This document shows positions 1-64,000 of a stretch of 64,000 nt of DNA, in pieces. The translations under genes were made by a program, and so were the position numbers. Under the pieces are notes generated by a model. The model did no database searches, was not told the origin of the DNA, and saw only the letters and a list, made by a program, of their open reading frames with translations. Source of the stretch: a virus. The stretch lies in the IMG/VR virus record IMGVR_UViG_3300047281_000029, positions 1 to 64,000 of that record; one strand, written 5' to 3'. Each line of letters starts with the position of its first letter. Positions within the stretch are counted from its first letter, which is position 1.

Positions 1-1
1 A

Positions 2-253
2 AAAGAACGACTCCAGCATCGGCGTGGTTCTGAACCACCACACGGGAGATATAATATAAATCCTATCCGACCATGTCACTAGTTCCTTGTACTCTTCTAC
101 TCTTTTTTTCTTAAACACGAACGACTTGTTCTCCTCGTATAGGTCTATAGTTGTAACCTCTTCGGTATATAGTGAGTTCTGTATTGTTCTTAGTATTCCG
201 TTATAACAGAAACTATTTTTGTCTGGGTGTGCTATTATTATTAAGTTCTTCAT
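2..253 (-). CDS. Flavodoxin-fold NAD(P)H oxidoreductase (N-terminal part, cut by window edge)
   Basis: The first 84 residues of a protein that runs off the left edge. It starts MKNLIIIAHPDKNSF, a first beta strand and phosphate-binding loop typical of the NQO1/MdaB/KefF group (flavodoxin_2 fold). Near residue 70 it has SPVWWF, the family's P-x-WW segment that lies over the flavin, followed by TPMLESFF. Members use FMN or FAD to pass two electrons from NAD(P)H to quinones or similar acceptors. It overlaps the next upstream gene by 4 bases (ATGA), so it is the distal gene of the minus-strand operon that also encodes a ferredoxin. A redox role linked to that ferredoxin is inferred. The C-terminus and any dimer contacts are outside the window. 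Confidence 0.75.
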   Translation of the reverse strand, partial: MKNLIIIAHPDKNSFCYNGILRTIQNSLYTEEVTTIDLYEENKSFVFKKKRVEEYKELVTWSDRIYIISPVWWFRTTPMLESFF

Positions 254-462
254 ATCTTGCTTGTTTTTATAAATCCAATCTCTACTCCAATCTGAACGTC
301 ATCCCAGTCCAGGGCGTCTTCAAGGTCTTGTCTTGTTACTATCTGTGATTCACTCTCATCATCGCGAAGGGCAAAGATTGTTTTGCCATCGTGAAAGTAT
401 TGTATTGCATCGTGATAGCTTAGTATCTGCCATGCAAATCCGTCCTGTGTTAATTTTTCCAT
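250..462 (-). CDS. Hypothetical protein, 70 aa
   Basis: A 70-residue acidic protein (MEKLTQDGFAWQIL start) that I do not recognise. It has no membrane segment and no cysteine motif, and its middle is rich in Asp/Glu. Its stop overlaps the start of the flavodoxin-fold gene in an ATGA arrangement, which supports it as a translated member of the operon. Confidence 0.6.
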   Translation of the reverse strand: MEKLTQDGFAWQILSYHDAIQYFHDGKTIFALRDDESESQIVTRQDLEDALDWDDVQIGVEIGFIKTSKI

Positions 463-469
463 GTCTTTT

Positions 470-547
470 TTATTTGTTTACTACTACTACCATCATGGTA
501 AAGAATACTGCCCATAGCAGTATCACGTAGGCTATTTGTTTTTTCAT
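470..547 (-). CDS. Tiny membrane peptide, 25 aa
   Basis: A 25-codon frame starting MKKQIAYVILLWAV and ending in a run of valines, so nearly the whole peptide is one hydrophobic helix with a positively charged N-terminus. It fills the gap between the ferredoxin gene and the 70-aa gene. Such short single-helix peptides are common in phage early operons but their roles are mostly unknown. The call rests on gap filling and the clean hydrophobic helix only. Confidence 0.4.
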   Translation of the reverse strand: MKKQIAYVILLWAVFFTMMVVVVNK

Positions 548-551
548 TTGT

Positions 552-997
<446 letters not shown>

Positions 998-1008
<11 letters not shown>

Positions 1009-1348
1009 TATTATAATATTTTATGAATTTGATTACTGCGTTGTATGTTGCTTCTATTTTTGTTCTCTCGAATGTTTCTACAATTGGTAGTGGATATCGG
1101 TTGTCTACAATATTAACGGATGTCATTAGAATTTCAAAAACATATTGAGAAAGTCCTTCTTCATCCTCTATCTCTTCTATCTTATCCACTGCCTTTATTA
1201 ACCAGTTCCAGTCATAATTAAATGATAGTATGGTTAATGGTGACTCGTCTTTTTTATACCAATAGGTAGAGTTTGGATAGTCGGGATGAGGTTGTACATA
1301 ACCTAAAAATTCTGCTATCAGTTTGTTGTTATCTGCTATTGTGCACAT
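998..1348 (-). CDS. Hypothetical protein, 116 aa
   Basis: Starts at the ATG giving MCTIADNNKLIAEFLG. A TTG three codons earlier is possible but less likely. The protein has the layout of a recurring small phage family in which MxxIxxNKLIAEFMG is followed by an aromatic stretch near residue 30 (here YWYKK) and a helical C-terminus with several isoleucines and tyrosines. Function unknown. It overlaps the next upstream gene by 13 bases. Confidence 0.65.
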
Positions 1349-1608
1349 AGTTCCCAAGTGTTAAGTTGTTTTACGTTTTGTTTTGTTAGTCCTAGTTCCT
1401 TTACAATAAACTTGGCTAGCTTCTTGTTGCCTATTGTACCTTCGTCTATCACGTTTGTTCCAATGTAACTTGCCACGTATGATGGCGGTGTGTTTAGTAC
1501 TCTATTGCAAAACTTTACGTCTTGACCTAGGAAGAATTGTTTTCTGTTGTACTCTAGTGTCCAGTTACGACCGAACCCGTACTCTCCTTGTGTGATAATT
1601 ACTCTCAT
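1336..1608 (-). CDS. Hypothetical protein, 90 aa
   Basis: Starts MRVIITQGEYGFGRNW. An in-frame extension upstream exists but runs through a tRNA-Leu-like gene and is rejected. This start is preceded by the AT-rich leader TTAATTAATAAC that also precedes several other minus-strand genes here. The protein has one Cys near residue 33 and an Ile/Lys-rich C-terminal half. I do not recognise the family. Confidence 0.65.
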   Translation of the reverse strand: MRVIITQGEYGFGRNWTLEYNRKQFFLGQDVKFCNRVLNTPPSYVASYIGTNVIDEGTIGNKKLAKFIVKELGLTKQNVKQLNTWELCAQ

Positions 1609-1631
1609 GTTATTAATTAATTTAAAGTTAG

Positions 1632-1772
1632 TGAAGAGGGCAGGACTCGAACCTGCACTATGATTTTTATCGAATCTTAAAAACATATTTACAATGACTG
1701 GATTTTTTATACTTAACTCCATAAGTTAAATCATATTAAGTATTTAGCGTCTTCCTTTTCCGCCACCTCTTC
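1632..1772 (-). tRNA. tRNA-Leu(UAA)-like gene with a 48-base insertion at the anticodon loop
   Basis: Read on the minus strand, a perfect 7-bp acceptor (GAAGAGG with CCTCTTC) encloses a leucine-type D arm (TGGCGGAA...GGAAGACGC) and a perfect T arm (GCAGG TTCGAGT CCTGC). The anticodon stem 5' strand AAATA and loop CTTAA give anticodon UAA. The matching 3' strand TGTTT, then a leucine-type variable arm (GATT with AATC), occurs only after about 48 extra bases. The insert is bounded by imperfect 12-13-base direct repeats (1677-1689 and 1726-1737) and holds its own hairpin (TTAACT with AGTTAA). Without it the tRNA would be 93 nt. It is far too short for a group I intron. It may be a processed insertion or a dead tRNA. 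Confidence 0.55.
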
Positions 1773-1777
1773 GTGTG

Positions 1778-1796
1778 CTAGCAGTTACTCTGCTAG
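1778..1796 (-). other. 7-bp hairpin between coding gene and tRNA-Leu
   Basis: CTAGCAG pairs perfectly with CTGCTAG around a 5-base loop that contains the stop codon of the 72-aa gene. It lies 6 bases before the tRNA-Leu acceptor. There is no U-run, so it is more likely a processing or RNA-stability element than a terminator. Confidence 0.4.
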
Positions 1797-2003
1797 TCTT
1801 TGTATTGTTAGGTTGGTGCTTGTTTTAATTCTCTCTAGCGTGTCCTCGTGCTTGTCCTCGAACCACTTCGGTACATCTACAACTACTAGGTAGTCGTTAA
1901 CTATCGTGTGCTCGAATGACTTCGGGATAAAGAACGGCTGACCACCATCGTCGATAGTCAGCGCGTTGTTAGATAGTTGTCTGCGGTATAGTTGTAGTGT
2001 CAT
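1785..2003 (-). CDS. Hypothetical protein, 72 aa
   Basis: Starts MTLQLYRRQLSNNALT at an ATGA overlap with the upstream gene. An alternative start 5 codons earlier (MGGNK) is possible. It has a compact beta-rich pattern (FFIPKSFEHTI, DYLVVVDVPKWF) and a helical C-terminus. No recognised family. Confidence 0.6.
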   Translation of the reverse strand: MTLQLYRRQLSNNALTIDDGGQPFFIPKSFEHTIVNDYLVVVDVPKWFEDKHEDTLERIKTSTNLTIQRLAE

Positions 2004-2248
2004 TTTATTTCCTCCCATTTTATAATTTTATTTGAGTCTGCTGGTATGTGGTCTCCTCCAAATCCGTGAGGCATTAACCTCCCGTTAAAACTTTGATATT
2101 CAGGTGGTATAGCAAAATTATTAAACAACTTATTATAAAAACCTCTCTTAGTTACTATCTCTTCTCGACTTTTACTTTGGTAATCTCCAAATCGTATTGT
2201 CTTTTTATACGTTATCATAACGTCTTCGTATGGATTAGGTAGTGTCAT
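2000..2248 (-). CDS. Hypothetical protein, 82 aa
   Basis: Starts MTLPNPYEDVMITYKK. The C-terminal half has aromatic and Gly/His-rich stretches (FNGRLMPHGFGGDHIP) and no recognisable domain. It overlaps the neighbours on both sides in single-codon fashion (ATG/stop), so it is part of a tightly coupled four-gene run from 2571 down to 1785. Confidence 0.6.
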   Translation of the reverse strand: MTLPNPYEDVMITYKKTIRFGDYQSKSREEIVTKRGFYNKLFNNFAIPPEYQSFNGRLMPHGFGGDHIPADSNKIIKWEEIK

Positions 2249-2571
2249 TATCTTATAAAGTATTGGTTATCAAACTTGTATCGTTGTCCGTTGAAGTTCT
2301 GTGCGTACACTAGCAGGTCGAACTGGTCTGTGCTTACCGCGATGCAGTTCTGTGTTAGTATCGTTGCCAGCTCTTCAATCTTCTTGATGAAGTGACTTGT
2401 CCTTGCGTATGGACTTTCTAACTCGACAATCAGAGTCGGTTCGTGCTCGTCCTCGTATCGTCCGATGCCGAACTTATACGTGTCGATGGTGTAGTCCTCT
2501 CTTAACTTGTTGATGATTGCCTCTTGGCTCAATGGGTTGTTGTTTAGTCCGATGTTTAAAATTGCTTTCAT
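2248..2571 (-). CDS. Hypothetical protein, 107 aa
   Basis: Starts MKAILNIGLNNNPLSQEAII after the shared AT-rich leader. Predicted alternating strands and helices with a final aromatic segment (YKFDNQYFIR). Similar small proteins with an N-terminal ILNIGLNN strand and a middle TLIVEL strand occur in other Bacteroidota phages as far as I recall. Function unknown. Confidence 0.6.
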   Translation of the reverse strand: MKAILNIGLNNNPLSQEAIINKLREDYTIDTYKFGIGRYEDEHEPTLIVELESPYARTSHFIKKIEELATILTQNCIAVSTDQFDLLVYAQNFNGQRYKFDNQYFIR

Positions 2572-2629
2572 GATAATTAATTAAAGTGTTTATAGGTTAC
2601 GTTTTTGTTGTCTCCGAATAGGAACTTGT

Positions 2630-2806
2630 TTATCTTGTTGTAGATTTTTGAGATGATTTTCGCCATAATGATTTGCCTTTTCTTAATATGTAATTTGATT
2701 GGTGCTTGTTTAGTCCGTGATGGCTTGCCCAGTTCGTTGCGCTTAGCCAGTTGTTTACGTAGTCTAGGTATAGACGTTCTATTTCGTTGTTGCTATGATA
2801 CTGCAT
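2630..2806 (-). CDS. Conserved small phage protein (DYVNNWL type), 58 aa
   Basis: A 58-codon frame, MQYHSNNEIERLYLDYVNNW onward, then a motif similar to the A-x-H-x-GL segment of a small helix-turn-helix-like family common in Bacteroidota phages (LYLDYVNNFL, xxAEHYGL). The C-terminus is basic. It starts inside the end of the 31-aa membrane peptide gene, a 14-base overlap. The sequence match makes it likely real despite its size. A DNA-binding role is only a guess. Confidence 0.6.
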   Translation of the reverse strand: MQYHSNNEIERLYLDYVNNWLSATNWASHHGLNKHQSNYILRKGKSLWRKSSQKSTTR

Positions 2807-2888
2807 ATGCTAGTAGATTAAAGATTACTATTACTAATACAATTGTTACCTGTAGGTATAGTCTACCTTGTTTTTGTGATTTTGTCAT
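2793..2888 (-). CDS. Small membrane peptide, 31 aa, downstream of hammerhead 1
   Basis: MTKSQKQGRLYLQVTIVL then an Ile/Val-rich helix, giving a short basic head and one transmembrane segment. The start is preceded by TTAATTAATAACATC, the AT-rich leader seen before other genes here. The hammerhead at 2907-2956 would cut 24 bases upstream of this start and create a short 5' end for its mRNA. Confidence 0.5.
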   Translation of the reverse strand: MTKSQKQGRLYLQVTIVLVIVIFNLLAYAVS

Positions 2889-2906
2889 GATGTTATTAAT
2901 TAAATT

Positions 2907-2956
2907 GGTTAAGACGCCTCTCGGCGTTTCGATCATTTAGATCTCATCAGTTAACC
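2907..2956 (-). ncRNA. Hammerhead ribozyme 1 (type I)
   Basis: Minus-strand RNA has every conserved hammerhead element. Stem I is GGTTAA/TTAACC and the core is CUGAUGA. Stem II is GATC/GATC with a 5-base loop, followed by GAAA. Stem III is ACGCC/GGCGU capped by a GAGA tetraloop, and the cleavage triplet is GUC. The open ends are in stem I (type I). Predicted cut: between plus-strand positions 2912 and 2913. It begins directly after the stop codon of the 115-aa gene and ends 18 bases before the start of the 31-aa peptide. Catalysis is inferred from sequence only. Confidence 0.9.
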
Positions 2957-3304
2957 TTAGTAATAGAAGATCTGAGGCAGGTTCTTCGTTTGCTCTCTTA
3001 GTATCTGTCTGTTTGAGTTGTTGTTTGCTATAGTTCCAGCGTCAACAAAGAATATTGCGTTATCATTAAAGCATCCTGTACTTAGTCCGCCGTTAGATAA
3101 ACAACTAGAGTAGCTTAGCTTCTGACAGAATCTTATTCCGTCTGCTATATATATTGCGTACACATCTTCCGTGTCATCAAAGAACGTGCACTCATCTTTA
3201 GAGTATAACTCTATTGTGCGTTTCCATGCGCTTGGATTGTAGTCGTTACGCTTGTGGTTGATTGCTTCTTCCTTTGTGATTTGTTTTGCTTGAATTGTTC
3301 TCAT
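2957..3304 (-). CDS. Hypothetical protein, 115 aa, between two hammerheads
   Basis: Starts MRTIQAKQITKEEAINHKRN. An N-terminal helical basic region is followed by an acidic strand region (FFDDTEDVYAIYIADG) and a Cys-containing stretch (SSCLSNGGLSTGCFND). No known family comes to mind. Its 5' leader is the 3' product of hammerhead 2, and hammerhead 1 starts at the base after its stop codon, so its mRNA would be excised as a single-gene unit. Confidence 0.6.
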   Translation of the reverse strand: MRTIQAKQITKEEAINHKRNDYNPSAWKRTIELYSKDECTFFDDTEDVYAIYIADGIRFCQKLSYSSCLSNGGLSTGCFNDNAIFFVDAGTIANNNSNRQILREQTKNLPQIFYY

Positions 3305-3322
3305 GATAATAAGTAATTAAAT

Positions 3323-3377
3323 GTTATAGACACACCCGATGGATGTGTTTCGACTATTGAAGTCTCGTCAGTATAAC
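3323..3377 (-). ncRNA. Hammerhead ribozyme 2 (type I)
   Basis: Stem I is GTTATA/TATAAC and the core is CUGACGA. Stem II is GACT/AGTC with loop TCAAT, then GAAA. Stem III has 8 pairs including A15.1-U16.1 (ACACATCC with GGGTGTGT, one G-U) and a 3-base loop. The cleavage triplet is GUC. Predicted cut: between plus positions 3328 and 3329. The first base of stem I is the last base of the stop codon of the upstream 75-aa gene. Fit to the consensus is complete and activity is inferred. Confidence 0.9.
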
Positions 3378-3604
3378 TATTTTAGTTTTGTTTTGATGAA
3401 CCAGTAGGCTCCCTGTATTCCTTCATCGTCAAGTTTAAATGATGCTGACTCAGAGACGCTATCTTCTGCCCATCCTGTGAAGTAGTATTTTATATCTATC
3501 TTGTTTACGTGTCCATGATAGTCTACAAACCATGTTTTGAATGTTGCTTGGTTTTGTTCTACTGCTACTGCTACTAATTCGAATAAATCTTTTAATGTTT
3601 TCAT
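3377..3604 (-). CDS. Hypothetical protein, 75 aa, between two hammerheads
   Basis: Starts MKTLKDLFELVAVAVEQNQA and contains a beta-rich segment with several aromatics (FKTWFVDYHGHVNKIDIKYY). Function unknown. It lies between hammerhead 3 (just upstream of its start) and hammerhead 2 (overlapping its stop codon by one base). The leader ATTAATTATTATC matches the AT-rich leaders of the neighbours. Confidence 0.6.
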   Translation of the reverse strand: MKTLKDLFELVAVAVEQNQATFKTWFVDYHGHVNKIDIKYYFTGWAEDSVSESASFKLDDEGIQGAYWFIKTKLK

Positions 3605-3617
3605 GATAATAATTAAT

Positions 3618-3672
3618 TAACGTTTCGTCGTTCTGCGACTCATCAGCATGGATAACACATCCATGTACGTTA
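3618..3672 (-). ncRNA. Hammerhead ribozyme 3 (type III)
   Basis: Here the open ends are in stem III (TAACGU pairing with ACGTTA) and stem I is closed: CATGGAT/ATCCATG, 7 bp, loop GTGTT. The core is CUGAUGA. Stem II is GTCG/CGAC with a 5-base loop, then GAAA. The cleavage triplet is GUA, with the predicted cut between plus positions 3665 and 3666. All invariant positions are present. It ends 13 bases before the start of the 75-aa gene and would separate the upstream leader RNA from the operon mRNA. Confidence 0.88.
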
Positions 3673-4030
3673 CACGTCTATCCCTATTTAGGTAGCTCGT
3701 GGTCCTCGGTTTCTACGCCAGAGTGGACTTACCCTATTTTATCCTGTTTTATCAGTCCGCCACTTTTTACATCTGTGGTCTCGATGGTTTGTTCGTTAGT
3801 GCAGGTGATTGATAGTTGATGTCTTTAGGATTGTAAAGCCTGTCTCGTCTCTTCCCTTTACTTTCACTGCCTCTCATTGGGTCAGGTAGGGATGAAGTTT
3901 CTAGTTTGCTATCCTGCTGATTATCAAGCAGTTAGAAGCTAACTTGCTGGAAATCAATCACTTACAATAAAATTAAGAACGTGTCGCTCATTTGAACACT
4001 GCAATAGTACGGCGGGTATTTCAATCCTGC
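3673..4030 (-). other. Gene-poor leader upstream of hammerhead 3, probably a structured RNA
   Basis: About 350 bases with no convincing protein gene apart from one short frame. On the minus strand it holds several hairpins, for example CAAGTTAG/CTAACTgCTTG (3925-3946), CTTTA/TAAAG, and a long-range AGTGG...CCACT pairing (about 3728-3765). A degenerate promoter box (TTTATTTG) lies near 4029-4036. The layout suggests an untranslated leader of the early minus operon that hammerhead 3 would release. I do not recognise an RNA class. Confidence 0.35.
3767..3877 (-). CDS. Possible 36-aa basic peptide (doubtful)
   Basis: An ATG frame reading MRGSESKGKRRDRLYNPKD, then a Pro/Ser-rich tail. The frame stays open upstream of this ATG for about 18 more codons without another usual start. 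It may be only chance coding in a structured leader RNA. Listed because it is the only candidate frame in this stretch. Confidence 0.2.
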   Translation of the reverse strand: MRGSESKGKRRDRLYNPKDINYQSPALTNKPSRPQM

Positions 4031-4410
4031 AAATAAAAATTAAAAAAAAATCACTTTTGTATGCATTTTTATGACATTCTCAGTGAATTGATTATTTTGA
4101 TGAGAATAATGCAACAGATTTGTGTTGATATTGAGGATTATGCAAGGAAATTGAACGAAGTTTGATTAACGTGTTGATTATCAGTGTTTTACGGATTGTA
4201 TTTGCTTACTATTGGATTTGATAGTGGTGGGATGGGGCTGGGGTTATTTCAAGTCTCTATATATCTGAGCACATATTTTTACGAATCGATGCATAAATAA
4301 TCCGATAAACCCAATAACAACAAGGTCTGACAAGGTATTTTCGTTCATTTTAATTCACTCTAGGATTGATTACGATAATCTCATGACGCGGGAAGTCCCG
4401 TCATTGCTGG
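4031..4410. other. Non-coding AT-rich stretch
   Basis: I see no gene in this stretch. It contains oligo-A/T runs near 4038-4060 and a short inverted pair around 4388-4401 (gacgcGGGAAGTCCCGtc). It lies between the leader of the minus operon and the TATGTCGA repeat cluster and belongs to the divergent control region. Confidence 0.4.
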
Positions 4411-4413
4411 GTT

Positions 4414-4677
4414 TATGTCGAGTTTTAGAAATTTATGTCGATTTTATGTCGAGTTTTTTGAGTTAACTAACTGATAATCAATAATCTATGTCGATATGTC
4501 GATTTTTACTATCCTAAATAGATTTAAAAAAAAATAATATATATATAAAAACGTATAGAGCCTATATAGGGATAACATTGACATTTCGACATAAATCAAG
4601 ACAAAGTCTTTATTGGTGTGGCCTAGCGCCATGACGCAACGAAAAAATCTTGTCATTTGTCGACATAAAACGACATA
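4414..4677. repeat. Cluster of TATGTCGA repeats in both orientations (origin or control region)
   Basis: TATGTCGA occurs at 4414-4421, 4434-4441, 4445-4452, 4487-4494 and 4495-4502 on the plus strand. It occurs on the minus strand at 4586-4593 and 4660-4667, with a one-base variant at 4670-4677. Most forward copies continue with TTTT or GTTTT. Between the two orientation groups is a very AT-rich stretch (about 4507-4552). Oriented repeats flanking an AT-rich core between divergent operons are typical of iteron-type origins or multi-site operators. Which of the two this is cannot be told from sequence. Confidence 0.6.
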
Positions 4678-4722
4678 GAACGTCATGGATTAGGCGCTTA
4701 AATAGATTAAGTTGTCATTTCG

Positions 4723-4730
4723 TATCTTTG
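4723..4730 (+). promoter_or_regulatory. Promoter -7 box TATCTTTG
   Basis: Matches the Bacteroidota TAnnTTTG box and lies 12 bases before the start of the Cys-motif protein gene. Confidence 0.55.
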
Positions 4731-4742
4731 CATAAACTAAAA

Positions 4743-4949
4743 ATGTATATTATGAAAGTATGTAGCAAGTGTAAAATTGAATTGGATTATGATTGTTTTA
4801 ATGTAGACAAGACTAAACTGGATGGACTACGTCCAGATTGTAACAAATGTAGAAAGCAAGTGACACAGAAGTATATTAGTACAGATGAATTCAAGGAAAG
4901 GAAAAAGGAATTGAATAGACTATATAGACTCGCTCATTCTGTCAAGTAA
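4743..4949 (+). CDS. Small zinc-finger-like protein (CxxC...CxxC), 68 aa
   Basis: Starts MYIMKVCSKCKIELD; a second ATG three codons later is equally possible. Two CxxC pairs (CSKC and CNKC, about 28 residues apart) flank an FNVDKTKLDGLRPDC segment, and the C-terminus is a basic helix. This is the pattern of a common small phage/HNH-associated zinc-binding family (CxxCkxxkxxxxFxxxxxxxDGLxxxCkxC). The catalytic HNH part is absent, so a nucleic-acid-binding role is more likely than cutting (inference). It is the first plus-strand gene after the repeat cluster. Confidence 0.6.
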   Translation: MYIMKVCSKCKIELDYDCFNVDKTKLDGLRPDCNKCRKQVTQKYISTDEFKERKKELNRLYRLAHSVK

Positions 4950-5189
4950 AAAAAGGGAACTATAGGTACGTATACGTGCGCGTATAGTAGTACGTGTATG
5001 CGTGTGATATAGTAGACACCTGCGTGTATGGGTAGGGCAGTCCAGAAAAAGCCAAAAATTCTCGGCAAGTCCAGTGAAATCGGTACCCCACCCTTGATTT
5101 TTAAGTCGTTTTCGTTTTGGCATCCCATCCGCAATATCTATATATAACCCACACACCACACATATCTAACATGTTCAATAAAAACCGGC
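4950..5189. other. Intergenic stretch with purine/pyrimidine-alternating hairpin
   Basis: No gene seen. Positions 4971-4986 form TATACG-tgcg-CGTATA, inside a wider ACTATA...TATAGT pairing (4960-4988), followed by TACGTGTATGCGTGTG-type alternating sequence. It may terminate or process the transcript of the preceding gene. There is no clear U-run. Confidence 0.35.
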
Positions 5190-5206
5190 GTTCATTGTCA
5201 ATGAAC
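5190..5206. promoter_or_regulatory. 17-bp palindromic operator, copy 1
   Basis: GTTCATTGTCAATGAAC is a perfect 8+1+8 palindrome. The same 17 bases recur at 6653-6669, and both copies share the flanks ATGTTCA about 12-13 bases upstream plus a GC just before and an A just after. This copy lies about 30 bases upstream of the promoter box at 5236, where an activator or repressor could act. Confidence 0.65.
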
Positions 5207-5235
5207 ACACGACACCTATATCTGACATTTTTTAT

Positions 5236-5243
5236 TATATTTG
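5236..5243 (+). promoter_or_regulatory. Promoter -7 box TATATTTG, leaderless start
   Basis: The box is followed by only 4 bases (CAGC) before the ATG at 5248. Transcription would therefore begin at or next to the start codon. Confidence 0.65.
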
Positions 5244-5247
5244 CAGC

Positions 5248-5451
5248 ATGAGCAGATCAACAAAAAAACCAATAATGAAGCACAGCCCAAAAGGACGCAG
5301 GGCCCTTTACTGGAGAACAACCCGTCGTATAATCAACGAATCCATACGCCAACAAAAGGAGACGCTTCCGCTTGAGAAGGAGATCGTAAACGACTACGAC
5401 TACAGCGACTACAGATTTTTTTCTGATAGGCCTTGCGACACTAGAAAATAA
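5248..5451 (+). CDS. Hypothetical basic protein, 67 aa
   Basis: Starts MSRSTKKPIMKHSPKGRR. Very basic N-terminal half (Arg/Lys in RRALYWRTTRR), acidic-aromatic C-terminus (NDYDYSDYRFFSD). This charge layout suits a nucleic-acid-binding early protein, but no family is recognised. The start codon lies 4 bases after a promoter box, so the mRNA is probably leaderless, and a palindromic operator lies upstream. Confidence 0.6.
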   Translation: MSRSTKKPIMKHSPKGRRALYWRTTRRIINESIRQQKETLPLEKEIVNDYDYSDYRFFSDRPCDTRK

Positions 5452-5455
5452 TTTA

Positions 5456-5463
5456 TATATTTG
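5456..5463 (+). promoter_or_regulatory. Promoter -7 box TATATTTG, leaderless start
   Basis: Four bases (CCCT) separate the box from the ATG at 5468, the same spacing as at 5236 and 7002. Confidence 0.65.
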
Positions 5464-5467
5464 CCCT

Positions 5468-5689
5468 ATGAAAGACGAGTACATTAAACTACGAACCCAA
5501 GCCGACATGTCGATCAGTTGGTTCCATAAGTACTTTATGGACAAGACTGGAAAGAGCATCCACTTCAATCACTTCCACATGATATTCATGAACGGGGACA
5601 TTCACGAGGTGATGAATTACCTTGACAAGCAGTTCGACCTGACCTTAGTCATCGGTAAGAACGGTAACGTAATTAAAGTAGTAGAGTAG
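5468..5689 (+). CDS. Hypothetical protein, 73 aa
   Basis: Starts MKDEYIKLRTQADMSISWF and is rich in His, Phe and Met in the middle (HFNHFHMIFMNGDIH). It ends in a strand-turn-strand (LTLVIGKNGNVIKVV). Function unknown. It has its own promoter box with leaderless spacing and is followed 4 bases later by another small gene. Confidence 0.6.
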   Translation: MKDEYIKLRTQADMSISWFHKYFMDKTGKSIHFNHFHMIFMNGDIHEVMNYLDKQFDLTLVIGKNGNVIKVVE

Positions 5690-5693
5690 AGGT

Positions 5694-5888
5694 ATGAGTT
5701 TATTTAAAATTAAAGGTTTAAGATATATTAAGGGATTTAAAAATAAGATACTTTATATTTTAAAGATACAGCCATTCTGTACAAAAGGAATAGAGAATTA
5801 TAATTATAAGTGCATTAGATTTGAATTAAAAAACGGGTCTTGTATTTACTGCGGCGCTACTAAAGATAAATATAGCTGGCATAAATAA
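5694..5888 (+). CDS. Hypothetical basic protein, 64 aa
   Basis: Starts MSLFKIKGLRYIKGFKNK, Lys/Ile rich, with a C-terminal CIYCGATKDKYSWHK that could bind a metal (CxxC). No family recognised. It is the last protein gene before the structured RNA and tRNA block. Confidence 0.5.
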   Translation: MSLFKIKGLRYIKGFKNKILYILKIQPFCTKGIENYNYKCIRFELKNGSCIYCGATKDKYSWHK

Positions 5889-5955
5889 CGTAGTTGTCCG
5901 ACGGTTATGAGACCTGCCTAGCGGTGCAGGTATAAAGAGGCAACGAACCGCAACA

Positions 5956-6033
5956 GTCAGGTGGGCGTAATGAGGGATGGTCCCGAATCCATGAGATACT
6001 GGTTGCTTATCCGGTTCGAGTCCGGCCCTGACA
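5956..6033 (+). tRNA. tRNA-like element, anticodon unclear
   Basis: GTCAGG pairs with CCTGAC as an acceptor-type helix. The T arm is CCGG TTCGAGT CCGG, and GGGC/GTCC can form a D-type stem. Length is 78 nt including the discriminator. The anticodon arm is poor: AATC/GGTT leaves an 11-base loop instead of 7, so no anticodon can be assigned. It could be a degenerate tRNA, or a tRNA-mimicking domain of a larger RNA. Confidence 0.35.
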
Positions 6034-6187
6034 CGATAAGCGTTTCGCGGTTAAACGGAAAAACACGCCGTGCGGAGTGACCTTCAGAGGTGGTCGATAA
6101 AGAACTCGAAACGTGATAGTACATGAAGCTCATGTTATAAGTAACTATCGAAGTGCGACTTAGGACGACGCTGTCTAAGTGGAATAA

Positions 6188-6256
6188 TACCGGTTGGTGT
6201 AATTGGTAACACGATGGTTGATCCATCAGATAAGGGTTCGAATCCCTTACCGGTAT
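6188..6256 (+). tRNA. tRNA-like gene with a shortened anticodon arm (Gln-like D arm)
   Basis: Perfect 7-bp acceptor (TACCGGT/ACCGGTA), D arm TGGTGTAATTGGTAACACG as in Bacteroidota tRNA-Gln, and perfect T arm (AAGGG TTCGAAT CCCTT). Between the D and T arms there are only 18 bases. They form ATGG-TTGAT-CCAT, a 4-bp stem with a 5-base loop, so the arm is about 4 bases short and the anticodon cannot be read reliably. The other arms are intact, so this is either a decayed tRNA or a tRNA with a deliberately altered anticodon loop. Confidence 0.5.
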
Positions 6257-6381
6257 CAACAGCCCTGCTCGCGAGGGGATCGTAAAACACAACACACTTC
6301 TCGTAAGATCAGTGCGCTCATGTTGTTCTCATCGTATAGGAGATAGAGTTAGATTTCTCGACGTCGTTCAAAAAATCAACC

Positions 6382-6455
6382 GGTCCCGTAGCTCAGTTGG
6401 TTAGAGCGTCTGACTCATAATCAGGATGTCCATGGTTCGAGCCCATGTGGGACCA
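6382..6455 (+). tRNA. tRNA with CAU anticodon (Met, or Ile2)
   Basis: A 74-nt canonical cloverleaf: acceptor GGTCCCG/TGGGACC (one G-U), D arm GCTC...GAGC, anticodon stem TCTGA/TCAGG, loop CTCATAA with anticodon CAU, T arm CATGG TTCGAGC CCATG. No encoded CCA. CAU may serve Met, or Ile (AUA) if modified by host TilS. Sequence alone does not decide. Confidence 0.88.
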
Positions 6456-6516
6456 CAAACAGTACCTTCGACGCTACCCGTAGAACAGCGTCCCAGCGAA
6501 GGTCGTTTACTTAAGG

Positions 6517-6560
6517 CATCGGTTTAGGCTCGGGATGTCCCGGGCGCCGATGTTTTTTTT
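6517..6560 (+). terminator. Rho-independent terminator after the RNA block
   Basis: CATCGG/CCGATG encloses CTCGGG-ATGT-CCCGGG and is followed by eight T. It ends the plus-strand transcript that carries the small genes and RNAs. Confidence 0.85.
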
Positions 6561-6609
6561 GTCACATATAAAGTTGGCAAATACCGGCGATAATTGCCGT
6601 TATTATATA

Positions 6610-6632
6610 GGTGGGTAGAACAGGTGGGTAGA
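6610..6632. repeat. Direct repeat GGTGGGTAGA x2
   Basis: Two perfect 10-base copies (6610-6619 and 6623-6632), 13 bases apart, 21 bases upstream of the second palindromic operator. Probably a regulatory binding site on one face of the helix plus spacer; only the repeat itself is seen. Confidence 0.4.
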
Positions 6633-6652
6633 TATGTTCATTTAAAATCAGC

Positions 6653-6669
6653 GTTCATTGTCAATGAAC
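6653..6669. promoter_or_regulatory. 17-bp palindromic operator, copy 2
   Basis: Identical to 5190-5206 (GTTCATTGTCAATGAAC), with ATGTTCA 12-13 bases before it as in copy 1. It lies 25 bases before the start of the 81-aa gene. No TAnnTTTG box is obvious here, so the site may overlap a weaker promoter. Confidence 0.65.
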
Positions 6670-6693
6670 AGTAACAAAAAATAAAATTATATT

Positions 6694-6939
6694 ATGAAAA
6701 ACGAGTTTATACAAGTAGAGATAGAAGTTTACAATAGAGAACTTGCTGATCTTGGAGTTGAATCAAAGGAATCAATATGGGCTGATGCAGTCATAAACGA
6801 ATCAGAAGTAGCTGCCATAAGAGCTTCACTAGATAATAATGATCGTTGTGTTATATACTTGAAAAATGGAGATAACTTTATAATTAGAATGCATCTTTAT
6901 GAGGCGGTATGGCTATTTACTGGAAAAAAATTCGAATAG
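6694..6939 (+). CDS. Hypothetical protein, 81 aa
   Basis: Starts MKNEFIQVEIEVYNRELAD. An acidic protein with alternating strands; the C-terminal half (CVIYLKNGDNFIIRMHLYE) looks like a small beta-sheet domain. Similar short proteins are frequent in phage early regions, without known function. Preceded by the second copy of the palindromic operator, so it is probably co-regulated with the gene at 5248. Confidence 0.6.
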   Translation: MKNEFIQVEIEVYNRELADLGVESKESIWADAVINESEVAAIRASLDNNDRCVIYLKNGDNFIIRMHLYEAVWLFTGKKFE

Positions 6940-7001
6940 AATGTTCGATATTCTAGACATTTCTAGATATTTTGTGTATAATAACAATCAAATAATTTTA
7001 T

Positions 7002-7009
7002 TACCTTTG
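7002..7009 (+). promoter_or_regulatory. Promoter -7 box TACCTTTG, leaderless start
   Basis: Four bases (TAGC) separate the box from the ATG at 7014. Confidence 0.6.
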
Positions 7010-7013
7010 TAGC

Positions 7014-7154
7014 ATGACAGAAATAGAAATTCAATCAAGATTCAATATTGGTCCAGCAATTGGATGGGGATATTATGGTAAGGACGAGGAGTTCGACTAC
7101 GGAGAGTTAATAATATATCTAACATTTATAAGTATACACATCAGATGGGAATAA
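7014..7154 (+). CDS. Conserved small phage protein (FNIGPAIGWGYY type), 46 aa
   Basis: A 46-codon frame with the sequence pattern FNIGPAIGWGYYGKDEEFDY, then GELIIYLTFISIHIRW. This is a widespread small phage family of unknown function (IGPxxG, YxELxIYLxxxxIxxRW). The family match makes it convincing despite its size. The start is 4 bases after a promoter box, and the 3' end overlaps the next gene by 10 bases. Confidence 0.75.
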   Translation: MTEIEIQSRFNIGPAIGWGYYGKDEEFDYGELIIYLTFISIHIRWE

Positions 7155-7336
7155 AACTAGAAAACAACAATAAGCCGATGCCAACACAGGAGATCGGATT
7201 GTACAGAATGGCCAAAGCTAAAAAAAACATGCACGAGGCTAAAGAGATGATGGAAAAATCTATGACGATGGCTAACGCCATTAACCTAGCTAAGACTATG
7301 CCGACCATGTCATTCATGAAAGGTAAAAAGAAATAA
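7145..7336 (+). CDS. Hypothetical Met/Lys-rich protein, 63 aa
   Basis: Starts MGIKLENNNKPMPTQEIG. The rest is one long amphipathic helix with many Met, Ala and Lys (AKAKKNMHEAKEMMEKSM). No family recognised. It is coupled to the 46-aa gene by overlap and followed at once by a pair of hairpins acting as terminator. Confidence 0.6.
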   Translation: MGIKLENNNKPMPTQEIGLYRMAKAKKNMHEAKEMMEKSMTMANAINLAKTMPTMSFMKGKKK

Positions 7337-7352
7337 AAAGTCCATTTTTTGC

Positions 7353-7401
7353 CTAAACATTTTTGTTTAGAACGAGCACCCTAACGGGTGCTTTTGTTTT
7401 T
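7353..7401 (+). terminator. Double hairpin terminator before groEL
   Basis: First hairpin CTAAACA-tttt-TGTTTAG (7353-7370), then AGCACCC-taac-GGGTGCT (7375-7392) followed by TTTGTTTTT. It separates the early-type small genes from the chaperonin operon. Confidence 0.85.
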
Positions 7402-7414
7402 AATAAATAATATG

Positions 7415-7422
7415 TATATTTG
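7415..7422 (+). promoter_or_regulatory. Promoter -7 box TATATTTG of the chaperonin operon
   Basis: TATATTTG 23 bases before the groEL ATG, with the leader AATTAAATCTAAT. A similar AATTAAAT leader follows the boxes at 20638 and 26675. Confidence 0.65.
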
Positions 7423-7445
7423 TCGAGAATTAAATCTAATACATA

Positions 7446-9050
7446 ATGACAAACTTCGGATACAGTCCAAAGGTCCTAGACTTCGACAAGGAAGGTCAGG
7501 ACAAACTAATCAACGGCATCACCACGATTGCCAAGGCCGTAAAGAGCACGCTTGGACCGCGTGGAAAGACGGTACTAATCGAATCAGCTAACCATACTCA
7601 TGGAATTACAGTAACAAAGGACGGTGTAACGGTAGCTAAATCAATCGACCTATTAGATCCGGTAGAGAACCTAGCGGTAAAGATGATGAAGGAGGCCGCA
7701 GACCGAACCGCGACAAGCGCGGGTGACGGTACCACGACGGCTATCGTACTAACTGAAGCGTTTGTAAAGAACGGGGCAGACATAATCAAGGACAGCCTAA
7801 ACACTACAGAGGTGATTCGTCACATCAACAATACTACAAACGGTCTAATCAAGAGACTGGAGAAGCGTTCCAAGAAGGTAACTGGTAAGACGTTGAACAA
7901 CGTGGCGTCAATATCTGCTAACAACGACTCTGAGATTGGAGATTTAATATCGGATGCGTACAATAAGGTAGGTGACGATGGTATTGTTACGGTAGAGAAC
8001 TCTCAGACATCAGAGACGTACTGCGAATTTACTGACGGTATTAAGATCAACAGGGGGTACACGTCTCCATTGTTTGTGAACGACCACAGAAAGGACGAGT
8101 GCATTCTGGACGATGTGCATATTTTGGTTACGGATCAGGAGATTAATAACATCCTGTCAATTGAGAACGTGCTGAGAGATGTTATCTCAACAGGTAAAAA
8201 ACTGTTAATCATCGGGCCGTGCAGTCAGAACGTAATTAATACGCTGGCAATCAACGTGGTACAGAAGGGACTTAAGTTCTGTAACATCACCCCACCTGAG
8301 TTTGGTTACAAGCGTAACGAACTTATGAACGATATTGCCTTGGCAGTAGGTGCGAAGTACTTCTCGGAGCAGACCGGAGACGACTTAAGCTTGATGACAA
8401 TCGAGTCTTTAGGTAAGGCTAAGCGTGTTATCGTTGGAAGGGAGACGGCGTCTATTATAAAATCACCAGAGACTAGTGAGGCGGTAAGGGAACGAGTGAT
8501 TCAGTTATGGCAGGCACACGCGCTAAGCTCTAAAAAGAACGAGCAGGACTTTATCAAGGAAAGAATTGCCAGCTTAACAGGTGGAATCGCTGTAATTCAT
8601 GTGGGTGGAAACTCGGACCTGGAGCAGAAGGAACGCAAGGACCGTGTTGACGATGCAGTATGCGCGGTAAGATCTGCACTGGAGGAGGGCATTTTACCTG
8701 GTGGTGGAGTAGCCTTGTTCAATGAGTCGTATGCGATCATTGCAGATGCAGACGACATGATCGAGGACATCAGCGCTGAGCAGTACGCTGCGATGCATAT
8801 TGTGGCAAGATCGATCCAGGCACCACTACTACAGATATTTGAGAATGCAGGACTAGACGGATACGAGCTAATGGATGGACTACAAGGGTACACCATAGGA
8901 TTCGATATTAAGAAAATGCAGTCGGGGGACATGTACAAGATGGGAGTAATTGATCCATTAAAGGTAACGAAGAATGCGCTTAAGAACGCGGTGTCCGTAT
9001 CAACAACAATTTTGAGTACTAACGCAATTATAACAATGGCAAGAGCATAA
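7446..9050 (+). CDS. groEL: Phage chaperonin GroEL (60 kDa)
   Basis: A 534-residue group I chaperonin (host types about 545). Conserved equatorial motifs are intact: TLGPRGK (35-41), TKDGVTVAK (57-65), the ATP-phosphate motif AGDGTTTA (92-99), and EGILPGGGVAL near residue 415. IDPLKVTKNAL follows near the C-terminus. The apical domain is more divergent and the flexible GGM tail of host GroEL is missing, the protein ending TNAIITMARA. It would form an ATP-driven folding cage with a lid protein; the GroES-like gene lies 360 bases downstream. Phage chaperonins are known in some giant phages (EL, OBP). Likely clients are the capsid or giant tail proteins (inference). It has its own promoter and sits after a strong terminator. 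Confidence 0.97.
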   Translation: MTNFGYSPKVLDFDKEGQDKLINGITTIAKAVKSTLGPRGKTVLIESANHTHGITVTKDGVTVAKSIDLLDPVENLAVKMMKEAADRTATSAGDGTTTAIVLTEAFVKNGADIIKDSLNTTEVIRHINNTTNGLIKRLEKRSKKVTGKTLNNVASISANNDSEIGDLISDAYNKVGDDGIVTVENSQTSETYCEFTDGIKINRGYTSPLFVNDHRKDECILDDVHILVTDQEINNILSIENVLRDVISTGKKLLIIGPCSQNVINTLAINVVQKGLKFCNITPPEFGYKRNELMNDIALAVGAKYFSEQTGDDLSLMTIESLGKAKRVIVGRETASIIKSPETSEAVRERVIQLWQAHALSSKKNEQDFIKERIASLTGGIAVIHVGGNSDLEQKERKDRVDDAVCAVRSALEEGILPGGGVALFNESYAIIADADDMIEDISAEQYAAMHIVARSIQAPLLQIFENAGLDGYELMDGLQGYTIGFDIKKMQSGDMYKMGVIDPLKVTKNALKNAVSVSTTILSTNAIITMARA

Positions 9051-9409
9051 TGGAACAAGCAAGAATGAATTCATCAGGAACACTTACGTTTTCAGGTAGC
9101 AGTAACTCATCAATTTACGCTACAGGACTAACATATAATCCATCATCAAATATAGGAATGGGTGACCCAAACCCATCATTTAAATTCACAGTAACATCAA
9201 GTAAAATGAGACAAGTAAAGGCAGCACTATTCACAGTGACAAGAGATTCAAAAACAAACGAAATTATCGACTCTGAATTTGTAAAAGAGTTCTGGGTAAA
9301 GCAAAAACCAGGAGTTTCGTTTGATGTAGCAGCGTCACATGCTAACGGATACGCAATTGATCCAGACAAGGAAGTAATTAGAGAATTATTTAGCGTAAAT
9401 TTCTACTAG
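9050..9409 (+). CDS. Unknown protein between groEL and groES, 119 aa
   Basis: Starts MEQARMNSSGTLTFSGSSN, overlapping the groEL stop by one base. The first 50 residues are Ser/Thr/Gly/Asn rich, then come beta strands (FKFTVTSSKMRQVKAALFTV) and an EFWVKQKPGVSF segment. The composition suggests a beta-rich structural or virion protein. I do not recognise a family. Its position inside the chaperonin operon makes it a candidate folding client, or a protein needed at the same time. Confidence 0.7.
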   Translation: MEQARMNSSGTLTFSGSSNSSIYATGLTYNPSSNIGMGDPNPSFKFTVTSSKMRQVKAALFTVTRDSKTNEIIDSEFVKEFWVKQKPGVSFDVAASHANGYAIDPDKEVIRELFSVNFY

Positions 9410-9410
9410 T

Positions 9411-9686
9411 ATGCAACAGACTAACGGACCACAACCAATCAATAAGTACATTTTAATAAATTCGATAGACGAGCAGATCCAGACAGACTCTGGACTGCTG
9501 CTATCAGGAAGCGATAACGAAAAGTTTCGCTACAAAAAAGGCCAGGTCGTTCGACCTGGCACTAATGTAGACTGCGTTAAAGAGGACGACATGATATACT
9601 ATGACAAGAATGCCGGGTATACCATGATCATAAACGACATTCCCTATACAATTATTCTTGAGAGGGACGTTGTTGTTGTTCTTTAA
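9411..9686 (+). CDS. groES: Phage co-chaperonin GroES
   Basis: 91 residues (host about 95). It has the GroES layout: N-terminal strand NKYILINSID, a mobile loop region DSGLLLSGSDNEKF (residues about 22-35) that in GroES contacts GroEL, the GQVVRPG turn, a GDxV-like region (KEDDMIYYDKNAG), and the C-terminal strand pair TIILERDVVVVL that matches the family's final ydILAvv strand. It should cap the neighbouring GroEL. The last 35 bases overlap the convergent gene on the other strand. Confidence 0.85.
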   Translation: MQQTNGPQPINKYILINSIDEQIQTDSGLLLSGSDNEKFRYKKGQVVRPGTNVDCVKEDDMIYYDKNAGYTMIINDIPYTIILERDVVVVL

Positions 9687-10251
9687 GTTGTTTTTTATAC
9701 TCTAAGTAGGGTGTAATTTCCTTTCTACGCTTAATAACATGAGGCTGCTGCTGATATGCTTGTTCTTCAAGCTCGGCAAGCCTCTTTTTTTCTTTCCTTG
9801 TACGATTCATCTTACGAATTATACGCTTATCACGGTCCATAGCATAACCACTGTTTCGCTTTTGGAACATTGGGTTGGCACAAGGACTTTCAGATATGGT
9901 CTGTTCACCTTCTAGCTTCTTATAGATCGCCTTAATAAGGTTTCTACCCTTTAATGATACCTCGTATAGTGCAGCCTCACCGTTCATTCGGTCACGCCAC
10001 TTGCTAATCCACCCGTCACGATACAGTCTGGCCCATCTAACGTTGTCCCAAGCCATCATTTTATCAAATTCAGTGAACTGAGCCTTGTTAAAAAGCCTCT
10101 CACTGTGTAAGAACAGCAGCATTTCTAGATCTGGATAGTTTAGACCGTGCTTTTCACGTGCCCATATGCGAACAATTCTCCAGTACTTTAAATAATCTGA
10201 CTTTGGTTCGACCCTTGTGTAGGTTTTCTTAATAATTTTCTTGAATTCCAT
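9652..10251 (-). CDS. Winged-helix-like DNA-binding protein, 199 aa
   Basis: The only minus-strand gene inside the long plus block. Residues about 18-110 (YLKYWRIVRIWAREKHGLNYPDLEMLLFLHSERLF ... LYEVSLKGRNLIKAIY) resemble a MarR-like winged helix, a family seen in many Bacteroidota phages. The C-terminal third is a highly charged, Arg/Lys/Glu/Gln-rich tail (KRRKEITPYLEYKKQLKEQQ). It overlaps the end of groES by 35 bases and could regulate by binding DNA or by antisense transcription. The role is inferred. Confidence 0.65.
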   Translation of the reverse strand: MEFKKIIKKTYTRVEPKSDYLKYWRIVRIWAREKHGLNYPDLEMLLFLHSERLFNKAQFTEFDKMMAWDNVRWARLYRDGWISKWRDRMNGEAALYEVSLKGRNLIKAIYKKLEGEQTISESPCANPMFQKRNSGYAMDRDKRIIRKMNRTRKEKKRLAELEEQAYQQQPHVIKRRKEITPYLEYKKQLKEQQQRPSQE

Positions 10252-10266
10252 TTGAATTAAATTTAA

Positions 10267-10274
10267 TATCTTTG
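10267..10274 (+). promoter_or_regulatory. Promoter -7 box TATCTTTG
   Basis: Lies 22 bases before the 38-aa gene and 16 bases from the divergent gene at 10251. It drives the small basic-protein cluster and, with no clear terminator before 20 kb, possibly the lysis and fibre genes. Confidence 0.6.
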
Positions 10275-10296
10275 CAAAGATAATTAATTTACGGTT

Positions 10297-10413
10297 ATGA
10301 AGAAAAAATGCGCACCAAGTATGTCTGCTAGCAAGAAAAAAGCGGCACAGTACGAGTCAAAAAAGTCTCTTAACGGGAAAATGAGCTACCTTAAGGGTAA
10401 CGTAAAGAAATAA
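10297..10413 (+). CDS. Tiny Lys-rich protein, 38 aa
   Basis: MKKKCAPSMSASKKKAAQYE then KSLNGKMSYLKGNVKK: almost one third Lys. First gene after the promoter box and 3 bases from the next gene. Small basic proteins of this kind cluster near virion genes in related phages. A DNA-condensing or virion role is a guess. Confidence 0.55.
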   Translation: MKKKCAPSMSASKKKAAQYESKKSLNGKMSYLKGNVKK

Positions 10414-10416
10414 GCT

Positions 10417-10548
10417 ATGCCATTAAAGTCAGGTAAGAGTGCTAAAACAATTAGCGCAAACATAAGAATGGAAATGAAGCATGGTAAGCCTCAGAAGCAG
10501 GCCATTGCTATTGCATTATCTAAGGCTGGTAAATCTAAAAAGAAGTAG
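10417..10548 (+). CDS. Small conserved protein with [17 protein letters not shown] motif, 43 aa
   Basis: [20 protein letters not shown] then [20 protein letters not shown]. This matches a well-spread family (DUF6496-like: KGKSxKxISxNIxxEMxxGKPxKQAxAIAxSxAGKS) found in many phages. Function unknown. It lies in a run of small overlapping basic genes. Confidence 0.75.
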
Positions 10549-10549
10549 C

Positions 10550-10816
10550 ATGGTTGATAAGAAGTCAATGAAGTGTAATACTCCTAAGAGAACACCTAGC
10601 CACCCTACAAAGTCTCATGTTGTAAAGGCATGCACTAACGGAAAGGAAAAGATAATTCGATTCGGAGAGCAGGGAGCTAAGACGGCAGGTAAACCAAAGG
10701 CTGGAGAGAGCGATGCGATGAAAGCAAAGAGGGCTTCTTTTAAGGCAAGACACGGTAAGAACATAGCTAAGGGTAAGTCGAGTGCGGCATACTGGGCTGA
10801 TAAAGTTAAGTGGTAA
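10550..10816 (+). CDS. Conserved small basic phage protein (FKARHGKNIAKGK type), 88 aa
   Basis: Start chosen at MVDKKSMKCNTPKRTPS; the frame is open further upstream but that part overlaps the 43-aa gene. It ends FKARHGKNIAKGKSSAAYWADKVKW, a pattern (MKCNxPxRTP..KSHVVKAC..GK.KIIRFG.QG) that I recall in many T4-like and other phage genomes, always small and of unknown function. It overlaps the next gene by one base. The Cys, Lys and Arg content suggests nucleic-acid contact. Confidence 0.75.
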   Translation: MVDKKSMKCNTPKRTPSHPTKSHVVKACTNGKEKIIRFGEQGAKTAGKPKAGESDAMKAKRASFKARHGKNIAKGKSSAAYWADKVKW

Positions 10817-10953
10817 TGATGATAAAGAGAAAGGACGGATCAACGTCTAAAAGAGGGCTCTGGGACAACATAAGAGCTAACAAGGGTAGCGGAAAGGCTC
10901 CGACTAAGGAGATGCTGAAACAGGAAAAGAAAATCAAAAAAAATGCCAGGTAA
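10816..10953 (+). CDS. Conserved small basic phage protein (KRGLWDNIRANKGSGKAPT type), 45 aa
   Basis: Reads MMIKRKDGSTSKRGLWDNI, then Gly/Lys-rich sequence ending KKNAR. Matches a recurrent phage mini-protein pattern (DGSxSxRGLWDNIR...KxPTxEMLKQE). The first or second Met may be the start. It overlaps the neighbours on both sides (1 and 11 bases). Confidence 0.7.
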   Translation: MMIKRKDGSTSKRGLWDNIRANKGSGKAPTKEMLKQEKKIKKNAR

Positions 10954-11215
10954 AACAGCTACATATTATAAAGAAAATCCAGAGGCTCGTAAAAAGCGCA
11001 ACGAATATCAGAAGGAATATAATAAATCTGATAAGCAAGTAGCTAAGCGAGTAGAACTTAACCGTGAGAACCGAAAAAGAGGTACGTACGGTGATAAAAA
11101 TGGAATGGACTTATCGCATACTAAGCGTGGATACGTAATGAAGAAGGCGTCAGAGAATAGAGGAGACACTAACGACATGCCTGGAGACAAAAGGGCAAGA
11201 GGTAAAAAAAAGTAA
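10943..11215 (+). CDS. Basic conserved phage protein, 90 aa
   Basis: Starts MPGKTATYYKENPEARKKRN. The first half is a charged helix (ARKKRNEYQKEYNKSDKQVAKRVELN), followed by DLSHTKRGYVMKKASENRGD. This matches a family of small virion-region proteins in T4-like and related phages (YYxxNPEAxxKKxxYxxxxN...RxELxxxN...DxSHxxxGxxxxxxSxNRxxxD). Function unknown. It closes the basic mini-gene cluster. Confidence 0.75.
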   Translation: MPGKTATYYKENPEARKKRNEYQKEYNKSDKQVAKRVELNRENRKRGTYGDKNGMDLSHTKRGYVMKKASENRGDTNDMPGDKRARGKKK

Positions 11216-11233
11216 ACTTAAAAACTAAATAAA

Positions 11234-11422
11234 ATGTTACTAGGAAACGCAATAGAACTAATCACAGAAGCAACAGGGATAAAAAAAGTAGTTGACACTA
11301 TAGCAGAAAAAACAAACACGGACTGTGGATGTGGAGCTAGAAAGGAAAAACTAAACAATCCTAATTTACTAATAAACAAAATATTAAACAAAGATGGCGT
11401 ATCAGAAACTACAACAAAGTAG
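11234..11422 (+). CDS. Hypothetical protein with CGC motif, 62 aa
   Basis: Starts MLLGNAIELITEATGIKKVV and has TDCGCGARKEKLN near residue 35. The GIKKVVxxIxxxxxxDCGCxxRKxxLN layout recurs in small proteins of Bacteroidota phages. Its 3' end overlaps the next gene by 29 bases. Function unknown. Confidence 0.65.
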   Translation: MLLGNAIELITEATGIKKVVDTIAEKTNTDCGCGARKEKLNNPNLLINKILNKDGVSETTTK

Positions 11423-11654
11423 AGCCTTAGCAGTAGTTAAGTCCAATACAGAAAACATTCCTTCGGTTAACGGGGCAGCACAGACTGATCCTTGTGTACT
11501 TTACACTGGATCTGGAGGAGTTATAAGAGTTCTTACAGCAGGAGGTGATGACATCACTTTAAATGCAGTACCAGCAGGAGTAGTACTTCCAATTCAAGTA
11601 GTTCGTGTATTCTCTTCAACAACAACAGCTACTGGTATTGTAGCTCTTTGGTAG
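11394..11654 (+). CDS. Small virion-type beta protein, 86 aa
   Basis: Starts MAYQKLQQSRALAVVKSNTE. The second half, VLYTGSGGVIRVLTAGGDDI then VLPIQVVRVFSSTTTATGIVALW, matches a common phage family (LYxGxGGDxxVTTxGGD...LPVxVxxVxxTGTTAxxIVALY), usually located among virion genes and probably a small decoration or spike protein. No catalytic motif. Confidence 0.7.
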   Translation: MAYQKLQQSRALAVVKSNTENIPSVNGAAQTDPCVLYTGSGGVIRVLTAGGDDITLNAVPAGVVLPIQVVRVFSSTTTATGIVALW

Positions 11655-11655
11655 T

Positions 11656-11847
11656 ATGCGTAAGAACCTTGATACAATAATAAACAGATGGATAAGTAGA
11701 AAGTTATTTGTTTTCCTTATAGGATGTGCTGGGCTGTTCTCAGGAACACTTACATCATCTGACTGGGTTATTATAGCTACAGCGTATATTAGTATTCAAG
11801 GGGTTACAGATATTGTCGAAAAATTATCCGTTAAAAAAAATGAGTAA
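11656..11847 (+). CDS. Holin-like membrane protein, 63 aa
   Basis: Starts MRKNLDTIINRWISRKLFVF. Two hydrophobic segments (about 18-33, LFVFLIGCAGLFSG, and 38-55, WVIIATAYISIQGVTDIV) with a basic N-terminus and a charged C-terminus, the size and topology of class II holins. It is the first of four genes ending in an endolysin and a spanin-like lipoprotein, so a membrane-lesion role at lysis is likely. Confidence 0.6.
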   Translation: MRKNLDTIINRWISRKLFVFLIGCAGLFSGTLTSSDWVIIATAYISIQGVTDIVEKLSVKKNE

Positions 11848-12133
11848 TTTAGAGATAGAGAGATTGGACAGACTTGAAAAGAAGCAGCAAGAACTTGTTG
11901 AAGACTTAGCAATTGTTGGAGAAAATATACGTGATATTAAGAACGCTATTGTTGGCAATGAGCTCAACAATAACCACGGAATGCTTTACAAGATAAATGA
12001 GATAGAGGACAGGGTAGAGGATCTTGAAGTATTTAAAAACGAGGTATCAGTATACGTTAAACAATTTAAAGTAGTGATGCTTATTATATTAGGATCTTTA
12101 GGAACTATACTAGTAAAAATATTTTCAAAGTAA
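11840..12133 (+). CDS. Coiled-coil protein with C-terminal membrane anchor (holin or anti-holin type), 97 aa
   Basis: Start chosen at MSNLEIERLDRLEKKQ; a start 9 codons earlier would lie inside the previous gene. About 70 residues of coiled coil (ERLDRLEKKQQELVEDLAI, then EIEDRVEDLEVFKNEV) lead to one transmembrane segment (VVMLIILGSLGTILVKIF) at the C-terminus. This resembles the XhlA/hemolysin-type partner proteins found beside holins. It overlaps the neighbouring frames by 8 bases and 1 base. An anti-holin or pore-partner role is inferred. Confidence 0.6.
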   Translation: MSNLEIERLDRLEKKQQELVEDLAIVGENIRDIKNAIVGNELNNNHGMLYKINEIEDRVEDLEVFKNEVSVYVKQFKVVMLIILGSLGTILVKIFSK

Positions 12134-12591
12134 TGCAGCTATCCAAGAACCTATCTCTAGCAGAAATGATTCGTAGCGAGTCAGCAAAAAGAAACGGAAT
12201 AAGTAACATGCCAACAGAAGAACATTTAACTAATATGAAAAAATTAGCTATAAACGTTTTTCAGCCTATTAGAGAGCATTTTAACGTTCCAATACATATA
12301 AGTTCCGGATATAGAAGTTTAGAGTTAAACAAGGCTATAAAAGGATCTAAAACAAGTCAGCACTGCACAGGTGAGGCTATAGATATTGACATGGATGGAA
12401 CTAAAGTGACAAACAAGCAGGTATTTGATTATATTAAAAATAATATAGTATTTGATCAGATGATATGGGAGTTTGGTACAGATTCAAATCCAGACTGGGT
12501 ACACGTATCTTACGAGTCTAGTGGTAAGCAAAGAAAACAAATACTAAAAGCAACCAAAAAAAATGGCAAGACAGTTTACACTAATTATTAG
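12133..12591 (+). CDS. Endolysin, peptidase M15 (zinc D-Ala-D-Ala carboxypeptidase type)
   Basis: 152 residues, one M15_3 domain. Zinc ligands are recognisable as SQHCTGEAIDID (H77, D84) and the later DWVHVS (H124). SSGYRS near residue 58 is the usual conserved entry loop. The protein cleaves peptide cross-links in peptidoglycan at lysis. There is no signal peptide, so it relies on the holin genes just upstream. The 3' end overlaps the spanin-like gene by 29 bases. Confidence 0.93.
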   Translation: MQLSKNLSLAEMIRSESAKRNGISNMPTEEHLTNMKKLAINVFQPIREHFNVPIHISSGYRSLELNKAIKGSKTSQHCTGEAIDIDMDGTKVTNKQVFDYIKNNIVFDQMIWEFGTDSNPDWVHVSYESSGKQRKQILKATKKNGKTVYTNY

Positions 12592-13027
12592 TATATTACT
12601 CTTAGTATCTTGTGCCTCTAGAAAGGTAGATGTAGCTAAGGTAGAGGTATTAAATAAGGTAGACAGCTCTGTAGTTTTTAAAGTAGACGGTACTTATATT
12701 AAAGATAATAACGTCGTTGTAATAGAGTCAACAGATGAGGTTGAGTATGTTGCAAAGGACACATCTAAGCCAATGGAGATTGAAGGAAAGCTATTTAAGA
12801 ATGTAATTATAAAGAGCAAGAAATCAAAAAAAACAACCATAGATAAGACAAAAGAAAAGGAGCAGGTATCTTCTGTAAAAAAGTTAAATGTAAAAAAAGA
12901 AGCTGCTAAAAAAATCTTCAAAAAGAAGACTGACAAGAAGGCTAACTACTTTGTTTATTTATGGTTATTACTTATACCTGTCGGAATGTATGTTTATAGA
13001 CAGATCAAAAACAAAATATTCTTATAA
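12563..13027 (+). CDS. Lipoprotein with C-terminal membrane helix, candidate unimolecular spanin
   Basis: 154 residues. The N-terminus is a lipoprotein signal ending in lipobox LVSC (C17). The middle is Lys/Val/Ser-rich and periplasmic. A C-terminal transmembrane helix (FVYLWLLLIPVGMYVYRQIK, about 131-150) follows. A lipid anchor in the outer membrane plus a helix in the inner membrane is the topology of u-spanins such as T1 gp11, which fuse the two membranes after the wall is cut. Position directly after the endolysin supports this. A plain anchored lipoprotein is the alternative. Confidence 0.7.
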   Translation: MARQFTLIISILLLVSCASRKVDVAKVEVLNKVDSSVVFKVDGTYIKDNNVVVIESTDEVEYVAKDTSKPMEIEGKLFKNVIIKSKKSKKTTIDKTKEKEQVSSVKKLNVKKEAAKKIFKKKTDKKANYFVYLWLLLIPVGMYVYRQIKNKIFL

Positions 13028-13161
13028 TGGCAAAACAAACAGAATCAAACAAAAAAGAATCTAAGAGTATTAGTAGACCAGAAGTTCATGCTAAATCAAA
13101 GACTTCTAAATTAAAGTCAAGTAAAAATTACGTGAAGAAAAATCGCGGACAGGGAAAGTAA
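13027..13161 (+). CDS. Small basic conserved protein, 44 aa
   Basis: Reads MAKQTESNKKESKSISRPEV then HAKSKTSKLKSSKN...RGQGK. The RPxVHAKxKxSxxKxSKNYxKxxRGQGR pattern recurs in T4-like and Bacteroidota phages. Its start overlaps the spanin-like gene's stop. Function unknown. Confidence 0.7.
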   Translation: MAKQTESNKKESKSISRPEVHAKSKTSKLKSSKNYVKKNRGQGK

Positions 13162-13162
13162 C

Positions 13163-13876
13163 ATGACAAAAATAAGTACATACGTTATAGATGACAAGGT
13201 TACCTCACTAGATAAGTGGATTGGTTCTGATGCTAATATGCAGAACAAAACAAAAAACTTTACACCTAAGAAGCTAGCCGAGTATTTTAATGAGAATCAG
13301 ATAATTAATATCGGGGTTCCGCTTCAGTACAAGTACTATACTTTAGAGCCTTTAGAATCAAGACCTAACGGAACGTTAACGTTTGAGACTGAGATAGGTC
13401 CTACCGTTAACTTTTCTTCTATAAGCACATTTATATTAAGTAAGTACACAACAAAGCAAAATATAGTATCTGATTTTTTAGACTTCTTAGATAAATCTAA
13501 GGTATTACTATTTAAATCTAGCGATATAAATTTCTTTGGATTTTATAAAATAACAAGTATAGAGCCGTACGAAGCGGATCCTAACTTCTTTGTTGTTACT
13601 GTGGAATACGAGACTGGTCATGGAGCGCTAGAAGAGGACGAGGATTATATGATATCACTTGTTGCTCTTGAAGAATCCTTGGACAAGACGTTTATCTTTA
13701 CACAGGACACGCCTGCTAATCCTTGGATAGTAAATCATAACCTAAATAAATTTCCGTCAGCCACAATGGTCTTGTCTACAGGACAGGTAGGTATTGCGGA
13801 CATTGTATATATAGACGCAAATAACTTAACAATAACTTTTTCTGGAGATGAATCTGGGAAAGCATACATGAACTAA
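13163..13876 (+). CDS. Tail fibre-associated protein with shared N-terminal anchor, 237 aa
   Basis: The N-terminus (MTKISTYVIDDKVTSLDKWIG, then TKNFTPKKLAEYF) resembles that of the 87-aa protein at 20363 (TKISQYPDDNEITVDDKLVG, TRNFT), suggesting a common virion-binding module of about 40 residues. The C-terminus (FTQDTPANPWIVNHNLNKFP ... DESGKAYMN) matches a domain common in phage fibre and collar proteins (W.I.HNL...P...V). It opens the tail-fibre block and probably links the fibre to the tail. Confidence 0.65.
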   Translation: MTKISTYVIDDKVTSLDKWIGSDANMQNKTKNFTPKKLAEYFNENQIINIGVPLQYKYYTLEPLESRPNGTLTFETEIGPTVNFSSISTFILSKYTTKQNIVSDFLDFLDKSKVLLFKSSDINFFGFYKITSIEPYEADPNFFVVTVEYETGHGALEEDEDYMISLVALEESLDKTFIFTQDTPANPWIVNHNLNKFPSATMVLSTGQVGIADIVYIDANNLTITFSGDESGKAYMN

Positions 13877-13878
13877 TT

Positions 13879-15201
13879 ATGGCAATACAGTTTTTAAATA
13901 ACTTAAATATTAACGACAACCAGCTATTGAACGCTAAGGTTCAGGTTGCTTCAACTGCCCCTACAGCTGCTAAGGGACAAATATACTTAGATAGTACAAC
14001 AAACGTTAATACATTAAAGTATCACGACGGAACAGAATGGATAGGTTTAAAGCAAGTAAATCTTAACAACAGTACATTTGTTAGCTTAACTAATTTAAGT
14101 GCAGCAGGAAGCAATGTAATCAGTTTAGAGGCTAGTTTATCAGCTACAGGTACAAAGGATAGCACTACATTTTTAAGAGGAGACAATACATGGGCTGCTC
14201 CATTACAATATGCTGGATGGTATATTGATGGAGATAGCGGAATTTCTAGCTTAATAAATTCTGGAGAGACTGCTTACTTTGTAGGAGGAACAGCTATTAC
14301 AACTGTTGTTGGTTCTGATACATTAACAATTAACCACGACTCTGTATCAAGAAGTGATACTACTTCTACATCTACTCCGTCATTTGGAGGGACCTTCACA
14401 GCTGTTGATAGCGTTACAAGTAATACTGAGGGTCATATAACAGGATTAAACTTAAAAACAGTTACAATACCAGCATCTCCTACAATTACATTGACAGGAG
14501 ACGTTACTGGATCTGGAACAACTTCTATTGCAACAACAATTGCTGCTGGAGCTGTAGAATTTGCAATGATGGATCCTACAGTAATTATTACTTCAAGCGA
14601 AGGTATAGGAAGCAACAATAATGACGTTACGTTACCAACAAGTGCAGCGGTTAAGTCTTATGTTGATTCTGCTGTTGCTGGAGGATTAGTATATCAAGGA
14701 GGGTACAACGCATCTACAAACACACCTAACTTAGATTCTCCTCCAACAGGTACGATCAAGAAAGGATTTATGTGGACTGTTACAGCTGATGGATTATTCT
14801 TCACTGAACAGTTAAGAGTAGGTGATTCTGTAATAGCAGAAGTTGATTCTCCAACTACACTAGCAGATTGGACAACTGTTCAGGGTAATGTTGACTTAGC
14901 TACACTTTCAACTGTAGGTATTGGTAATGTAAATGCAGGGACTGGTATTAGTGTATCTTACTCTAGTGGTACCGCTACTGTAAGCACTGTATCAACTTCA
15001 ACATCTGGTCAAATTACAGCTGGATCCTTGTCTGGTACTGTAAGCCATGCTTTTGGATTAAACACTATGGTTCAAACATTAGATGCAATAACTGGAGATA
15101 CAGTATATTGCGACGTTACTAGAACAACATCATCAGTAACAGCTACAATAGCAGCTGCAAATGCTAATAATATAATTATTTTAGTACAAAAAATAGGATA
15201 A
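13879..15201 (+). CDS. Tail fibre protein, 440 aa
   Basis: Starts MAIQFLNNLNINDNQLLNAK, a fibre N-terminus common in Bacteroidota phages (NNxxLxNAxVQxAxxAPxxxxxGQIYxDxxxxxLKYxDGTxWI). The rest is Thr/Ser/Gly-rich beta repeats with DTSTPSFGGTF, TLTGDVTGSGT and LPTSAAVKSYVDSA segments, all typical of fibre shafts. It ends with a beta domain finishing IIILVQKIG. No enzymatic site is seen. It sits directly before the S74-containing fibre. Confidence 0.8.
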   Translation: MAIQFLNNLNINDNQLLNAKVQVASTAPTAAKGQIYLDSTTNVNTLKYHDGTEWIGLKQVNLNNSTFVSLTNLSAAGSNVISLEASLSATGTKDSTTFLRGDNTWAAPLQYAGWYIDGDSGISSLINSGETAYFVGGTAITTVVGSDTLTINHDSVSRSDTTSTSTPSFGGTFTAVDSVTSNTEGHITGLNLKTVTIPASPTITLTGDVTGSGTTSIATTIAAGAVEFAMMDPTVIITSSEGIGSNNNDVTLPTSAAVKSYVDSAVAGGLVYQGGYNASTNTPNLDSPPTGTIKKGFMWTVTADGLFFTEQLRVGDSVIAEVDSPTTLADWTTVQGNVDLATLSTVGIGNVNAGTGISVSYSSGTATVSTVSTSTSGQITAGSLSGTVSHAFGLNTMVQTLDAITGDTVYCDVTRTTSSVTATIAAANANNIIILVQKIG

Positions 15202-15214
15202 TAAAATATAATAT

Positions 15215-18200
15215 ATGAAATTTAAAAGCGATATAGAGGTCCAAGCGGGTCTGAAGGATTCTTCAGGCTCTAATGGATCATCAGGCCAAGTATTATCTTC
15301 AAATGGCACAACGGTTAGTTGGGTTAACGCAGGTGGTGGCGTTGCTAGTGATGTTCAGAATTTAGTTAAAGCAGGTGTCGCTATAAATAAAGGCCAAGCT
15401 GTATATGTTACAAGTGCTGACGGAACAAATATAATCGTTGGATTAGCATCGAATACAACAGAGGCTACTTCATCAAAAACACTAGGTTTACTTGATGCAA
15501 CAGTTGCTATAAATGGAATGGCTAATGTAGTGCAGATAGGTAGATTAGAAGGTCTTAATACTTTAGCCGCAACTGTTGGTGATCCTGTTTGGTTAGGGGC
15601 TAATGGTAATCTTATTTATGGGTTAATAAATAAACCTTACGCACCATTACATTTAGTATTTATCGGGGTTGTTACAAGGGTAAATGCTAACAACGGTGAA
15701 ATATTTGTAAATGTACAGAATGGATTTGAGCTTAACGAAATACACGATGTAGACCTAAAGACTAATGTCCCTATTAACGGTGATATTCTTGGATATAACG
15801 GTACATTATGGGTAAATAAAACAATAGCAGGATGGCTAGGATATACTCCTGCAAATCAAGCAATAACTATAGCAACTACTGCTCCTTTATCAGGTGGTGG
15901 TGATTTATCAGCAAATAGAACATTATCTATAAGCCAAGCTGGAGCTGCGTCAAATGGTTATTTAAGCGCAAACGATTGGGGTATATTTAACGGTAAGCAA
16001 AACGCTTTAAATGGAACTGGATTTGTAAAAATATCAGGAACTACTATAAGCTATGACAATAGCACGTATACACCAACTTCAAGAACAATTACAATTAACG
16101 GTGTTACTCAGGATTTAAGTGCAAACCAAACATGGACAATCGCTAGTGGTGTAACATCTTTCAATACAAGAACAGGAGCTATTACATTAACATCAGGTGA
16201 TCTAACTACAGCCTTAGGATACACCCCTGTAACCGATTCAAGAACAATTACAATTAATGGCGTAGCCCAAGATTTATCAGCTAATAGAAGCTGGACAGTA
16301 AGTTCAACTGTTACTTCTGGATTTAGTTTAGTAAACCAAGGAGCAGCAAGTAACACTCCATCTTCTCCAACAGCAAATATGGGTGTATTTGTTGATACTT
16401 ACGCTTTTATAGATTTAGCTACAGCCCATCCTGACGGAGGTTGGATTGATTTTAGTAAGGCTAATGGAACTGATTATGCAGGAAGAATTAGATATAATAA
16501 TACTAGTGATTACCTTAGTATAGCTGCTGGATCTAATGAACAAGTTAGAATATTTAATTCAAATGCAGAGGCTTTAGGTTCTTTTAGATCCCCTATATTT
16601 TACGACTCAAATAATACCGGATTTTATTTAGATCCATCTGGATCATCGGTACTTAACGGAACAGTTGTTATCAAAGGAAATGATAATCAATTAGCAATAG
16701 ACGGCACTACAGGCGGATTGGCATCGGGGTTATTTTTTAGGGAGTCTGGAGTTGACAAATATGAACTTTACCATTATAGTGGTGAATTTAGATTTTATAA
16801 CTATACAACAAACCAACAAGAAATGAGCATTAATAATGCTAGTGGTTTTGTTACATCAAGAACTTCTTTTAGAGCTCCAATATTCTACGATTCAAATGAT
16901 ACTAGTTTTTATACAGACCCTGCGTCAACAAGTAATTTAAACAAATTAAGAATAACTTCTGCTGGTAATAGCGCTGGCGGTAATATATTAATGGGGCCTG
17001 CCGGAGAAGGTGTAGGTAAATGGTCTTATCTAACGGGCACACACTATAATGCAACTTCGCAATCGAAGGGTGTATCAATTATAGGACTATATGCGTCAGC
17101 GTCTGAAAATGCTATTTCAATTGGAGGTAATATTTATGAGGCTAACCCGGCTACTGAAATAAGATTTTATACCCATAATGCAATAACACATGATACAGGC
17201 GGTAGTGTAAGAATGGTTATTAATAGTGCTGGTAATGTTGAGGCTAACGTTGATATGAGAGCTCCAATATTCTACGATTCAAATAATACTGGGTATTATG
17301 TTGATCCAGCTTCAACAAGTAATTTAAATGGGTTAACAGTCGCTAATACAATAACTGGTAATATATCTGGAAATGCTAATTCATTAGGTAGTATTGCTGC
17401 GGATAGATTTGTATATGGAGATGGAGCAAATGGTAGATCAAAGGGAATGAGTAGTGGAAATGCTAATACATCCGATTCATCTAACTCATCTGGATTTTAT
17501 TTTGGAACTAATGTAACTGGTATGCCTGGATCTGACTGGTGGAACTGGCTTACGGTGGCTGGTAATTCATGGTCAGGAAGTGATGGGTATAGATGGCAAA
17601 TGACTGGGTCATTTTGGTCTGATGATTGGAGATTAAGAAGAATGACATCTGGTTCTTGGAGCAGTTGGGTGTCATTATTACATTCAGGGAATTATAATTC
17701 ATATTCTCCAACTCTAACAGGAGGTAATGCTTCTGGTACCTGGGGAATAAATATAACTGGTAATGCGGCAACAGCAACAACATCAACCAGTTCAAGTTAT
17801 TCAAATATGGATTATTTGATGAGTGATAGAGATTTTCCTAATGGGACGCTTATTCAAACATCTATTAATTACAACAACTCTGAAGGAGACGCCTTTATAT
17901 TAGAAATAAAAGGGAATGCGTATGGCAACGGAATGCCAATGGACATTCAAATACAAGGTTATATATATGCAAATACAATAATAAATACAGGAGGATACTC
18001 TAATGGTTTTCAAGTTAGTAGTATTTCAGCTATAAGATTTGGCGGTAATCTTTGTTTCTGGTTTCCTTCTCAAGGATATTGGAATGGTTATACAGTAAAG
18101 GTATATAGTGCATTTAGCGGAAGACAAGCAAACAAAGTAACAAGTATAAGTAATTCTGGTTTGCCAACAACAGATAAAATAGTTAATTTTACTACTGCCC

Positions 18201-19201
18201 AATCTTTACGATCAGATAATTACAGAGGATATTCTAACTTTTTAACTTCTGTATACGGGCCTAATTATTACGACTCAGATGATACTGCTTATTACGCTAA
18301 CTTTGCATCTACGTCTGACATTGCAGTTAAACAAAGAGGTGGAACAATGCACGGTCCAAATGTTACGTGGGGTGCTTACTTGTTAGTTGGCGGTGATGGT
18401 AGACAGAACTACACTGACACAACAGTAGCATCTGTATGTACTACTAATGGAAACCTTCATTTGGATTCTGGTAGCGGGTATAGTACTCATATAAATTTTT
18501 ACGATGGTAATGATATAATATTTGGTAATGGAGCAAATACTGAAATAGGTAGGGTTTATAACGCTGGTTATTTACAAATGAGTGGTAGTGTTAGAGCAGC
18601 GTTGTTTTATGATTCAAATAATACAGGATATTATTTAGACCCAGCTTCTACAAGTAATTTATATGATTTAATCATAGCAGGACAATCTCATAAATATCTT
18701 TTCATTAATCCAGGTAATGGTTATGAGGCTATGGTTAGGTACAATGGAGGATCAGGTAGCAGTTGGTATTCTGGAAAAAGAACAGCAAATACAACGCAAG
18801 CTGGTACTGATGGTTTTCATTTTTACTCAGATGCTGCAGGAGATACTGTAGTCGGGTTTGGAGCTGATGGAACTATACGAGGTAAAGGTGATGTTGTTGC
18901 TTATTCATCATCCGATAGACAATTAAAAGACAATATAAAACCAATAGAAAATGCTTTAGAAAAAGTAAAACAAATAAGTGGATATACATTTGATTGGAAT
19001 AATAAGCAAACTATATACGAAGGTCATGATGTAGGAGTTATTGCTCAAGAGATTGAAGCAGTATTACCAGAAGTTGTTACAACAAGAGATACAGGATTTA
19101 AGGCTGTTAAATACGAAAAAATTGTACCTTTGCTTATTGAAGCAATAAAAGAACAACAAACACAAATAGAAGAATTAAAACAACTAATAAAAAATAAATA
19201 A
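15215..19201 (+). CDS. Long tail fibre with C-terminal S74 intramolecular chaperone, 1328 aa
   Basis: The N-terminal 150 residues are a fibre adaptor, followed by Ser/Thr/Asn-rich beta repeats. Five copies of a repeat like RAPIFYDSNNTGYYLDPAS lie near residues 457, 552, 681, 1012 and 1125. The last 100 residues are a peptidase S74 domain: SSSDRQLKDNIKPI (catalytic Ser in SSDRxLK, near 1230), then GVIAQEIEAVLPEV and a final coiled coil. S74 domains trimerise the fibre and cut themselves off. Receptor binding is the expected role. Its stop overlaps the next start by one base. Confidence 0.9.
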   Translation: MKFKSDIEVQAGLKDSSGSNGSSGQVLSSNGTTVSWVNAGGGVASDVQNLVKAGVAINKGQAVYVTSADGTNIIVGLASNTTEATSSKTLGLLDATVAINGMANVVQIGRLEGLNTLAATVGDPVWLGANGNLIYGLINKPYAPLHLVFIGVVTRVNANNGEIFVNVQNGFELNEIHDVDLKTNVPINGDILGYNGTLWVNKTIAGWLGYTPANQAITIATTAPLSGGGDLSANRTLSISQAGAASNGYLSANDWGIFNGKQNALNGTGFVKISGTTISYDNSTYTPTSRTITINGVTQDLSANQTWTIASGVTSFNTRTGAITLTSGDLTTALGYTPVTDSRTITINGVAQDLSANRSWTVSSTVTSGFSLVNQGAASNTPSSPTANMGVFVDTYAFIDLATAHPDGGWIDFSKANGTDYAGRIRYNNTSDYLSIAAGSNEQVRIFNSNAEALGSFRSPIFYDSNNTGFYLDPSGSSVLNGTVVIKGNDNQLAIDGTTGGLASGLFFRESGVDKYELYHYSGEFRFYNYTTNQQEMSINNASGFVTSRTSFRAPIFYDSNDTSFYTDPASTSNLNKLRITSAGNSAGGNILMGPAGEGVGKWSYLTGTHYNATSQSKGVSIIGLYASASENAISIGGNIYEANPATEIRFYTHNAITHDTGGSVRMVINSAGNVEANVDMRAPIFYDSNNTGYYVDPASTSNLNGLTVANTITGNISGNANSLGSIAADRFVYGDGANGRSKGMSSGNANTSDSSNSSGFYFGTNVTGMPGSDWWNWLTVAGNSWSGSDGYRWQMTGSFWSDDWRLRRMTSGSWSSWVSLLHSGNYNSYSPTLTGGNASGTWGINITGNAATATTSTSSSYSNMDYLMSDRDFPNGTLIQTSINYNNSEGDAFILEIKGNAYGNGMPMDIQIQGYIYANTIINTGGYSNGFQVSSISAIRFGGNLCFWFPSQGYWNGYTVKVYSAFSGRQANKVTSISNSGLPTTDKIVNFTTAQSLRSDNYRGYSNFLTSVYGPNYYDSDDTAYYANFASTSDIAVKQRGGTMHGPNVTWGAYLLVGGDGRQNYTDTTVASVCTTNGNLHLDSGSGYSTHINFYDGNDIIFGNGANTEIGRVYNAGYLQMSGSVRAALFYDSNNTGYYLDPASTSNLYDLIIAGQSHKYLFINPGNGYEAMVRYNGGSGSSWYSGKRTANTTQAGTDGFHFYSDAAGDTVVGFGADGTIRGKGDVVAYSSSDRQLKDNIKPIENALEKVKQISGYTFDWNNKQTIYEGHDVGVIAQEIEAVLPEVVTTRDTGFKAVKYEKIVPLLIEAIKEQQTQIEELKQLIKNK

Positions 19202-19560
19202 TGGCAATTACTTACACATTTTTAACAGACGACACAATGAAGCTGGAGATTGCTCCAGTATTAGGAGATTTAACAGATGTAGTTACACGCGTAAGATACA
19301 ATTACGTAGGAGTAGACGAAAACGGAGTAGATGGAACATTTGCAGGAGCAACACCTATGCCGCTTCCAGAAGATACAGAAAACTATATTCCTTTTGCAGA
19401 TTTACAACCAGAGGATGTTGTAGCTTGGTTAGAGGTAGTTTCTGATAAAGTACACATGCAAGAGCGTATTGCAAAGCAAATTGAAGCTAAAATAGCTCCT
19501 AAGTATGAGCCTGTACCTTCTCCATGGGCACCTCCAACACCTCCAACACCAGAAGCATAA
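19201..19560 (+). CDS. Small tail-associated protein, 119 aa (paralogue A)
   Basis: Starts MAITYTFLTDDTMKLEIAPV. Shared with the next gene are a strand pair, a VVTxVxYxYxG segment, a VVAWLE/VISWIE segment and an xQIxxK/MIDNEIKxK helix. It ends in a Pro-rich tail (PSPWAPPTPPTPEA). Family resembles small T4-like-phage tail proteins of the DUF7936 kind (from memory). Position after the fibre suggests fibre assembly or attachment. Confidence 0.65.
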   Translation: MAITYTFLTDDTMKLEIAPVLGDLTDVVTRVRYNYVGVDENGVDGTFAGATPMPLPEDTENYIPFADLQPEDVVAWLEVVSDKVHMQERIAKQIEAKIAPKYEPVPSPWAPPTPPTPEA

Positions 19561-19889
19561 TGAGCGTATCTTATAAATATGAAATACAAGAATTAAGATG
19601 CGAACCTATTGTCGGTAGCTTGACTAAGGTTGTAACTGAAGTCGTCTATGAGTATATAGGTGAGTCTGAAATTGGAATTATATCAAAACTTCCAGGGCTT
19701 GTTACATTAGAGGTGCTATTAGAGCAATCATTTACTCCAATTGAAGAAATAAACGAGGCAACAGTTATTAGTTGGATTGAATCAATTGCTGATGTTAATA
19801 CAGCAAAACAAATGATTGACAATGAAATAAAGTATAAATCAGGTCTTATATACAAGGGAGATTCTTTACCTTGGAATAGTATCGTTTAA
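19560..19889 (+). CDS. Small tail-associated protein, 109 aa (paralogue B)
   Basis: Start chosen at MSVSYKYEIQELRCEP, overlapping the stop of paralogue A by one base. Same layout as its neighbour: GSLTKVVTEVVYEYIG, then EATVISWIESIA, ending PWNSIV, so the pair arose by duplication. Role unknown, probably in tail-fibre assembly. Confidence 0.65.
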   Translation: MSVSYKYEIQELRCEPIVGSLTKVVTEVVYEYIGESEIGIISKLPGLVTLEVLLEQSFTPIEEINEATVISWIESIADVNTAKQMIDNEIKYKSGLIYKGDSLPWNSIV

Positions 19890-19899
19890 ATAATTTTCT

Positions 19900-20352
19900 A
19901 TGGCATTACCAGGACCAGGTGTACCACTGTCAATAAATATGATTCGAAATGAGCTCGGTCAATCGAGTGGATCTCTAGGATTTTTAAGTGATTGGGCTGG
20001 ATTTAATGCACCTGATGCAATTTCTGATTTTTATGGTTATAGTAATAACAGTGTAGTATTTAGTAGTTCTTATTCATATACGGGAAGTCAGTCTGCTAGT
20101 TATAGCGGAACGGTTACTATTACAGGAGCTGCCGCTACGTTCAATGCTAGATCAACGTCTACTGGAAACTTTAGTACGGATACTATTATAAACATAAATG
20201 GTAACAGTAGAAGAGCTAGACAAACCACAACTGGTACGCTAAACTCAACTACTTTTACATTAACAGCAGGTACTTATAGTTATTCATTCTCTTGTCAAAT
20301 ATCTCCAGCTGGAGCAGGGACAGGTATAGGTCAAATAATATTCACACAATAA
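19900..20352 (+). CDS. Tail or fibre-tip structural protein, 150 aa
   Basis: Starts MALPGPGVPLSINMIRNELG, an N-terminal motif (SINMIRNELGQ, then DAISDFYGYS) seen in phage tail proteins. The rest is a Ser/Thr/Gly-rich beta sandwich without catalytic residues. Probably a distal fibre or receptor-contact subunit. Tentative. Confidence 0.6.
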   Translation: MALPGPGVPLSINMIRNELGQSSGSLGFLSDWAGFNAPDAISDFYGYSNNSVVFSSSYSYTGSQSASYSGTVTITGAAATFNARSTSTGNFSTDTIININGNSRRARQTTTGTLNSTTFTLTAGTYSYSFSCQISPAGAGTGIGQIIFTQ

Positions 20353-20362
20353 AAAAAATAAA

Positions 20363-20626
20363 ATGACAAAAATTAGTCAATACCCAGACGACAATGAGAT
20401 CACGGTTGATGATAAGTTAGTCGGAACAGATGCAGAGAATAGTTTAGAAACAAGGAACTTTACGTTCGCTGATGTTATTAGCTTCTTGCAACAGAATTTG
20501 TTAATACTTAATACACCTTCTTTTACAGGAGTTCCTGAGTATGCAAGTAATTCAGCAGCAGTATCTGCTGGACTAGCAGTTGGTAGAGTTTACAGAACAG
20601 CAGACGTTCTAAAAATCGTACATTAA
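20363..20626 (+). CDS. Short protein with fibre-anchor motif, 87 aa
   Basis: MTKISQYPDDNEITVDDKLV then GTDAENSLETRNFTFADVIS matches the first 40 residues of the 237-aa protein at 13163. The C-terminus (SNSAAVSAGLAVGRVYRTADVLKIVH) is a common short phage element (AxAxGLxxGxxYRTxDxLxIV). It closes the fibre block and is followed by a promoter. Confidence 0.7.
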   Translation: MTKISQYPDDNEITVDDKLVGTDAENSLETRNFTFADVISFLQQNLLILNTPSFTGVPEYASNSAAVSAGLAVGRVYRTADVLKIVH

Positions 20627-20637
20627 AAAATAATTTG

Positions 20638-20645
20638 TATATTTG
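20638..20645 (+). promoter_or_regulatory. Promoter -7 box TATATTTG before the packaging module
   Basis: Lies 17 bases before the ATG of the 87-aa gene at 20663, with the leader AAAAATTAAATTAAA also seen after the boxes at 7415 and 26675. Confidence 0.65.
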
Positions 20646-20662
20646 TCAAAAATTAAATTAAA

Positions 20663-20926
20663 ATGAAAAAAGTGGAATTAAAAAAAATTGAAGAAAAGGA
20701 ATTGGCTAAGTTACAAAACTTAGAAGCATTCTTTACAAAAGCTCATTCTGCATTAGGTCAATTAACATCTGACTTTGAATTTAAAAAATCAGATATAATG
20801 AGACAGATTAATGATCAGTACATTAAGAGAGAAGAGTTCAAAAAGGAGTTATCTGAAATTTATGGAGATAACATTGTTATCGATGTAAATACCGGAGAAA
20901 TTTCTGAAGCAGAAGCTCAAGCATAA
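20663..20926 (+). CDS. Coiled-coil protein, 87 aa
   Basis: Starts MKKVELKKIEEKELAKLQNL and is helical through about residue 65 with heptad-like Leu/Ile spacing. It ends GDNIVIDVNTGEISEAEAQ, a small strand pair that in other phage proteins ends coiled-coil chaperones or structural adaptors. First gene of the packaging and head operon. Function unknown. Confidence 0.6.
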   Translation: MKKVELKKIEEKELAKLQNLEAFFTKAHSALGQLTSDFEFKKSDIMRQINDQYIKREEFKKELSEIYGDNIVIDVNTGEISEAEAQA

Positions 20927-21153
20927 TGTTCGATATTAGAAAAATAACAATAGGGGCTGACTATAAGAGTAATGGTATGCATTACATTGTAGGTCAGCCT
21001 ATATTGAATAACTCTCACATAATTCATCTCATACGACTTGACGAGAATACTGGAGGTATTAAGATATGGATAGAGAAGGAAGACGAAGTATTTCTCTGGA
21101 AAGAATTTAATGCTAATATGCCAATCTCTATAGAGTATAACATCAACTTCTAA
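20926..21153 (+). CDS. Conserved hypothetical beta protein, 75 aa
   Basis: Starts MFDIRKITIGADYKSNGMHY, followed by IVGQPILNNSHIIHLIR and an acidic turn. FDIxKITIGxDYKxxxHYIVGQ is a pattern I recall in Bacteroidota phages upstream of the terminase. Beta-rich, no catalytic motif. It overlaps its neighbours by one base on each side. Confidence 0.65.
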   Translation: MFDIRKITIGADYKSNGMHYIVGQPILNNSHIIHLIRLDENTGGIKIWIEKEDEVFLWKEFNANMPISIEYNINF

Positions 21154-21719
21154 TGAAATCCCCAAACATGTTCATCGTAAGACCTTTAAATGGAAGGAGA
21201 TACGATAATATAAAGAACATAGGAGGAATAGACTTAATCACTAGTGTATCTCAGGAAGACCACGAGTCATCAAATAGGTACGCTGAGGTAGTCGAAACAC
21301 CTATCAACTATTCAGGAGAAATAACTAAAGGAGACGTACTACTCGTGCATCATAACGTATTTAAGCTATACTATGATATGCGTGGTAGAGAGAAGAGTGG
21401 AGCGAGTTACTTCAAGGATGACTTATTCTTTGTAGACTACGAGCAGTTTTTTCTTTACAAGCATAACGATAAATGGAAGTCACATTCTAAGTATTGCTTT
21501 ATAAAACCTATAGAATCCAAGGAATCTATAATTAAAAAGAACTGCAAGGAGGAGCCTCTAGTAGGAACAATAGAATACATAAACGACGAGCTACTATCTC
21601 TTGGACTTAGTGTAGGAGATGAAATTGCATTTGAACCAGACAGTGAATATCCTTTTACTATAGAAGATCAAAAACTGTACAGGATGTTTACTAATAACAT
21701 CACACTTAAATGGAATTAA
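21153..21719 (+). CDS. Protein with two GroES-like halves (tentative), 188 aa
   Basis: Two segments resemble the GroES barrel. EITKGDVLLVHHNVFKLYY near residues 60-80 has the GDxVLxHHxxF form, and VGDEIAFEPDSEYPF, then QKLYRMFTNNITLKW, at the C-terminus has the GDxxxF...YxMxxxxI form. Such a double-barrel protein next to terminase genes is widespread in Bacteroidota phages as a conserved protein of unknown role. The GroES fold is my inference from pattern. It overlaps the next gene by 10 bases. Confidence 0.5.
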   Translation: MKSPNMFIVRPLNGRRYDNIKNIGGIDLITSVSQEDHESSNRYAEVVETPINYSGEITKGDVLLVHHNVFKLYYDMRGREKSGASYFKDDLFFVDYEQFFLYKHNDKWKSHSKYCFIKPIESKESIIKKNCKEEPLVGTIEYINDELLSLGLSVGDEIAFEPDSEYPFTIEDQKLYRMFTNNITLKWN

Positions 21720-21997
21720 AAGAAATTAAATTACAAATAATCGAGGCTGGAGAGAAGGCTGTAATGGAACTTATTAAGGTTGCATCAGATCAGATACTAA
21801 AGCCAATCGATGACGGTACTGACTTAGCGGCAGATAAACTAAAGAATGCCGCTTCGGCTAAGAAGTTAGCTATCTTTGACGCATTTGAAATTCTAAATAG
21901 GATTGAATCTGAAAGAGAGAAGCTAAACGAGGATCCAAAGGAAGCCGAGAAGCCAGAACCTAAAATACAAGGATTTGCAGAAAAAAGATCAAAATAA
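21710..21997 (+). CDS. Terminase small-subunit candidate, 95 aa
   Basis: Starts MELKEIKLQIIEAGEKAVME. All helical, with AADKLKNAASAKKLAIFDAF near residue 40, a segment repeatedly found just upstream of large terminases in Bacteroidota phages. The C-terminus is charged and Pro-rich. No clear helix-turn-helix. Assigned mainly by position: it overlaps the large terminase gene by 23 bases. Confidence 0.5.
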   Translation: MELKEIKLQIIEAGEKAVMELIKVASDQILKPIDDGTDLAADKLKNAASAKKLAIFDAFEILNRIESEREKLNEDPKEAEKPEPKIQGFAEKRSK

Positions 21998-24221
21998 CTT
22001 ATACTCAGTAGTTAGGAACCATATTCCTGCCAGCACCTTGTCAATTAAAAATAAGAAGGCTAGTTGGGAGTACGGATATGACGAGAAGTATGACATGATC
22101 GTTATATCAAAGAACGGTACTATCGGAGAGGTGTATAATGTTAATGGGCTATTCATTGCTCTACCTGCAACTCCTGATGACGTTTACTCAAGAGATAAGA
22201 AGAAAGAGAATCAGTACTGGCAGCCTTTCGAATATCCAAAAGAACTTGATAAGATAAAGTCTATATTCCAATGGCATAACACTCCTAGTGAGTTTAAGTC
22301 CAAGTGGGTAGACTATATTGAGAAGGAGTTTGACAGGAGAGAGAATGGATTCTTCTTCATGAACAATGGGGTTGAGACTTACATGACAGGATCTCACTAC
22401 ATGTACTGTCAGTGGACTAAGATTGACGTTGGACTTCCTGATTTCAGGGAGGCTAATAGGATATTTTTTATTTACTGGGAGGCGTGCAAGGCAGACCCTA
22501 GATGCTTTGGAATGGTGTACCTTAAGATTAGACGTTCTGGGTTTTCATTTATGGCTTCATCTGAGGCTGTAAATATTGGAACACTTGCTAAGGACGCTAG
22601 GATTGGTATACAATCTAAGACAGGGGGAGATGCTAAGACAATGTTTACAAACAAGGTGGTTCCTATATCTAGTAACCTACCGTTCTTCTTCAAGCCTATC
22701 ATGGATGGTATGGACAAGCCTAAGACTGAACTAGCCTTTAGGGTTCCTGCGTCTAAGATTACTAAGAAGAATATGTACGATGATTCTGAAGCAGAGCTTG
22801 AAGGATTGGATACATCTATTGACTGGAAGAATACAGCGGACAACAGCTATGATGGGGAGAAACTAATATACTTAGTTGAGGACGAGTCTGGTAAGTTGGA
22901 AGCTCCTAATAATATATTGAACGGATGGCGAGTTAGAAAGACCTGTCTTCGTTTAGGTAGTAGAATTATCGGTAAGTGTATGATGGGATCTACTCCTAAC
23001 GCACTTGCTAAGGGTGGTGCTAACTTTAAGAAGCTATACGAGGACTCTAACATAAAGACTCGTAATGATAATGGACAGACTAAGTCTGGTATGTACTCAC
23101 TGTACATTCCAATGGAGTGGAACTTTGAGGGGTATATAGATAGATACGGAATGCCTGTATTTAGAAAGCCTGAGTCACCTATAACAGGAATTGATGGTAG
23201 ACCTATTAATAATGGAGCTATAGACTACTGGGAGAATGAGGTTGCATCATTAAAGAATGACGCTGATGCCCTTAATGAGTTTTACAGACAGTTCTCCAGA
23301 ACAGAGTCTCACGCGTTCAGAGATGAGAGCAAGGCTTCATTGTTCAACTTAACAAAGATCTATCAGCAGATAGACTATAATGACTCTCTAATTAGAGATC
23401 AGATACTAACTAGAGGATCGTTTCACTGGAAGAACGGAGAAAAGGACACTCAGGTTGTATGGACTCCAGATCCAAGGGGTAGATTCTTGGTGTCGTGGAT
23501 TCCAAATACAGCAATGCAGAATCAAGTAATTTATAAAAATGGAAATAAGTACCCTGGTAATGAGCACATTGGTGCTTTTGGCTGTGACCCTTACGATATA
23601 TCCGGAACTGTCGGAGGAGGAGGATCCAACGGATCTCTACATGGACTTACTAAGTTTAATATGGATAATGCTCCTAGTAACCATTTTTTCCTTGAGTACA
23701 TAGCTCGTCCACAGACGGCAGAGATATTCTTTGAAGAGGTTCTTATGGCTTGCATATTTTATGGAATGCCTATCTTAGTTGAAAACAATAAGCCAAGGCT
23801 GTTGTATCACTTTAAAAATCGTGGCTATAGAGGGTTTTCAATGAACAGACCTGATAAGCACTTTACTAACCTATCTAAGACTGAAAGAGAGCTTGGTGGA
23901 ATACCTAACTCCTCTGAAGATGTTAAGCAATCACATGCTGCTGCTATTCAATCTTATATAGAAAAGTATGTAGGAATGGATACTGAAGGTACATACAGAG
24001 ACTCTGACGAGATGGGTGATATGTACTTTACTAGAACGATAGAAGAATGGGCTAAATTTGATATAAATAATAGAACTAAATTTGATGCTGCAATTAGCTC
24101 TGGACTAGCTATTATGGCTAATCAAAAGAACTTATACTTAGCGGCAAAGAAAGAGTCGAAAATAAGTGTTAATTTTGCAAAGTATAATAACTCAGGAACT
24201 AGAAGTGAACTTATTAGATAA
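21975..24221 (+). CDS. terL: Terminase large subunit (DNA packaging ATPase and nuclease), 748 aa
   Basis: 748 residues, starting at a TTG inside the end of the previous gene; the next Met (residue 41) would remove the conserved N-terminus. A degenerate Walker A (KIRRSGFSF, about 183-191) resembles crAss-like terminases, whose P-loop has an RR-GF form. Walker B is LIYLVEDES (about 296-304), with MGSTPN as coupling motif near 337. The RNase H-like nuclease begins at FGCDPYD (about 534), with further acidic sites in VENNK and the C-terminal region. It pumps DNA into the prohead at the portal vertex and cuts concatemers. Cut type (cos, pac or terminal repeat) cannot be told. Confidence 0.93.
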   Translation: MQKKDQNNLYSVVRNHIPASTLSIKNKKASWEYGYDEKYDMIVISKNGTIGEVYNVNGLFIALPATPDDVYSRDKKKENQYWQPFEYPKELDKIKSIFQWHNTPSEFKSKWVDYIEKEFDRRENGFFFMNNGVETYMTGSHYMYCQWTKIDVGLPDFREANRIFFIYWEACKADPRCFGMVYLKIRRSGFSFMASSEAVNIGTLAKDARIGIQSKTGGDAKTMFTNKVVPISSNLPFFFKPIMDGMDKPKTELAFRVPASKITKKNMYDDSEAELEGLDTSIDWKNTADNSYDGEKLIYLVEDESGKLEAPNNILNGWRVRKTCLRLGSRIIGKCMMGSTPNALAKGGANFKKLYEDSNIKTRNDNGQTKSGMYSLYIPMEWNFEGYIDRYGMPVFRKPESPITGIDGRPINNGAIDYWENEVASLKNDADALNEFYRQFSRTESHAFRDESKASLFNLTKIYQQIDYNDSLIRDQILTRGSFHWKNGEKDTQVVWTPDPRGRFLVSWIPNTAMQNQVIYKNGNKYPGNEHIGAFGCDPYDISGTVGGGGSNGSLHGLTKFNMDNAPSNHFFLEYIARPQTAEIFFEEVLMACIFYGMPILVENNKPRLLYHFKNRGYRGFSMNRPDKHFTNLSKTERELGGIPNSSEDVKQSHAAAIQSYIEKYVGMDTEGTYRDSDEMGDMYFTRTIEEWAKFDINNRTKFDAAISSGLAIMANQKNLYLAAKKESKISVNFAKYNNSGTRSELIR

Positions 24222-26657
24222 ATGAAAGACGTAAAAATAAATATACCTGCAACTGCTTTTCCAAACCAGTTTGCTTCAGACAAAGAAAAGGAAACCTTTG
24301 AGTATGGATTGCAGATATCACAAAGTATTCAGTACGAGTGGTTTAGAAAAGACGGGAATAACTCAAGATTCTACGATCAGTGGGGTAACTTCCATAAATT
24401 AAGATTATACGCAAGGGGTGAGCAGTCTATAGGTAAGTATAAGGATCAGATAGCCGTTGATGGTGACTTATCTCATACTAACCTTGACTTTACTCCGGTA
24501 CCTATTATACCTAAGTTCGTTGACATTGTTGTTAACGGAATGAATGACAGATTGTTTAAGCCTAAGGCATACGCTCAGGATGCGATGTCTACTGATAAAA
24601 GATCTAAGTATCAGGACATGATACAGGCTGATATGGTATCTAAGGATATGCTACTTCAAGTTAAGGAGCAGTTCGGTGTTAACGCATTCGATACTAATCC
24701 TGACGACCTTCCTGAGAATGACGAGGAGCTTTCATTGCACATGCAGCTTAAATACAAGCCAGCTATTGAGATAGCTGAAGAGGAAGCTATCAATACTGTA
24801 TTTGACGAGAATAAATATAATGAGACTAGAAAGAGAGTAGACTATGACATAGCAACTATTGGTGTTGGTATGGCTAAGCATATGTTCCTTCCTGGTGACG
24901 GAGTAAGAATTGAGTACGTTGACCCTGCTAATGTAGTGTATAGCTATACTGAGGATCCTTACTTTAAAGACTGCTTCTATTGGGGAGAAATTAAAACTGT
25001 GCCTATTACAGAGTTAGTTAAAATTGATCCTACACTTACAAACGAAGACTTAGCTGAAATATCAAAGTATAGCCAGTCATGGTATGACTATTACAACTCA
25101 GCTCAGTTCTATAATAATAGCTTGTTCAGTAATGATACAGCTACTTTATTATATGTAAACTACAAAACAACTAAAAAGATAGTATACAAGAAAAAGATAC
25201 TTGAAGACGGAAGTTTTAAAATGATAGAAAAGGACGATACATTCAATCCACCACAAGAGATGATGGATGAAGGTCGTTTTGAAAAGATTGAGAAGACTAT
25301 TGACGTTTGGTATGATGGTGTGATGGTTATGGGTACTAATATTATGTTGAAGTGGGAACTATCTCGCAACATGGTTAGACCTAAGTCAGCTTCACAGCAC
25401 GCAATTCCTAACTACATAGCTGTAGCACCAAGAATGTACAAAGGGAACATTGAATCTCTTGTGAAGAGAATGATCCCTTTTGCAGACTTGATTCAAATGA
25501 CTCACTTAAAATTACAACAAGTAATTGCTAAGGTTGTTCCTGATGGTGTATTTATTGACGCTGACGGATTGAACGAGGTTGATCTTGGTAATGGTGCAGC
25601 ATATAATCCTGAAGACGCATTAAGACTATACTTCCAGACGGGTAGTGTAATTGGTAGAAGCTATACAGGTGACGGAGAATTTAATAATGCTAGGGTTCCT
25701 ATTCAAGAGCTTAATTCTAATAGTGGACAAGGTAAGATTTCTAGTTTAGTCGCTAGTTATAATCACTACCTAAGCATGATTAGAGATGTTACAGGATTAA
25801 ATGAGGCTAGAGACGGATCGAATCCAGACCCTAACTCATTGGTTGGTGTACAGAAGTTAGCCGCTCTTAATTCAAATACTGCTACTAGACACATATTAGA
25901 GTCTAGTTTATTTATCACTAAGTCGTTAGCTGAGGCTATCTCGTACAGGGTAGCTGATATCTTAGAATACTCTGACTTTAAAGAAGAGTTTATCAATCAA
26001 ATTGGTAAGTACAATGTAGGTATATTAGATGAGATTAAAGACCTATACTTATATGACTTTGGTATCTTTATCGAGGTGTCACCAGACGAAGAAGAGAAGG
26101 CTCAGCTAGAACAAAACATTAGCCTAGCATTATCTCGTGACTCTATCTATTTAGAGGATGCAATTGACATTAGAGAGATGCGAAACCTTAAGCTAGCTAA
26201 TCAGTTACTTAAGCTTAAGAGAAAGAAGAAGGAAGAGCAGATTCAAAAGAATGAGCAGGCTAAGCAAGAAATGCAAGGTCAAATCCAAATGCAATCACAG
26301 CAGATGGCAGCTCAGACAGCAATGCAGAACATACAAGCAGAAACTCAATCTAAAATGCAGATCAAGCAGGCAGAGGTTGCTTATGAAATTGAGAAGATGA
26401 AGAGCGAGGCTCAATTGAAGATGGAGTTGATGCAGTTAGAATTCCAAATGCAGATGCAGCTTAAAGGGGTTGAGATGGAAACAACTAAGACTAAGGAGCA
26501 ATTAAAAGAAGAGGCTAAGGATAAGCGTATTAGCTTGCAAAATACACAGCAGTCTAAGCTAATCGATCAGCGTAAGAATAACTTACCTCCGATGACATTT
26601 GAATCTAACGACGATAGCTTGGATGGGTTTGACCTAGCTGAGTTCGAGCCTAGATAA
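24222..26657 (+). CDS. Portal protein, 811 aa
   Basis: Starts directly after the terminase stop. The length matches the large portals (about 800 aa) of crAss-like and related Bacteroidota phages. The N-terminal region has the RFYDQWGNFHKLRLYARGEQ type motif, the middle has VDPANVVYSYTEDP, and a YNHYLSMIRDVTGLNEARDG helix region precedes the tunnel helices. Residues about 660-770 form a long Gln/Met/Glu-rich coiled coil. The portal is the dodecameric DNA gate of the head. Assignment rests on position between terminase and capsid and on the motif pattern. Confidence 0.88.
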   Translation: MKDVKINIPATAFPNQFASDKEKETFEYGLQISQSIQYEWFRKDGNNSRFYDQWGNFHKLRLYARGEQSIGKYKDQIAVDGDLSHTNLDFTPVPIIPKFVDIVVNGMNDRLFKPKAYAQDAMSTDKRSKYQDMIQADMVSKDMLLQVKEQFGVNAFDTNPDDLPENDEELSLHMQLKYKPAIEIAEEEAINTVFDENKYNETRKRVDYDIATIGVGMAKHMFLPGDGVRIEYVDPANVVYSYTEDPYFKDCFYWGEIKTVPITELVKIDPTLTNEDLAEISKYSQSWYDYYNSAQFYNNSLFSNDTATLLYVNYKTTKKIVYKKKILEDGSFKMIEKDDTFNPPQEMMDEGRFEKIEKTIDVWYDGVMVMGTNIMLKWELSRNMVRPKSASQHAIPNYIAVAPRMYKGNIESLVKRMIPFADLIQMTHLKLQQVIAKVVPDGVFIDADGLNEVDLGNGAAYNPEDALRLYFQTGSVIGRSYTGDGEFNNARVPIQELNSNSGQGKISSLVASYNHYLSMIRDVTGLNEARDGSNPDPNSLVGVQKLAALNSNTATRHILESSLFITKSLAEAISYRVADILEYSDFKEEFINQIGKYNVGILDEIKDLYLYDFGIFIEVSPDEEEKAQLEQNISLALSRDSIYLEDAIDIREMRNLKLANQLLKLKRKKKEEQIQKNEQAKQEMQGQIQMQSQQMAAQTAMQNIQAETQSKMQIKQAEVAYEIEKMKSEAQLKMELMQLEFQMQMQLKGVEMETTKTKEQLKEEAKDKRISLQNTQQSKLIDQRKNNLPPMTFESNDDSLDGFDLAEFEPR

Positions 26658-26674
26658 TATAATATAATAATAAT

Positions 26675-26682
26675 TAACTTTG
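26675..26682 (+). promoter_or_regulatory. Promoter -7 box TAACTTTG before scaffold and capsid
   Basis: Lies 16 bases before the ATG at 26699; the leader AAAAAATTAAATCAA matches those after the boxes at 7415 and 20638. It would boost scaffold and major capsid expression. Confidence 0.65.
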
Positions 26683-26698
26683 CAAAAAATTAAATCAA

Positions 26699-27808
26699 AT
26701 GGAAAACACTTTCACTGTAAGGGACTTAGGTGTCGCCGAGCAAAAATCAGTACAGGAAGTTGAACAAGAGTTATTGGCTAAGCATGAAGAAAGCATTGCA
26801 GAACCAGCACAAGTAGAAGTTCAATCAGAACCTGAAGTAGAAGTAGAATTACCAGCCGAGCCAACAAAGGCAGAGCTACAAGATGACGACGTTCTTTCAT
26901 ATATTAAAAACAGATACGGAAAAGAGGTAAACTCCATCAATGATCTTTTCGCAGAAAGAGAAGAAAAGAAAGAGGACTTACCTGAAGACGTAGCTGCATA
27001 TTTCAAATACAAAAAAGAAACGGGTCGTGGAATTGAAGATTTTGTTAAACTAAACAAGAACTTTGACGACATGGATCCAAACGATTTATTAGTTGAGTAC
27101 TACTCTCAAACAGAAGAGGACTTAGATAGAGATGATATCCAGTATATGATCGAGGATAAGTTTGATTACGATGAGGATCTTGATGACCCAAAGGAAATTA
27201 AGAAGAAGGAAATAGCTAAGAAAAAAGAGCTTGCTAAAGCTAAGAAGTTTTTTGATGAGTATAAAGAAACTTATAAGACGCCTCTTGAGTCAAAAGGTGG
27301 ATTGGTTTCAGATGACGAAAAAGAAACGTACGAGGCTTACAAGAAATACGTTCAAGATTCCAATAGTCAACAGGAAGAGAATCAAAGAAAGTCTCAATAC
27401 TTTCAAAAGAAAACTGAAGAACTTTTTTCAGATGAATTCAAAGGTTTTGATTTCAATGTCGGAGATAAGAGCATTAAGTTTTTACCAGGGGATGTAGCAG
27501 AGACAAAAAGAGCCCAATCAGATGTGGTTAATTTCATATCTAAGTATTTAGATGCGGATGGGTTGATTTCAGATCACGTTGGTTATCATCGTTCATTAGC
27601 CGCGGCAATGAATCCAGAAAAAATGGCTAAGTTCTTTTATGAACAAGGTAGAGCAGAGGCGTTATTAGATAACACCAAAAAAATTAAAAATATCGATATG
27701 GAGATGAGAAATGCTCCTCAATCAATTGCTCAGTCTGGATTTAAAGTAGTAGCTTCTGACAACGATAGCGGAAGAGGACTAAGAATAAAAAGTAATAAAA
27801 ATAACTAA
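26699..27808 (+). CDS. Scaffold or capsid-assembly protein, 369 aa
   Basis: Very rich in Glu, Lys and Asp. Residues 1-60 are a low-complexity acidic stretch (EVEVELPAEPTKAELQDDDV). Charged helices and coiled coil follow in the middle (KKELAKAKKFFDEYKETYK), and a more ordered C-terminal part (EKMAKFFYEQGRAEALLDNT) ends in a basic tail (GRGLRIKSNKNN). This is the classic composition of scaffolds, which bind the inside of the capsid through a basic C-terminal tail. The gene lies directly before the major capsid gene. No protease motif seen. Confidence 0.75.
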   Translation: MENTFTVRDLGVAEQKSVQEVEQELLAKHEESIAEPAQVEVQSEPEVEVELPAEPTKAELQDDDVLSYIKNRYGKEVNSINDLFAEREEKKEDLPEDVAAYFKYKKETGRGIEDFVKLNKNFDDMDPNDLLVEYYSQTEEDLDRDDIQYMIEDKFDYDEDLDDPKEIKKKEIAKKKELAKAKKFFDEYKETYKTPLESKGGLVSDDEKETYEAYKKYVQDSNSQQEENQRKSQYFQKKTEELFSDEFKGFDFNVGDKSIKFLPGDVAETKRAQSDVVNFISKYLDADGLISDHVGYHRSLAAAMNPEKMAKFFYEQGRAEALLDNTKKIKNIDMEMRNAPQSIAQSGFKVVASDNDSGRGLRIKSNKNN

Positions 27809-27822
27809 AAAAAACTAAAAAA

Positions 27823-29223
27823 ATGGCAGGATCAGTACAGCCAACCCCAGGGTTCGCATTACAACCTAGTGCTACAAGACAAACTTTAAGCACTAACTAC
27901 ATTACAAATTTTGACTTCTTGAATCAGTATCTTCCTGATACTTATGAAAAAGAATTCGAACGTTACGGAAATCGTTCAGTTGCATCTTTCTTAAGAGCAG
28001 TTGGAGCTGAGATGCCGTCTAACTCAGACCTTATCAAATGGGCAGAGCAAGGTCGTCTTCACACTAAATACATCGACTGTTCGTCTGATGCTGCTGTTGG
28101 TGGAGATACTGCTACAATTACAGTTGATGATGCTTTAACAGGATCTATCGCTTTCAAACCAGGGCAAACAGTTTTCTTATCAGATAACGCTGCTGCTGCT
28201 AACTCTAACAAAGCTATCATTACTTCAGTAGATTATGCTGCTGGTACTTTTGATGTTGCTTACTACGAAGCTGCTGGTCAATCTTTTGCTGCTACTGCTA
28301 CAGTAACTGCTTTTGTTTATGGTTCTGAATTCAAAAAAGGAACTGAAGGTCAAACTGAATCTTTAGAGGCTCAAGACGATATATTCGAAAACAGCCCAAT
28401 CATCATCAAAGAGAAGTACGCTGTTTCTGGATCTGACATGGCTCAAATCGGATGGGTTGAAGTAACTACTGAAAATGGAGCTACTGGATACTTATGGTAC
28501 ATTAAATCTGAGCACGAAACTCGTTTGCGTTTCGAAGATTACTTAGAAATGTCTATGATCGAAGCTGTACCTGCTGAAGCTAATTCAGGAGCTATCGCTA
28601 ACACTGCTTTTGGAAACAAAGGATCAGAAGGTTTATTCTACGCTGTAGGACAAAGAGGTAACGTATGGGCTGGTGGAAATCCAACTGCATTATCTGACTT
28701 TGACGCTATCATCCAACGTTTGGACAAACAAGGAGCTATCGAAGAAAACGTATTGTTCTTGAACCGTCAGTTCTCTTTCGATATCGACGATATGTTGGCT
28801 GCTCAAAACTCTTACGGTGCTAATGGTACTTCTTATGGTTTGTTTGACAACGATAAAGATATGGCATTGAACTTAGGATTTACAGGTTTCCGTAGAGGTT
28901 ACGATTTCTACAAAACTGACTGGAAATACTTGAACGACGCTACACTTAGAGGTGGAGTAGTTGGTGGAGCTATTAATGGTGTATTAGTTCCTGCTGGATC
29001 TACTACTGTTTACGATCAAGTTCTTGGTAAAAACGCTAAACGTCCATTCTTACACGTTCGTTATAGAGCTTCTGAGACTGAAGACAGACGTTACAAAACT
29101 TGGATTACTGGTTCTGCTGGTGGAGCACAAACTTCTAGCTTAGATGCTATGGAAGTTCACTTCTTGTCAGAAAGAGCTTTATGTACTTTAGGTGCTAACA
29201 ACTTCTTCTTGTTCGAGAACTAG
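27823..29223 (+). CDS. Major capsid protein, 466 aa
   Basis: Starts MAGSVQPTPGFALQPSATRQ. Residues 30-90 hold FDFLNQYLPDTYEKEFERYG, then FLRAVGAEMPSNSDLIKWAE, the N-arm and E-loop-like region of HK97-fold capsids in Bacteroidota phages. The rest alternates Ala/Gly/Thr-rich strands with an RLDKQGAIEENVLFLNRQ segment (helix 5 region). Codon use is the most host-like of the window (many GCT, AAC, GAA codons), as expected for the most expressed gene. It is followed at once by a strong terminator. Confidence 0.9.
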   Translation: MAGSVQPTPGFALQPSATRQTLSTNYITNFDFLNQYLPDTYEKEFERYGNRSVASFLRAVGAEMPSNSDLIKWAEQGRLHTKYIDCSSDAAVGGDTATITVDDALTGSIAFKPGQTVFLSDNAAAANSNKAIITSVDYAAGTFDVAYYEAAGQSFAATATVTAFVYGSEFKKGTEGQTESLEAQDDIFENSPIIIKEKYAVSGSDMAQIGWVEVTTENGATGYLWYIKSEHETRLRFEDYLEMSMIEAVPAEANSGAIANTAFGNKGSEGLFYAVGQRGNVWAGGNPTALSDFDAIIQRLDKQGAIEENVLFLNRQFSFDIDDMLAAQNSYGANGTSYGLFDNDKDMALNLGFTGFRRGYDFYKTDWKYLNDATLRGGVVGGAINGVLVPAGSTTVYDQVLGKNAKRPFLHVRYRASETEDRRYKTWITGSAGGAQTSSLDAMEVHFLSERALCTLGANNFFLFEN

Positions 29224-29238
29224 AAAATAGTTATAATA

Positions 29239-29270
29239 AACCAGGGTGTAACAGCCCTGGTTATTTTTTT
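29239..29270 (+). terminator. Terminator after the major capsid gene
   Basis: AACCAGGG pairs with CCCTGGTT around an 8-base loop, followed by A and seven T. Confidence 0.88.
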
Positions 29271-29289
29271 AAAATTTAAATCTTATCAA

Positions 29290-30030
29290 ATGAAAAATCA
29301 AGCTATGCCCGTAGACAAGATCTACGTACTTAAGAAAAAACACACTCCGTTATCCTACATGTTGTCATCTAGAAATACTCATAGAGCACCATTGTTATAC
29401 TTCGACGGACAATCAAACAGACCTTTAAGATATGCAGTTAACCAGAAGAGTCCTTTCGAAGACGAACAGGATGGTAACGCTATTTTAGAACCTATTGTAT
29501 TTGTGGATGGAGCCTTAAAGGTTTCTAAAACAAATCCTGTTTTACAAAAATTCTTAGAACTACACCCAGGTAATGGTAATGTATTCGAGGAAGTTAATAC
29601 AGAGAAGGATGCTTCTTCTGATATTGATAAGTTAACAAGTGAATTAGATGCTCAGATTGCTGCTAGAGATTTAGATATTGACTCATTAGAGGCTGTAGCT
29701 AGAGTTCTATTAGGATCTAAGATCGAAAAAATGTCTACTGCTGAATTAAAGAGAGACGTATTTGTATACGCAAGAAACTATCCAACCTCATTCTTAGAGA
29801 TGTTGAATGATCCAATGCTACAGTTACGTAATACTTGTGCTAAATTCTTCGAGTACGACTTGTTAAAGATGAAGAATAAGAATAGAGATATTTACTTCAA
29901 TCTTCCACAAAACAAGAAAAAATTATTGACTGTCCCATTCGGAGAGAATCATATTTACATATTAGCTTCTTACCTACAAACAGATGAAGGTATTGAAGTG
30001 TTGAGATTACTTGAGAATAAAATCGAGTAA
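29290..30030 (+). CDS. Head-associated protein, 246 aa
   Basis: Starts MKNQAMPVDKIYVLKKKHTP. The N-terminal 75 residues are a beta domain (LSYMLSSRNTHRAPLLYFDG, EPIVFVDGALKV), followed by an acidic linker and a helical C-terminal domain. The SYMLxSR..R.PLLxFD pattern is one I recall next to capsid genes in Bacteroidota phages. It is likely a head-completion or vertex protein. No enzyme motif. Confidence 0.6.
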   Translation: MKNQAMPVDKIYVLKKKHTPLSYMLSSRNTHRAPLLYFDGQSNRPLRYAVNQKSPFEDEQDGNAILEPIVFVDGALKVSKTNPVLQKFLELHPGNGNVFEEVNTEKDASSDIDKLTSELDAQIAARDLDIDSLEAVARVLLGSKIEKMSTAELKRDVFVYARNYPTSFLEMLNDPMLQLRNTCAKFFEYDLLKMKNKNRDIYFNLPQNKKKLLTVPFGENHIYILASYLQTDEGIEVLRLLENKIE

Positions 30031-30055
30031 ATTACTTTTCTTTTCATGCTTAAAG

Positions 30056-30082
30056 GCGCTCTTTTACGGGGCGCTTTTTTTT
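30056..30082 (+). terminator. Terminator
   Basis: GCGCTC pairs with GGGCGC (one G-U) around a 7-base loop, followed by eight T. A promoter box follows 2 bases later. Confidence 0.85.
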
Positions 30083-30084
30083 AT

Positions 30085-30092
30085 TATCTTTG
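30085..30092 (+). promoter_or_regulatory. Promoter -7 box TATCTTTG of the ring-protein operon
   Basis: Lies 16 bases before the ATG at 30109 and immediately after a terminator, so the ring and tail genes are a separate transcription unit. Confidence 0.65.
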
Positions 30093-30108
30093 TAAAAAGT
30101 TTTTAAGA

Positions 30109-30798
30109 ATGATAAACTCAGTAAGAAATACTGTGCTGTCTGTAGCTAACAAGAATAATTTTGGGTATATTACTCCGGATGACTTCAACTTGTATGCTAA
30201 GCAAGCTCAATTAGATATATTTGAAGACTACTTCTATCAGTATAATACATGGATACTAAAGCAGAACGCTAGACAGTCAGGAAGCGGATACGCTGATATT
30301 GTAAAGAACGTAGAAGAGGTTATTGATAGCCTATCTTCAACAGCCACATTGACATACTCGTCTCCTACATTTAATTTACCTAGTGATTTTTACTATTTAA
30401 ATACAGTAAGATACGGATCAAAAGAAATTGACAGGGTATCACAAGATAAGATACTTAATCTACTTTCATCTAATCTAACATCTCCGTCGGTACTTTATCC
30501 TGCGTATATCTTAGAGGGTGACAGTATCAAGGTATACCCAACATCTATAGTCTCAAATGTTAGTACTCAGTACATTAGATACCCTAGGGATCCTAAGTGG
30601 ACGTATACTTCATTACTAGGAGGAGAGCCGTTGTTTAATCAATCAGCATCTGACTATCAGGACTTTGAATTACCACTAACAGACGAGCCTTTACTAACGG
30701 CTAAGATACTTCAGTTCGCTGGTATATCTATTAGAGAAGCAGATGTATTCTCATTCGGAACAAGTGAAGAAGTTAAGAATCAACAAACTCAAGGATAA
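30109..30798 (+). CDS. Head-tail ring (adaptor) protein 1, 229 aa
   Basis: Start chosen at MINSVRNTVLSVANKNNFGY, downstream of the promoter; an upstream in-frame Met lies in the terminator. Helical N-terminus with PDDFNLYAKQAQLDIFEDYF, then LPSDFYYLNTVRYGSKEIDR and a beta part. Adaptors of crAss-like phages have this layout (YxTPxxFNxyAxxAQ...LPxDfyyl), and they sit below the portal. The pair with the next gene fits the two-ring neck of these phages. Confidence 0.75.
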   Translation: MINSVRNTVLSVANKNNFGYITPDDFNLYAKQAQLDIFEDYFYQYNTWILKQNARQSGSGYADIVKNVEEVIDSLSSTATLTYSSPTFNLPSDFYYLNTVRYGSKEIDRVSQDKILNLLSSNLTSPSVLYPAYILEGDSIKVYPTSIVSNVSTQYIRYPRDPKWTYTSLLGGEPLFNQSASDYQDFELPLTDEPLLTAKILQFAGISIREADVFSFGTSEEVKNQQTQG

Positions 30799-30800
30799 TA

Positions 30801-31718
30801 ATGGCATACTTAACTGGTTATCAATACTATGAGAATTCAGGTAATATACCTGAAAATGAAAATTGGGGATCATACCAATACATATCATTGGAAGATATTG
30901 TGAACAACTTTATGCTTATGTATGTTGGTAATGATAAATTAATAAACAACGTACAGAGGTATAATGTTTTATTCCATGCAAAGAGAGGAATTCAAGAAAT
31001 AAATTACGATGCCCTTAAAGAGATTAAGGTACTAGAGATTAATATCTGTGACGATCTTAAGTTTATATTACCAAACGACTACGTAAATTACGTTAGAATA
31101 TCTTTATATAAAGACGGAGTACTAAGACCTCTTACTGAAAACATTCAAACAAACTATAGCAATAGTTACTTACAAGATAACAACTGTAGGGTTTTATTTG
31201 ATCAGGATGGAAACATACTGGAAGGTACTTCTATTTTAGATTACGATAGGGTTACTGACAAACAAAAAACAATGTACCCTGGAAGCGGAATGTACGCTGG
31301 TAGAGAGGGTGTAAATATAGATCAGAACTGGTACTTTGATTATGCTATCGGAGCTAACTATGGTTTAAATACTGAAACGGCAAACGTAAATCCTACATAT
31401 AGAATTGACAAGGCTTCTGGAGTAATCAACTTTGGATCAGGTATGGCCGGAGAGTTATGTATTTTAGAGTACATTTCTGACGGAATGCAGGATGGAGATG
31501 ATTCTAAGGTTAGCATCAATAAGATGGCAGAAGAGTTTATATATGCTTATATTAAGTATGCTATATTAAACGCTAAGGTTGGTGTACAAGAGTACATAGT
31601 TAACAGAGCTAAGAAAGACAAGACAGCACTTCTAAGAAACGCAAAAATAAGATTGAGTAATATTCATCCAGGAAGATTGTTGATGAATATGAGAGGTCGT
31701 GATAAATGGATTAAGTAA
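30801..31718 (+). CDS. Head-tail ring (adaptor) protein 2, 305 aa
   Basis: Starts MAYLTGYQYYENSGNIPENE. Contains WGSYQYISLEDIVNNFMLMY, RYNVLFHAKRGIQEINYDAL and LPNDYVNYVRIS, a run of motifs conserved in neck proteins of many Bacteroidota and T4-like marine phages. It ends with a basic tail (IHPGRLLMNMRGRDKWIK) typical of this family. It should form a ring under adaptor 1. Confidence 0.8.
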   Translation: MAYLTGYQYYENSGNIPENENWGSYQYISLEDIVNNFMLMYVGNDKLINNVQRYNVLFHAKRGIQEINYDALKEIKVLEINICDDLKFILPNDYVNYVRISLYKDGVLRPLTENIQTNYSNSYLQDNNCRVLFDQDGNILEGTSILDYDRVTDKQKTMYPGSGMYAGREGVNIDQNWYFDYAIGANYGLNTETANVNPTYRIDKASGVINFGSGMAGELCILEYISDGMQDGDDSKVSINKMAEEFIYAYIKYAILNAKVGVQEYIVNRAKKDKTALLRNAKIRLSNIHPGRLLMNMRGRDKWIK

Positions 31719-31723
31719 GACAT

Positions 31724-34700
31724 ATGGCAAATATTGATGTAAATTTTATTGCCGGTAGAATGAACAAAGATTTTGACGAGCGTGTAGTTCCTGCTGGGGA
31801 GTACATTGACGCGTTAAATATCAGGGTAGGATCTACTGAGAACAATAGTGTAGGTGCTGTAGAAAATACCAAGGGTAATATAAAATTAACAAGCCTTCAA
31901 TACAACGGAGTTCCTCTAGTAGGAGCTAGATGTATTGGTGCATACGAGGACGGATCTAACGAGACATTATACTGGCTTGTAACATCTGCCACTGTTGATA
32001 TGGTGGTGTCTTTTAATACAGAAAAGAGCTTACTAAAGTACCACGTTGTATCTGAGGATGTACTTAACTTTGATCCTGAGTACTTAGTAACTGGTATTAA
32101 CTTAATTGATAACCTATTATTTTGGACGGACAACTTAAATCCGCCTAGAAAAATAAATATAAATAGAAACTACCCAGAACCAATAGGTGGGGTAGATCAA
32201 ATTGATGAGAGTGATATATCTGTGATAGTTGCTCCTCCATCATCTGCACCTGAAATTTCACTATTACTTGTTCCTAGAGAAGAAAATTATATGACTAATA
32301 AGTTCATATCATTTGCTTATAGATATAAGTATAAGGATGGAGAGTACAGTGCACTATCTCAATTTAGTGATATAGCATTTGAACCAGGTGGTTTTGGTCT
32401 TGATTACTCTACATTTGAGAATTCAGGAATGGAGAACATATTCAACTCTGTTAATGTAAAATTTAATACAGGAAGTGATAATGTTGTAGGTATAGATATC
32501 TGCTTTAAACTATCAGACTCTAGCGTGATAAATGTTGTAGAAAAATACAATAAATCTCAAGAGGGATGGGCTGATAACAAAACTGAGCAGATTACATTTA
32601 CAAATAAAAAAGTATATACTACCCTTACAGAGAGTGAACTTCTTCGTGTCTTTGACAACGTTCCTAGATTAGCTAAGGCACAAACTGTTATGGGTAACAG
32701 GTTAATGTACGGAAACTACGTCGACGGATATAATATTACAGATGAATATGGTAATCAAATAGATATTGATTACGATCTTGATTTAATGTCTGAGAACATT
32801 GGTTTTGTTGAGTTACCAGTTTCTCTAGATACTGGATCAAATTATACTATAGATCCTTCTAGTACTAAGACTATAAACGATGCTCAATTCAATATAGACT
32901 TGACAGGTGTGCCTCTAATTAGTGGATCATATCTTTCAATTAATATAACATTACAGCACGAATCATATTCTGGAGATGCTTCATATACAAATCCACCTAG
33001 AAATGATTTTGAATACGACTTAGTATTTAATATTCAAAAGAACTATAGTAGCGTATATGAGTTAGCTACTAGTCAAGAATTTATAGATGCAATATCAACT
33101 CATAAAGTATACGCTGACGCGTGCACTGGTACATCGGTAACAGATGCTTTTAACTGTCAGATAATTGCAAAATCAGGATGGACTGAAATAGGAACTGGTA
33201 TAATTGATGCTACAGGAAGTTTTACAATATCATCATCTTTAGGTTCTGATATAATTAGTATTCAAATTCCAGCTATAAAGTTTGGATTTGAAACATCTCC
33301 TGGTGTGTTTGTATATGCTTATGAGTACCTTTCAAATACCAACACTTCCGCTAGTTTTTCAGCTATAGGTTCTAATCGGAGTCTTCATAGTAACAGAGAT
33401 TACGAGGTAGCTATTGTGTATATGGACGAATATAGTCGTAGCTCTACTGCCTTAGTAGATACTAATAATACAATTTTTGTTCCTCCATATAATTCAGATA
33501 AAAAGAATTACATAAGAGCAAGCATAAAAAGTAAAGCTCCAAGCTGGGCTACTAAGTATAAGTTTGTAGTAAAACCATCTAAGAGTCAGTACCAAGTTGT
33601 ATACTCTAATGTTTTCTTTCAAGAAGATTCTGGTTTTACTTGGTTTAAATTAGAAGGTGATAATAGAAGTAAGGTTCAAGAGGACTCAACTTTAATTGTT
33701 AAGGCCGACTCTAACGGAGTTATGAAGAGCTTAATAAAAACTAAGGTTCTTGCTCTAGAGGCTCAACCTAGAGACTTTATTAAGGATAATAAGAATTCAG
33801 CAGGTCAAGATATTATAGAGCCAGCAGGGATGTATATGAGGCTTAAGGCTTCTAACTTTTCATCAGAATATACTGAGAATTCATTTATAGATGAAGGGGA
33901 GATAAGTGAAGCTGGAAGTTATGCTAATTTAAATTACCCTTGCTATATAGATAATCCATTATTTGGACAAGCTGGAGAATTACAATTTGCTCCTTACGAT
34001 ATACCTGCTGGAAGTTTAATAAACATTAACTTTACATTAACCAGAGATGCGGCCGGAGATAGTTGTGGTAATAGAACGTACGTGTTTAATAAATCATTTA
34101 CAGCATCTCAATACTACACTAGTTTGTATAACTTTATAATAGGTGATCAAATCAATTTAGAAGCTGGAGATAGCACTGGAGGTGACGCTACAGTAAATAA
34201 GAACGACTTTAATAAAAACTTAGTTAGTCCTTACACAGGAAATATTAATGCTATACCTGGTACTAACCAGTACGAATTCCAATATGATACGACAAATGGA
34301 AGATTATTCTTTGTAATTAAGAGTGGTACTCCTAACTGTAGTGGAAAGAAATCAAGAGTTATTTGCCATATACAGGTACAAAGAACCGAATCATTAATTG
34401 TATTCGAAACAGAAGCTGCCGATGCTAACGATGAGACTTATTTTGAAGGAAGTGAATCATTTGATATTATCAATGGTTATCATCAAGGTAACGTTACTAA
34501 TCAGTCATCTGGAATTCCAGCTGTAGTTGATTTAAACTTTTTTGACTGCTTTTCGTTTGGTAATGGAGTTGAGAGTTATAAAATTGGAGACTCGTTAACT
34601 GGAGCTCCGTTTTATTTAGGAAGTAGGGTTACTGCTGTTTCTCAAGAAGAATTTAAAGAAGCACATAGATACGCTGGAATAACATACAGCGGAATATATA

Positions 34701-37700
34701 ATGAAGAGACTAATGTAAATAAATTAAATGAATTTAATTTAGCGTTAGCAAACTTTAAGGACTGTGAGAAATCATTTGGTCCAATTAATATACTTCACGG
34801 AAGAAAAACAGACGTACTTACATTACAAGAGGATAAGATATCTTATGTATTAGCCGGTAAGAATTTACTTTCTGATGCAGCCGGAGGAGGAGCTATCACG
34901 TCTGTACCTGAGGTTCTTGGTACACAAATATCTAGAATTGAAGAGTTTGGTATTAGTAATGACGCTGCTAGTTTTGCTTCATGGGGAGAGGATATATACT
35001 TTACAGATACCAAAAGAACATCTGTTATTAATTTAAAGGGAGGCGCTTCTCAATCTGATAACTTAATTCCTATATCTAGACTAGGTATGAATGGATGGTT
35101 TAGAGATAACTTTAAAAATAAAATAAACTATCAAAAACTTGGTGGATATGATCCTTACTTAAAGGAGTATGTTTTATCTGTTAATGATGAAAAATTACCA
35201 GCACCTATTGAAACATTTGACTGTGGATTCACTGTATCTCAGGATGGATCTAATGAAGAGTTAAAGTTTAATTTAGAGTACGGTAAGATTATAGGTGAGG
35301 CTTCTTTTGATTATAACTTTGAAAGCGGATCAGCTCATATACTTGTACAGTATAATGGAGAAGTTGTTATAGATGATGAAATATCTGGATCTGGTTCTGT
35401 TTCATTTAATAAGGACATAATTAATCCTACATCCGCATTAGTTACTATAACTCCTTACTACGCTACATATAATATTTTATCAAACTGTGTTGAATCAGAT
35501 CAGATAACTGTTATTAGAATTGTAGTTAACTCACCATCAAATGAAGGACAGACTACTCATAATAATTATAACTGGTCACTTAACGGATATAATAGTCCTA
35601 CAAATATTGACTTTGTATTATTAGAGTCTGACGGAGTATCTCTTTATCAGTCAATTACTGGTCCAGTATCTGTGGGTGTTATACCTTCATTTGGCAGTAC
35701 AATTAAAATGCAGTCTGATAAATACATTACGGATACGTTTGATTTTGATCCTGCATCTAATTCTCTTAAATATTTAGTATCTGATACTTTATATACAGAA
35801 TCAGACATAAATACACTAAGACCTTTATTAAATACAGCTACACCTATAATAAATCCATCTAGTGGTAAATTTGAATCTTCATTTGTTTATAACAATCCAA
35901 GTAAGCTTCAGTACCTTTATTTAGTTTGGGATTTATTAAATGCTTACAGCGTTGGATTATGTTACAGCGATATAAGCGGAGAAGATGCTTGTATTACTTG
36001 TATACCAGTTAACTGTGAAGTATCAGAATGGTCTGAGTGGTCTGATTGTATTGACGGAGTTCAAACAAGAACTAGAACAGTTGTTGTTCCTGCTGAAAAT
36101 GGAGGTACTGAATGTCCATCGTTAATAGATACAAGAATTTGCGGATATGATATAGATCTTTGTTACGACGATTTAAGCGCTCAGTTGGCTTGTAACTGCG
36201 GAGTACCAACTGTAAATTGCGAGGTTTCTGCATGGTCTGAATGGTCTGAATGTATCGATGGTACTCAGAGCAGAACTAGAACAATTGTAGTTCCACCTAC
36301 AGGTGGTGGTAATTCATGCCCGCCTTTAACAGAGACAAGGGACTGTGTTCCTGTAGTTAACTGTCAAGTATCTGAGTGGTCAGAATGGTCTACGTGCGAT
36401 GACGGATATCAGTCTAGAACTAGAACTGTTATAGTTCCGCCATCTGGTGGAGGTCAAGCTTGTCCTGAATTATCAGAAACACGTACTTGCTCAAGCATAA
36501 ACATAACAAACGCATCATGTAACAATGAAAACGGTAGTACTGTCACAAAAAGATTTACTATAGCTATTGGTAATGCTCCTGCAACATACACAATTGAAAC
36601 CGGAACAGTTGTTAATCCAGCTGGTCTAGAGTATACTATATCTTCTGCTCCTGGTAATTCATTTATACAGATTGTATTTATGCCTGCTGTTACTTACGGT
36701 AATGAATTCTCTATTGAATTATTATTGAAAAATTCAACAGGGGCTGTTGTAGGTACAAATGTTACACAAACTGTATACGGAAATTACGAAAGCTTTTTAC
36801 CATCTTGTACCCCAGTAAACTGTGTAGTTTCTGAGTGGTCTGCTTGGTCAGATTGTGTTGATAATGTATCTACAAGAACACGTACTATTATTACTCAACC
36901 TAGCGGTGGAGGAGAAGCATGCCCTACTCTTACAGAGTCAAGGGATTGTGCAAACTGTGAAGTATCAGAATGGTCTGCTTGGTCTACATGTTCAGACGGA
37001 CTTCAAACTAGAACAAGAACAATTGTGACTGAACCATACAACGGAGGTACTGCATGTCCTACATTATCTGAAACAAGGACATGTTCAGGAATAGATATAA
37101 CAGATACGATATGTAATTCGGATGGAGGAAGTACTATTACTAAGAGATTTAGAATAGCATTAACTGACGCTCCTGCTACTTACACTATTGTGGCTGGCTC
37201 TGTAATTAATCCTGCGGGTCTTGAGTACTCTATAGTACCTACTCCTGGAGATGCTTACATACAGGTTGCATTTAAACCTGCACTTACTTATGGAAATGAG
37301 TTTTCTATTCAATTACTATTAAAGAATTCTACAGGTGTTACTGTAGGTATGAGTGGTACAGAGACGTTATATGGTAACTACCAAAGCTTCTTACCATCAT
37401 GCTTCCCTGTTAACTGTGTAGTGTCTGAATGGTCTGAATGGTCTTCATGTGTTAATAACGTTTCTACAAGAACTAGAACTATTATTACTCCAGCTTCAGG
37501 CGGAGGAACACCTTGTCCAGTATTGACAGAATCAAGAGACTGTGCAAACTGTGAGGTTTCAGCTTGGTCAGATTGGTCAGCCTGTACTGATGGTTTAGAG
37601 ACAAGAACAAGAACGGTAATTACACAACCATACAATGGAGGTACAGCGTGCCCTATATTATCAGAGACAAGAACTTGTTCAACCATAGCTTTAACAACTA

Positions 37701-39139
37701 CAATATGTAATACTGATGGTGGTAGCACCATTACCAAAAGGTTTAGAATATCTATCGGTAACGCTCCTGCAACATATACTATTCAAGCTGGAACTGTAGT
37801 TAATCCTGCTGGATTAGAGTACTCAATAGTGCCTACTCCTGGTGATTCTTATTTACAAGTTATATTTAGACCTTCAGTTACTTACGGTAGCGAGTTCTCT
37901 ATAGAATTATTATTGAAAAATTCTACTGGAATAACAGTTGGTACTAATGTTAGTCAAACAGTATATGGTAACTATCAGAGCTTCTTACCTTCTTGCTTTC
38001 CTGTAAACTGTGTGGTATCTGAATGGTCAGCATGGTCAGATTGTATTGGAGGAACTCAAAGTAGAACTAGAACAATTATTACTCAGCCTAGTGGAGGTGG
38101 AACTCCTTGTCCTCCTTTATCAGAGACAAGAGACTGCCCTGTAGATTGCGTTGTATCTGAATGGTCAGCGTGGTCAGATTGCGTTGGAGGAACTCAAAGT
38201 AGAACTCGTACAGTAATTACACCAGCTATTAATGGCGGAACTCCATGCCCAGTATTATCAGAGACAAGAGATTGTCCTGTAGACTGTGTTGTTTCAGAAT
38301 GGTCGGCCTGGTCAGCATGTTCTGATGGTTTAGAGACTAGAACACGTACAGTAATTACTCCAGCTATTAACGGAGGTACTCCTTGTCCAGTATTGTCAGA
38401 AACTAGAACATGTTCAGGAATAACCCTAACAAGCACTATATGTAATACTGACGGTGGAAGTACTGTTACTAAAAGGTTTAGAATAGCATTAACTAATGCT
38501 CCTTCAACATATACTATTGTTGCTGGAACAGTAAACAACTACGCTGGACTAAACTACTCTATAGTAGCTACTCCTGGGGATTCTTACTTACAAGTAGAAT
38601 TTAAACCTTCAATTACGTATGGTAATGAGTTTTCTATTCAGTTATTGTTGAAAAACTCTACCGGTACAATAGTAGGTGAAAGCAGTCTTCAGACTGTTTA
38701 TGGAAATTATCAAAGTTTCTTACCTGGTTGTTATCCTGTTAACTGTCAAGTTTCAGCTTGGTCTGAATGGTCAGCTTGTGTTGATGGCATAGAGACAAGA
38801 ACAAGAACTATCATAACTCATCCTTCAGGCGGAGGAGAGCCTTGCCCTCCTTTAACAGAAACTAGAGGATGTTATGTGCCACCAACAAGTTATCCTTTTA
38901 CATTCTCTGTTAGTTCAAGTTATGATTTCTTTGAATCTTGTCTTTTCTATGATATGGGATTAACTTTATGGGGAGCAAGTGATAGCTTATCTTATATGAT
39001 GAGTAACGGACTTGCTTTATATGAAGATCAAAACTTAACAATTCCTTTTGATGGACAAAATAAATTTAGAAGTACTGGTGATGGGTTTACTTGGTCGATA
39101 GATTCAAACGGAATAATTACAGGATTAGAAAATTGTTAA
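31724..39139 (+). CDS. Giant tail stabilisation protein with eleven TSP1 modules, 2471 aa
   Basis: Residues 6-60 (NFIAGRMNKDFDERVVPAG, then EYIDALNIRVG) are the hallmark of the stabilisation/tail protein found below the rings in crAss-like phages. Residues up to about 1425 are beta-propeller-like and structural (ISRLGMNGWFRDNF near 1120). From about 1428 to 2385 come eleven thrombospondin type 1-like modules (CxVSxWSxWSxC...RxRT...C) interleaved with four copies of a 100-residue beta domain ending YGNYQSFLPSC. The C-terminus has LYEDQNLTIPFDGQNKF. TSP1 modules are typical of animal extracellular proteins and rare in phages. They probably project outward and bind the host surface (inference). 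Confidence 0.85.
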   Translation: MANIDVNFIAGRMNKDFDERVVPAGEYIDALNIRVGSTENNSVGAVENTKGNIKLTSLQYNGVPLVGARCIGAYEDGSNETLYWLVTSATVDMVVSFNTEKSLLKYHVVSEDVLNFDPEYLVTGINLIDNLLFWTDNLNPPRKININRNYPEPIGGVDQIDESDISVIVAPPSSAPEISLLLVPREENYMTNKFISFAYRYKYKDGEYSALSQFSDIAFEPGGFGLDYSTFENSGMENIFNSVNVKFNTGSDNVVGIDICFKLSDSSVINVVEKYNKSQEGWADNKTEQITFTNKKVYTTLTESELLRVFDNVPRLAKAQTVMGNRLMYGNYVDGYNITDEYGNQIDIDYDLDLMSENIGFVELPVSLDTGSNYTIDPSSTKTINDAQFNIDLTGVPLISGSYLSINITLQHESYSGDASYTNPPRNDFEYDLVFNIQKNYSSVYELATSQEFIDAISTHKVYADACTGTSVTDAFNCQIIAKSGWTEIGTGIIDATGSFTISSSLGSDIISIQIPAIKFGFETSPGVFVYAYEYLSNTNTSASFSAIGSNRSLHSNRDYEVAIVYMDEYSRSSTALVDTNNTIFVPPYNSDKKNYIRASIKSKAPSWATKYKFVVKPSKSQYQVVYSNVFFQEDSGFTWFKLEGDNRSKVQEDSTLIVKADSNGVMKSLIKTKVLALEAQPRDFIKDNKNSAGQDIIEPAGMYMRLKASNFSSEYTENSFIDEGEISEAGSYANLNYPCYIDNPLFGQAGELQFAPYDIPAGSLININFTLTRDAAGDSCGNRTYVFNKSFTASQYYTSLYNFIIGDQINLEAGDSTGGDATVNKNDFNKNLVSPYTGNINAIPGTNQYEFQYDTTNGRLFFVIKSGTPNCSGKKSRVICHIQVQRTESLIVFETEAADANDETYFEGSESFDIINGYHQGNVTNQSSGIPAVVDLNFFDCFSFGNGVESYKIGDSLTGAPFYLGSRVTAVSQEEFKEAHRYAGITYSGIYNEETNVNKLNEFNLALANFKDCEKSFGPINILHGRKTDVLTLQEDKISYVLAGKNLLSDAAGGGAITSVPEVLGTQISRIEEFGISNDAASFASWGEDIYFTDTKRTSVINLKGGASQSDNLIPISRLGMNGWFRDNFKNKINYQKLGGYDPYLKEYVLSVNDEKLPAPIETFDCGFTVSQDGSNEELKFNLEYGKIIGEASFDYNFESGSAHILVQYNGEVVIDDEISGSGSVSFNKDIINPTSALVTITPYYATYNILSNCVESDQITVIRIVVNSPSNEGQTTHNNYNWSLNGYNSPTNIDFVLLESDGVSLYQSITGPVSVGVIPSFGSTIKMQSDKYITDTFDFDPASNSLKYLVSDTLYTESDINTLRPLLNTATPIINPSSGKFESSFVYNNPSKLQYLYLVWDLLNAYSVGLCYSDISGEDACITCIPVNCEVSEWSEWSDCIDGVQTRTRTVVVPAENGGTECPSLIDTRICGYDIDLCYDDLSAQLACNCGVPTVNCEVSAWSEWSECIDGTQSRTRTIVVPPTGGGNSCPPLTETRDCVPVVNCQVSEWSEWSTCDDGYQSRTRTVIVPPSGGGQACPELSETRTCSSINITNASCNNENGSTVTKRFTIAIGNAPATYTIETGTVVNPAGLEYTISSAPGNSFIQIVFMPAVTYGNEFSIELLLKNSTGAVVGTNVTQTVYGNYESFLPSCTPVNCVVSEWSAWSDCVDNVSTRTRTIITQPSGGGEACPTLTESRDCANCEVSEWSAWSTCSDGLQTRTRTIVTEPYNGGTACPTLSETRTCSGIDITDTICNSDGGSTITKRFRIALTDAPATYTIVAGSVINPAGLEYSIVPTPGDAYIQVAFKPALTYGNEFSIQLLLKNSTGVTVGMSGTETLYGNYQSFLPSCFPVNCVVSEWSEWSSCVNNVSTRTRTIITPASGGGTPCPVLTESRDCANCEVSAWSDWSACTDGLETRTRTVITQPYNGGTACPILSETRTCSTIALTTTICNTDGGSTITKRFRISIGNAPATYTIQAGTVVNPAGLEYSIVPTPGDSYLQVIFRPSVTYGSEFSIELLLKNSTGITVGTNVSQTVYGNYQSFLPSCFPVNCVVSEWSAWSDCIGGTQSRTRTIITQPSGGGTPCPPLSETRDCPVDCVVSEWSAWSDCVGGTQSRTRTVITPAINGGTPCPVLSETRDCPVDCVVSEWSAWSACSDGLETRTRTVITPAINGGTPCPVLSETRTCSGITLTSTICNTDGGSTVTKRFRIALTNAPSTYTIVAGTVNNYAGLNYSIVATPGDSYLQVEFKPSITYGNEFSIQLLLKNSTGTIVGESSLQTVYGNYQSFLPGCYPVNCQVSAWSEWSACVDGIETRTRTIITHPSGGGEPCPPLTETRGCYVPPTSYPFTFSVSSSYDFFESCLFYDMGLTLWGASDSLSYMMSNGLALYEDQNLTIPFDGQNKFRSTGDGFTWSIDSNGIITGLENC
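36000..38875 (+). repeat. Array of TSP1-coding repeats and interleaved beta-domain repeats
   Basis: Eleven modules of about 43-45 residues, each with C-x-VS-x-W-S-x-W-S-x-C, an RTRT segment, a GG-x-x-CP turn and E(S/T)R-x-C. Order (T = TSP1, D = beta domain): TTT D TT D TT D TTT D T. Three adjacent modules at about 38009-38420 are nearly identical in DNA with a 138-141-base period, pointing to recent duplication. Confidence 0.85.
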
Positions 39140-39164
39140 ATAAATAATAAATAAATAAACAACC

Positions 39165-39668
39165 ATGGCATTATATTATATAGATACACCTAGTTTTTCT
39201 ACAGCAACAGCTGTATGGACTGACTCATTACTTACAATTAAAGCTCCTGATGGGTACTACTCTTTTGACTTTAACTTTAGACGTCAATTTAACGGTGTGC
39301 TACAAGCTATATCTTCTTGTACAGCACCACCACCACCTGATGTTCCAAGTATAGGTGTAACAAGTACTATATGTAATACTGATGGAGGAAGTACTGTTAC
39401 AAAACGATTCAGAATATCTGTAGGAAATCCTCCTCTTAATTATACTATTGCTCAGGGGACTGTAACTAACTATGCTGGATTAGTATACTCTATAAATGAT
39501 ACTCCTGGAAACTCTTACTTAGAGGTTGTATTTAGACCTTCAGTTACTTATGGTAGTGAATTCTCTATTGAGTTGTTATTAGAGGATTCTACAGGAGCTA
39601 CAGTAGCTACAAATGTTAACCAAACAGTTTACGGTAATTACCAAAGCTTCTTACCTTCTTGTTCATAA
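39165..39668 (+). CDS. Small protein carrying a fifth copy of the giant protein's beta domain, 167 aa
   Basis: The N-terminal 55 residues (LYYIDTPSFSTATAVWTDSL, then APDGYYSF) resemble the C-terminal tail of the giant protein. The rest (STICNTDGGSTVTKRFRISV ... YGNYQSFLPSC) is a close copy of the domain repeated four times there. It may co-assemble with or cap the repeats, or be a donor for recombination. No TSP1 module of its own. Confidence 0.7.
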   Translation: MALYYIDTPSFSTATAVWTDSLLTIKAPDGYYSFDFNFRRQFNGVLQAISSCTAPPPPDVPSIGVTSTICNTDGGSTVTKRFRISVGNPPLNYTIAQGTVTNYAGLVYSINDTPGNSYLEVVFRPSVTYGSEFSIELLLEDSTGATVATNVNQTVYGNYQSFLPSCS

Positions 39669-39683
39669 AATAAAAAATAATAA

Positions 39684-40430
39684 ATGGCATATACATTATC
39701 ATTTAGCGAAGACTCAAAAGGATGGACGTCATTCTTCTCTTTCATACCAGAGAAGATGATCGGCATGAACTCGTACTTCTACACATTTAAAAACGGTAAC
39801 TTATATAGACATAACTCTAATAATACTAGAAACAATTTCTATGGAGTTCAGTACAATTCTAAATTAACAGGGGTATTTAATGTTGAGAACGGAATGGTAA
39901 AGAACTTCAAGACAGTGTCATTAAATAGTGACGACTCTTGGAGTTGTAATATTGTTACAGACTTAGATACTGGTTTTATAGACAAGTCGTACTTTACATT
40001 AAAGGAAGGAGACTACTTTGGTTATGTAAGAAGGTACGCATCAGATGACAACTTATCTATGAGATCTGCTCAGGGTATTGGTAACATATTAAGCGTTAAC
40101 TCAACAAATCCATCTGCAGTTGTTATGACGTTTAGTTTTGGAATTGGAAGTATTATAAATGCAGGTGATACTGTATATAAAAATAATGCAGGTGCCCTTT
40201 TAAAGTTAGGAACTATTGTTTCTGTATCTACCAACTCTATTACGATAAACACGTCTATAACAGGAGGAAATATTCCTTCGGCATCTGACTATGTATTGTG
40301 CCTTAAAGATAGCACAGCGGAGTCGTATGGAGCTAGAGGATACTACATGCAGTTTGAGTTGGAGAATGATAAGACGTCAAGGGTTGAATTGTTTTCAGTA
40401 GGAAGTAGCATTTTTAAAAGTTACCCATAA
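39684..40430 (+). CDS. Tail/muzzle-region structural protein, 248 aa
   Basis: Starts MAYTLSFSEDSKGWTSFFSF. FSE..KGWTSFFSFIPEKMIGMNSYFYTFKxGxLYxHN is a strongly conserved pattern in virion proteins of Bacteroidota and marine phages. The rest is beta-rich (VSTNSITINTSITGGNIPSA). No catalytic motif. Likely a distal tail component assembled with the stabilisation protein. Confidence 0.75.
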   Translation: MAYTLSFSEDSKGWTSFFSFIPEKMIGMNSYFYTFKNGNLYRHNSNNTRNNFYGVQYNSKLTGVFNVENGMVKNFKTVSLNSDDSWSCNIVTDLDTGFIDKSYFTLKEGDYFGYVRRYASDDNLSMRSAQGIGNILSVNSTNPSAVVMTFSFGIGSIINAGDTVYKNNAGALLKLGTIVSVSTNSITINTSITGGNIPSASDYVLCLKDSTAESYGARGYYMQFELENDKTSRVELFSVGSSIFKSYP

Positions 40431-40436
40431 TTTCAT

Positions 40437-40444
40437 TATCTTTG
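40437..40444 (+). promoter_or_regulatory. Promoter -7 box TATCTTTG
   Basis: Lies 8 bases before the ATG at 40453; it would drive the internal-virion genes. Confidence 0.6.
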
Positions 40445-40452
40445 TAAAAAAA

Positions 40453-40848
40453 ATGTTTTCCTGTAGAGTAGAGAATAAGCATGACTTTTACGATACATTA
40501 TGTAAGTGGTGGACAGACTGGAAGTTTCCAGTAATGAACATTAATGCACTTCCAAATAACATATTTGTGGTCAGTAATGAAGGTGTAGATTTATATGCTG
40601 TTCCGGTTTACTTAAGTGATTCTGATGTGTGCTGGATGGGTTTTATAACAGGAAATAAAAATAGTACCAAGGCTTTACGTTCTGGATCCTTGGATTACTT
40701 AATGAAGTATACAGAACAATATTTAAAGCAGTCAGGACGTAGTTTTATTATGACTGTAAGTAAGACTCCTATACTAAAGAAAAGATTCGAAGATAACGGA
40801 TACTTATTGTCAGGAGAAAATGTTAACGAATACATAAAAAATATATAG
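40453..40848 (+). CDS. GNAT-like virion-region protein, 131 aa
   Basis: Starts MFSCRVENKHDFYDTLCKWW. The pattern W.DWKFP.M....LP..IFVVSN.GVDLYAVPVYLSDSDVCW followed by LDYLMKYTEQYLKQSGRSFI and LKKRFEDNGY resembles a degenerate N-acetyltransferase fold, a family often found among virion genes of tailed phages. The acetyl-CoA loop is not clear, so enzymatic activity is doubtful. Confidence 0.65.
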   Translation: MFSCRVENKHDFYDTLCKWWTDWKFPVMNINALPNNIFVVSNEGVDLYAVPVYLSDSDVCWMGFITGNKNSTKALRSGSLDYLMKYTEQYLKQSGRSFIMTVSKTPILKKRFEDNGYLLSGENVNEYIKNI

Positions 40849-40850
40849 TT

Positions 40851-41606
40851 ATGGGACAAGGAGCAGCGGGAGTTACTCAAGGACTATCAGGTATAGCATC
40901 AGCAGCAGGAGGACCTATTGGAATGGGTGTAGCTGCAGCAGCTAATATCGGAATGAGTTTAGTTGAAGCTAGTAAGCAAAAGGAATTACAAAGATCAGCT
41001 GATAGAGAAGTTGAAAAGGCAGCAGCAGAACAGGAACGATTATTAAGTCAGAACTTTTTTGAAGGCTTACAAGTTCCTATGCAAGCATACGATAGAGAGT
41101 TTAGAGAGACTACAGCTCAACAACAACAAGCCATGTCTGCACTTCAAGAGGGTGATCCTAGATTACTTTTAGGTGGTGTTGGAAAGGTTCAGGCTGTAGC
41201 GGCTGATCAAGAAGCCAAGACTAGAGAGGCGTTGAGTCAGGACTTATTTGATATAGGTAAATTACAGGCTCAAGAAGCTGGTCAAACTAATGAACAATTA
41301 GCAAAGGTAGAAGGAGAAAGATTAGCTGGAGCTCAAGAAGCATCAGCTGCCGCTCAAGCTGCAAGACTTCAAAGTCAACAGAAGGCGTTATCAGCTGGTG
41401 GTGACTTACTAAAAGGGCTTGGTGGTTTAATACCTGAATATTCTAAAAGTAAAGGGTCTACTACTGGTCCAATGACTGGTACAGGATCTGCTGTATTTAA
41501 TAAGTTTTTACCTAATCAATCATCAAGTTTTTCATTGCCGTCAGCCCCAATGGCTCCTATGGGATTTGGTCAAAACCCGTTTGCTGGTGTAAGCATTCCG
41601 GGTTAA
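40851..41606 (+). CDS. Internal virion/ejection protein, 251 aa
   Basis: Starts MGQGAAGVTQGLSGIASAAG, an Ala/Gly-rich hydrophobic helix, followed by a long Gln/Ala/Glu-rich helical region (REVEKAAAEQERLLSQNFFE ... AAAQAARLQSQQKAL) and a Ser/Pro/Met-rich tail. This composition is typical of small internal (ejected) proteins of short-tailed phages. It precedes the two large internal-protein genes. Confidence 0.65.
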   Translation: MGQGAAGVTQGLSGIASAAGGPIGMGVAAAANIGMSLVEASKQKELQRSADREVEKAAAEQERLLSQNFFEGLQVPMQAYDREFRETTAQQQQAMSALQEGDPRLLLGGVGKVQAVAADQEAKTREALSQDLFDIGKLQAQEAGQTNEQLAKVEGERLAGAQEASAAAQAARLQSQQKALSAGGDLLKGLGGLIPEYSKSKGSTTGPMTGTGSAVFNKFLPNQSSSFSLPSAPMAPMGFGQNPFAGVSIPG

Positions 41607-41624
41607 ATAAATTAAAAATAAATT

Positions 41625-43106
41625 ATGGCAGAGTACTTAGGATATGTAAATCCAGCTGAAACTAAAGCTAACCCAACACTGGACTGGTCTACAGTTATTA
41701 ATGATGTTAGGGATACTTTAGCTAGTCAAGAGGCTACTAGAAAGGCTACTAGACAAAAAGCAAAGCAAGAAACTAACGACTTATATAATTCGTTAAATAA
41801 AATTTCCTCTGGTCAAAACCAGGGGTTAAATGGTTTTATAACAAATGCTAGCTACCAATCTAAGAACCTACTTGGAGAGGCGTATAAATTATACACGTCT
41901 GGAAAAATAAAAGGAAAGGAATATACTGAAATACAAAATAATATGAAGGCATCCTTTAATGACATCAATGATGTTGTTAAAACCATGCAGACTGATTATG
42001 AAAAGTATATGGACTTATTAAGTAAAGGACAGACCTCAATTATAGATGAGTATAATCAAAAGCAAAAGGGAGAGTTCTTAGACTTAAGCAACAAAGAGTT
42101 TTATGTTGATCCATTAACTGGTAGAGGTTATATTGGTAAGATTGTTGATGGTAAAATAGATCAGTCTAGCTTACAGCCACCAGCTTGGATAAAAAATAAC
42201 GGATCTACATTTATTGGAAAAGTTGATATTCCTAAAGAAATAGCTCCTTATACTAAGGATCTTGGTAAGTTTCAAGAAATTATAAGTAAGCCACCTGCAG
42301 GAGGAATATGGACTATTGAAGACGCAAGCAAGCGTCCTGGTTTTGGAGATTGGCTAGAAAAAACAGCTACTATCATTGCTTCAAATCCTTACAAGATGAC
42401 TACTATTTTAGGTCAGGTAGGTGATTATAATTTAGTAGATGATCCAAAGCAGGCTAGTAAAGATAAAATATTAATGCAAAAGGATTCTTCTACTGGAATG
42501 AATACTCCTATGCTTACTAAAGAACAAGAGGAAGCCGCTAAGAATGTTATTAAAGAAAATATACTTCAACAAGTAAACAGTACGCTTAAGCAAGAAGAAA
42601 ACACATACAGAGCCCCTGTTAGAAGTGGAGGTTCTGGAGGATCTGGAACACCTTCAAACACAAGTCCTAAATCTATTCAGCATACAGTAGATGCAAAAGG
42701 AAATTTAATAGTTCCAATGTCAGGTGTTAATGTTAAAACAGGATCAATTACAGAAAATATATCTGACTGGGGTAAAATTGCTGATAATGGAAAATTATTT
42801 ATAAGCTATAGTTACCCTGTAACTACAAAGGATGAGGATGGAAATTCTGTAAGAACTACTAAATCTGTACAAGTATACGAAGGTAGTAATGAATTCAACA
42901 GAAGATTAGGTCAGCTTGTAAATCCTTCTACTGGTAAAAAAGTAAAAAGTTTAAATGAGGCTAAACAATATGTTAACTCATTAGGAGGCGGAAATACTTC
43001 AAAAAATAACTCTGAGTATACAAACCTAACAGAAACAAATAAGGGTACTCTTGGTTTGAAAAATGGAAAATGGTACAATATTAAAACAGGTAAAATAGCA
43101 CAATAA
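41625..43106 (+). CDS. Internal virion protein, 493 aa
   Basis: Starts MAEYLGYVNPAETKANPTLD. It has a long helical N-terminal half (RKATRQKAKQETNDLYNSL) and a middle part (KEFYVDPLTGRGYIGKIVDG). A Gly/Ser-rich linker (RSGGSGGSGTPS) near residue 337 and a beta C-terminus ending NGKWYNIKTGKIAQ follow. Its stop overlaps the start of the 2561-residue gene. Likely packaged inside the head and ejected with it. No enzyme motif recognised. Confidence 0.65.
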   Translation: MAEYLGYVNPAETKANPTLDWSTVINDVRDTLASQEATRKATRQKAKQETNDLYNSLNKISSGQNQGLNGFITNASYQSKNLLGEAYKLYTSGKIKGKEYTEIQNNMKASFNDINDVVKTMQTDYEKYMDLLSKGQTSIIDEYNQKQKGEFLDLSNKEFYVDPLTGRGYIGKIVDGKIDQSSLQPPAWIKNNGSTFIGKVDIPKEIAPYTKDLGKFQEIISKPPAGGIWTIEDASKRPGFGDWLEKTATIIASNPYKMTTILGQVGDYNLVDDPKQASKDKILMQKDSSTGMNTPMLTKEQEEAAKNVIKENILQQVNSTLKQEENTYRAPVRSGGSGGSGTPSNTSPKSIQHTVDAKGNLIVPMSGVNVKTGSITENISDWGKIADNGKLFISYSYPVTTKDEDGNSVRTTKSVQVYEGSNEFNRRLGQLVNPSTGKKVKSLNEAKQYVNSLGGGNTSKNNSEYTNLTETNKGTLGLKNGKWYNIKTGKIAQ

Positions 43107-46100
43107 TGGAAGAATTAAATAAAATAACCCCTCCACTACCTAGTGGGTACGAGCCTATTAAAAAACAAAATTCTTCTACACCTCCACTACCTAGTGGATA
43201 CGAGCCTATATTAAAAAAAAAAGGATCTACTCAGCTTACTTCTCAAGAAAGTCTGTGGGGGTCAAACTCACAACCGAAAGATGCGTATACTTCATTGGCT
43301 ATAGATCAACAGCTACCTCAACAGGGATCGGATGTTTCAAATGGAGAACAACCTAAGCCTATATTAAAAGGACTTCCAAGTGTAGAGTCGTTTAAAAAGA
43401 AATCTATACAACCTAAAAAAGAAGTAAAAGAAATAATCAAAGATGTTGTTCCTAAAGTTACAAAGGCTATATCTATAGAAAAAGGTAAAGAAGATTTTTC
43501 TGAAGCAACTCAAAAAGCTAGGAAAGAATCTAAGTCCTTAGTAGATAAAAAACAAATAGATCAAAAAATATCTCAAGTAAGTAATCTTCAGAATGAATAT
43601 GCTAAGTCTTTAAAAGACATTGAATTAGCAAAAAAAACATTATCTGATGAGAAAGCAGAAATAGATTATCAATTATCTATTGGTAATAATGCTCCGGAAT
43701 TTAAAGAAAGAGTTGCTCTTCATAACCAAAAGGTTCAAGAAAACCTAGATAAGTTTAACTTATTAAAGAATAAGTCTGAAGTTATTAATTACAACAAAAA
43801 AGTAATAGAGTCTGCATCTGGGAACTTACTTAGAAGCAAAGCAGAACAAGGTAACTGGTTCGGAGCTATTTATAATAAAATGCTACAGAGCGCTAGCTCT
43901 ATGGCTTCTGGAGCTGTATCTAAAGTTACAGATTTAATTGCTGAAGTTGTTCCTTCTGAGTACTTAATAGGACCTAAAGAACTAAAAAAACTACAAGACA
44001 AGGGATTAAGTCAAAATCAAATAGATGACTACATAAAAAAGTCGGCTAAAAAAGACGTGTTGCCAGCTATAAGAAAGGGTAACGTTGAGTTGTTTGGAGA
44101 TAAAGGAACTACAGAAGAGTACATAAAGAAAAAAGAATCTTCAGGATTAATTGAAGGAGGAGTACTAGGTCTTGCTGGTTCTGTACCTGCAATGTTAGGT
44201 GGTGTATATGGAAGAGCTACTAATTTTTTCCTTATGGGATCAGATGCTGTTGAACAAGAAATGGAATCTAATCCTGACTTTCAAAACATAAGCGAAAATG
44301 AAAAGCTAGCTGTTATAGTACCTATAGGTATTGCTAATGCTGTTCTAGAAGAGTTTGGTCTTCAAGGAGTTATGAAGAATAACTCGTTAGTAAATAACTT
44401 AGTTCATAAAACATTACTAAAGGTTGGTGCTGATGCAAGCGCTAGTACTTTTAAAAGGGCTATGAATAATGAAATAAAGAGCGGAATTGCAGCTGGTATA
44501 TTTAAAGTTGGTTCTGGTTTTACATCTGAAGCTATAACTGGAGGATCTCAGCAGGCTGCTGAAATAGGTATTAAGGATATATATAATGTAGTTAAGGATA
44601 AGAAGATGTTTCAAACACCTGAAACATTATCTGATGCTGTGTCTCAAATATCTGATGCCGCTATAATGGAGGGTATTGGAGGTACTGTTATGTCTACACT
44701 TCCAGCTATTAATACTGCTATGCAGAATAATGAGTTAGGTAAAAAGTCTACTGATTTTGAATTTGAAATACTAGATAATATAAACGAGAATTCAGAAGAA
44801 TTTAAAAAGTTATTTACTACTGACTTAAAAAATAAAATGATCGAAGGAAAGATTACTAAGGATGAGGCTGAGTCTCAACTTAAGTCCTTCGATAAGATGA
44901 CTGCTACCTTTAATAGAATGCCTAAGGACATGTCTATAGAAGACAAGAAGAAGTCTTTTGATTTATTGGTTGAAAAGGATAAGCTTACTGATGAAATAAA
45001 CGGAAAGGACGAGAGCTTATCTACTAAACAAAAGGAAAGAATATCTGAAATAAACAACGAACTATCTAACATATCTTTAGGTGTAAAGCCAAAAGAAGAA
45101 GTTAAAACAGAAGAGGTTGTTACAGAAAATAAACCTAAAGAAACAGCTACAGCACAAGCATACGTTGAGGAGCTTACTAAAACAAAGGAATCAGACCCTG
45201 AAACATACTGGTCTGTAAGTGAAGTGTCTGCTGAAGACGCTGCTAAAGGAACAATTATAGACACTACTGATGGATCTGCTTTGGTTAAACCTGACGGTGA
45301 TATAGCTGGTTTATTTAAAAAACCAACATCTAATGCTAAGGGAGTTGCTCAGGACTTATTAAGCAAGGCAGTTGAGGCTGGAGGTACTAAGTTAGATAAC
45401 TTTGATGGATACCTTACAAAACAATATGAGAAGGCTGGATTTAGAGTAGCTTCTAGAACTCCATTCAATGAGCAATACGCTCCAGAAGGATGGAATAAAG
45501 AAAAGCACGGTACTCCAGATGTTGTTGCTATGGTTTATGATCCTAACAACCAGATAGACATAGAAGAAAAAACATTTGAAGATTACGATCAAGCTATTGA
45601 ATATAGAGATGGACTTGTTGATCAAGTAAAAACAGAAGTAAGCGATACTCAGCAATTAATTGATGAGAGTGAAAAGTCAAATGATTTACCTTTGTTAGTT
45701 GAAAAAGCAAAGACTGCTTTGTCTAAAGTACTACCTAATGTTCAAGTTATATTGCACAATACAGATGCAGAATATAAGGCAGCTGTTGGTGAGTCTTTAA
45801 GTAGCGGAACATATGTAGATGATGTTATTCATGTTAATCCTTCAAGAGCTAATGGTAGAACTGTAGCTCACGAGGTGTTTCATGCTGTACTTTTAAATAA
45901 AGTAAAGACTGATCCAGAAGCTCAAAGGATTACAGCTAAAATGATTACTTCTGTAGAAAAATCATTGCCTGACGATATGAAACTTAAGCTACAACAATTT
46001 GTAGAAGAAGGTTATAATAGTCAAGAAGAATTATGGGATGAAGAAAAATTAGCTGAACTTATTGGTTTCTTGGCTGACGGATATCCTTCTCTTTCTAAAC

Positions 46101-49100
46101 CAACTCAAAATGTAATTAAACAGTGGATAGATCAGTTAGCTAAGTTGTTTGGTTTAAAAGAATTTACAGATGCTGATGTTGTTGACTTTATGAATACACT
46201 ATCTGGTAAAGTTGCTAGTGGAGATGTTTTAACTGAGTCAGATATTAAAATATTACCTGGAGGAGAAAAGATATCTAATCCATTTGATTATTTTAAAAGA
46301 AAGCAGGTAGGTGCGTTTGACGTTCAATATACTGAACAAGAAAAACTAGATCAATTAATAAAGGATAAGTTAGTTACCAAACCTGAAAACTTAGATTTTT
46401 TATCTGGAAAAGAAACTTCTATTACATCTCCTGATGATATGCTTGCTGGTACCATAAGTATAGACGGAAAAGAAATATTTGAAGGTGGTGGTGGTGTTTT
46501 CTTTGTTACTAAGTACGGGGATGTTTGGGCTTCTGGTAATAAAGGAACTGCAAATACATTAGCTAGATCTATAAATAATTCTTATAAGAAGAATGGAGAT
46601 AAGGGATATTTAGTTTTAGCTAAGGGTTCAGATTCTAAATTAATAAGCAGTGCTTCAGGAGTTAATTCAAGCTTAGCTGTTTTAGATTCAATGATTGATA
46701 AAGGACTTATAAGCCCTTCTGATTTTAGATCAGCAGTTTCTGAGTCTATCAAAAGGTTTGGAGGTAATATATCTTTAAATGGTAGTGCAAAGCAATTAAA
46801 AGAAGATGTTAATAATTACTTCTCTGATCCAAAATCTTCTACATTTGAAGTTAGAGGAAGCGTACTTGGAAGTATAATAAACTCATTGGCTAAGTCAAAA
46901 AATACAAAGCTAAATAAGGATAAGATAATTGAATTCCTTGGAGGAGATAAAAATAAAGGATTAGTAGCTTTAACAACTAAAGAAAATAAATCTAAAAACC
47001 AATCTTTATCTGACCTTATATCTGGAGTTGCTGCTGAGCAATTGACAAAGGGATTAAATGTAGGAGATGTTTACGCAGTTATAGAAGTTGATGGTGAGGT
47101 TATGGTTAAAGAGGATTCTCATCCTAGCTATCCATTCCATATTGTTCCTGTAGGAAAAAATAAACCTGTTCTTCACTTACCTAAGACTAGACAAAATGGT
47201 GCTGAATTACTAACTACTTCAACAGGTAAGCCTTATAAAGTAGGTCAGGTATCCATAATGTCAGGATCATTTAACGGTCCTGTTAGAAAACAAATTATAG
47301 GTGAGAAAGCTATTAAGGACAAGTTAGTTCAAGATAACTTAGATGTAGCCAAGAAGATGGAAGCTGAGAATAAATCAGCTAAAGACATATTTGTTGCTAC
47401 TGGATGGGAAAAGGGAGCTGATAAGAAGTGGAAGTATGATTTGCAGGAAGGTGTTGTTGAGATTAAATCTAAAAAATCTGGCAAGGCATCTGATGTTTTA
47501 AATTACCCTGAACTTTTCAAGGCATACCCTAAAGCTAAGGACTTGGATATTGTGTTTATGAATAGCGACAAGTTCGAAGGTATGTACCTTCCTAGTAAGA
47601 ACAGAATAATGATATCATCTGATCTATCTGACGCTGAGTCAACTAGTACTTTACTTCATGAGTTACAACACTTTGTACAGCACCAAGAAGGATTTGCTGT
47701 AGGTGGTCAAGCTAGGTTAATTAGAGATTTATATAACGAAAGAATTAAGTACGAAAAAAACTTTAGTGTTAAGAAGGTACTTAATAATATTAAGAATTCT
47801 TTATTTGGATCTAATAAAAACGAAGCTGACACTAAAAAAGAATTAGATAAGTTAGGTAAGTTAGTTAGTAAGGTTGATGAAGATCTTTATAGATCTATAG
47901 CTGGAGAGGTAGAAGCATTTAATGTAGAGAAGAGATCTACAATGACTGCCGAACAAAGAAGAGCTACTCCTATATCTGAAACCGCTGACGTACCAGTAGA
48001 GGAGCAATTAGTTGTTTCTGATTCTGATACAATGTTAAGAGATAGAAAACAATCCTCTCTTCCTATTGCTAGGCTTAAAAAAGAAGGAAAGACAGATAGA
48101 CAAATATCAAAATTTTTACAGTCTAAAGGTCTTACTGTTGAGAAAGCTACAGAAGCAATCCTTAATTACAATAAGGAAAAAATGAAGATGCTTCAGAAGG
48201 AAGAAGGAATATTTACTAGAGACGGTAGGAACAAAGTAATTACTGCCTTAGATAGTTTTAAAAGAATGTTCCTATCTGCTAAAGCATTCTTAGGAAAGTC
48301 TGCATTTATAGCTAAAGAAAACATAGAGGCTGGAATTAAAGCTCAGTCTAAGATAGCTTCTTATTTAGTTAACGATCTAGATGTAGCTATTAAGAATTAT
48401 GATGGAGATAAAGAGAAAGTAATATCAGACTTTGATAAATTTGTAAGAGGTGAAGAGGTAGAACTTCCTGATAATTTCTTAGAAATAGGAAATGCAATGA
48501 GGGATCATATTGATAAGCTATCTTATGAACTTATAAACTCTGGAATTGTAGATGAGTATCAGGCTGAAAATATTCGTAAGAATATAGGAACATACTTAAC
48601 TAGATCTTATGAGGTATTTGATAAGAAGAACTGGGCAGAGAAGGTAGATCAAGAGGTTCTACAGGCTGCTAAGAATTTCCTAAAAAAGCAATTACTTAGT
48701 GAAGCTACTAAAGAAGCTAAGAGAAATGGTCTAGATGTTAAGTCTGTTTTAGAAAATAAAGTTGATTTAGCTATTAATGATTTAATAGATAGAGAAGGAG
48801 CTCAATCATTTATATCTTCTGGTAAAACAGGATCTAAGGATGTATCTATACTAAAACAGAAGACAGATATTCCTTTTGAAATTAGAGCTTTGATGGGTGA
48901 GTACACTGATCCTGCTCAGAATTATTCTAGAACAATATTTAAGATAGCTTCATTAATAAATAACGCTAAGTTTTTAAATACTGTAAGGGATAATGGTATA
49001 GGAGTTTATTTGTTTGAAAAGAACGATATAAATAGACCTAAAGAATTTGATACTTTAATAGCAGCTGAGGGAAGTGAAACCATGAATCCATTAAACGGAT

Positions 49101-50791
49101 TATATACCACTAAGGAAATAGCTGGATCATTAAAGGAGTCTGCTGGAATATTAAATAGTATTGAAGTAGCACTTCCATTCGAAGTATCTAGTACAGTTAA
49201 GAGTACATACGAATACTATATGAAGCTTTTGAGTACTGTTAAGTGGCTTAAAACTGTTGGATCTGTAGGTACTCACTTTAAAAACGTTTCTGGTAACATT
49301 ACATTTATGTTGGCTAATGGATACTTTAAACCTGATGAGTATAGAAAATCAGCTCAGGTTATACACAATGACTTTTTTAATAAGACCGACAAGGAATTAA
49401 GAGAAAAGATGCAAGAGTATGTTGATGCTGGTATTGTTGATCAGAGTGCTGTACTTGGAGAGTTAAGATCAATGTTTAAGGATGCTGATTTTGATAAGAC
49501 TTTTGAAAGAAGAATGAACAGTGAAGAATTAAACCCTTCTAAAAAATTCATTGATAAAGTAAAAAGATTAGGAAAGAAAGGTGCATCGTTAGCTGAAAAT
49601 GCTTACCAGGCAGAGGATGATTACTTCAAGGTAATCTCTTATGAAACTGAAAAGGGTAGATACGCTAAGGCTATGTACGGAAAGGAATACTCTAAGCTAA
49701 CAGAGAACCAGCAGGACGACGTAAGAAAGTATGTTACAGAGATAACAAAGAACGTACTTCCTAACTATGGACGTGTACCTGGAGCTGTTAAATTAGTCAA
49801 AGCCTTCCCTGTTGTAGGAACATTTATTTCGTTCCAGACAGAGGCTCTTAGAACAGCGTACAACATTGTTAACTTATCGGTTACTGAATTGAAGTCAAGC
49901 AATCCTGATATTAAAAAAATAGGTGCGTTAAGAATGGCTGGTATTATATCTTCTCAGGCAGTTAAGTATGCTATGATGTATTTAATAGGTGGAGCTGTGC
50001 TTGGAGATGATGATGATGAGAAAAAGGAAAAGGCTAAACGATTTGTTGCTCCTTGGTCTAAGAACTCTAACATCTTAATTAAGAACGAAGGAGATGGTAA
50101 GTTTAGTTATATTGACTTTAGCGCTTCTGATCCGTTTGGAGGAATAGTTAAACCTATTAACGCTATGATGGCAGGAGAAGATATGTTAGATGGTTTTATA
50201 GAAGGTGTTAAGGAGTTAGTATCTCCGTTTACAAATCCAGACATACTTAAGTCTATGTTTACTGAAATATCAGAAAACAAGGATGCTTACGGAAATCCAT
50301 TATACAATCCGTCTGATAGTTTTGAAAAGAAATCAGAGGCTATACTTTCTAGAGTTTACAAAACTTTTGAGCCTGGTACAGTTTCCTCTGTTAGAAAAAT
50401 AGCAGAATCTGATGGAGCTTTAAATGAGATGGCTGGTCAGTTTACTGGATATAAAGCTAAGGATCTTGACTTACAAAAAGAGTTCTCTTTTAAAATTTCA
50501 GACATGAAAAAAAATGAGATTGAAGTTAGAAATATATACAACAAGGCTTATAATAAATTTGAAAGAAAAGAAATTTCTAAAGAAGAATTACAAGAGGCTT
50601 ATAATCAATCTAATAAAGAGTCTAAAAAACTATATGAAGAATTTAAAAAAGATTACGATGCCGCTATATACTTTGGGACAGATGCAAAAATTCTTAAAAA
50701 GCAAATGAAAAGAGCTCATGTGTCTAAAGCTATAATTAGATCTATCCTTACTGGAAAGTTCAAGGATATGGAGAAAAAAAAGATGAAATAA
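43106..50791 (+). CDS. Giant internal virion protein with two HExxH protease-like sites, 2561 aa
   Basis: Starts with two copies of PPLPSGYEPI (near residues 8 and 23). Two metalloprotease-like motifs occur: AHEVFHAVLL near 921 and LLHELQHFVQHQEGF near 1516. Between and around them are domains of the large polyvalent protein type (family knowledge): phage proteins that carry many small effector or enzyme domains into the cell. A hydrophobic segment (AVKYAMMYLIGGAVLG, about 2290) precedes an acidic turn, then a coiled-coil C-terminus. It probably leaves the head first at infection, as in short-tailed phages. It has no clear RNA polymerase motif, unlike the giant proteins of true crAss phages. 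Confidence 0.75.
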   Translation: MEELNKITPPLPSGYEPIKKQNSSTPPLPSGYEPILKKKGSTQLTSQESLWGSNSQPKDAYTSLAIDQQLPQQGSDVSNGEQPKPILKGLPSVESFKKKSIQPKKEVKEIIKDVVPKVTKAISIEKGKEDFSEATQKARKESKSLVDKKQIDQKISQVSNLQNEYAKSLKDIELAKKTLSDEKAEIDYQLSIGNNAPEFKERVALHNQKVQENLDKFNLLKNKSEVINYNKKVIESASGNLLRSKAEQGNWFGAIYNKMLQSASSMASGAVSKVTDLIAEVVPSEYLIGPKELKKLQDKGLSQNQIDDYIKKSAKKDVLPAIRKGNVELFGDKGTTEEYIKKKESSGLIEGGVLGLAGSVPAMLGGVYGRATNFFLMGSDAVEQEMESNPDFQNISENEKLAVIVPIGIANAVLEEFGLQGVMKNNSLVNNLVHKTLLKVGADASASTFKRAMNNEIKSGIAAGIFKVGSGFTSEAITGGSQQAAEIGIKDIYNVVKDKKMFQTPETLSDAVSQISDAAIMEGIGGTVMSTLPAINTAMQNNELGKKSTDFEFEILDNINENSEEFKKLFTTDLKNKMIEGKITKDEAESQLKSFDKMTATFNRMPKDMSIEDKKKSFDLLVEKDKLTDEINGKDESLSTKQKERISEINNELSNISLGVKPKEEVKTEEVVTENKPKETATAQAYVEELTKTKESDPETYWSVSEVSAEDAAKGTIIDTTDGSALVKPDGDIAGLFKKPTSNAKGVAQDLLSKAVEAGGTKLDNFDGYLTKQYEKAGFRVASRTPFNEQYAPEGWNKEKHGTPDVVAMVYDPNNQIDIEEKTFEDYDQAIEYRDGLVDQVKTEVSDTQQLIDESEKSNDLPLLVEKAKTALSKVLPNVQVILHNTDAEYKAAVGESLSSGTYVDDVIHVNPSRANGRTVAHEVFHAVLLNKVKTDPEAQRITAKMITSVEKSLPDDMKLKLQQFVEEGYNSQEELWDEEKLAELIGFLADGYPSLSKPTQNVIKQWIDQLAKLFGLKEFTDADVVDFMNTLSGKVASGDVLTESDIKILPGGEKISNPFDYFKRKQVGAFDVQYTEQEKLDQLIKDKLVTKPENLDFLSGKETSITSPDDMLAGTISIDGKEIFEGGGGVFFVTKYGDVWASGNKGTANTLARSINNSYKKNGDKGYLVLAKGSDSKLISSASGVNSSLAVLDSMIDKGLISPSDFRSAVSESIKRFGGNISLNGSAKQLKEDVNNYFSDPKSSTFEVRGSVLGSIINSLAKSKNTKLNKDKIIEFLGGDKNKGLVALTTKENKSKNQSLSDLISGVAAEQLTKGLNVGDVYAVIEVDGEVMVKEDSHPSYPFHIVPVGKNKPVLHLPKTRQNGAELLTTSTGKPYKVGQVSIMSGSFNGPVRKQIIGEKAIKDKLVQDNLDVAKKMEAENKSAKDIFVATGWEKGADKKWKYDLQEGVVEIKSKKSGKASDVLNYPELFKAYPKAKDLDIVFMNSDKFEGMYLPSKNRIMISSDLSDAESTSTLLHELQHFVQHQEGFAVGGQARLIRDLYNERIKYEKNFSVKKVLNNIKNSLFGSNKNEADTKKELDKLGKLVSKVDEDLYRSIAGEVEAFNVEKRSTMTAEQRRATPISETADVPVEEQLVVSDSDTMLRDRKQSSLPIARLKKEGKTDRQISKFLQSKGLTVEKATEAILNYNKEKMKMLQKEEGIFTRDGRNKVITALDSFKRMFLSAKAFLGKSAFIAKENIEAGIKAQSKIASYLVNDLDVAIKNYDGDKEKVISDFDKFVRGEEVELPDNFLEIGNAMRDHIDKLSYELINSGIVDEYQAENIRKNIGTYLTRSYEVFDKKNWAEKVDQEVLQAAKNFLKKQLLSEATKEAKRNGLDVKSVLENKVDLAINDLIDREGAQSFISSGKTGSKDVSILKQKTDIPFEIRALMGEYTDPAQNYSRTIFKIASLINNAKFLNTVRDNGIGVYLFEKNDINRPKEFDTLIAAEGSETMNPLNGLYTTKEIAGSLKESAGILNSIEVALPFEVSSTVKSTYEYYMKLLSTVKWLKTVGSVGTHFKNVSGNITFMLANGYFKPDEYRKSAQVIHNDFFNKTDKELREKMQEYVDAGIVDQSAVLGELRSMFKDADFDKTFERRMNSEELNPSKKFIDKVKRLGKKGASLAENAYQAEDDYFKVISYETEKGRYAKAMYGKEYSKLTENQQDDVRKYVTEITKNVLPNYGRVPGAVKLVKAFPVVGTFISFQTEALRTAYNIVNLSVTELKSSNPDIKKIGALRMAGIISSQAVKYAMMYLIGGAVLGDDDDEKKEKAKRFVAPWSKNSNILIKNEGDGKFSYIDFSASDPFGGIVKPINAMMAGEDMLDGFIEGVKELVSPFTNPDILKSMFTEISENKDAYGNPLYNPSDSFEKKSEAILSRVYKTFEPGTVSSVRKIAESDGALNEMAGQFTGYKAKDLDLQKEFSFKISDMKKNEIEVRNIYNKAYNKFERKEISKEELQEAYNQSNKESKKLYEEFKKDYDAAIYFGTDAKILKKQMKRAHVSKAIIRSILTGKFKDMEKKKMK

Positions 50792-50813
50792 TTTATTTTA
50801 AATTTAAAGAAAG

Positions 50814-50833
50814 AACCCGCTAATTAGCGGGTT
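50814..50833. terminator. Bidirectional terminator between converging blocks
   Basis: AACCCGC pairs with GCGGGTT around TAATTA. On the plus strand it is followed by TATCTTTT, on the minus strand by CTTTCTTT. The stop codon of the MazG-like gene lies inside the stem-loop. Confidence 0.8.
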
Positions 50834-51137
50834 TATCTTTTACAAACATTCCGTCCTTCATGACTCCAGTTCTTTTGCTGATAACATTGTATGCCGACTG
50901 TAAGCAGTTAAGCAAGTCAACGTTTTGCATTTTTGCCTGAATGATGAGTGTGACAAGTATATCTCCTAACGCATCGATTGTCTCGTCTCGGTTCTCCTTG
51001 TCAATTGCATCCATTAGTTCGTTACATTCTTCTAATGTCTTTAGCGCCTGGGTTGTTGGAGTAGCTTTAGATAGTATACCCTTGTCTTCTGCCCACTCTT
51101 CAATCTTTGTCTCTAATGTTCTATATCTGTTTTCCAT
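50820..51137 (-). CDS. MazG-like nucleotide pyrophosphohydrolase, 105 aa
   Basis: One all-alpha NTP-PPase domain: EECNE (E36, E37, E40) followed by DETIDALGD (E52, D55, D59), the EExxE...ExxD metal-binding signature. Phage MazG-like enzymes hydrolyse (d)NTPs or ppGpp-like alarmones and help keep pools favourable for replication. Alternatives are dUTPase-like or iMazG substrates, which sequence cannot separate. It overlaps the next gene upstream by 17 bases. Confidence 0.85.
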   Translation of the reverse strand: MENRYRTLETKIEEWAEDKGILSKATPTTQALKTLEECNELMDAIDKENRDETIDALGDILVTLIIQAKMQNVDLLNCLQSAYNVISKRTGVMKDGMFVKDKPAN

Positions 51138-51351
51138 TTCTTCTTAGGTGGCTGGCTGTCCAGTTCTTTTTTTTAATTATTTTTTTTAGTGAATCCTTAT
51201 CGTTGGTTTGAATTAACATAAGGTAAAGCGCGTCCCTTGTACACGTTGCATAGTGCACGTTGAATGTGTTAAGATCTAGCAGAACTACCCTGTCCTCAAG
51301 GTAGTCTACTATAAATCTTCTTCTCAATTTTTTATTAAGGCCAGCCCTCAT
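51121..51351 (-). CDS. Hypothetical protein, 76 aa
   Basis: Starts MRAGLNKKLRRRFIVDYLED. Basic at both ends with a beta middle (RVVLLDLNTFNVHYAT). No recognised family. It lies between the MazG-like and phosphoesterase genes with a 17-base overlap and a 1-base gap. Confidence 0.6.
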   Translation of the reverse strand: MRAGLNKKLRRRFIVDYLEDRVVLLDLNTFNVHYATCTRDALYLMLIQTNDKDSLKKIIKKKNWTASHLRRNGKQI

Positions 51352-51352
51352 A

Positions 51353-52552
51353 CTAGAACACGTGTACTATACGAGCAATCTGCCCGTGAGTTTTAGAATG
51401 CAAGAATCCTTCAATAGCCTTAGGAGCATGCTGGTAACCATTACGCGAATGCCATCCATCTGCACTACTAGGACTTCTCATACTCTCTACTGTAACCCCT
51501 ATAAAGTCCTTGGACGTCTTATGATGGACGTGATGAGTATAAACATATCTATGCTTAGTGCTACTCCACTCTGGACTTTCTTGAGCCATAAGTAGTGGCA
51601 GGTCTTGAGTCTTAGCTCCGTCACCATGACTTGTACCAATCAAGTTGTCGTAGTACCTGAAGTACTTTCTATGCTTGATGTCACAGTCAAATGTAATATT
51701 CTTACAGTCCTTGAAGTATGTCTCAATAACATTAGCTAAAAAGAATCCATGGGTAAAGTCGTGGTTTGATGGATTAAAAACAAAGTGTACATCAGCTACT
51801 TGTATTAGTCTAGATAGTACGTCAATGTAAAGTTCCTTAGCTATTAAGAAGTTACTGTACCACATACCGTCAGTATCCTGAGGAGTACCAGATGTAGTTG
51901 TTCTCTTAGGCGTGTCGATATGTAGAATATCATTACCTCCTATGAATAGCACCTTATCAATATTGAATCCCTTAGTCTTCTCAATAATTCCGTCTACACC
52001 TTCCTTAACTCTTTTAACAGCGATCTGATTGTTGTAGTCCTCTCCAGTCTCAAAGCTCATAGATAGTTTACCTATGTGACAATCAGCTGGATCAACTACC
52101 AATAAATAAGTTTCGTTATCTACTGGACGCTGTCTTACTATTGTAGATGGCTTGTTTGGAAGTTCTGATAAGTCCTTAAGCAAATCATCAAAGAACTTAC
52201 TGATATCATCGTTCTTTAGAACGTTACTAGCAATGTTATAGTAAGGAGTTCCTGTATGGGTAACTAGCTTATACGTTCTTGCCTGTTCAAATGGTATACC
52301 GTAGTACACGCAGTACTCCTCAATATTCATTATAGTTCCGTCAGGTTTCATTGCTGATAGCTGAACCTCGTTCTTGTACTGATTTGTTTCAGACCTATTC
52401 ACTATATCGTGAAATGTTCTTCTTACTCCATCAGTAAACTCAATGCCAAACGATGCGCATGCCCTTTTGACAGCTTTGGTAATTGACATTCCGTTAGTGA
52501 CAAGATCATTTACCATGACCTCCATTTCACTAGGATACTTGTTCTTTGCCAT
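51353..52552 (-). CDS. Metallophosphoesterase (calcineurin-like), 399 aa
   Basis: The N-terminal 130 residues include a helix-turn-helix-like segment (TNGMSITKAVKRACASFG). The C-terminal domain has the five metallophosphoesterase motifs: DxH (DPADCH, D157/H159), GGND (205-208), NHD (N263-D265, in NPSNHD), GTSHGD (about 306-311) and HHVHH (341-345). The family hydrolyses phosphodiesters in nucleic acids or nucleotides. In phages such proteins are frequent next to replication genes, with DNA-end processing proposed. Substrate unknown. Confidence 0.85.
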   Translation of the reverse strand: MAKNKYPSEMEVMVNDLVTNGMSITKAVKRACASFGIEFTDGVRRTFHDIVNRSETNQYKNEVQLSAMKPDGTIMNIEEYCVYYGIPFEQARTYKLVTHTGTPYYNIASNVLKNDDISKFFDDLLKDLSELPNKPSTIVRQRPVDNETYLLVVDPADCHIGKLSMSFETGEDYNNQIAVKRVKEGVDGIIEKTKGFNIDKVLFIGGNDILHIDTPKRTTTSGTPQDTDGMWYSNFLIAKELYIDVLSRLIQVADVHFVFNPSNHDFTHGFFLANVIETYFKDCKNITFDCDIKHRKYFRYYDNLIGTSHGDGAKTQDLPLLMAQESPEWSSTKHRYVYTHHVHHKTSKDFIGVTVESMRSPSSADGWHSRNGYQHAPKAIEGFLHSKTHGQIARIVHVF

Positions 52553-52664
52553 ACTTTTGTTTTAAGATGTTTTTATAAACTTTATTTACTCTCTCAGAGT
52601 TATGACCCATCTTATAATAGTAGTTCATCACTCTTTGTATTCTCTGTAGTGGACTTTGTTTCAT
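52530..52664 (-). CDS. Small basic protein, 44 aa
   Basis: MKQSPLQRIQRVMNYYYKMG then HNSERVNKVYKNILKQKYGK, one basic helical peptide. It overlaps the start of the phosphoesterase gene by 23 bases and the stop of thyX by 4 bases, a spacing that fits translational coupling. Function unknown. Confidence 0.6.
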   Translation of the reverse strand: MKQSPLQRIQRVMNYYYKMGHNSERVNKVYKNILKQKYGKEQVS

Positions 52665-53296
52665 AACTTAAAGGCTTTAATTGTATTTTCAAATGGGTTT
52701 CCTTCAATATTTTTTACGAGATCTAACATCTTTCTCGCAATATCTCTAACTTCTACCTGAGCGTGCTCAGAGTTTCTTAATCCTTGAAAGTGAGCAAAGC
52801 TTCTCCAATTGAATGAAATGTCTAGTGTAATTTGAGAGTTCATTGTCTTAAAGAAACGTGCTGACTCTTTAGCTCTTTTTCTACCTAGAATAGGCGTGAG
52901 TTCTTCTAAACACTTATGGTATAATTGGCAAGATGCGTTGGTAAATTCTTCTAATACTCTAAACCAATCTTCTTGTGAATTTATAAGCTCCCAGTCTTTA
53001 GGAAAGTAAGACTTATCTTCCTTCAGTTCCTTATACCTAGCACTCTCTCCATTAATAGAAACACCTATGCGATGTTTAAGCAAATGAATATGAGTAGCTT
53101 GGTCTACAGTAACTAAGAAATGTAATTGACTTTTCTCAAAAGGTGTATGATGACCCTCTGATGCCAACATATTTAATAGACTTGGTATTCTTTGAACCTT
53201 AGATTCATCTATATCTCTTGATGTTGAAGTCCAAGCAGATAATGCGTGAACCTTATCGTCTCCGTACCAACCTAGTAACTCTACACTATTTTCCAT
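52661..53296 (-). CDS. thyX: Flavin-dependent thymidylate synthase
   Basis: 211 residues. The ThyX signature (R/K)HRxxSxNxxSxRY is present as KHRIGVSINGESARY (74-88). TPFEKSQLHF (51-60) and EHAQVEVRDIARKM (about 177-190) complete the FAD/dUMP site. It makes dTMP from dUMP with methylene-tetrahydrofolate and NADPH. Together with the neighbouring nucleotide hydrolases it tunes the dNTP supply of an AT-rich genome. It overlaps the next gene upstream by 11 bases. Confidence 0.95.
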   Translation of the reverse strand: MENSVELLGWYGDDKVHALSAWTSTSRDIDESKVQRIPSLLNMLASEGHHTPFEKSQLHFLVTVDQATHIHLLKHRIGVSINGESARYKELKEDKSYFPKDWELINSQEDWFRVLEEFTNASCQLYHKCLEELTPILGRKRAKESARFFKTMNSQITLDISFNWRSFAHFQGLRNSEHAQVEVRDIARKMLDLVKNIEGNPFENTIKAFKL

Positions 53297-53735
53297 TAAA
53301 TTCCTTTCTTAATCTTTCTAAGTAAAGTATCCCATCCATTAACTCTTGTTGTAAGTGCTCAGCCCATCCATCAAAGTTAATGTCTGACCTATCCAATGTA
53401 GTACCGTACTTTTTAATACCTACATCTGATCTATTCTTAAACTTCTTAACAACAGACTCTACAATAGAATCAACCTTTGCAGTTTCAAATATAACAGGAA
53501 TGTTCTGTAGGTAAATTCCATTACCACCTAAGTTAATATCTTTTCTTCTGTCCCTCTTAAAATGATTCTTAAAGTCTTCGTCCCTAAACATTTGATGATC
53601 CTTATAAAGAATAGATATAAGCTCTCCGTCATTAATGGACTCGTATATCTGACCCTTCTTATAAGCTAAGTCACCATCTTCCATTATATAATCTTTAGTA
53701 CACAAGTACTTCTGTCCTTTTTTAATTGTTTTCAT
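53286..53735 (-). CDS. dATP/dGTP-diphosphohydrolase-like (MazZ-type) protein with N-terminal SH3-like segment
   Basis: 149 residues. The first 60 (KGQKYLCTKDYIMEDGD ... YKDHQMFRDEDF) look like a small SH3-like barrel common in phage proteins. Residues 85-145 (RSDVGIKKYGTTLDRSD, then WAEHLQQELMDGILYLERL) match the N-terminal all-alpha domain of phage dATP/dGTP pyrophosphohydrolases of the MazG superfamily. In some phages such enzymes belong to a 2-aminoadenine pathway (established), but no PurZ is visible here. General dNTP control is the safer reading. Confidence 0.7.
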   Translation of the reverse strand: MKTIKKGQKYLCTKDYIMEDGDLAYKKGQIYESINDGELISILYKDHQMFRDEDFKNHFKRDRRKDINLGGNGIYLQNIPVIFETAKVDSIVESVVKKFKNRSDVGIKKYGTTLDRSDINFDGWAEHLQQELMDGILYLERLRKEFNGK

Positions 53736-53871
53736 GTTCGATATAAGTTAAAATTTTTCTTAATTCATTAATTGCATCTAATACCTCTTGCTTCTCTCCA
53801 TCATACATTCCTTCGTACAAAGCATCAGTCTGATCGTTTATGTCATTGATAATCTGTTGAATATTTTTCAT
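53722..53871 (-). CDS. Small acidic helical protein, 49 aa
   Basis: MKNIQQIINDINDQTDALYE then GMYDGEKQEVLDAINELRKI, all helical and acidic. Overlaps the 149-aa gene by 14 bases. It is the first gene of the run ending at the MazG-like gene. Function unknown. Confidence 0.55.
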   Translation of the reverse strand: MKNIQQIINDINDQTDALYEGMYDGEKQEVLDAINELRKILTYIEHENN

Positions 53872-53938
53872 AATAGTTTTTTTGTTTGTAAAATTAACAC
53901 ATCACATATGATTAATGTGAATAACTTATTAACATTTA

Positions 53939-54385
53939 TTAGCAATATTCTAACAATGTGTGTATTTTTTCATAAAAGAAGTCAACCCTATCGTCCGGAA
54001 CTCTATTTATCAACCTATAAAGCTTAGATAACCTCGCGTTCTTATTTGATAAGTTCATATACTCCTTTTCATCTTCTGATATTAAGTTAAGTCCTAGCAG
54101 TATCTTTAAGTACTTCTGTCTTTTAACATTATCAGATTCAATGTGGTACCTAAAATTATATACCGATCCAAGTACTGTGGCATGAGTCTTATCAACAGTT
54201 GAAGCTATCTCTTCATAAGTCATGCTGTAAAAATCATAAAGTATCTTATAGTATATTGACCTTGCATCTATGTACTCCATCTTTCTGCTCTTTGAATTTA
54301 AGTCTAGGTTAAACTCAAACATCACGTACTTTTTTACTTTTGCTGATATGTCCTTAATCTCTTGTTCTGTTAATTTATTTTTCAT
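53939..54385 (-). CDS. DnaA domain IV-like DNA-binding protein, 148 aa
   Basis: Residues 32-80 (SRKMEYIDARSIYYKILYDF, then EEIASTVDKTHATVLGSV) match the C-terminal DNA-binding domain of DnaA, including the THATV form of its DHxTV signature (67-71). The rest is helical. There is no ATPase domain, so it would bind DnaA-box-like sites without opening DNA itself. It could bring host DnaA to, or keep it from, a phage origin, or act as a regulator. The repeat cluster at 4.4-4.7 kb is a possible target (speculation). It overlaps the nuclease gene by 4 bases. Confidence 0.75.
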   Translation of the reverse strand: MKNKLTEQEIKDISAKVKKYVMFEFNLDLNSKSRKMEYIDARSIYYKILYDFYSMTYEEIASTVDKTHATVLGSVYNFRYHIESDNVKRQKYLKILLGLNLISEDEKEYMNLSNKNARLSKLYRLINRVPDDRVDFFYEKIHTLLEYC

Positions 54386-54636
54386 GGGTATATCTTTCCT
54401 TTAGTGTCATGTAGGCAGAACGCCTCAAAACCTTGTTTAATTAATTCATCTATCCTAAATTTCTGTAGTGGCTTTAGTGTGTCGCCGCCTTCCTTGCACT
54501 CTATAAATATAGTCTTGCCTTCTTTGAAGCAGAACAGGTCGGGGTATCCGCTAACGCTTAGCTTTATCGTGTTGATCACTATCCACCCCTCGCTCTCGTA
54601 CTTCTTCTTTACTTTCGCTTGATGCTTGCTTGCCAT
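54382..54636 (-). CDS. VRR-NUC domain nuclease, 84 aa
   Basis: A complete stand-alone VRR-NUC (PD-(D/E)XK) domain: VSGYPDLFCF (D33), then TIFIECKEGGD (E46, K48) and PLQKF (Q58). The same fold in FAN1 and in phage enzymes cuts branched DNA, so this may act as a Holliday-junction or repair nuclease. The mini-enzyme starts inside the overlapping 64-aa gene. Confidence 0.88.
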   Translation of the reverse strand: MASKHQAKVKKKYESEGWIVINTIKLSVSGYPDLFCFKEGKTIFIECKEGGDTLKPLQKFRIDELIKQGFEAFCLHDTKGKIYP

Positions 54637-54745
54637 ATCCTTTGCATTTGTGACAGTATAGGCTGTCTGTTAGTTGATTACTTATAACTACTCTACAGTT
54701 ATTACAAAGCGTCGAGTCTGTATTGAAGTTGTGTATTGGTTTCAT
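54551..54745 (-). CDS. Small zinc-ribbon protein, 64 aa
   Basis: Starts MKPIHNFNTDSTLCNNCRVV and has two CxxC pairs, CNNC (14-17) and CHKC (31-34), the spacing of a zinc ribbon. The C-terminal third is charged. It overlaps the nuclease gene by 86 bases in another frame and the 78-aa gene by 44 bases, so the coding overlap is unusually deep. The Cys pattern recurs in small phage proteins, so I keep it. Confidence 0.5.
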   Translation of the reverse strand: MKPIHNFNTDSTLCNNCRVVISNQLTDSLYCHKCKGYGKQASSESKEEVRERGVDSDQHDKAKR

Positions 54746-54938
54746 CTCTAGATTTAAATGTTACTGGATATTTTGATAAATAAGATTCTGCATCCCTCAT
54801 TCCTATAAACTTTATATACTTTCCATTAGTATCTAAAGCCTTTATCATGCTTATTACAATTTTAGGATTATCGTCTATTAATTCAATAGAGTACTTTACT
54901 ATCTCAAAACTTCCTACTTGTCTTCCGTTTATTATCAT
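54702..54938 (-). CDS. Hypothetical protein, 78 aa
   Basis: Starts MIINGRQVGSFEIVKYSIEL. Alternating strands (NPKIVISMIKALDTNGKYIK) then a helix and a charged C-terminus. No recognised family. Its end overlaps the zinc-ribbon gene. Confidence 0.55.
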   Translation of the reverse strand: MIINGRQVGSFEIVKYSIELIDDNPKIVISMIKALDTNGKYIKFIGMRDAESYLSKYPVTFKSRDETNTQLQYRLDAL

Positions 54939-54998
54939 AATGTTTTTTTTAAGGTTATACCCTTATTATTGTTAGAGTATCTTAAGGTTATAGCCTGA

Positions 54999-55088
54999 CT
55001 ATTTCTTTTTAAGTTCTTTCAAGATTTGTGCTAATAAGTATATCGCTATACATATATTAAAGGATATTCCAATTAGTATTGCTGTCAT
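54999..55088 (-). CDS. Tiny membrane peptide, 29 aa
   Basis: MTAILIGISFNICIAIYLLA then QILKELKKK: one hydrophobic helix with a basic C-terminus. It overlaps the stop of the helicase gene by 4 bases (ATGA style), which supports translation. Confidence 0.5.
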   Translation of the reverse strand: MTAILIGISFNICIAIYLLAQILKELKKK

Positions 55089-56311
55089 AATGTTTTTTTA
55101 AAGTGAGACAATGTAAAGTTCTTTTTATTCAGTACCTGCTTGTACACGTGCGATTCTATTCCGCCCTGAGCAAATATCCAGTAGACCTTATTAAACTTTC
55201 TGTCCATAGTAGTCATTCTGTCACGTGCCTGCCAGTAGCTTGTAGCGGAGAAGTCAATGTTATAGAATACTAAGTAGTCAGCGTTTCTAAGGCTAATACC
55301 CTCACGCCCTGATACTATCTGTAATGCTATAGACTTGTCAGTACTATTAAACTCGTCAACGTCAGTTGTCAAATTATCCTTGAATACTTCCTTAAGAGCG
55401 TCTAGTTCTGCCTTGAATTTATAGAATATACCTATCTTATTTCCATAGAATCTATGCTTAATGAACCCTGCCTTAGACGGGTCAAATACCATGGAGTTAC
55501 CAGACTCAAACTTAACTGTACCTGAGTACATTTGGTGTAGCTTCTGCTGTAATTTAACGGGTGTATCAGCTAAAATAACCTCTTCCTTACCTTCGACTAC
55601 TAAATCCTTTTTTAGCTTACTACACATGCTGTATGTAAGCGGACTCATCAGTACATAAAGTATCTCCTCCTCGATTTCAGAACTAAAACCTGCCTGCTCC
55701 TGCGTAAATGTGATTACGTAGTCTTTTATCACACTCATCACTTTTTCTCTGTCCGCATCGGAGTAGTCGTTAACCTCATGCGATCCTAGGTACTTCTTCT
55801 TAATCTTTACGAAGTCGTTAGCCCACTTATAGAAGTTAGTGTACTTTCTAAACGGTGACGCATTGGAAACCCAGAACTGATGATACAATTGGCTATAACT
55901 CTCAGGGCTCATGGTACCACTTAGAAATATCATCGGTAGACTAGCGAACATCTTCTTAAATGTCTTAGCTCCAACGCCTGGCTTAGGGAACGATCCGAAC
56001 CTGTGGCTCTCGTCGTGCACTACAAGATCGTAGTCGCCATTAAGCTTGTGCATGGACTCGTCATTCATTACCTCTATTGAGAAGTACTGCGCGTAGTTGA
56101 AGTCGTTGTAATCTCCAACGATAGAACTGATAGCCTTCTTCTTAGTAAGGAACAGCACCTTGTTAGCTCCGAATAGCCTAGCGGTTTCAAGTGCCATTAG
56201 TGTCTTACCGCAACGAACCTCTGCTGCTAAATAAACAATTTTGTTTACTTTTAAAATCTTCACAGCCTTGTTGGCTATGTCTACCTGATAATCTCTAAGC
56301 TTTTTTTCCAT
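55085..56311 (-). CDS. Superfamily 2 helicase (SNF2/DExH type), 408 aa
   Basis: Motif I AEVRCGKTLMAL (about 30-41), motif II DESH (100-103), motif III FLSGTMSPES (about 128-137), motif V-like GREGISLRNADYLVF and motif VI QARDRMTTMDR (about 365-375). The N-terminal LRDYQVDIANKAV supplies the Q-like motif. It is an ATP-driven translocase acting on DNA, similar to phage replication or recombination helicases such as UvsW (family level only). It overlaps the upstream gene by 17 bases. Confidence 0.88.
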   Translation of the reverse strand: MEKKLRDYQVDIANKAVKILKVNKIVYLAAEVRCGKTLMALETARLFGANKVLFLTKKKAISSIVGDYNDFNYAQYFSIEVMNDESMHKLNGDYDLVVHDESHRFGSFPKPGVGAKTFKKMFASLPMIFLSGTMSPESYSQLYHQFWVSNASPFRKYTNFYKWANDFVKIKKKYLGSHEVNDYSDADREKVMSVIKDYVITFTQEQAGFSSEIEEEILYVLMSPLTYSMCSKLKKDLVVEGKEEVILADTPVKLQQKLHQMYSGTVKFESGNSMVFDPSKAGFIKHRFYGNKIGIFYKFKAELDALKEVFKDNLTTDVDEFNSTDKSIALQIVSGREGISLRNADYLVFYNIDFSATSYWQARDRMTTMDRKFNKVYWIFAQGGIESHVYKQVLNKKNFTLSHFKKTL

Positions 56312-56669
56312 AAACTTCTCTGTACTTGTAAGCTAAATTATTGTTACAAAATTCAATCTCTTCAGGCGTTAACGTCTTATAAAATATAGTGCGTCCTCCC
56401 GTAAACTTCTTAGCCTTGATGCATGATTTTTCATTTAAAAAGTTCCTAAACGACTTCTTGCATTCCCTTAAGTAGAAAGGGAACAACGGTAGTCCGTCGT
56501 ACCTCTGATCTACTGACTTGATATTCCCAAACTGCCATGATAATGTGTCTACATGAATCTCATCCTTGATTGATACCTTGTCTATCTTAAGTAGCTCCTG
56601 GAACTTAGCCTTAATCTCTACGGATGACTTGTTTAGTACAAATGCAACCTCTCTATAATTTAGTGTCAT
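56295..56669 (-). CDS. Hypothetical protein, 124 aa
   Basis: Starts MTLNYREVAFVLNKSSVEIK. The first 60 residues look helical; LPLFPFYLRECKKSFRNFLN and the C-terminal FTGGRTIFYKTLTPEEIEF suggest a winged-helix-like or small alpha/beta domain. No family recognised. The position between a membrane protein and the helicase gives no hint of function. Confidence 0.6.
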   Translation of the reverse strand: MTLNYREVAFVLNKSSVEIKAKFQELLKIDKVSIKDEIHVDTLSWQFGNIKSVDQRYDGLPLFPFYLRECKKSFRNFLNEKSCIKAKKFTGGRTIFYKTLTPEEIEFCNNNLAYKYREVYGKKA

Positions 56670-56940
56670 ATATCTTTGGTAGTTTAACTCTTAATAATTT
56701 ATTCCAATTATGTTTTAATTTATTCCGATTATGTTTTAATTTATTAGAACTTTTAATTCCTTCAATAATATTGACAATTATTATTAAACCTAAACAAAAT
56801 ATATTAAACATAGGTATTAAATATGCCCACCATACGTCTAACACATCTCCTATTGTATTTGTTTTTTCGTCAAGTAATATTGCGTATAACAATACAACCA
56901 CCATTGGCAGTATATATCCATATAAAAATAATATCATCAT
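56653..56940 (-). CDS. Membrane protein with heptapeptide repeat, 95 aa
   Basis: Starts MMILFLYGYILPMVVVLLYA. Two transmembrane segments (about 3-22 and 39-58), then a basic tail with the 7-residue repeat KLKHNRN-KLKHNWN, encoded by a 21-base tandem repeat near 56698-56745. Function unknown. Confidence 0.55.
   Translation of the reverse strand: MMILFLYGYILPMVVVLLYAILLDEKTNTIGDVLDVWWAYLIPMFNIFCLGLIIIVNIIEGIKSSNKLKHNRNKLKHNWNKLLRVKLPKIYDTKL
56698..56745. repeat. 21-base tandem repeat inside the membrane protein gene
   Basis: Two full copies (ATTCCAATTATGTTTTAATTT type, one base different) starting at 56701 and 56722, encoding the repeated KLKHN(R/W)N heptapeptide. A third partial copy follows. 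Confidence 0.6.
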
Positions 56941-57263
56941 AATAATTCATTTAAAAATAATACTCTGTTCTCTCTAGCCTTGTCGATGTTGTCTACCACG
57001 TGATTGATAACGTGTGACAGCAGTAACAGGTCCGGCTCATCAAACTCTGCTATCTGACTTATCAGTCGGTGCCTAGAGTTCATTAGATTAGTTACCATCT
57101 GCGGGTCGTTCTTGTACATTGTGTTGTAGTTATTAACGACGTCCCTTTCAATATCGTTCTTGAGTAGGTTGGCCAGGTTCTTTGTTTTGCCCTTCAACCT
57201 CATCTCGTCCATTAACTCCAGCGCCAGCTGTAGTGTTAATGATAATTCAATTCCTGTTTTCAT
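56937..57263 (-). CDS. Hypothetical helical protein, 108 aa
   Basis: Starts MKTGIELSLTLQLALELMDE. Nearly all helical with Leu-rich ends and NNYNTMYKNDPQMVTNLMNS in the middle. No domain recognised. It overlaps its neighbours on both sides by a few bases (4 and 17). Confidence 0.6.
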   Translation of the reverse strand: MKTGIELSLTLQLALELMDEMRLKGKTKNLANLLKNDIERDVVNNYNTMYKNDPQMVTNLMNSRHRLISQIAEFDEPDLLLLSHVINHVVDNIDKARENRVLFLNELL

Positions 57264-57435
57264 CTTTATACTGAATTAAAAATCCTATGAATACTAGTAT
57301 GTTCATTCCAAACGAGGCAATGATCTCGTGTATGTCCTGATATACGTTAATAGTTAAGTGCACGTGACCTACTACCCAGAACGGTATGGCTAGGTTACTT
57401 GCTACCCATACTATGGTGTACTTAATCAGTTTCAT
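57247..57435 (-). CDS. Small membrane protein, 62 aa
   Basis: Starts MKLIKYTIVWVASNLAIPFW. Two hydrophobic segments (about 5-22 and 38-55) with a short His-containing linker (GHVHLTINVYQDIHEI). Function unknown. Overlaps the neighbours by 17 and 14 bases. Confidence 0.55.
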   Translation of the reverse strand: MKLIKYTIVWVASNLAIPFWVVGHVHLTINVYQDIHEIIASFGMNILVFIGFLIQYKDENRN

Positions 57436-57808
57436 CTTTAAATTGATTAAAAAATCTTTCGATACTTTCTAGTTCAAGGTCATGCATTTTATTTAACTGA
57501 TCAATCCTTGACTGCTTAGCCTCTTCTACTGAGTTGAAGATGTACTGACAAGTTAAGCTTAGCGACGTCTCTTCATTACCTTCAAAGTCACGTAGTAATC
57601 CTTTAGGTATTTGTATTTTGTAGTATATATTAGGATTCAAGTCGTCTTCTAGTTCAATACCTCTTATTAAACCTCTGAATATTTTATCCTTTCCATATCC
57701 AACAAATACATTGTCTCCAATGCTAAACTTTTTCTGGTTTCTCAGTGTGCCTAAGTATACCTCATAATCCCTACTAAACCTTGCCTGGTATATGTTATCT
57801 ATTGTCAT
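57422..57808 (-). CDS. Hypothetical protein with barrel-like middle, 128 aa
   Basis: Starts MTIDNIYQARFSRDYEVYLG. KKFSIGDNVFVGYGKDKIFR then GLIRGIELED looks like an SH3/KOW-type small barrel; an acidic helix follows (SVEEAKQSRIDQLNKMHDLE). No enzyme motif. It overlaps the next gene by 4 bases. Confidence 0.6.
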   Translation of the reverse strand: MTIDNIYQARFSRDYEVYLGTLRNQKKFSIGDNVFVGYGKDKIFRGLIRGIELEDDLNPNIYYKIQIPKGLLRDFEGNEETSLSLTCQYIFNSVEEAKQSRIDQLNKMHDLELESIERFFNQFKDETD

Positions 57809-58068
57809 AATTGTTTTTTAAAAATTTCTAATAGTTCTTTTGTGGTAAACTTTTCATTATCATCCCAATCCATTGAAGCCGACCAATTACTATTTCCTTT
57901 TCCGTTTTTAAAATAATTGTCATCGCACCATTCCGCAAACTCAATAGCGTAATCGTCTGCTATTTTTTCAACGTTAGAAGCAGCTCTTTTTATTTTATTA
58001 TATTCGCCATCTAACCCAAATGTTAATTGATAGTTAATTGCCTGTTCAAATATTTCTTTTAGTGTCAT
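57805..58068 (-). CDS. Conserved phage hypothetical (EFAEWCDDNY type), 87 aa
   Basis: Starts MTLKEIFEQAINYQLTFGLD. The segments IEFAEWCDDNYFKN and TTKELLEIFKK recur in small proteins of Bacteroidota phages (EFAxWCxxNYx...YTTxELLEIFKxE), function unknown. Overlaps both neighbours by 4 bases. Confidence 0.7.
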   Translation of the reverse strand: MTLKEIFEQAINYQLTFGLDGEYNKIKRAASNVEKIADDYAIEFAEWCDDNYFKNGKGNSNWSASMDWDDNEKFTTKELLEIFKKQL

Positions 58069-58322
58069 CTATGTCTTTCTTTTAAGTATTTGTAAACCTC
58101 TGGTATCTTCTCAGTAGCTTTTTCTACCGTCTTATATCTCATAGAACCTAACACCTCAGAGCTAGTATATTCAATACCATTCTCCATTCGCCAGTCCTTA
58201 CCATGCGAGGATATTCCGCCTCGTCTTATAGCGATGCAGAACTGACTATCAATTGGCTTAATGTAAACCTGATAGTCATTATCTACACACCACTTAGCAT
58301 CAGAATAGGAGTTGTGGTTCAT
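58065..58322 (-). CDS. Hypothetical protein, 85 aa
   Basis: Starts MNHNSYSDAKWCVDNDYQVY. Mixed alpha/beta with CIAIRRGGISSHGKDW in the middle and a helical basic C-terminus (EVYKYLKERHR). No recognised family. It overlaps the primase gene by 23 bases. Confidence 0.55.
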   Translation of the reverse strand: MNHNSYSDAKWCVDNDYQVYIKPIDSQFCIAIRRGGISSHGKDWRMENGIEYTSSEVLGSMRYKTVEKATEKIPEVYKYLKERHR

Positions 58323-60711
58323 CCTTCTTAGGCTCTGGTTTAGCTATAAATTTTATCCAACGTCCGTTCATATCACGACCCTCTATTGGCTGTATGCCTG
58401 ACACGAATACACCGTAAGAGTTAAGCCACTTATAGAATGTATTCCTTGAGATAGTCATCTTAGCCTTCGGCGCAAAGTCAGGGTTGTCCTGAATAAAGTC
58501 AACGTATAGGTCCTGCTTATAAATAACTACGTCAGTCTTTAACTTGTCACTGTGCGCGTTACCATCAATGAATCCACACCAATCAATAAACTCATGGCAC
58601 GTCTCAGCTGATAACTTTCTGATCTTCAAGTTAACGAATGAACTCTTAACAAGCCCAGTACTTAAATACAACTGTAGGTTAGTGATCATGTAGTTATCAA
58701 ACCTGCACCACTCGTCCTGGTCCCACTCGCTAAACAGTAACCTACCGAACTCTACTTGTGGCGTAAACTCCTTGGTATAGAACTGCTTAAACTCTAGCTC
58801 CCACTTACGTCTCTCGAATGAGTTACCCTTACCCTTGATGGCGTAGTTGGTTGTGATAATAATCTTTGGTGACTTGTCGAACGGTATCTTAATCGCATCC
58901 TTGTTCTTCTTCTCAATTGTTATACCCTCTGTAATAACAGAGAACAGTCTCTCAAAGTCAAAGTGCTTCTTGACGTCATCAAATGATAGCACCTGAGTAT
59001 CAACTGACATGGTCTGGTATGGGAATGAACTATCAAAGTTGAATCTCTTACCGTCAATGTATGCAGTGTTCTTCATCTTAGACACGGCATTTACAAATAT
59101 ACCCTTACCAGTACCGCCCTCAGGATTGTCCGTGATAACCTCGTCATTCAAGATAACTGCTGGACAGTACGAAAAGTTCTTGTAACCGTGTAATAAGAAC
59201 CCAATAGTACTCTCCATTGATCTGATCCTATTCTCATCACCACCTGAAATGTTAGATATAAATACCTTATAATCACAGTCAGTTACCTCACAGATATCAA
59301 AGTCCCTATCGATCACCTGGTCACTCCACACATAACCTCCAAGGTCTAGGTAGTCAATTACGTTTACCTTGTCCTTAGTTATATTAACAGCGCAGTTCTT
59401 GTAGTATAGGTACGCGTTGTCCTTGTCGTCCTCCATGAATGATACATCAACCGATGAAAGTAGTGACAAGAAGTCATCCTTAAAGAAGCGTGTCTTATCA
59501 GCGAAATAATTGTAGATAGACAAATCATCCAACCCTTCGAGATATGTCAACACAAAGTCCTTAATCTCGTCGTCAGACGTGTGGTTGATTAGGTTATTGG
59601 TTACACGTACAAAGATTGAACTCTTACTACCAGTAGGAGTAAACTTATAGAACCCGTTGTCCTCTAGGAACTCCTTGAACAAGTAGTGAACGATACTGAT
59701 CGCTCCCTTGTCCGACTTAGTCCAGAACTTCTTGGCTGACTCGTCCTGATCAATCGTGCTGATCACGGTGTCAATTGTGTTCTCGTCTAGTGCAGTAGTC
59801 ATAAGCTCAGACTTGATGTCCTTCTTAGATACTCCTCGCTTAATCTTCTGTCTTACCTGGGCCAGCTTATCGTCGTCCTCGTAGAACTTTGTCCCGTGCT
59901 TACTTGTATTTCTGTATGCAGAGTTAATGGCTGTATTGATCTCAGACATTGGAAAGTCCTTTGACTGAAACTGACTCATAACATATTCAGACAGTGACTT
60001 AGATATACCGTACTCATTAAACGCTGAGGCTAGTATGAACACGTTGTTGTTACGCTCTCCGTCTACTAGTCCGTACCTCTTTGTCCACCACTTCATAAGG
60101 ATCTCAACGATCTTGTTCTCGTTGGTGATTGGTATGGTTGGTTGTGACGTTACCTTGTCCTTCTCAACGTACTCATGCTCGGCTACCTCTGTCCACACGT
60201 CGGAGTCCTCGTTAACGTATATCGCCGGATCGTACGACTCGTAGCATACACGTGATATGTTCTTACAGGCCTTATCGAACTGAGGCGAGTCGAAGTGCTT
60301 CTCTAGTGCGTTAAAGTAGTTCTTGTGATTTTCTGGATCCTTAGGTATCTTAACCAATACCTTAAGTCCATCACCTGATGGTGATATAAATACAGAGTAG
60401 ACATAGTTATCAGTAGATAGTATGTCCTTTTCGGTCTTCATTTCCTTAGTCGTAGCATACCCATCAAAGTCAAGACATATGAAACCACTGTGCTCAACAA
60501 GTGCAGTGTCTAGTCTTTTATTAAAGGTACCCGAGAAGCATATCGCTGGTAGTGACTGCTTCATAATATTTCTAAGAGACTTGTCCTTTTCCTTTCGTAT
60601 TTTCTCTACTATTTCTTTTGAGTTACCGTCTCTGGTGCGCTCTAGTATCTTTTCGATTGGTCTAAAAAATGGCGTCTCGGTTTGTTTTATATTAGCAAAT
60701 ATTGTTACCAT
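58300..60711 (-). CDS. Primase-helicase, BT4734-type N-terminus and D5/DUF5906 helicase, 803 aa
   Basis: The N-terminal part has GFICLDFDGYAT (DFD at 81-83) and SPSGDGLKVLVKIP (110-123), the BT4734/VirE-N type primase module of Bacteroidota elements. The C-terminal half is a superfamily 3-like helicase: EGGTGKGIFVNAV (Walker A, about 530), VLSFDDVKKHFDF (Walker B), PKIIITTNYAIKG (sensor) and FERRKWELEF. It synthesises primers and unwinds DNA at the phage fork. A terminator hairpin lies in its upstream spacer, so it has to be expressed from its own start or by read-through. Confidence 0.92.
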   Translation of the reverse strand: MVTIFANIKQTETPFFRPIEKILERTRDGNSKEIVEKIRKEKDKSLRNIMKQSLPAICFSGTFNKRLDTALVEHSGFICLDFDGYATTKEMKTEKDILSTDNYVYSVFISPSGDGLKVLVKIPKDPENHKNYFNALEKHFDSPQFDKACKNISRVCYESYDPAIYVNEDSDVWTEVAEHEYVEKDKVTSQPTIPITNENKIVEILMKWWTKRYGLVDGERNNNVFILASAFNEYGISKSLSEYVMSQFQSKDFPMSEINTAINSAYRNTSKHGTKFYEDDDKLAQVRQKIKRGVSKKDIKSELMTTALDENTIDTVISTIDQDESAKKFWTKSDKGAISIVHYLFKEFLEDNGFYKFTPTGSKSSIFVRVTNNLINHTSDDEIKDFVLTYLEGLDDLSIYNYFADKTRFFKDDFLSLLSSVDVSFMEDDKDNAYLYYKNCAVNITKDKVNVIDYLDLGGYVWSDQVIDRDFDICEVTDCDYKVFISNISGGDENRIRSMESTIGFLLHGYKNFSYCPAVILNDEVITDNPEGGTGKGIFVNAVSKMKNTAYIDGKRFNFDSSFPYQTMSVDTQVLSFDDVKKHFDFERLFSVITEGITIEKKNKDAIKIPFDKSPKIIITTNYAIKGKGNSFERRKWELEFKQFYTKEFTPQVEFGRLLFSEWDQDEWCRFDNYMITNLQLYLSTGLVKSSFVNLKIRKLSAETCHEFIDWCGFIDGNAHSDKLKTDVVIYKQDLYVDFIQDNPDFAPKAKMTISRNTFYKWLNSYGVFVSGIQPIEGRDMNGRWIKFIAKPEPKKDEPQLLF

Positions 60712-60728
60712 TGATTATAATTTAAATT

Positions 60729-60754
60729 AAAAAGGCCCCGAACACTCGAGGCCT
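60729..60754 (-). terminator. Hairpin terminator between DUF3127 gene and primase gene
   Basis: On the minus strand AGGCC(T)CGA pairs with TCG(G)GGCCT around GTGT, followed by TTTTT. It probably attenuates transcription from the recombination genes into the primase gene. A second pairing, ACACTC/GAGTGT, overlaps it and might form an alternative structure. Confidence 0.65.
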
Positions 60755-60774
60755 GATGAGTGTGATACGTCTAA

Positions 60775-61071
60775 TTAAGGGATGTCGTTAACCGCGTCCT
60801 TCTTAATGTTCCATCCTTGGATAGAGTTAAAGTACTTAACCTCACCCGTGTTAGGGTTAGTGTACTCTCTACCTCTCAAGTTAATACCTACAGTAACCTC
60901 GTCTCCTACAGCGTACTTGTCCAAGATAGAACACTTGTCCTGGTTGAACTCAATACTGATGTGTTGTGGGTACTGCTCGTCTGTAGATACTACTACTTCT
61001 CTTTTAGAGAACTTATCAGATACTTGTTGTGTTGATCCGATGAATTTGATTTTTCCTTTTACTTCGCTCAT
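60775..61071 (-). CDS. DUF3127 OB-fold single-strand DNA-binding-like protein, 98 aa
   Basis: Starts MSEVKGKIKFIGSTQQVSDK and matches the DUF3127 family throughout: QVSxKFxKREVVVxxDEQYPQ, NLRGREYTNPNTGEVKYFN, ending in a SIQGWNI strand. The family has an OB-fold and is thought to bind single-stranded DNA. Here it sits beside nuclease and recombination genes and likely coats DNA at the fork or at ends. Confidence 0.88.
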   Translation of the reverse strand: MSEVKGKIKFIGSTQQVSDKFSKREVVVSTDEQYPQHISIEFNQDKCSILDKYAVGDEVTVGINLRGREYTNPNTGEVKYFNSIQGWNIKKDAVNDIP

Positions 61072-61090
61072 GTTTATTTAATTTAATTGT

Positions 61091-61825
61091 TTATAATTCT
61101 TCTTCAATAATGTAACTGTTAATATCTGCCCATGCGTCCTTGCCAAAGAACTTGTTGTACTGATCCACTGCTGAGATAACCTTAACGCGTCCAGACTCTA
61201 AGAAGTCATCGCTACAGCTATACTCTCCTAGCATGCCAGTAGTCTTGTCTATAACATAGAACACCATAGGCTTACCAAAGAACTCTTGGTATAGGTAGGC
61301 CTGACTATCGTAGTTGTACTTCTTCGCATTGTACCTGAAGTCATTGATACTTGATGTGGTCTTGATATCAATGATCATGTCTGTGCCTACGATGTCAGCC
61401 TTACCCTTCCACATTACTCCGTATACTTCCTTAACGTTTGGCACCTCGAATTGGTTACCCTGCGCGTAGATGTTATCGTAGAAATGTAGATTACCCTTCA
61501 TGATGTTTACTATATTATTAAGGTCGTCCACCTCAGATCTAAGCAGTAGCATGGAAGCGCCTGACTCCTTAACTGCATCCTTGTAGATGTTTGTGTTGCG
61601 ACTTGACGCGTCAACTATCTGAAAGTCAGGTAGTTTGTTTGGCTCAAGCATTGCAGTGTGGAAGTATGACCCCTCTATTAAAGCCTTAGTCGTCTCTGAC
61701 TTCTTCTTAAAGTTCTTCGGATTATATAGTAAGTCACCAATGTCCGAATTCGATAGGAATTGTTTACCATAATCTCCGTAATAGTCCGCATCGTTCTGTA
61801 GTTTTTCAATAATATTAGTCGACAT
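61091..61825 (-). CDS. PD-(D/E)XK exonuclease (RecE/YqaJ-like), 244 aa
   Basis: The catalytic core reads WKGKADIVGTDMIIDIKTTSS (D144, D153, K155) with the helix YDSQAYLYQ downstream. The upstream GSYFHTAMLEP (near 52-62) is typical of phage RecE/exonuclease VIII-like enzymes (DUF3799 group). It should resect DNA ends for recombination. It overlaps the next gene by 11 bases; that gene may encode its partner. Confidence 0.85.
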   Translation of the reverse strand: MSTNIIEKLQNDADYYGDYGKQFLSNSDIGDLLYNPKNFKKKSETTKALIEGSYFHTAMLEPNKLPDFQIVDASSRNTNIYKDAVKESGASMLLLRSEVDDLNNIVNIMKGNLHFYDNIYAQGNQFEVPNVKEVYGVMWKGKADIVGTDMIIDIKTTSSINDFRYNAKKYNYDSQAYLYQEFFGKPMVFYVIDKTTGMLGEYSCSDDFLESGRVKVISAVDQYNKFFGKDAWADINSYIIEEEL

Positions 61826-62339
61826 AATTTCCTAATTCTTTTTTAGTAGCAGTAGAGATTGTGTACTTAGACTGCAAGTTGTTAATAATACTAGCCAATC
61901 CTAGTTGCTTGTTAGCCTTCACGTACTCTATCACTCCAGCCCAGTTAGGTGAGTCAGGTGTTAGCTCTGTCTTACCAGTCACTGGTGTTGATCCTTCACC
62001 AACCGCAATGATCCTATTGATCGCTAGTCCCTGAGCCTCTCCGATACGTCCCTTGTTAGGCTTAACACTCAACTCAATTGTAATGTTCTTCCATGCATCA
62101 ACATTACCAGACTTAACCGCGTTGTGTAGCATCTTACAGTTTCCTGAGTTAAGGATCATTGGCTTGGTTGGTCTACCTGATGGTAGCTTAGCCTCTTTAA
62201 AGTAGGCAACGTTCTTTAGTTCCTGCTTGGTTAGTTGTACCATCTTCTGCTCAACCCTATCGATGGTGAGCTGTACTGCTCCGTCAAGTTCATATGAACT
62301 CATGAACGGGCTATCGAATGCGTCTTTCCAGTTTGTCAT
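61815..62339 (-). CDS. Recombination-associated single-strand annealing or OB-fold protein (tentative), 174 aa
   Basis: Starts MTNWKDAFDSPFMSSYELDG; VQLTIDRVEQKMVQL and KPMILNSGNCKMLHNAVKSG followed by ITIELSVKPNKGR match a family found in the recombination cassettes of Bacteroidota phages, next to RecE-like nucleases. The strand pattern fits an OB or annealing fold. The C-terminus has helical KANKQLGLASIINNLQSKY. Function inferred from position. Confidence 0.65.
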   Translation of the reverse strand: MTNWKDAFDSPFMSSYELDGAVQLTIDRVEQKMVQLTKQELKNVAYFKEAKLPSGRPTKPMILNSGNCKMLHNAVKSGNVDAWKNITIELSVKPNKGRIGEAQGLAINRIIAVGEGSTPVTGKTELTPDSPNWAGVIEYVKANKQLGLASIINNLQSKYTISTATKKELGNYVD

Positions 62340-62584
62340 TTTATTTTAGATATTATTTGTTTCACTTCCTCTATCCTAGCGATGCAGTCCTTGACGTCCT
62401 CGCAGTTTTCTGTCTTTAAGTCCAGGTACTTTCTTAGTGCCTGCTCTACTGTTAGGTAGTACCACTTGTCAGTGTATATAAAGTCTACCATCTTACCGTC
62501 CTTCTCGCGTTGTCTAGGCGTTGCGAAGTTTAGCGTTGTACCTGAGCCATCGCTTACAATTGAATACTCTTCGTCTATTTTCAT
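62336..62584 (-). CDS. Hypothetical protein, 82 aa
   Basis: Starts MKIDEEYSIVSDGSGTTLNF. A strand-rich first half with DKWYYLTVEQALRKYLDLKT, then a helix. The DxWYYLTxxQALxxYxxLKT pattern recurs in small phage proteins. Overlaps the preceding gene by 4 bases. Function unknown. Confidence 0.6.
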   Translation of the reverse strand: MKIDEEYSIVSDGSGTTLNFATPRQREKDGKMVDFIYTDKWYYLTVEQALRKYLDLKTENCEDVKDCIARIEEVKQIISKIK

Positions 62585-62585
62585 A

Positions 62586-62963
62586 TTATTTAAGTTTTAA
62601 AATTTCAGTATACTTATTCATGATATAGGTTCTGTGCGACTTCATGGAGTGGTAGTGCTTCTGATTGTTACGGTTCGTTAGTTCCGTTCTAATCTTGTTC
62701 TGTATTCCATTAAGCGAGCAGTTGTAGTTGAAGATGCATAGGTTGTATACTCCCATTCTGAATCCATGATCAAAGAATACCTGGTACTGATCTTCTGAAA
62801 TCTCAGTGTAGCTATCTCCTGGAATCTTGGTATTGTATATCGCAATATCACCCTCTCTATTCTCTATCTTTATACCCTTGTAGATATATGATACGGATAC
62901 TGGAGTCACTAGCCTTGTAGCTAGCGCGTCCAACTTTGCCTGATTAAAAATTTCTTCTTTCAT
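62586..62963 (-). CDS. Hypothetical protein with leaderless start, 125 aa
   Basis: Starts MKEEIFNQAKLDALATRLVT, with a strand-rich middle (VSYIYKGIKIENREGDIAIY) and a C-terminal half rich in Asn, His, Tyr and Lys (NRNNQKHYHSMKSHRTYIMN). No family recognised. The start codon lies 4 bases after a TATATTTG box, the same spacing as three plus-strand genes near the other end of the window. It heads the recombination and replication operon. Confidence 0.6.
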   Translation of the reverse strand: MKEEIFNQAKLDALATRLVTPVSVSYIYKGIKIENREGDIAIYNTKIPGDSYTEISEDQYQVFFDHGFRMGVYNLCIFNYNCSLNGIQNKIRTELTNRNNQKHYHSMKSHRTYIMNKYTEILKLK

Positions 62964-62967
62964 GGGG

Positions 62968-62975
62968 CAAATATA
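62968..62975 (-). promoter_or_regulatory. Promoter -7 box TATATTTG of the replication block, leaderless start
   Basis: Four bases (CCCC) separate the box from the ATG at 62963. The box abuts the stop codon of the preceding 44-aa gene. Confidence 0.65.
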
Positions 62976-63110
62976 TTACTTATTGAATTCTTCTACAAGT
63001 TTTTCGGTTATTTTTTTTAATTTATTTATGCAGTACGTGTTGTCACTTACTGATAGTACCGATATTACTAGTTCTAAGTCATTCAATACTTCTCGTTGTT
63101 GCGCTGTCAT
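62976..63110 (-). CDS. Small acidic helical protein, 44 aa
   Basis: MTAQQREVLNDLELVISVLS then VSDNTYCINKLKKITEKLVE, all helical. It starts at an ATGA-type overlap with the 78-aa gene, and its end overlaps the promoter for the next operon. Function unknown. Confidence 0.55.
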   Translation of the reverse strand: MTAQQREVLNDLELVISVLSVSDNTYCINKLKKITEKLVEEFNK

Positions 63111-63346
63111 CAGAATAGTCTTTTTAGTTGTTGCTTGTCCATGGATAGGATAGTTGTAAGCGCGTTGTCCATGTCATCGTTGGTGCTTAAAATTTTGAAA
63201 AGAACATGTACTTTTCTGTCTGTCAGGCGTTTACCTTGTGAGAAACTCTTCACTCTCATCAAAGTCTCCTGGAATTGATTATGCTCGTCTGGGGTAGTCA
63301 AGGCCTCGCCATGATCATTTACCCATTTACCGTTAATTACTTTCAT
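63110..63346 (-). CDS. Hypothetical protein, 78 aa
   Basis: Starts MKVINGKWVNDHGEALTTPD. Mostly helical after residue 20 (NQFQETLMRVKSFSQGKRLT, then DDMDNALTTILSMDKQQLKR). Unknown family. Overlaps the 57-aa gene by 14 bases. Confidence 0.6.
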   Translation of the reverse strand: MKVINGKWVNDHGEALTTPDEHNQFQETLMRVKSFSQGKRLTDRKVHVLFKILSTNDDMDNALTTILSMDKQQLKRLF

Positions 63347-63506
63347 CGTATATTGTTAGTTTAGAATCTATAGGTAGCTCGTACCATAGATCGATTAGTT
63401 CTTGATTAATTTCTTCTACCCCGTATAGTTTACAAAGTTCTTGTCGTCCCAGTGTCTTGTACCAAGTGTCTAGCTTGTTCTGTACTGCCTCTTTATATGT
63501 TGCCAT
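63333..63506 (-). CDS. Hypothetical protein, 57 aa
   Basis: MATYKEAVQNKLDTWYKTLG then RQELCKLYGVEEINQELIDL, all helical with a Trp/Tyr-rich end (LWYELP). It overlaps both neighbouring genes by 14 bases, the regular spacing of this run. Function unknown. Confidence 0.55.
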   Translation of the reverse strand: MATYKEAVQNKLDTWYKTLGRQELCKLYGVEEINQELIDLWYELPIDSKLTIYDESN

Positions 63507-63678
63507 TTTGTATTTCGTATTTAATTAGTGCAAAAATTATGTTCTGTCTTGTTAGTCTCTTGGCGTCTTCCCAATTTAGATTGTTATCCTTCATCTCGTA
63601 CTTGGCCAGTTGCCCAAATTTTTTATTGTACTCGCGCTCTCTATCGATGTGCTTCTGTATGTTTACTTTTCTTCTCAT
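63493..63678 (-). CDS. Hypothetical basic helical protein, 61 aa
   Basis: Starts MRRKVNIQKHIDREREYNKK; a charged helix with WEDAKRLTRQNIIFALIKYE at the end. No family recognised. Overlaps neighbours by 14 and 38 bases. Confidence 0.55.
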   Translation of the reverse strand: MRRKVNIQKHIDREREYNKKFGQLAKYEMKDNNLNWEDAKRLTRQNIIFALIKYEIQNGNI

Positions 63679-63859
63679 CTATTAAATTATTAATGTAGTT
63701 ATAAATTTCTATTTCACGCTCTGTGCTGACTATCATTGTCGATACCGTATCGGAATCTATTATCCCGTTGCCGTTAAAGAAGTCGTCGTATAGACTCCTT
63801 AGTTCTCTGTTAAGACACTCTAGTTTAGAGGATATCTTTATACTGGCCTCATGTTGCAT
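63641..63859 (-). CDS. Hypothetical helical protein, 72 aa
   Basis: Starts MQHEASIKISSKLECLNREL. Acidic, coiled-coil-like, ending in a Lys/His-rich tail. Overlaps neighbours by 38 and 22 bases. Function unknown. Confidence 0.5.
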   Translation of the reverse strand: MQHEASIKISSKLECLNRELRSLYDDFFNGNGIIDSDTVSTMIVSTEREIEIYNYINNLIDEKKSKHTEAHR

Positions 63860-63999
63860 AGTAGTGATATTACTATTACTGTTTCTATTATTGAAAATAG
63901 TACTATTACTATTCCGAAAGGATCGTCCTTTGTATTTCGTATACCCCAGTTGGATAGGTGTGTTAGTACTGTGTGTAGTAGTATTACTACCGCTACTGC
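63838..63999 (-). CDS. Membrane protein, C-terminal part (cut by window edge)
   Basis: The last 53 residues of a frame that enters from the right edge. Two hydrophobic stretches (VAVVILLHTVLTH and FGIVIVLFSIIETVIVIS) are separated by NWGIRNTKDDP, and it ends in a short LLCNMRPV tail. This looks like a small phage membrane protein. The N-terminus is outside the window. Confidence 0.5.
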   Translation of the reverse strand, partial: AVAVVILLHTVLTHLSNWGIRNTKDDPFGIVIVLFSIIETVIVISLLCNMRPV

Positions 64000-64000
64000 T

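Follow-up and report, generated by a model that had tools for sequence, protein, structure and literature searches.

Three minus-strand elements in the genome of a flavobacterial phage are genuine hammerhead ribozymes, as judged by motif, conservation and covariation, and they are predicted to cleave. The best explanation of their arrangement is probably that they cut one operon transcript and that the purpose of cutting is insulation of the small genes in the slots that they border; we infer both the cleavage in the cell and the insulation. The DNA analysed (the window) comprises 64,000 bases of the IMG/VR virus record IMGVR_UViG_3300047281_000029, which is 65,012 bases long. Its terminase is 73.5% identical to that of the podovirus MW202828 and about 46% identical to those of Flavobacterium elemo phages.

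The window was searched with a strict descriptor covering orders I, II and III and demanding CUGANGA, a stem II of at least 3 bp, GAAA, a stem III of at least 3 bp, a UH cleavage position and a stem I of at least 4 bp. Exactly three matches are present, all on the minus strand and inside 766 bp; looser stem criteria add none, and the reversed window has none. The mean for dinucleotide-shuffled windows is 0.0375 matches over 80 shuffles and 0.0225 over 400. The initial annotation had described three minus-strand hammerheads with full cores and all stems paired, with expected cleavage sites at 2912/2913, 3328/3329 and 3665/3666 and with two of them at or on the preceding stop codon, and these descriptions are correct: each element has a complete CUGANGA/GAAA/NUH core with three paired helices, and for each the minimum-free-energy fold is the hammerhead. 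The elements, with their predicted cuts, are as follows.

2907–2956, minus strand: type I hammerhead; stems 6/4/4 bp, GUC, cut between 2913 and 2912; adjoins the gene B stop codon; 24 nt to the gene C ATG (2888).
3323–3377, minus strand: type I hammerhead; stems 6/4/7 bp, GUC, cut between 3329 and 3328; its first base is the last base of the gene A stop codon; 24 nt to the gene B ATG.
3618–3672, minus strand: type III hammerhead; stems 7–8/4/5 bp, GUA, cut between 3666 and 3665; 61 nt to the gene A ATG.

The covariance-model check that the initial annotation proposed gave a divided result: an Rfam scan of the window reports no hammerhead at gathering score, and a relaxed E-value yields sub-threshold hammerhead matches on all three elements. 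Element 3323–3377 matches RAGATH-1-hammerhead (RF03152) with 32.7 bits (gathering score 56.3), 2907–2956 matches HH9 (RF02275) with 27.1 bits (gathering score 52; E 2e-4), and 3618–3672 matches Hammerhead_3 (RF00008) with 19.7 bits (gathering score 48.5; E 0.28). The scanned relatives have none at gathering score either; homologues in one of them, L133, lie nearer the threshold (Hammerhead_3, 45.1 of 48.5 bits, E 9e-7; Hammerhead_1, RF00163, 31.9 of 34 bits, E 4e-4). The gathering score is a library threshold and no biochemical definition of a hammerhead; RAGATH-1-hammerhead, HH9, Hammerhead_1 and Hammerhead_3 all share their catalytic core and stem order with the window elements, which score below gathering.

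Read along the minus strand, the locus consists of a promoter-like site, a leader devoid of open reading frames, the type III element, gene A, a type I element, gene B, a second type I element, gene C and more small genes. The initial annotation placed all three ribozymes between genes; this holds for the two type I elements, and the type III element lies in the operon leader. The majority of the operon's genes lack a ribozyme.

4002–4033, minus strand: promoter-like site (4033–4002 in the direction of transcription), TTTG ... TACTATTG, the counterpart of TTG-N-TATGTTTG in relatives; identified by consensus match and alignment with relatives only.
3377–3604, minus strand: gene A, 75 aa, with no family match; a different gene occupies this place in most relatives.
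2957–3304, minus strand: gene B, 115 aa, for which neither a family match nor a viral relative was found.
2793–2888, minus strand: gene C, a 31-aa hydrophobic protein (MTKSQKQG...), kept in relatives downstream of the last slot.

A transcript from the promoter-like site would start near 3996. The start of gene C was taken from the relatives; the open reading frame lister starts it farther upstream, inside the ribozyme, and its cleavage-to-ATG distance was read off the sequence, the script having picked another reading frame. Gene B as a query against viral contigs found no relative, and comparison with Pfam and PHROGs assigned no function to the slot genes. Elsewhere in the window, a small 4Fe-4S ferredoxin-like protein (552–794, minus strand) is encoded within the same minus-strand gene block, and a phage-encoded GroEL lies at 7446–9050 on the plus strand; MW202828 and an elemo phage both have an annotated GroES-GroEL pair. 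At about 1625–1780 (minus strand) there is a tRNA-Leu/Ser-like sequence with a long insertion that ARAGORN and Rfam miss in the window; its counterpart in L132 (1307–1429, minus strand) was scored as a 123-nt tRNA match.

Eight viral contigs (L131–L138) were selected by a protein scan with the gene at 2248–2571, the ribozyme sequence being unused in the selection. A type III element heads the operon in the same place in all eight, and one or two type I elements are present in seven, L137 having none. L128, found via gene A, has the order type III, gene A, type I, and in an elemo phage a type III element precedes the first gene of its operon. Ten related loci together gave 24 descriptor matches, with none in the reversed sequence; a core-only search of the same stretches found few additional cores, one each in L134, L135 and L143. 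MW202828, the closest named relative, was dropped as a comparison genome, having no hammerheads. Since L137 is without type I elements and MW202828 without any hammerhead, the system is dispensable.

All three stems covary in both types, and the core and loop II are near-constant while the stems vary. In the type I alignment (13 distinct rows) 100% of cells are paired, double changes occur at 10 of 15 pairs, and the covariation score is 0.600, compared with 0.168 for shuffled and at most 0.085 for slid alignments; for type III, in which the misaligned L128 row was excluded from the pair count, double changes occur at 8 of 17 pairs and the score is 0.424 (0.153 shuffled). In L128, stem III of the type III element is weak and a different fold is predicted for the element. 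With regard to a possible tertiary contact between the loops of stems I and II, loop II always reads CAGAA in the type III set, and UNANU in that of type I, between stems that vary. These values are informative because L131–L138 were picked by protein rather than by ribozyme, with the reservation that the elements were recognised by a descriptor that itself demands pairing.

The leader upstream of the type III element spans 3666–3996 on the minus strand of the window, is unannotated, and has homologues in other phages.

3666–3788, minus strand: structured leader RNA module with two inferred pseudoknots and a hairpin, immediately preceding the type III cleavage site, identified by homologues and covariation.
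L007:7133–7282, L132:3692–3825, L133:3866–4010 and L138:4141–4263: leader homologues directly before a type III hammerhead.
L142:12531–12652, L210:10700–10822 and L222:7102–7223: leader homologues directly before a type III hammerhead.

This leader family, designated X, is present in the window, L132, L133, L138, elemo, L142, L210 and L222, and partly in L134; its head also occurs in L135, L139, L152 and L258. The head has the form N4-GAGA-CCAC-A-N4'-...-GUGG-CGG. When all leader variants are analysed together RNAalifold returns almost no structure, because the leader modules are mosaic, and the fold of the whole leader is no better than those of shuffles (z -0.25); the pseudoknot stems were therefore chosen by eye and then shuffle-tested. 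The N4 arms of the head covary (31 of 36 pairs; 19.9 shuffled), as does a second stem, for example GUCC/GGAC, in all variants (24 of 24; 16.5 shuffled), this test being indicative only since the stems were picked beforehand. The leader RNA has no match in Rfam. Among the matches of an IMG/VR scan with a leader-motif pattern, 111 of 115 are due to chance, and every match with the rest of the motif precedes a type III hammerhead.

These data raise the possibility that the type III ribozyme serves mainly to generate a 3' end for the leader, which would be a phage noncoding RNA in its own right, with trimming of the mRNA incidental. The covarying pseudoknot stems and the presence of a type III hammerhead after every verified family X head are what such an RNA would lead one to expect, and release of the leader by the ribozyme is predicted under either reading. 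Against this, different leaders (Y, Z and that of L128) occupy the same slot in relatives, as in L131/L136/L137/L143 and L135/L139, so that no single RNA goes with the ribozyme, and a stable released RNA would have to be assumed. We regard this account of the type III element as having perhaps a minority chance of being correct.

The genes between the ribozymes turn over. Those first after the type III element (slot 1) belong to 12 unrelated families among 14 loci; a gene about 1 kb downstream is 90–97% identical to that of the window in seven of the eight protein-selected contigs. From phage to phage, one and the same type I sequence is followed by different genes. The gene A homologues of L129 and L130 are not accompanied by a ribozyme, and the ribozyme thus belongs to the locus and not to the gene. 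The slot genes (3377–3604 and 2957–3304 in the window, and those of L131–L143) are small orphan genes in a hypervariable slot between conserved ribozymes, and could be early host-takeover or anti-defence genes.

The position of the elements relative to the genes is nearly constant. In the related loci the leader from cleavage site to ATG is 19–26 nt for type I and 58–64 nt for type III, and the type I elements overlap or abut a stop codon. A wider type I set was obtained with a pattern near the type I element, which matched at least 119 stretches in IMG/VR; the matches listed include 113 new contigs and 156 testable type I elements. Among these matches the cleavage-to-ATG distance is 15–39 nt in 93% of the 156 elements, with a mode of 20–24 nt; random sites give 12%, and CTGAYGA sites outside hammerheads 20%. 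Of the type I elements among the matches listed, about 87% overlap or abut a stop codon (20% in the control), a figure that is inflated because GGUUAA and CUGAUGA contain stop triplets. The type I leaders are 76% A+T, and a Shine-Dalgarno-like motif is found in 25 of 153 among the matches listed; scarcity of such motifs is expected under Bacteroidetes-type initiation. The core pattern matches at least 120 stretches in IMG/VR, and among the matches listed 69 have at least one complete hammerhead and 22 have two or more. Other arrays were also seen: a different phage, L144, has three type III hammerheads (6150–6201, 8150–8201 and 9151–9201, minus strand), each behind a GUGUCUUUAAAGACAC hairpin after a gene, and in one viral contig, L111, about 3.6 kb (1568–5185, minus strand) contains six hammerheads of type II.

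Gene turnover bears on a further reading, in which the hammerheads are mainly short DNA homology joints for the swapping of accessory genes and RNA cleavage is secondary. Near-identical type I elements do stand before different genes across phages, and the slot genes are exchanged; but covarying stems with a fixed core are not required by DNA homology, and the constant spacing from the ATG speaks for a function in RNA, making this reading unlikely. We give the same low standing to the ribozymes being regulated switches, which would respond to a ligand, a protein or a ribosome that terminates at the stop codon embedded in them and so turn the downstream genes on or off. The stop codon lies within stem I or the core of most type I elements, where a terminating ribosome would block folding; by covering the core it might slow cleavage. 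The elements are nevertheless minimal (50–66 nt), with short, near-constant loops and no aptamer-like insertion. That they are inactive relics or chance hairpins, as their sub-threshold Rfam scores could suggest, is very improbable given their perfect cores, compensatory changes, conserved position and a chance expectation of 0.02–0.04. A retrozyme or circular-RNA origin is not favoured either, the elements sitting between protein genes.

We therefore return to processing of one operon transcript as the probable role, a reading that draws on the motif, conservation, covariation, position and gene turnover observed here. From a transcript beginning near 3996, the type III cut would remove the structured leader RNA and give the gene A mRNA a 5'-OH end with its first bases in the stem I hairpin. 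Each type I cut would fall just past a gene, so that the 3' end of the upstream mRNA would carry the hairpins of stems II and III, and the gene that follows would start with a 24-nt AU-rich leader. The predicted products are the leader RNA, gene A with a 5'-OH hairpin and 3' hairpins, gene B likewise with a 24-nt leader, and a remainder that is a polycistron. Any slot gene would in this way gain a defined 5' end, uncoupled from translation of its neighbour, and the constant leader length and location of the stop codon suggest such uncoupling. The proposal in the initial annotation that the RNA is cut into single-gene units applies, as a prediction, to slot genes A and B; because the last product would remain polycistronic, the division into single genes would not extend over the whole RNA.

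The initial annotation also knew of no described case of this arrangement. That claim fails: clusters of hammerheads flanking individual prophage genes, with gene identities that are not constant, were published in 2011, and processing into gene-length mRNAs was proposed for them (Perreault et al. 2011; PMC3088659). The window array belongs to these known clustered phage hammerheads. The broader suggestion of the initial annotation, ribozyme-based operon processing, survives as the best-supported reading through conservation, covariation and fixed stop and start distances, with cleavage predicted, while the novelty attached to it does not. Tandem phage arrays cleave in vitro, and a triple array around ardA of Agrobacterium tumefaciens cleaves in E. 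coli; the function of the phage clusters was left open in that report (PMC3088659). As in those clusters, several hammerheads here (three in 766 bp around genes A and B) flank single genes of a phage operon, and gene identities vary. The present case differs in that one locus, known from its sequence, is tracked across related flavobacterial phages, and in having a type III element in its leader and type I elements between its genes, with a stop codon in or against the ribozyme and constant leader lengths. The window array contributes an orthologous series, a fixed geometry, a III-I-I order and an associated leader RNA; among the open-licence literature we found no paper on any of these.

Two other systems offer comparisons. 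RiboJ, an engineered insulator derived from the sTRSV type III hammerhead, normalises the 5' UTR (PMC7536230), and in E. coli it raises transcript about 2-fold and protein 2–10-fold (PMC6206723). Like RiboJ, the window's type III element sits in a 5' UTR, where its cleavage would strip off the leader upstream and place a structured 5'-OH end ahead of the ribosome binding site; RiboJ is engineered with an added 23-nt hairpin, whereas the window element is natural and combined with downstream type I elements (PMC6206723, PMC7536230). The hammerhead variant upstream of the helicase gene of haloviruses HF1 and HF2 is likewise in a lytic virus, just before the start codon of a polycistron, but is a single element with a variant core in an archaeal host (PMC3088659).

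In 68 Flavobacterium elemo phage records there is DNA resembling the type III element together with a portion of its leader, with an intact type III element verified in one. The elemo phages are a cultured system, in which infected cells could show whether cleavage takes place and how it affects expression. The orthologous series separates what is kept, the ribozymes and their spacing, from what changes, the genes, and so points to insulation. More tentatively, and with somewhat less than even confidence, we suggest that this is a hypervariable accessory-gene locus whose slots are bounded by conserved hammerheads at fixed distances from stop and start codons, such that unrelated genes may be exchanged without disturbing their neighbours, and whose first ribozyme would also free an undescribed pseudoknotted noncoding RNA.

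Follow-up and report, generated by a model that had tools for sequence, protein, structure and literature searches.

Thrombospondin type 1 (TSP1) repeats are a classic module of animal and apicomplexan adhesion proteins, including those of malaria parasites, and the question raised by the present locus is whether an uncultured, aquatic-type phage really carries a long array of them, on which virion protein and to what end. The locus lies in a stretch of viral DNA of 64,000 nucleotides (positions 1 to 64,000 of IMG/VR record IMGVR_UViG_3300047281_000029), referred to here as the window. An earlier note, made from the sequence alone, had described eleven TSP1 modules with regular cysteines, interleaved with four copies of a beta domain of about 100 residues, and had placed them on the host-binding side of a phage tail protein. 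What the note had seen is confirmed in its coordinates and counts, with the correction that each module has four cysteines and not the canonical six.

Identity and predicted fold of the modules

The array is encoded within an open reading frame of 2471 aa (Table 1). The eleven modules fit the pattern CxVSxWSxWSxC...RTRT...GGxxCPxLxxxRxC. In Pfam searches, TSP1_spondin (PF19028) matches the ORF with an E-value of 4.7e-137 and 11 stretches, and TSP_1 (PF00090) with an E-value of 2.8e-40 and 9 stretches. Taken alone, each module scores 48-57 bits against a cut-off of 41, so chance or low complexity is excluded, and the residues that form the WxxW and RxR layers (W6, W9, R19 and R21) are invariant in all eleven. 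The order is three TSP1 modules, a beta repeat, two TSP1, beta, two TSP1, beta, three TSP1, beta and one TSP1. The four beta repeats, of about 97 aa, are 61-77% identical to each other and to a fifth copy located in the next ORF. Copies are only 58-80% identical in DNA, which makes them old and rules out an assembly stutter. Eukaryotic contamination or a chimera was likewise rejected, as the array lies in frame within a gene whose flanking genes are syntenic with MW202828 and elemo phages, and close phages repeat it.

An AlphaFold2 model of a TSP-TSP-beta-TSP unit (window 37415-38140) has a mean pLDDT of 80, with about 87-95 in the first two TSP1 modules, 62-90 in the third and 62-80 in the beta repeat. 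Structural alignment with VIA places the modelled TSP1 parts within 1.2-1.9 Å of solved repeats, among them thrombospondin-1 (1lsl, 1.7 Å over 45 residues), complement C9 (8b0g_H, 1.2 Å over 48), UNC5A and Toxoplasma MIC2 (1.3-1.5 Å over 43; 42-46% identity). The Z values, near 6, are limited by the small size of the module. Properdin structures are the top Foldseek hits. The beta repeat gave only generic Ig- or cadherin-like matches (Z about 5), at a level that may reflect only a common arrangement; it matched no database family and was found only in this phage group. The earlier note had held that its reading would fail if profile searches gave no TSP1 hit and structure prediction showed another fold; the profile hits are strong and the predicted fold is that of TSP1. 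The note's interpretation is therefore supported, while its "phage tail protein" is sharpened below and binding remains an inference.

Table 1. Position of the array, its carrier and other features in the window.
Position	Strand	Feature	Evidence
31724-39139	+	Muzzle-type tail protein, 2471 aa: conserved body plus TSP1/beta-repeat appendage	PF19028 and PF00090; phrog_14478 on aa 7-1403; fold match of the body model to phiCrAss001 gp44
31724-35932	+	Conserved muzzle body, aa 1-1403	Homologues in at least 565 viral contigs; profile and fold match to gp44
36014-36142	+	TSP1 module 1	Pattern and profile
36218-36346	+	TSP1 module 2	Pattern and profile
36362-36490	+	TSP1 module 3	Pattern and profile
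36491-36820	+	Predicted beta-sandwich repeat 1	Alignment of repeats
36821-36949	+	TSP1 module 4	Pattern and profile
36956-37084	+	TSP1 module 5	Pattern and profile
37082-37414	+	Predicted beta-sandwich repeat 2	Alignment of repeats
37415-37543	+	TSP1 module 6	Pattern and profile; modelled
37550-37678	+	TSP1 module 7	Pattern and profile; modelled
37676-38008	+	Predicted beta-sandwich repeat 3	Alignment of repeats; Ig/cadherin-like in the model
38009-38137	+	TSP1 module 8	Pattern and profile; modelled
38147-38275	+	TSP1 module 9	Pattern and profile
38285-38413	+	TSP1 module 10	Pattern and profile
38411-38743	+	Predicted beta-sandwich repeat 4	Alignment of repeats
38744-38872	+	TSP1 module 11	Pattern and profile
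38873-39136	+	C-terminal cap domain of about 85 aa, of unknown family	Sequence; its start is also seen after the last TSP1 module of contig L010
39165-39668	+	Small downstream gene, 167 aa: short N-terminal domain plus a fifth beta repeat in its C-terminal half	Alignment of repeats
39684-40430	+	Separate gene with the crassvirus muzzle C-terminal domain (crAss_MUZ_C, PF25729)	E 3.9e-12
30046-30798	+	Virion structural protein two genes upstream of the muzzle gene; position fits a tail ring/adaptor protein	phrog_14543, E 9.5e-44; SU10_adaptor only below cut-off, E 0.0046; ring protein gp43 precedes gp44 in phiCrAss001
7446-9050		GroEL-type chaperonin, also annotated in MW202828 and elemo phages	PF00118
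15215-19201		1328-aa protein ending in a Peptidase_S74 intramolecular chaperone, a likely classical tail fibre	Domain match
43106-50791		2561-aa protein with LPD23 and a metallopeptidase-like domain, typical of large polyvalent or injected virion proteins; two similar 51-bp repeats at its start	Domain matches

A crass-type muzzle homologue with a hypervariable appendage

The body of the carrier matches PHROG 14478, a virion structural protein. Its further identity was revealed only by profile and fold comparison, since a sequence search against PDB sequences found nothing and Pfam, including the muzzle family PF25731, gave no hit. A profile of 32 relatives aligns with the phiCrAss001 muzzle protein gp44 (hhalign probability 90%, E 1.9e-6) over the N-terminal ~200 residues. 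A model of aa 1-1200 (mean pLDDT 72.6, poor after ~990) finds the gp44 structures (PDB 7qok, 7qol) first by a wide margin, with a Foldseek E-value of 2e-12 to 7qol_P and a VIA Z of 15.4, against 8.6 for the next fold. This match to the ring-joining, propeller, Ig and crass-domain fold covers model residues 61-1023 with 403 residues aligned, although the superposition is loose (rmsd 4.9). Structural genes lie upstream in both phages. In gp44 the crAss_MUZ_C domain is the end of the same chain, whereas here it is encoded by a separate gene, for which a phmmer search against PDB sequences found nothing. The protein is thus a muzzle homologue with a split C-terminus, in which the arm sits at the end of the first part. 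Stop-codon recoding was rejected as the reason for the split, because the ORFs end with ordinary TAA/TAG/TGA codons and homologues have the same split. Among named phages, the nearest are MW202828 from Manatee Spring and Elemovirus, Cellulophaga and Tenacibaculum phages; the best named terminase hits are to Elemovirus, Cellulophaga and Tenacibaculum phages (Pachyviridae, Pervagoviridae), and Cellulophaga phage phi13:2 serves as an outgroup to crassviruses in PMC10172136. Phi13:2 gp120 (Baltivirus, Pachyviridae) and Flavobacterium phage elemo gp22 have the same muzzle body at 32-36% identity, with similar local gene order.

Everything after residue ~1403 is hypervariable. Among the nearest relatives, what follows this residue ranges from 3 to 904 residues. 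The comparison of module number, which the earlier note had suggested, gives a range from 0 to 11 TSP1 modules among relatives. In the contigs compared (designated by L numbers), L103-L106 and L141, which are 79% identical to the window in the body, have only 48 residues and no TSP1 (L105 and others are separate contigs); L013 and L062 (79%) have one module, L010 and L011 (90%) eight, L041 (62%) none, and L017 and L019 (34%) ten. Other phages carry different domains at this position, namely a cadherin-like Big_9 domain in phi13:2, a Fib_succ_major domain, which has a lectin-like fold, at the end of the appendage in L122 (12267-13244), and one TSP1 module together with a VWA domain in L062 (7854-8930). 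The last is the domain pair of apicomplexan TRAP/MIC2 adhesins, which contain group-2 TSRs (PMC9019593), but there is no evidence of direct descent and convergence is the simplest explanation.

The array does not follow the phylogeny of the body. Beta repeat 2 of the window is 85% identical to one in L017, whose body is only 34% identical, but at most 69% identical to those of L010, whose body is 90% identical. In DNA, the array aligns with that of L042 over 2.0 kb at 69%, while the two bodies share almost no alignable DNA. Different selective constraint could explain part of this, but not the closer match to the more distant phage. TSP1 modules also occur off the muzzle. The equivalent of the small downstream gene carries one in L012, L017, L019, L028, L059 and the Flavobacterium MAG contig L053, so the cassettes are swapped between neighbouring genes. 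Modules were further found on a tail gene beside the tape measure of a Cellulophaga phi18:1-like siphovirus (L034), on ~500-aa proteins of phages of about 120 kb (L014, L026, L027, L029), and on L031. In all, 50 contigs of 2.9 million were found with these patterns. By contrast, tblastn of the array and of a two-module consensus against 50,697 GenBank phages gave no match even at E 10, albeit with the low-complexity filter on, and no cultured phage was found to have these modules. In 395 Bacteroidota genomes the only hit above cut-off is itself a phage contig (L053), which speaks against a recent gain from the host chromosome. Six-cysteine TSP1 modules occur on bacterial MAG contigs (L048-L056; Desulfobulbaceae, Myxococcales, Phycisphaerales, Nitrospina, Acidimicrobiales) and are a possible source of the phage modules; their core is very similar, and in L051 (Phycisphaerales) and L056 (Acidimicrobiales) even the PVDCVVS linker between modules is shared with the phage arrays.

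Cysteine pairs

Group-2 TSRs pair C1-C4, C2-C5 and C3-C6, according to a review (PMC6096484). Most bacterial modules found here keep all six cysteines (L048-L052, L055, L056), with C3 and C6 in the context WSxCSxxCGGG ... CNTQPC. The modules of the window retain C1, C2, C4 and C5 and lack exactly C3 and C6, which leaves two predicted bonds per module instead of three; they are best described as a four-cysteine variant within the superfamily rather than canonical TSRs. They also lack the CxxS/TC site used for O-fucose (PMC9198472) and, unlike F-spondin-type TSRs, reside in a phage virion protein and not in a secreted or membrane protein. Among 132 distinct modules, C1 and C4 are both present in 130 and both absent in 2 (L077 and the first module of L087), and C2 and C5 are both present in 127 and both absent in 5 (L081, L088, L090, L092, L057), with no discordant case. 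About twenty assignments in shifted or truncated modules were made by hand, and related sequences are not independent, so the P values (1e-4 and 3e-9) are only indicative. Of these sequences, the viral TSP1-like modules of L081, L088, L090 and L092 have only C1 and C4 left, the strands are lengthened by a few residues in L087 and relatives, and the Rickettsiales MAG module of L057 (7389-8297) appears to keep C1-C4 and C3-C6.

A further pair is seen in TSP1-bearing proteins of ~300-590 aa in the large-phage group (L014, L015, L016, L024, L025, L026, L027, L029, L030). All 16 tandem modules with an extra Cys before the GG follow a module with an extra Cys just after C5, while of the 39 tandem modules without it, 35 follow a module without the extra Cys and the four apparent exceptions are true C5 or C6 residues. 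The rule also holds within single proteins that mix both kinds (L024, L029), which relatedness alone does not explain. The simplest reading is an inter-module disulfide, although this particular pair does not occur in the window. The earlier note had inferred disulfides, formed in an oxidising place or after lysis; the paired loss and gain of cysteines supports their formation indirectly.

Possible roles of the array

The explanation favoured here, with moderate confidence, is that the array is a long multivalent adhesion arm on the tail muzzle, the hexameric plug and gate at the end of a podovirus tail. By homology to phiCrAss001, six copies would project up to 66 TSP1 modules and 24 beta repeats as flexible, disulfide-braced arms. 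With ~5.5 nm per TSR (PMC2683937), a fully stretched arm could reach about 60 nm or more, longer than the ~30 nm capsule quoted for a crassvirus host (PMC10172136). In this view, the arms would bind repeating glycans or proteins on the surface of the (probably flavobacterial) host by many weak contacts, holding the tail tip in place before the muzzle opens. In phiCrAss001, the distal crass domain is inferred to contact the cell surface and the tail contains solved disulfides (PMC10172136). The computations establish the identity and predicted fold of the modules, the muzzle body, its hypervariable end, the variation in copy number, the exchange of cassettes and the pairing of cysteines in sequence, whereas the hexamer and arm geometry, disulfide formation in the virion, surface binding and adhesive function, and the host are inferred. 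Some points weigh against this reading. As the body model does not reach residue 1403, the arm could leave the muzzle from the side; the separate S74-containing fibre may be the primary receptor-binding protein; no thiol oxidase was seen in the ORFs scanned; and the small downstream gene shows that the same cassettes are also used off the muzzle.

The rival that survives best, though unlikely, is that the array is a stalk or spacer that binds nothing itself and holds out the cap domain or other receptor-binding domains. The arm indeed ends in a distinct cap, also present in part after the array of L010, tandem TSRs form extended rods, and module number varies without an obvious rule. However, in the 120-kb phages and L034 the modules are combined with different partner domains and no common cap, and other phages carry binding-type folds (cadherin-like, VWA, lectin-like) at the same muzzle position. 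It is also doubtful that the cysteines stay reduced and the modules fold by the Trp/Arg ladder alone, the cysteine pattern being a relic. Phage proteins fold in a reducing cytoplasm and whole pairs are lost in some modules, so not every bond is essential, but the paired losses, the inter-module pair and the solved disulfides of the phiCrAss001 tail argue against it. Slightly less likely still, the arms might bind algal or mucus polysaccharide, so that the phage stays where its hosts graze; the nearest cultured phages infect aquatic flavobacteria, yet the modules sit on the muzzle, at the tail end that must meet the bacterium, and not on capsid fibres. A neutral repeat expansion, suggested only by the changing module number, is very improbable, as the copies are old yet keep W, R, G, P and C positions invariant across the eleven modules and across lineages, which requires selection.

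TSP1 modules, phage adhesins and muzzles are each known, but no paper joining thrombospondin with crAss-like phages or phage tails was found in the literature searched. A broader reading, about as likely as not, is that four-cysteine TSP1 modules are a mobile adhesion cassette exchanged between podovirus muzzles, siphovirus tail proteins and structural proteins of larger phages, forming genuine intra- and inter-module disulfides in virions and giving the tail long multivalent arms for host attachment, a role that TSP1 domains were not known to play in phages. Arrays with a reduced cysteine set that evolves in pairs give a compact natural record of how this fold sheds its predicted disulfides, and provide small modules that are easy to express and test for glycan binding. 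The locus also marks the C-terminus of the crass-type muzzle body as a hypervariable, exchangeable and putatively adhesive site, which suggests where to look for host-recognition parts in a large, mostly uncultured phage group.
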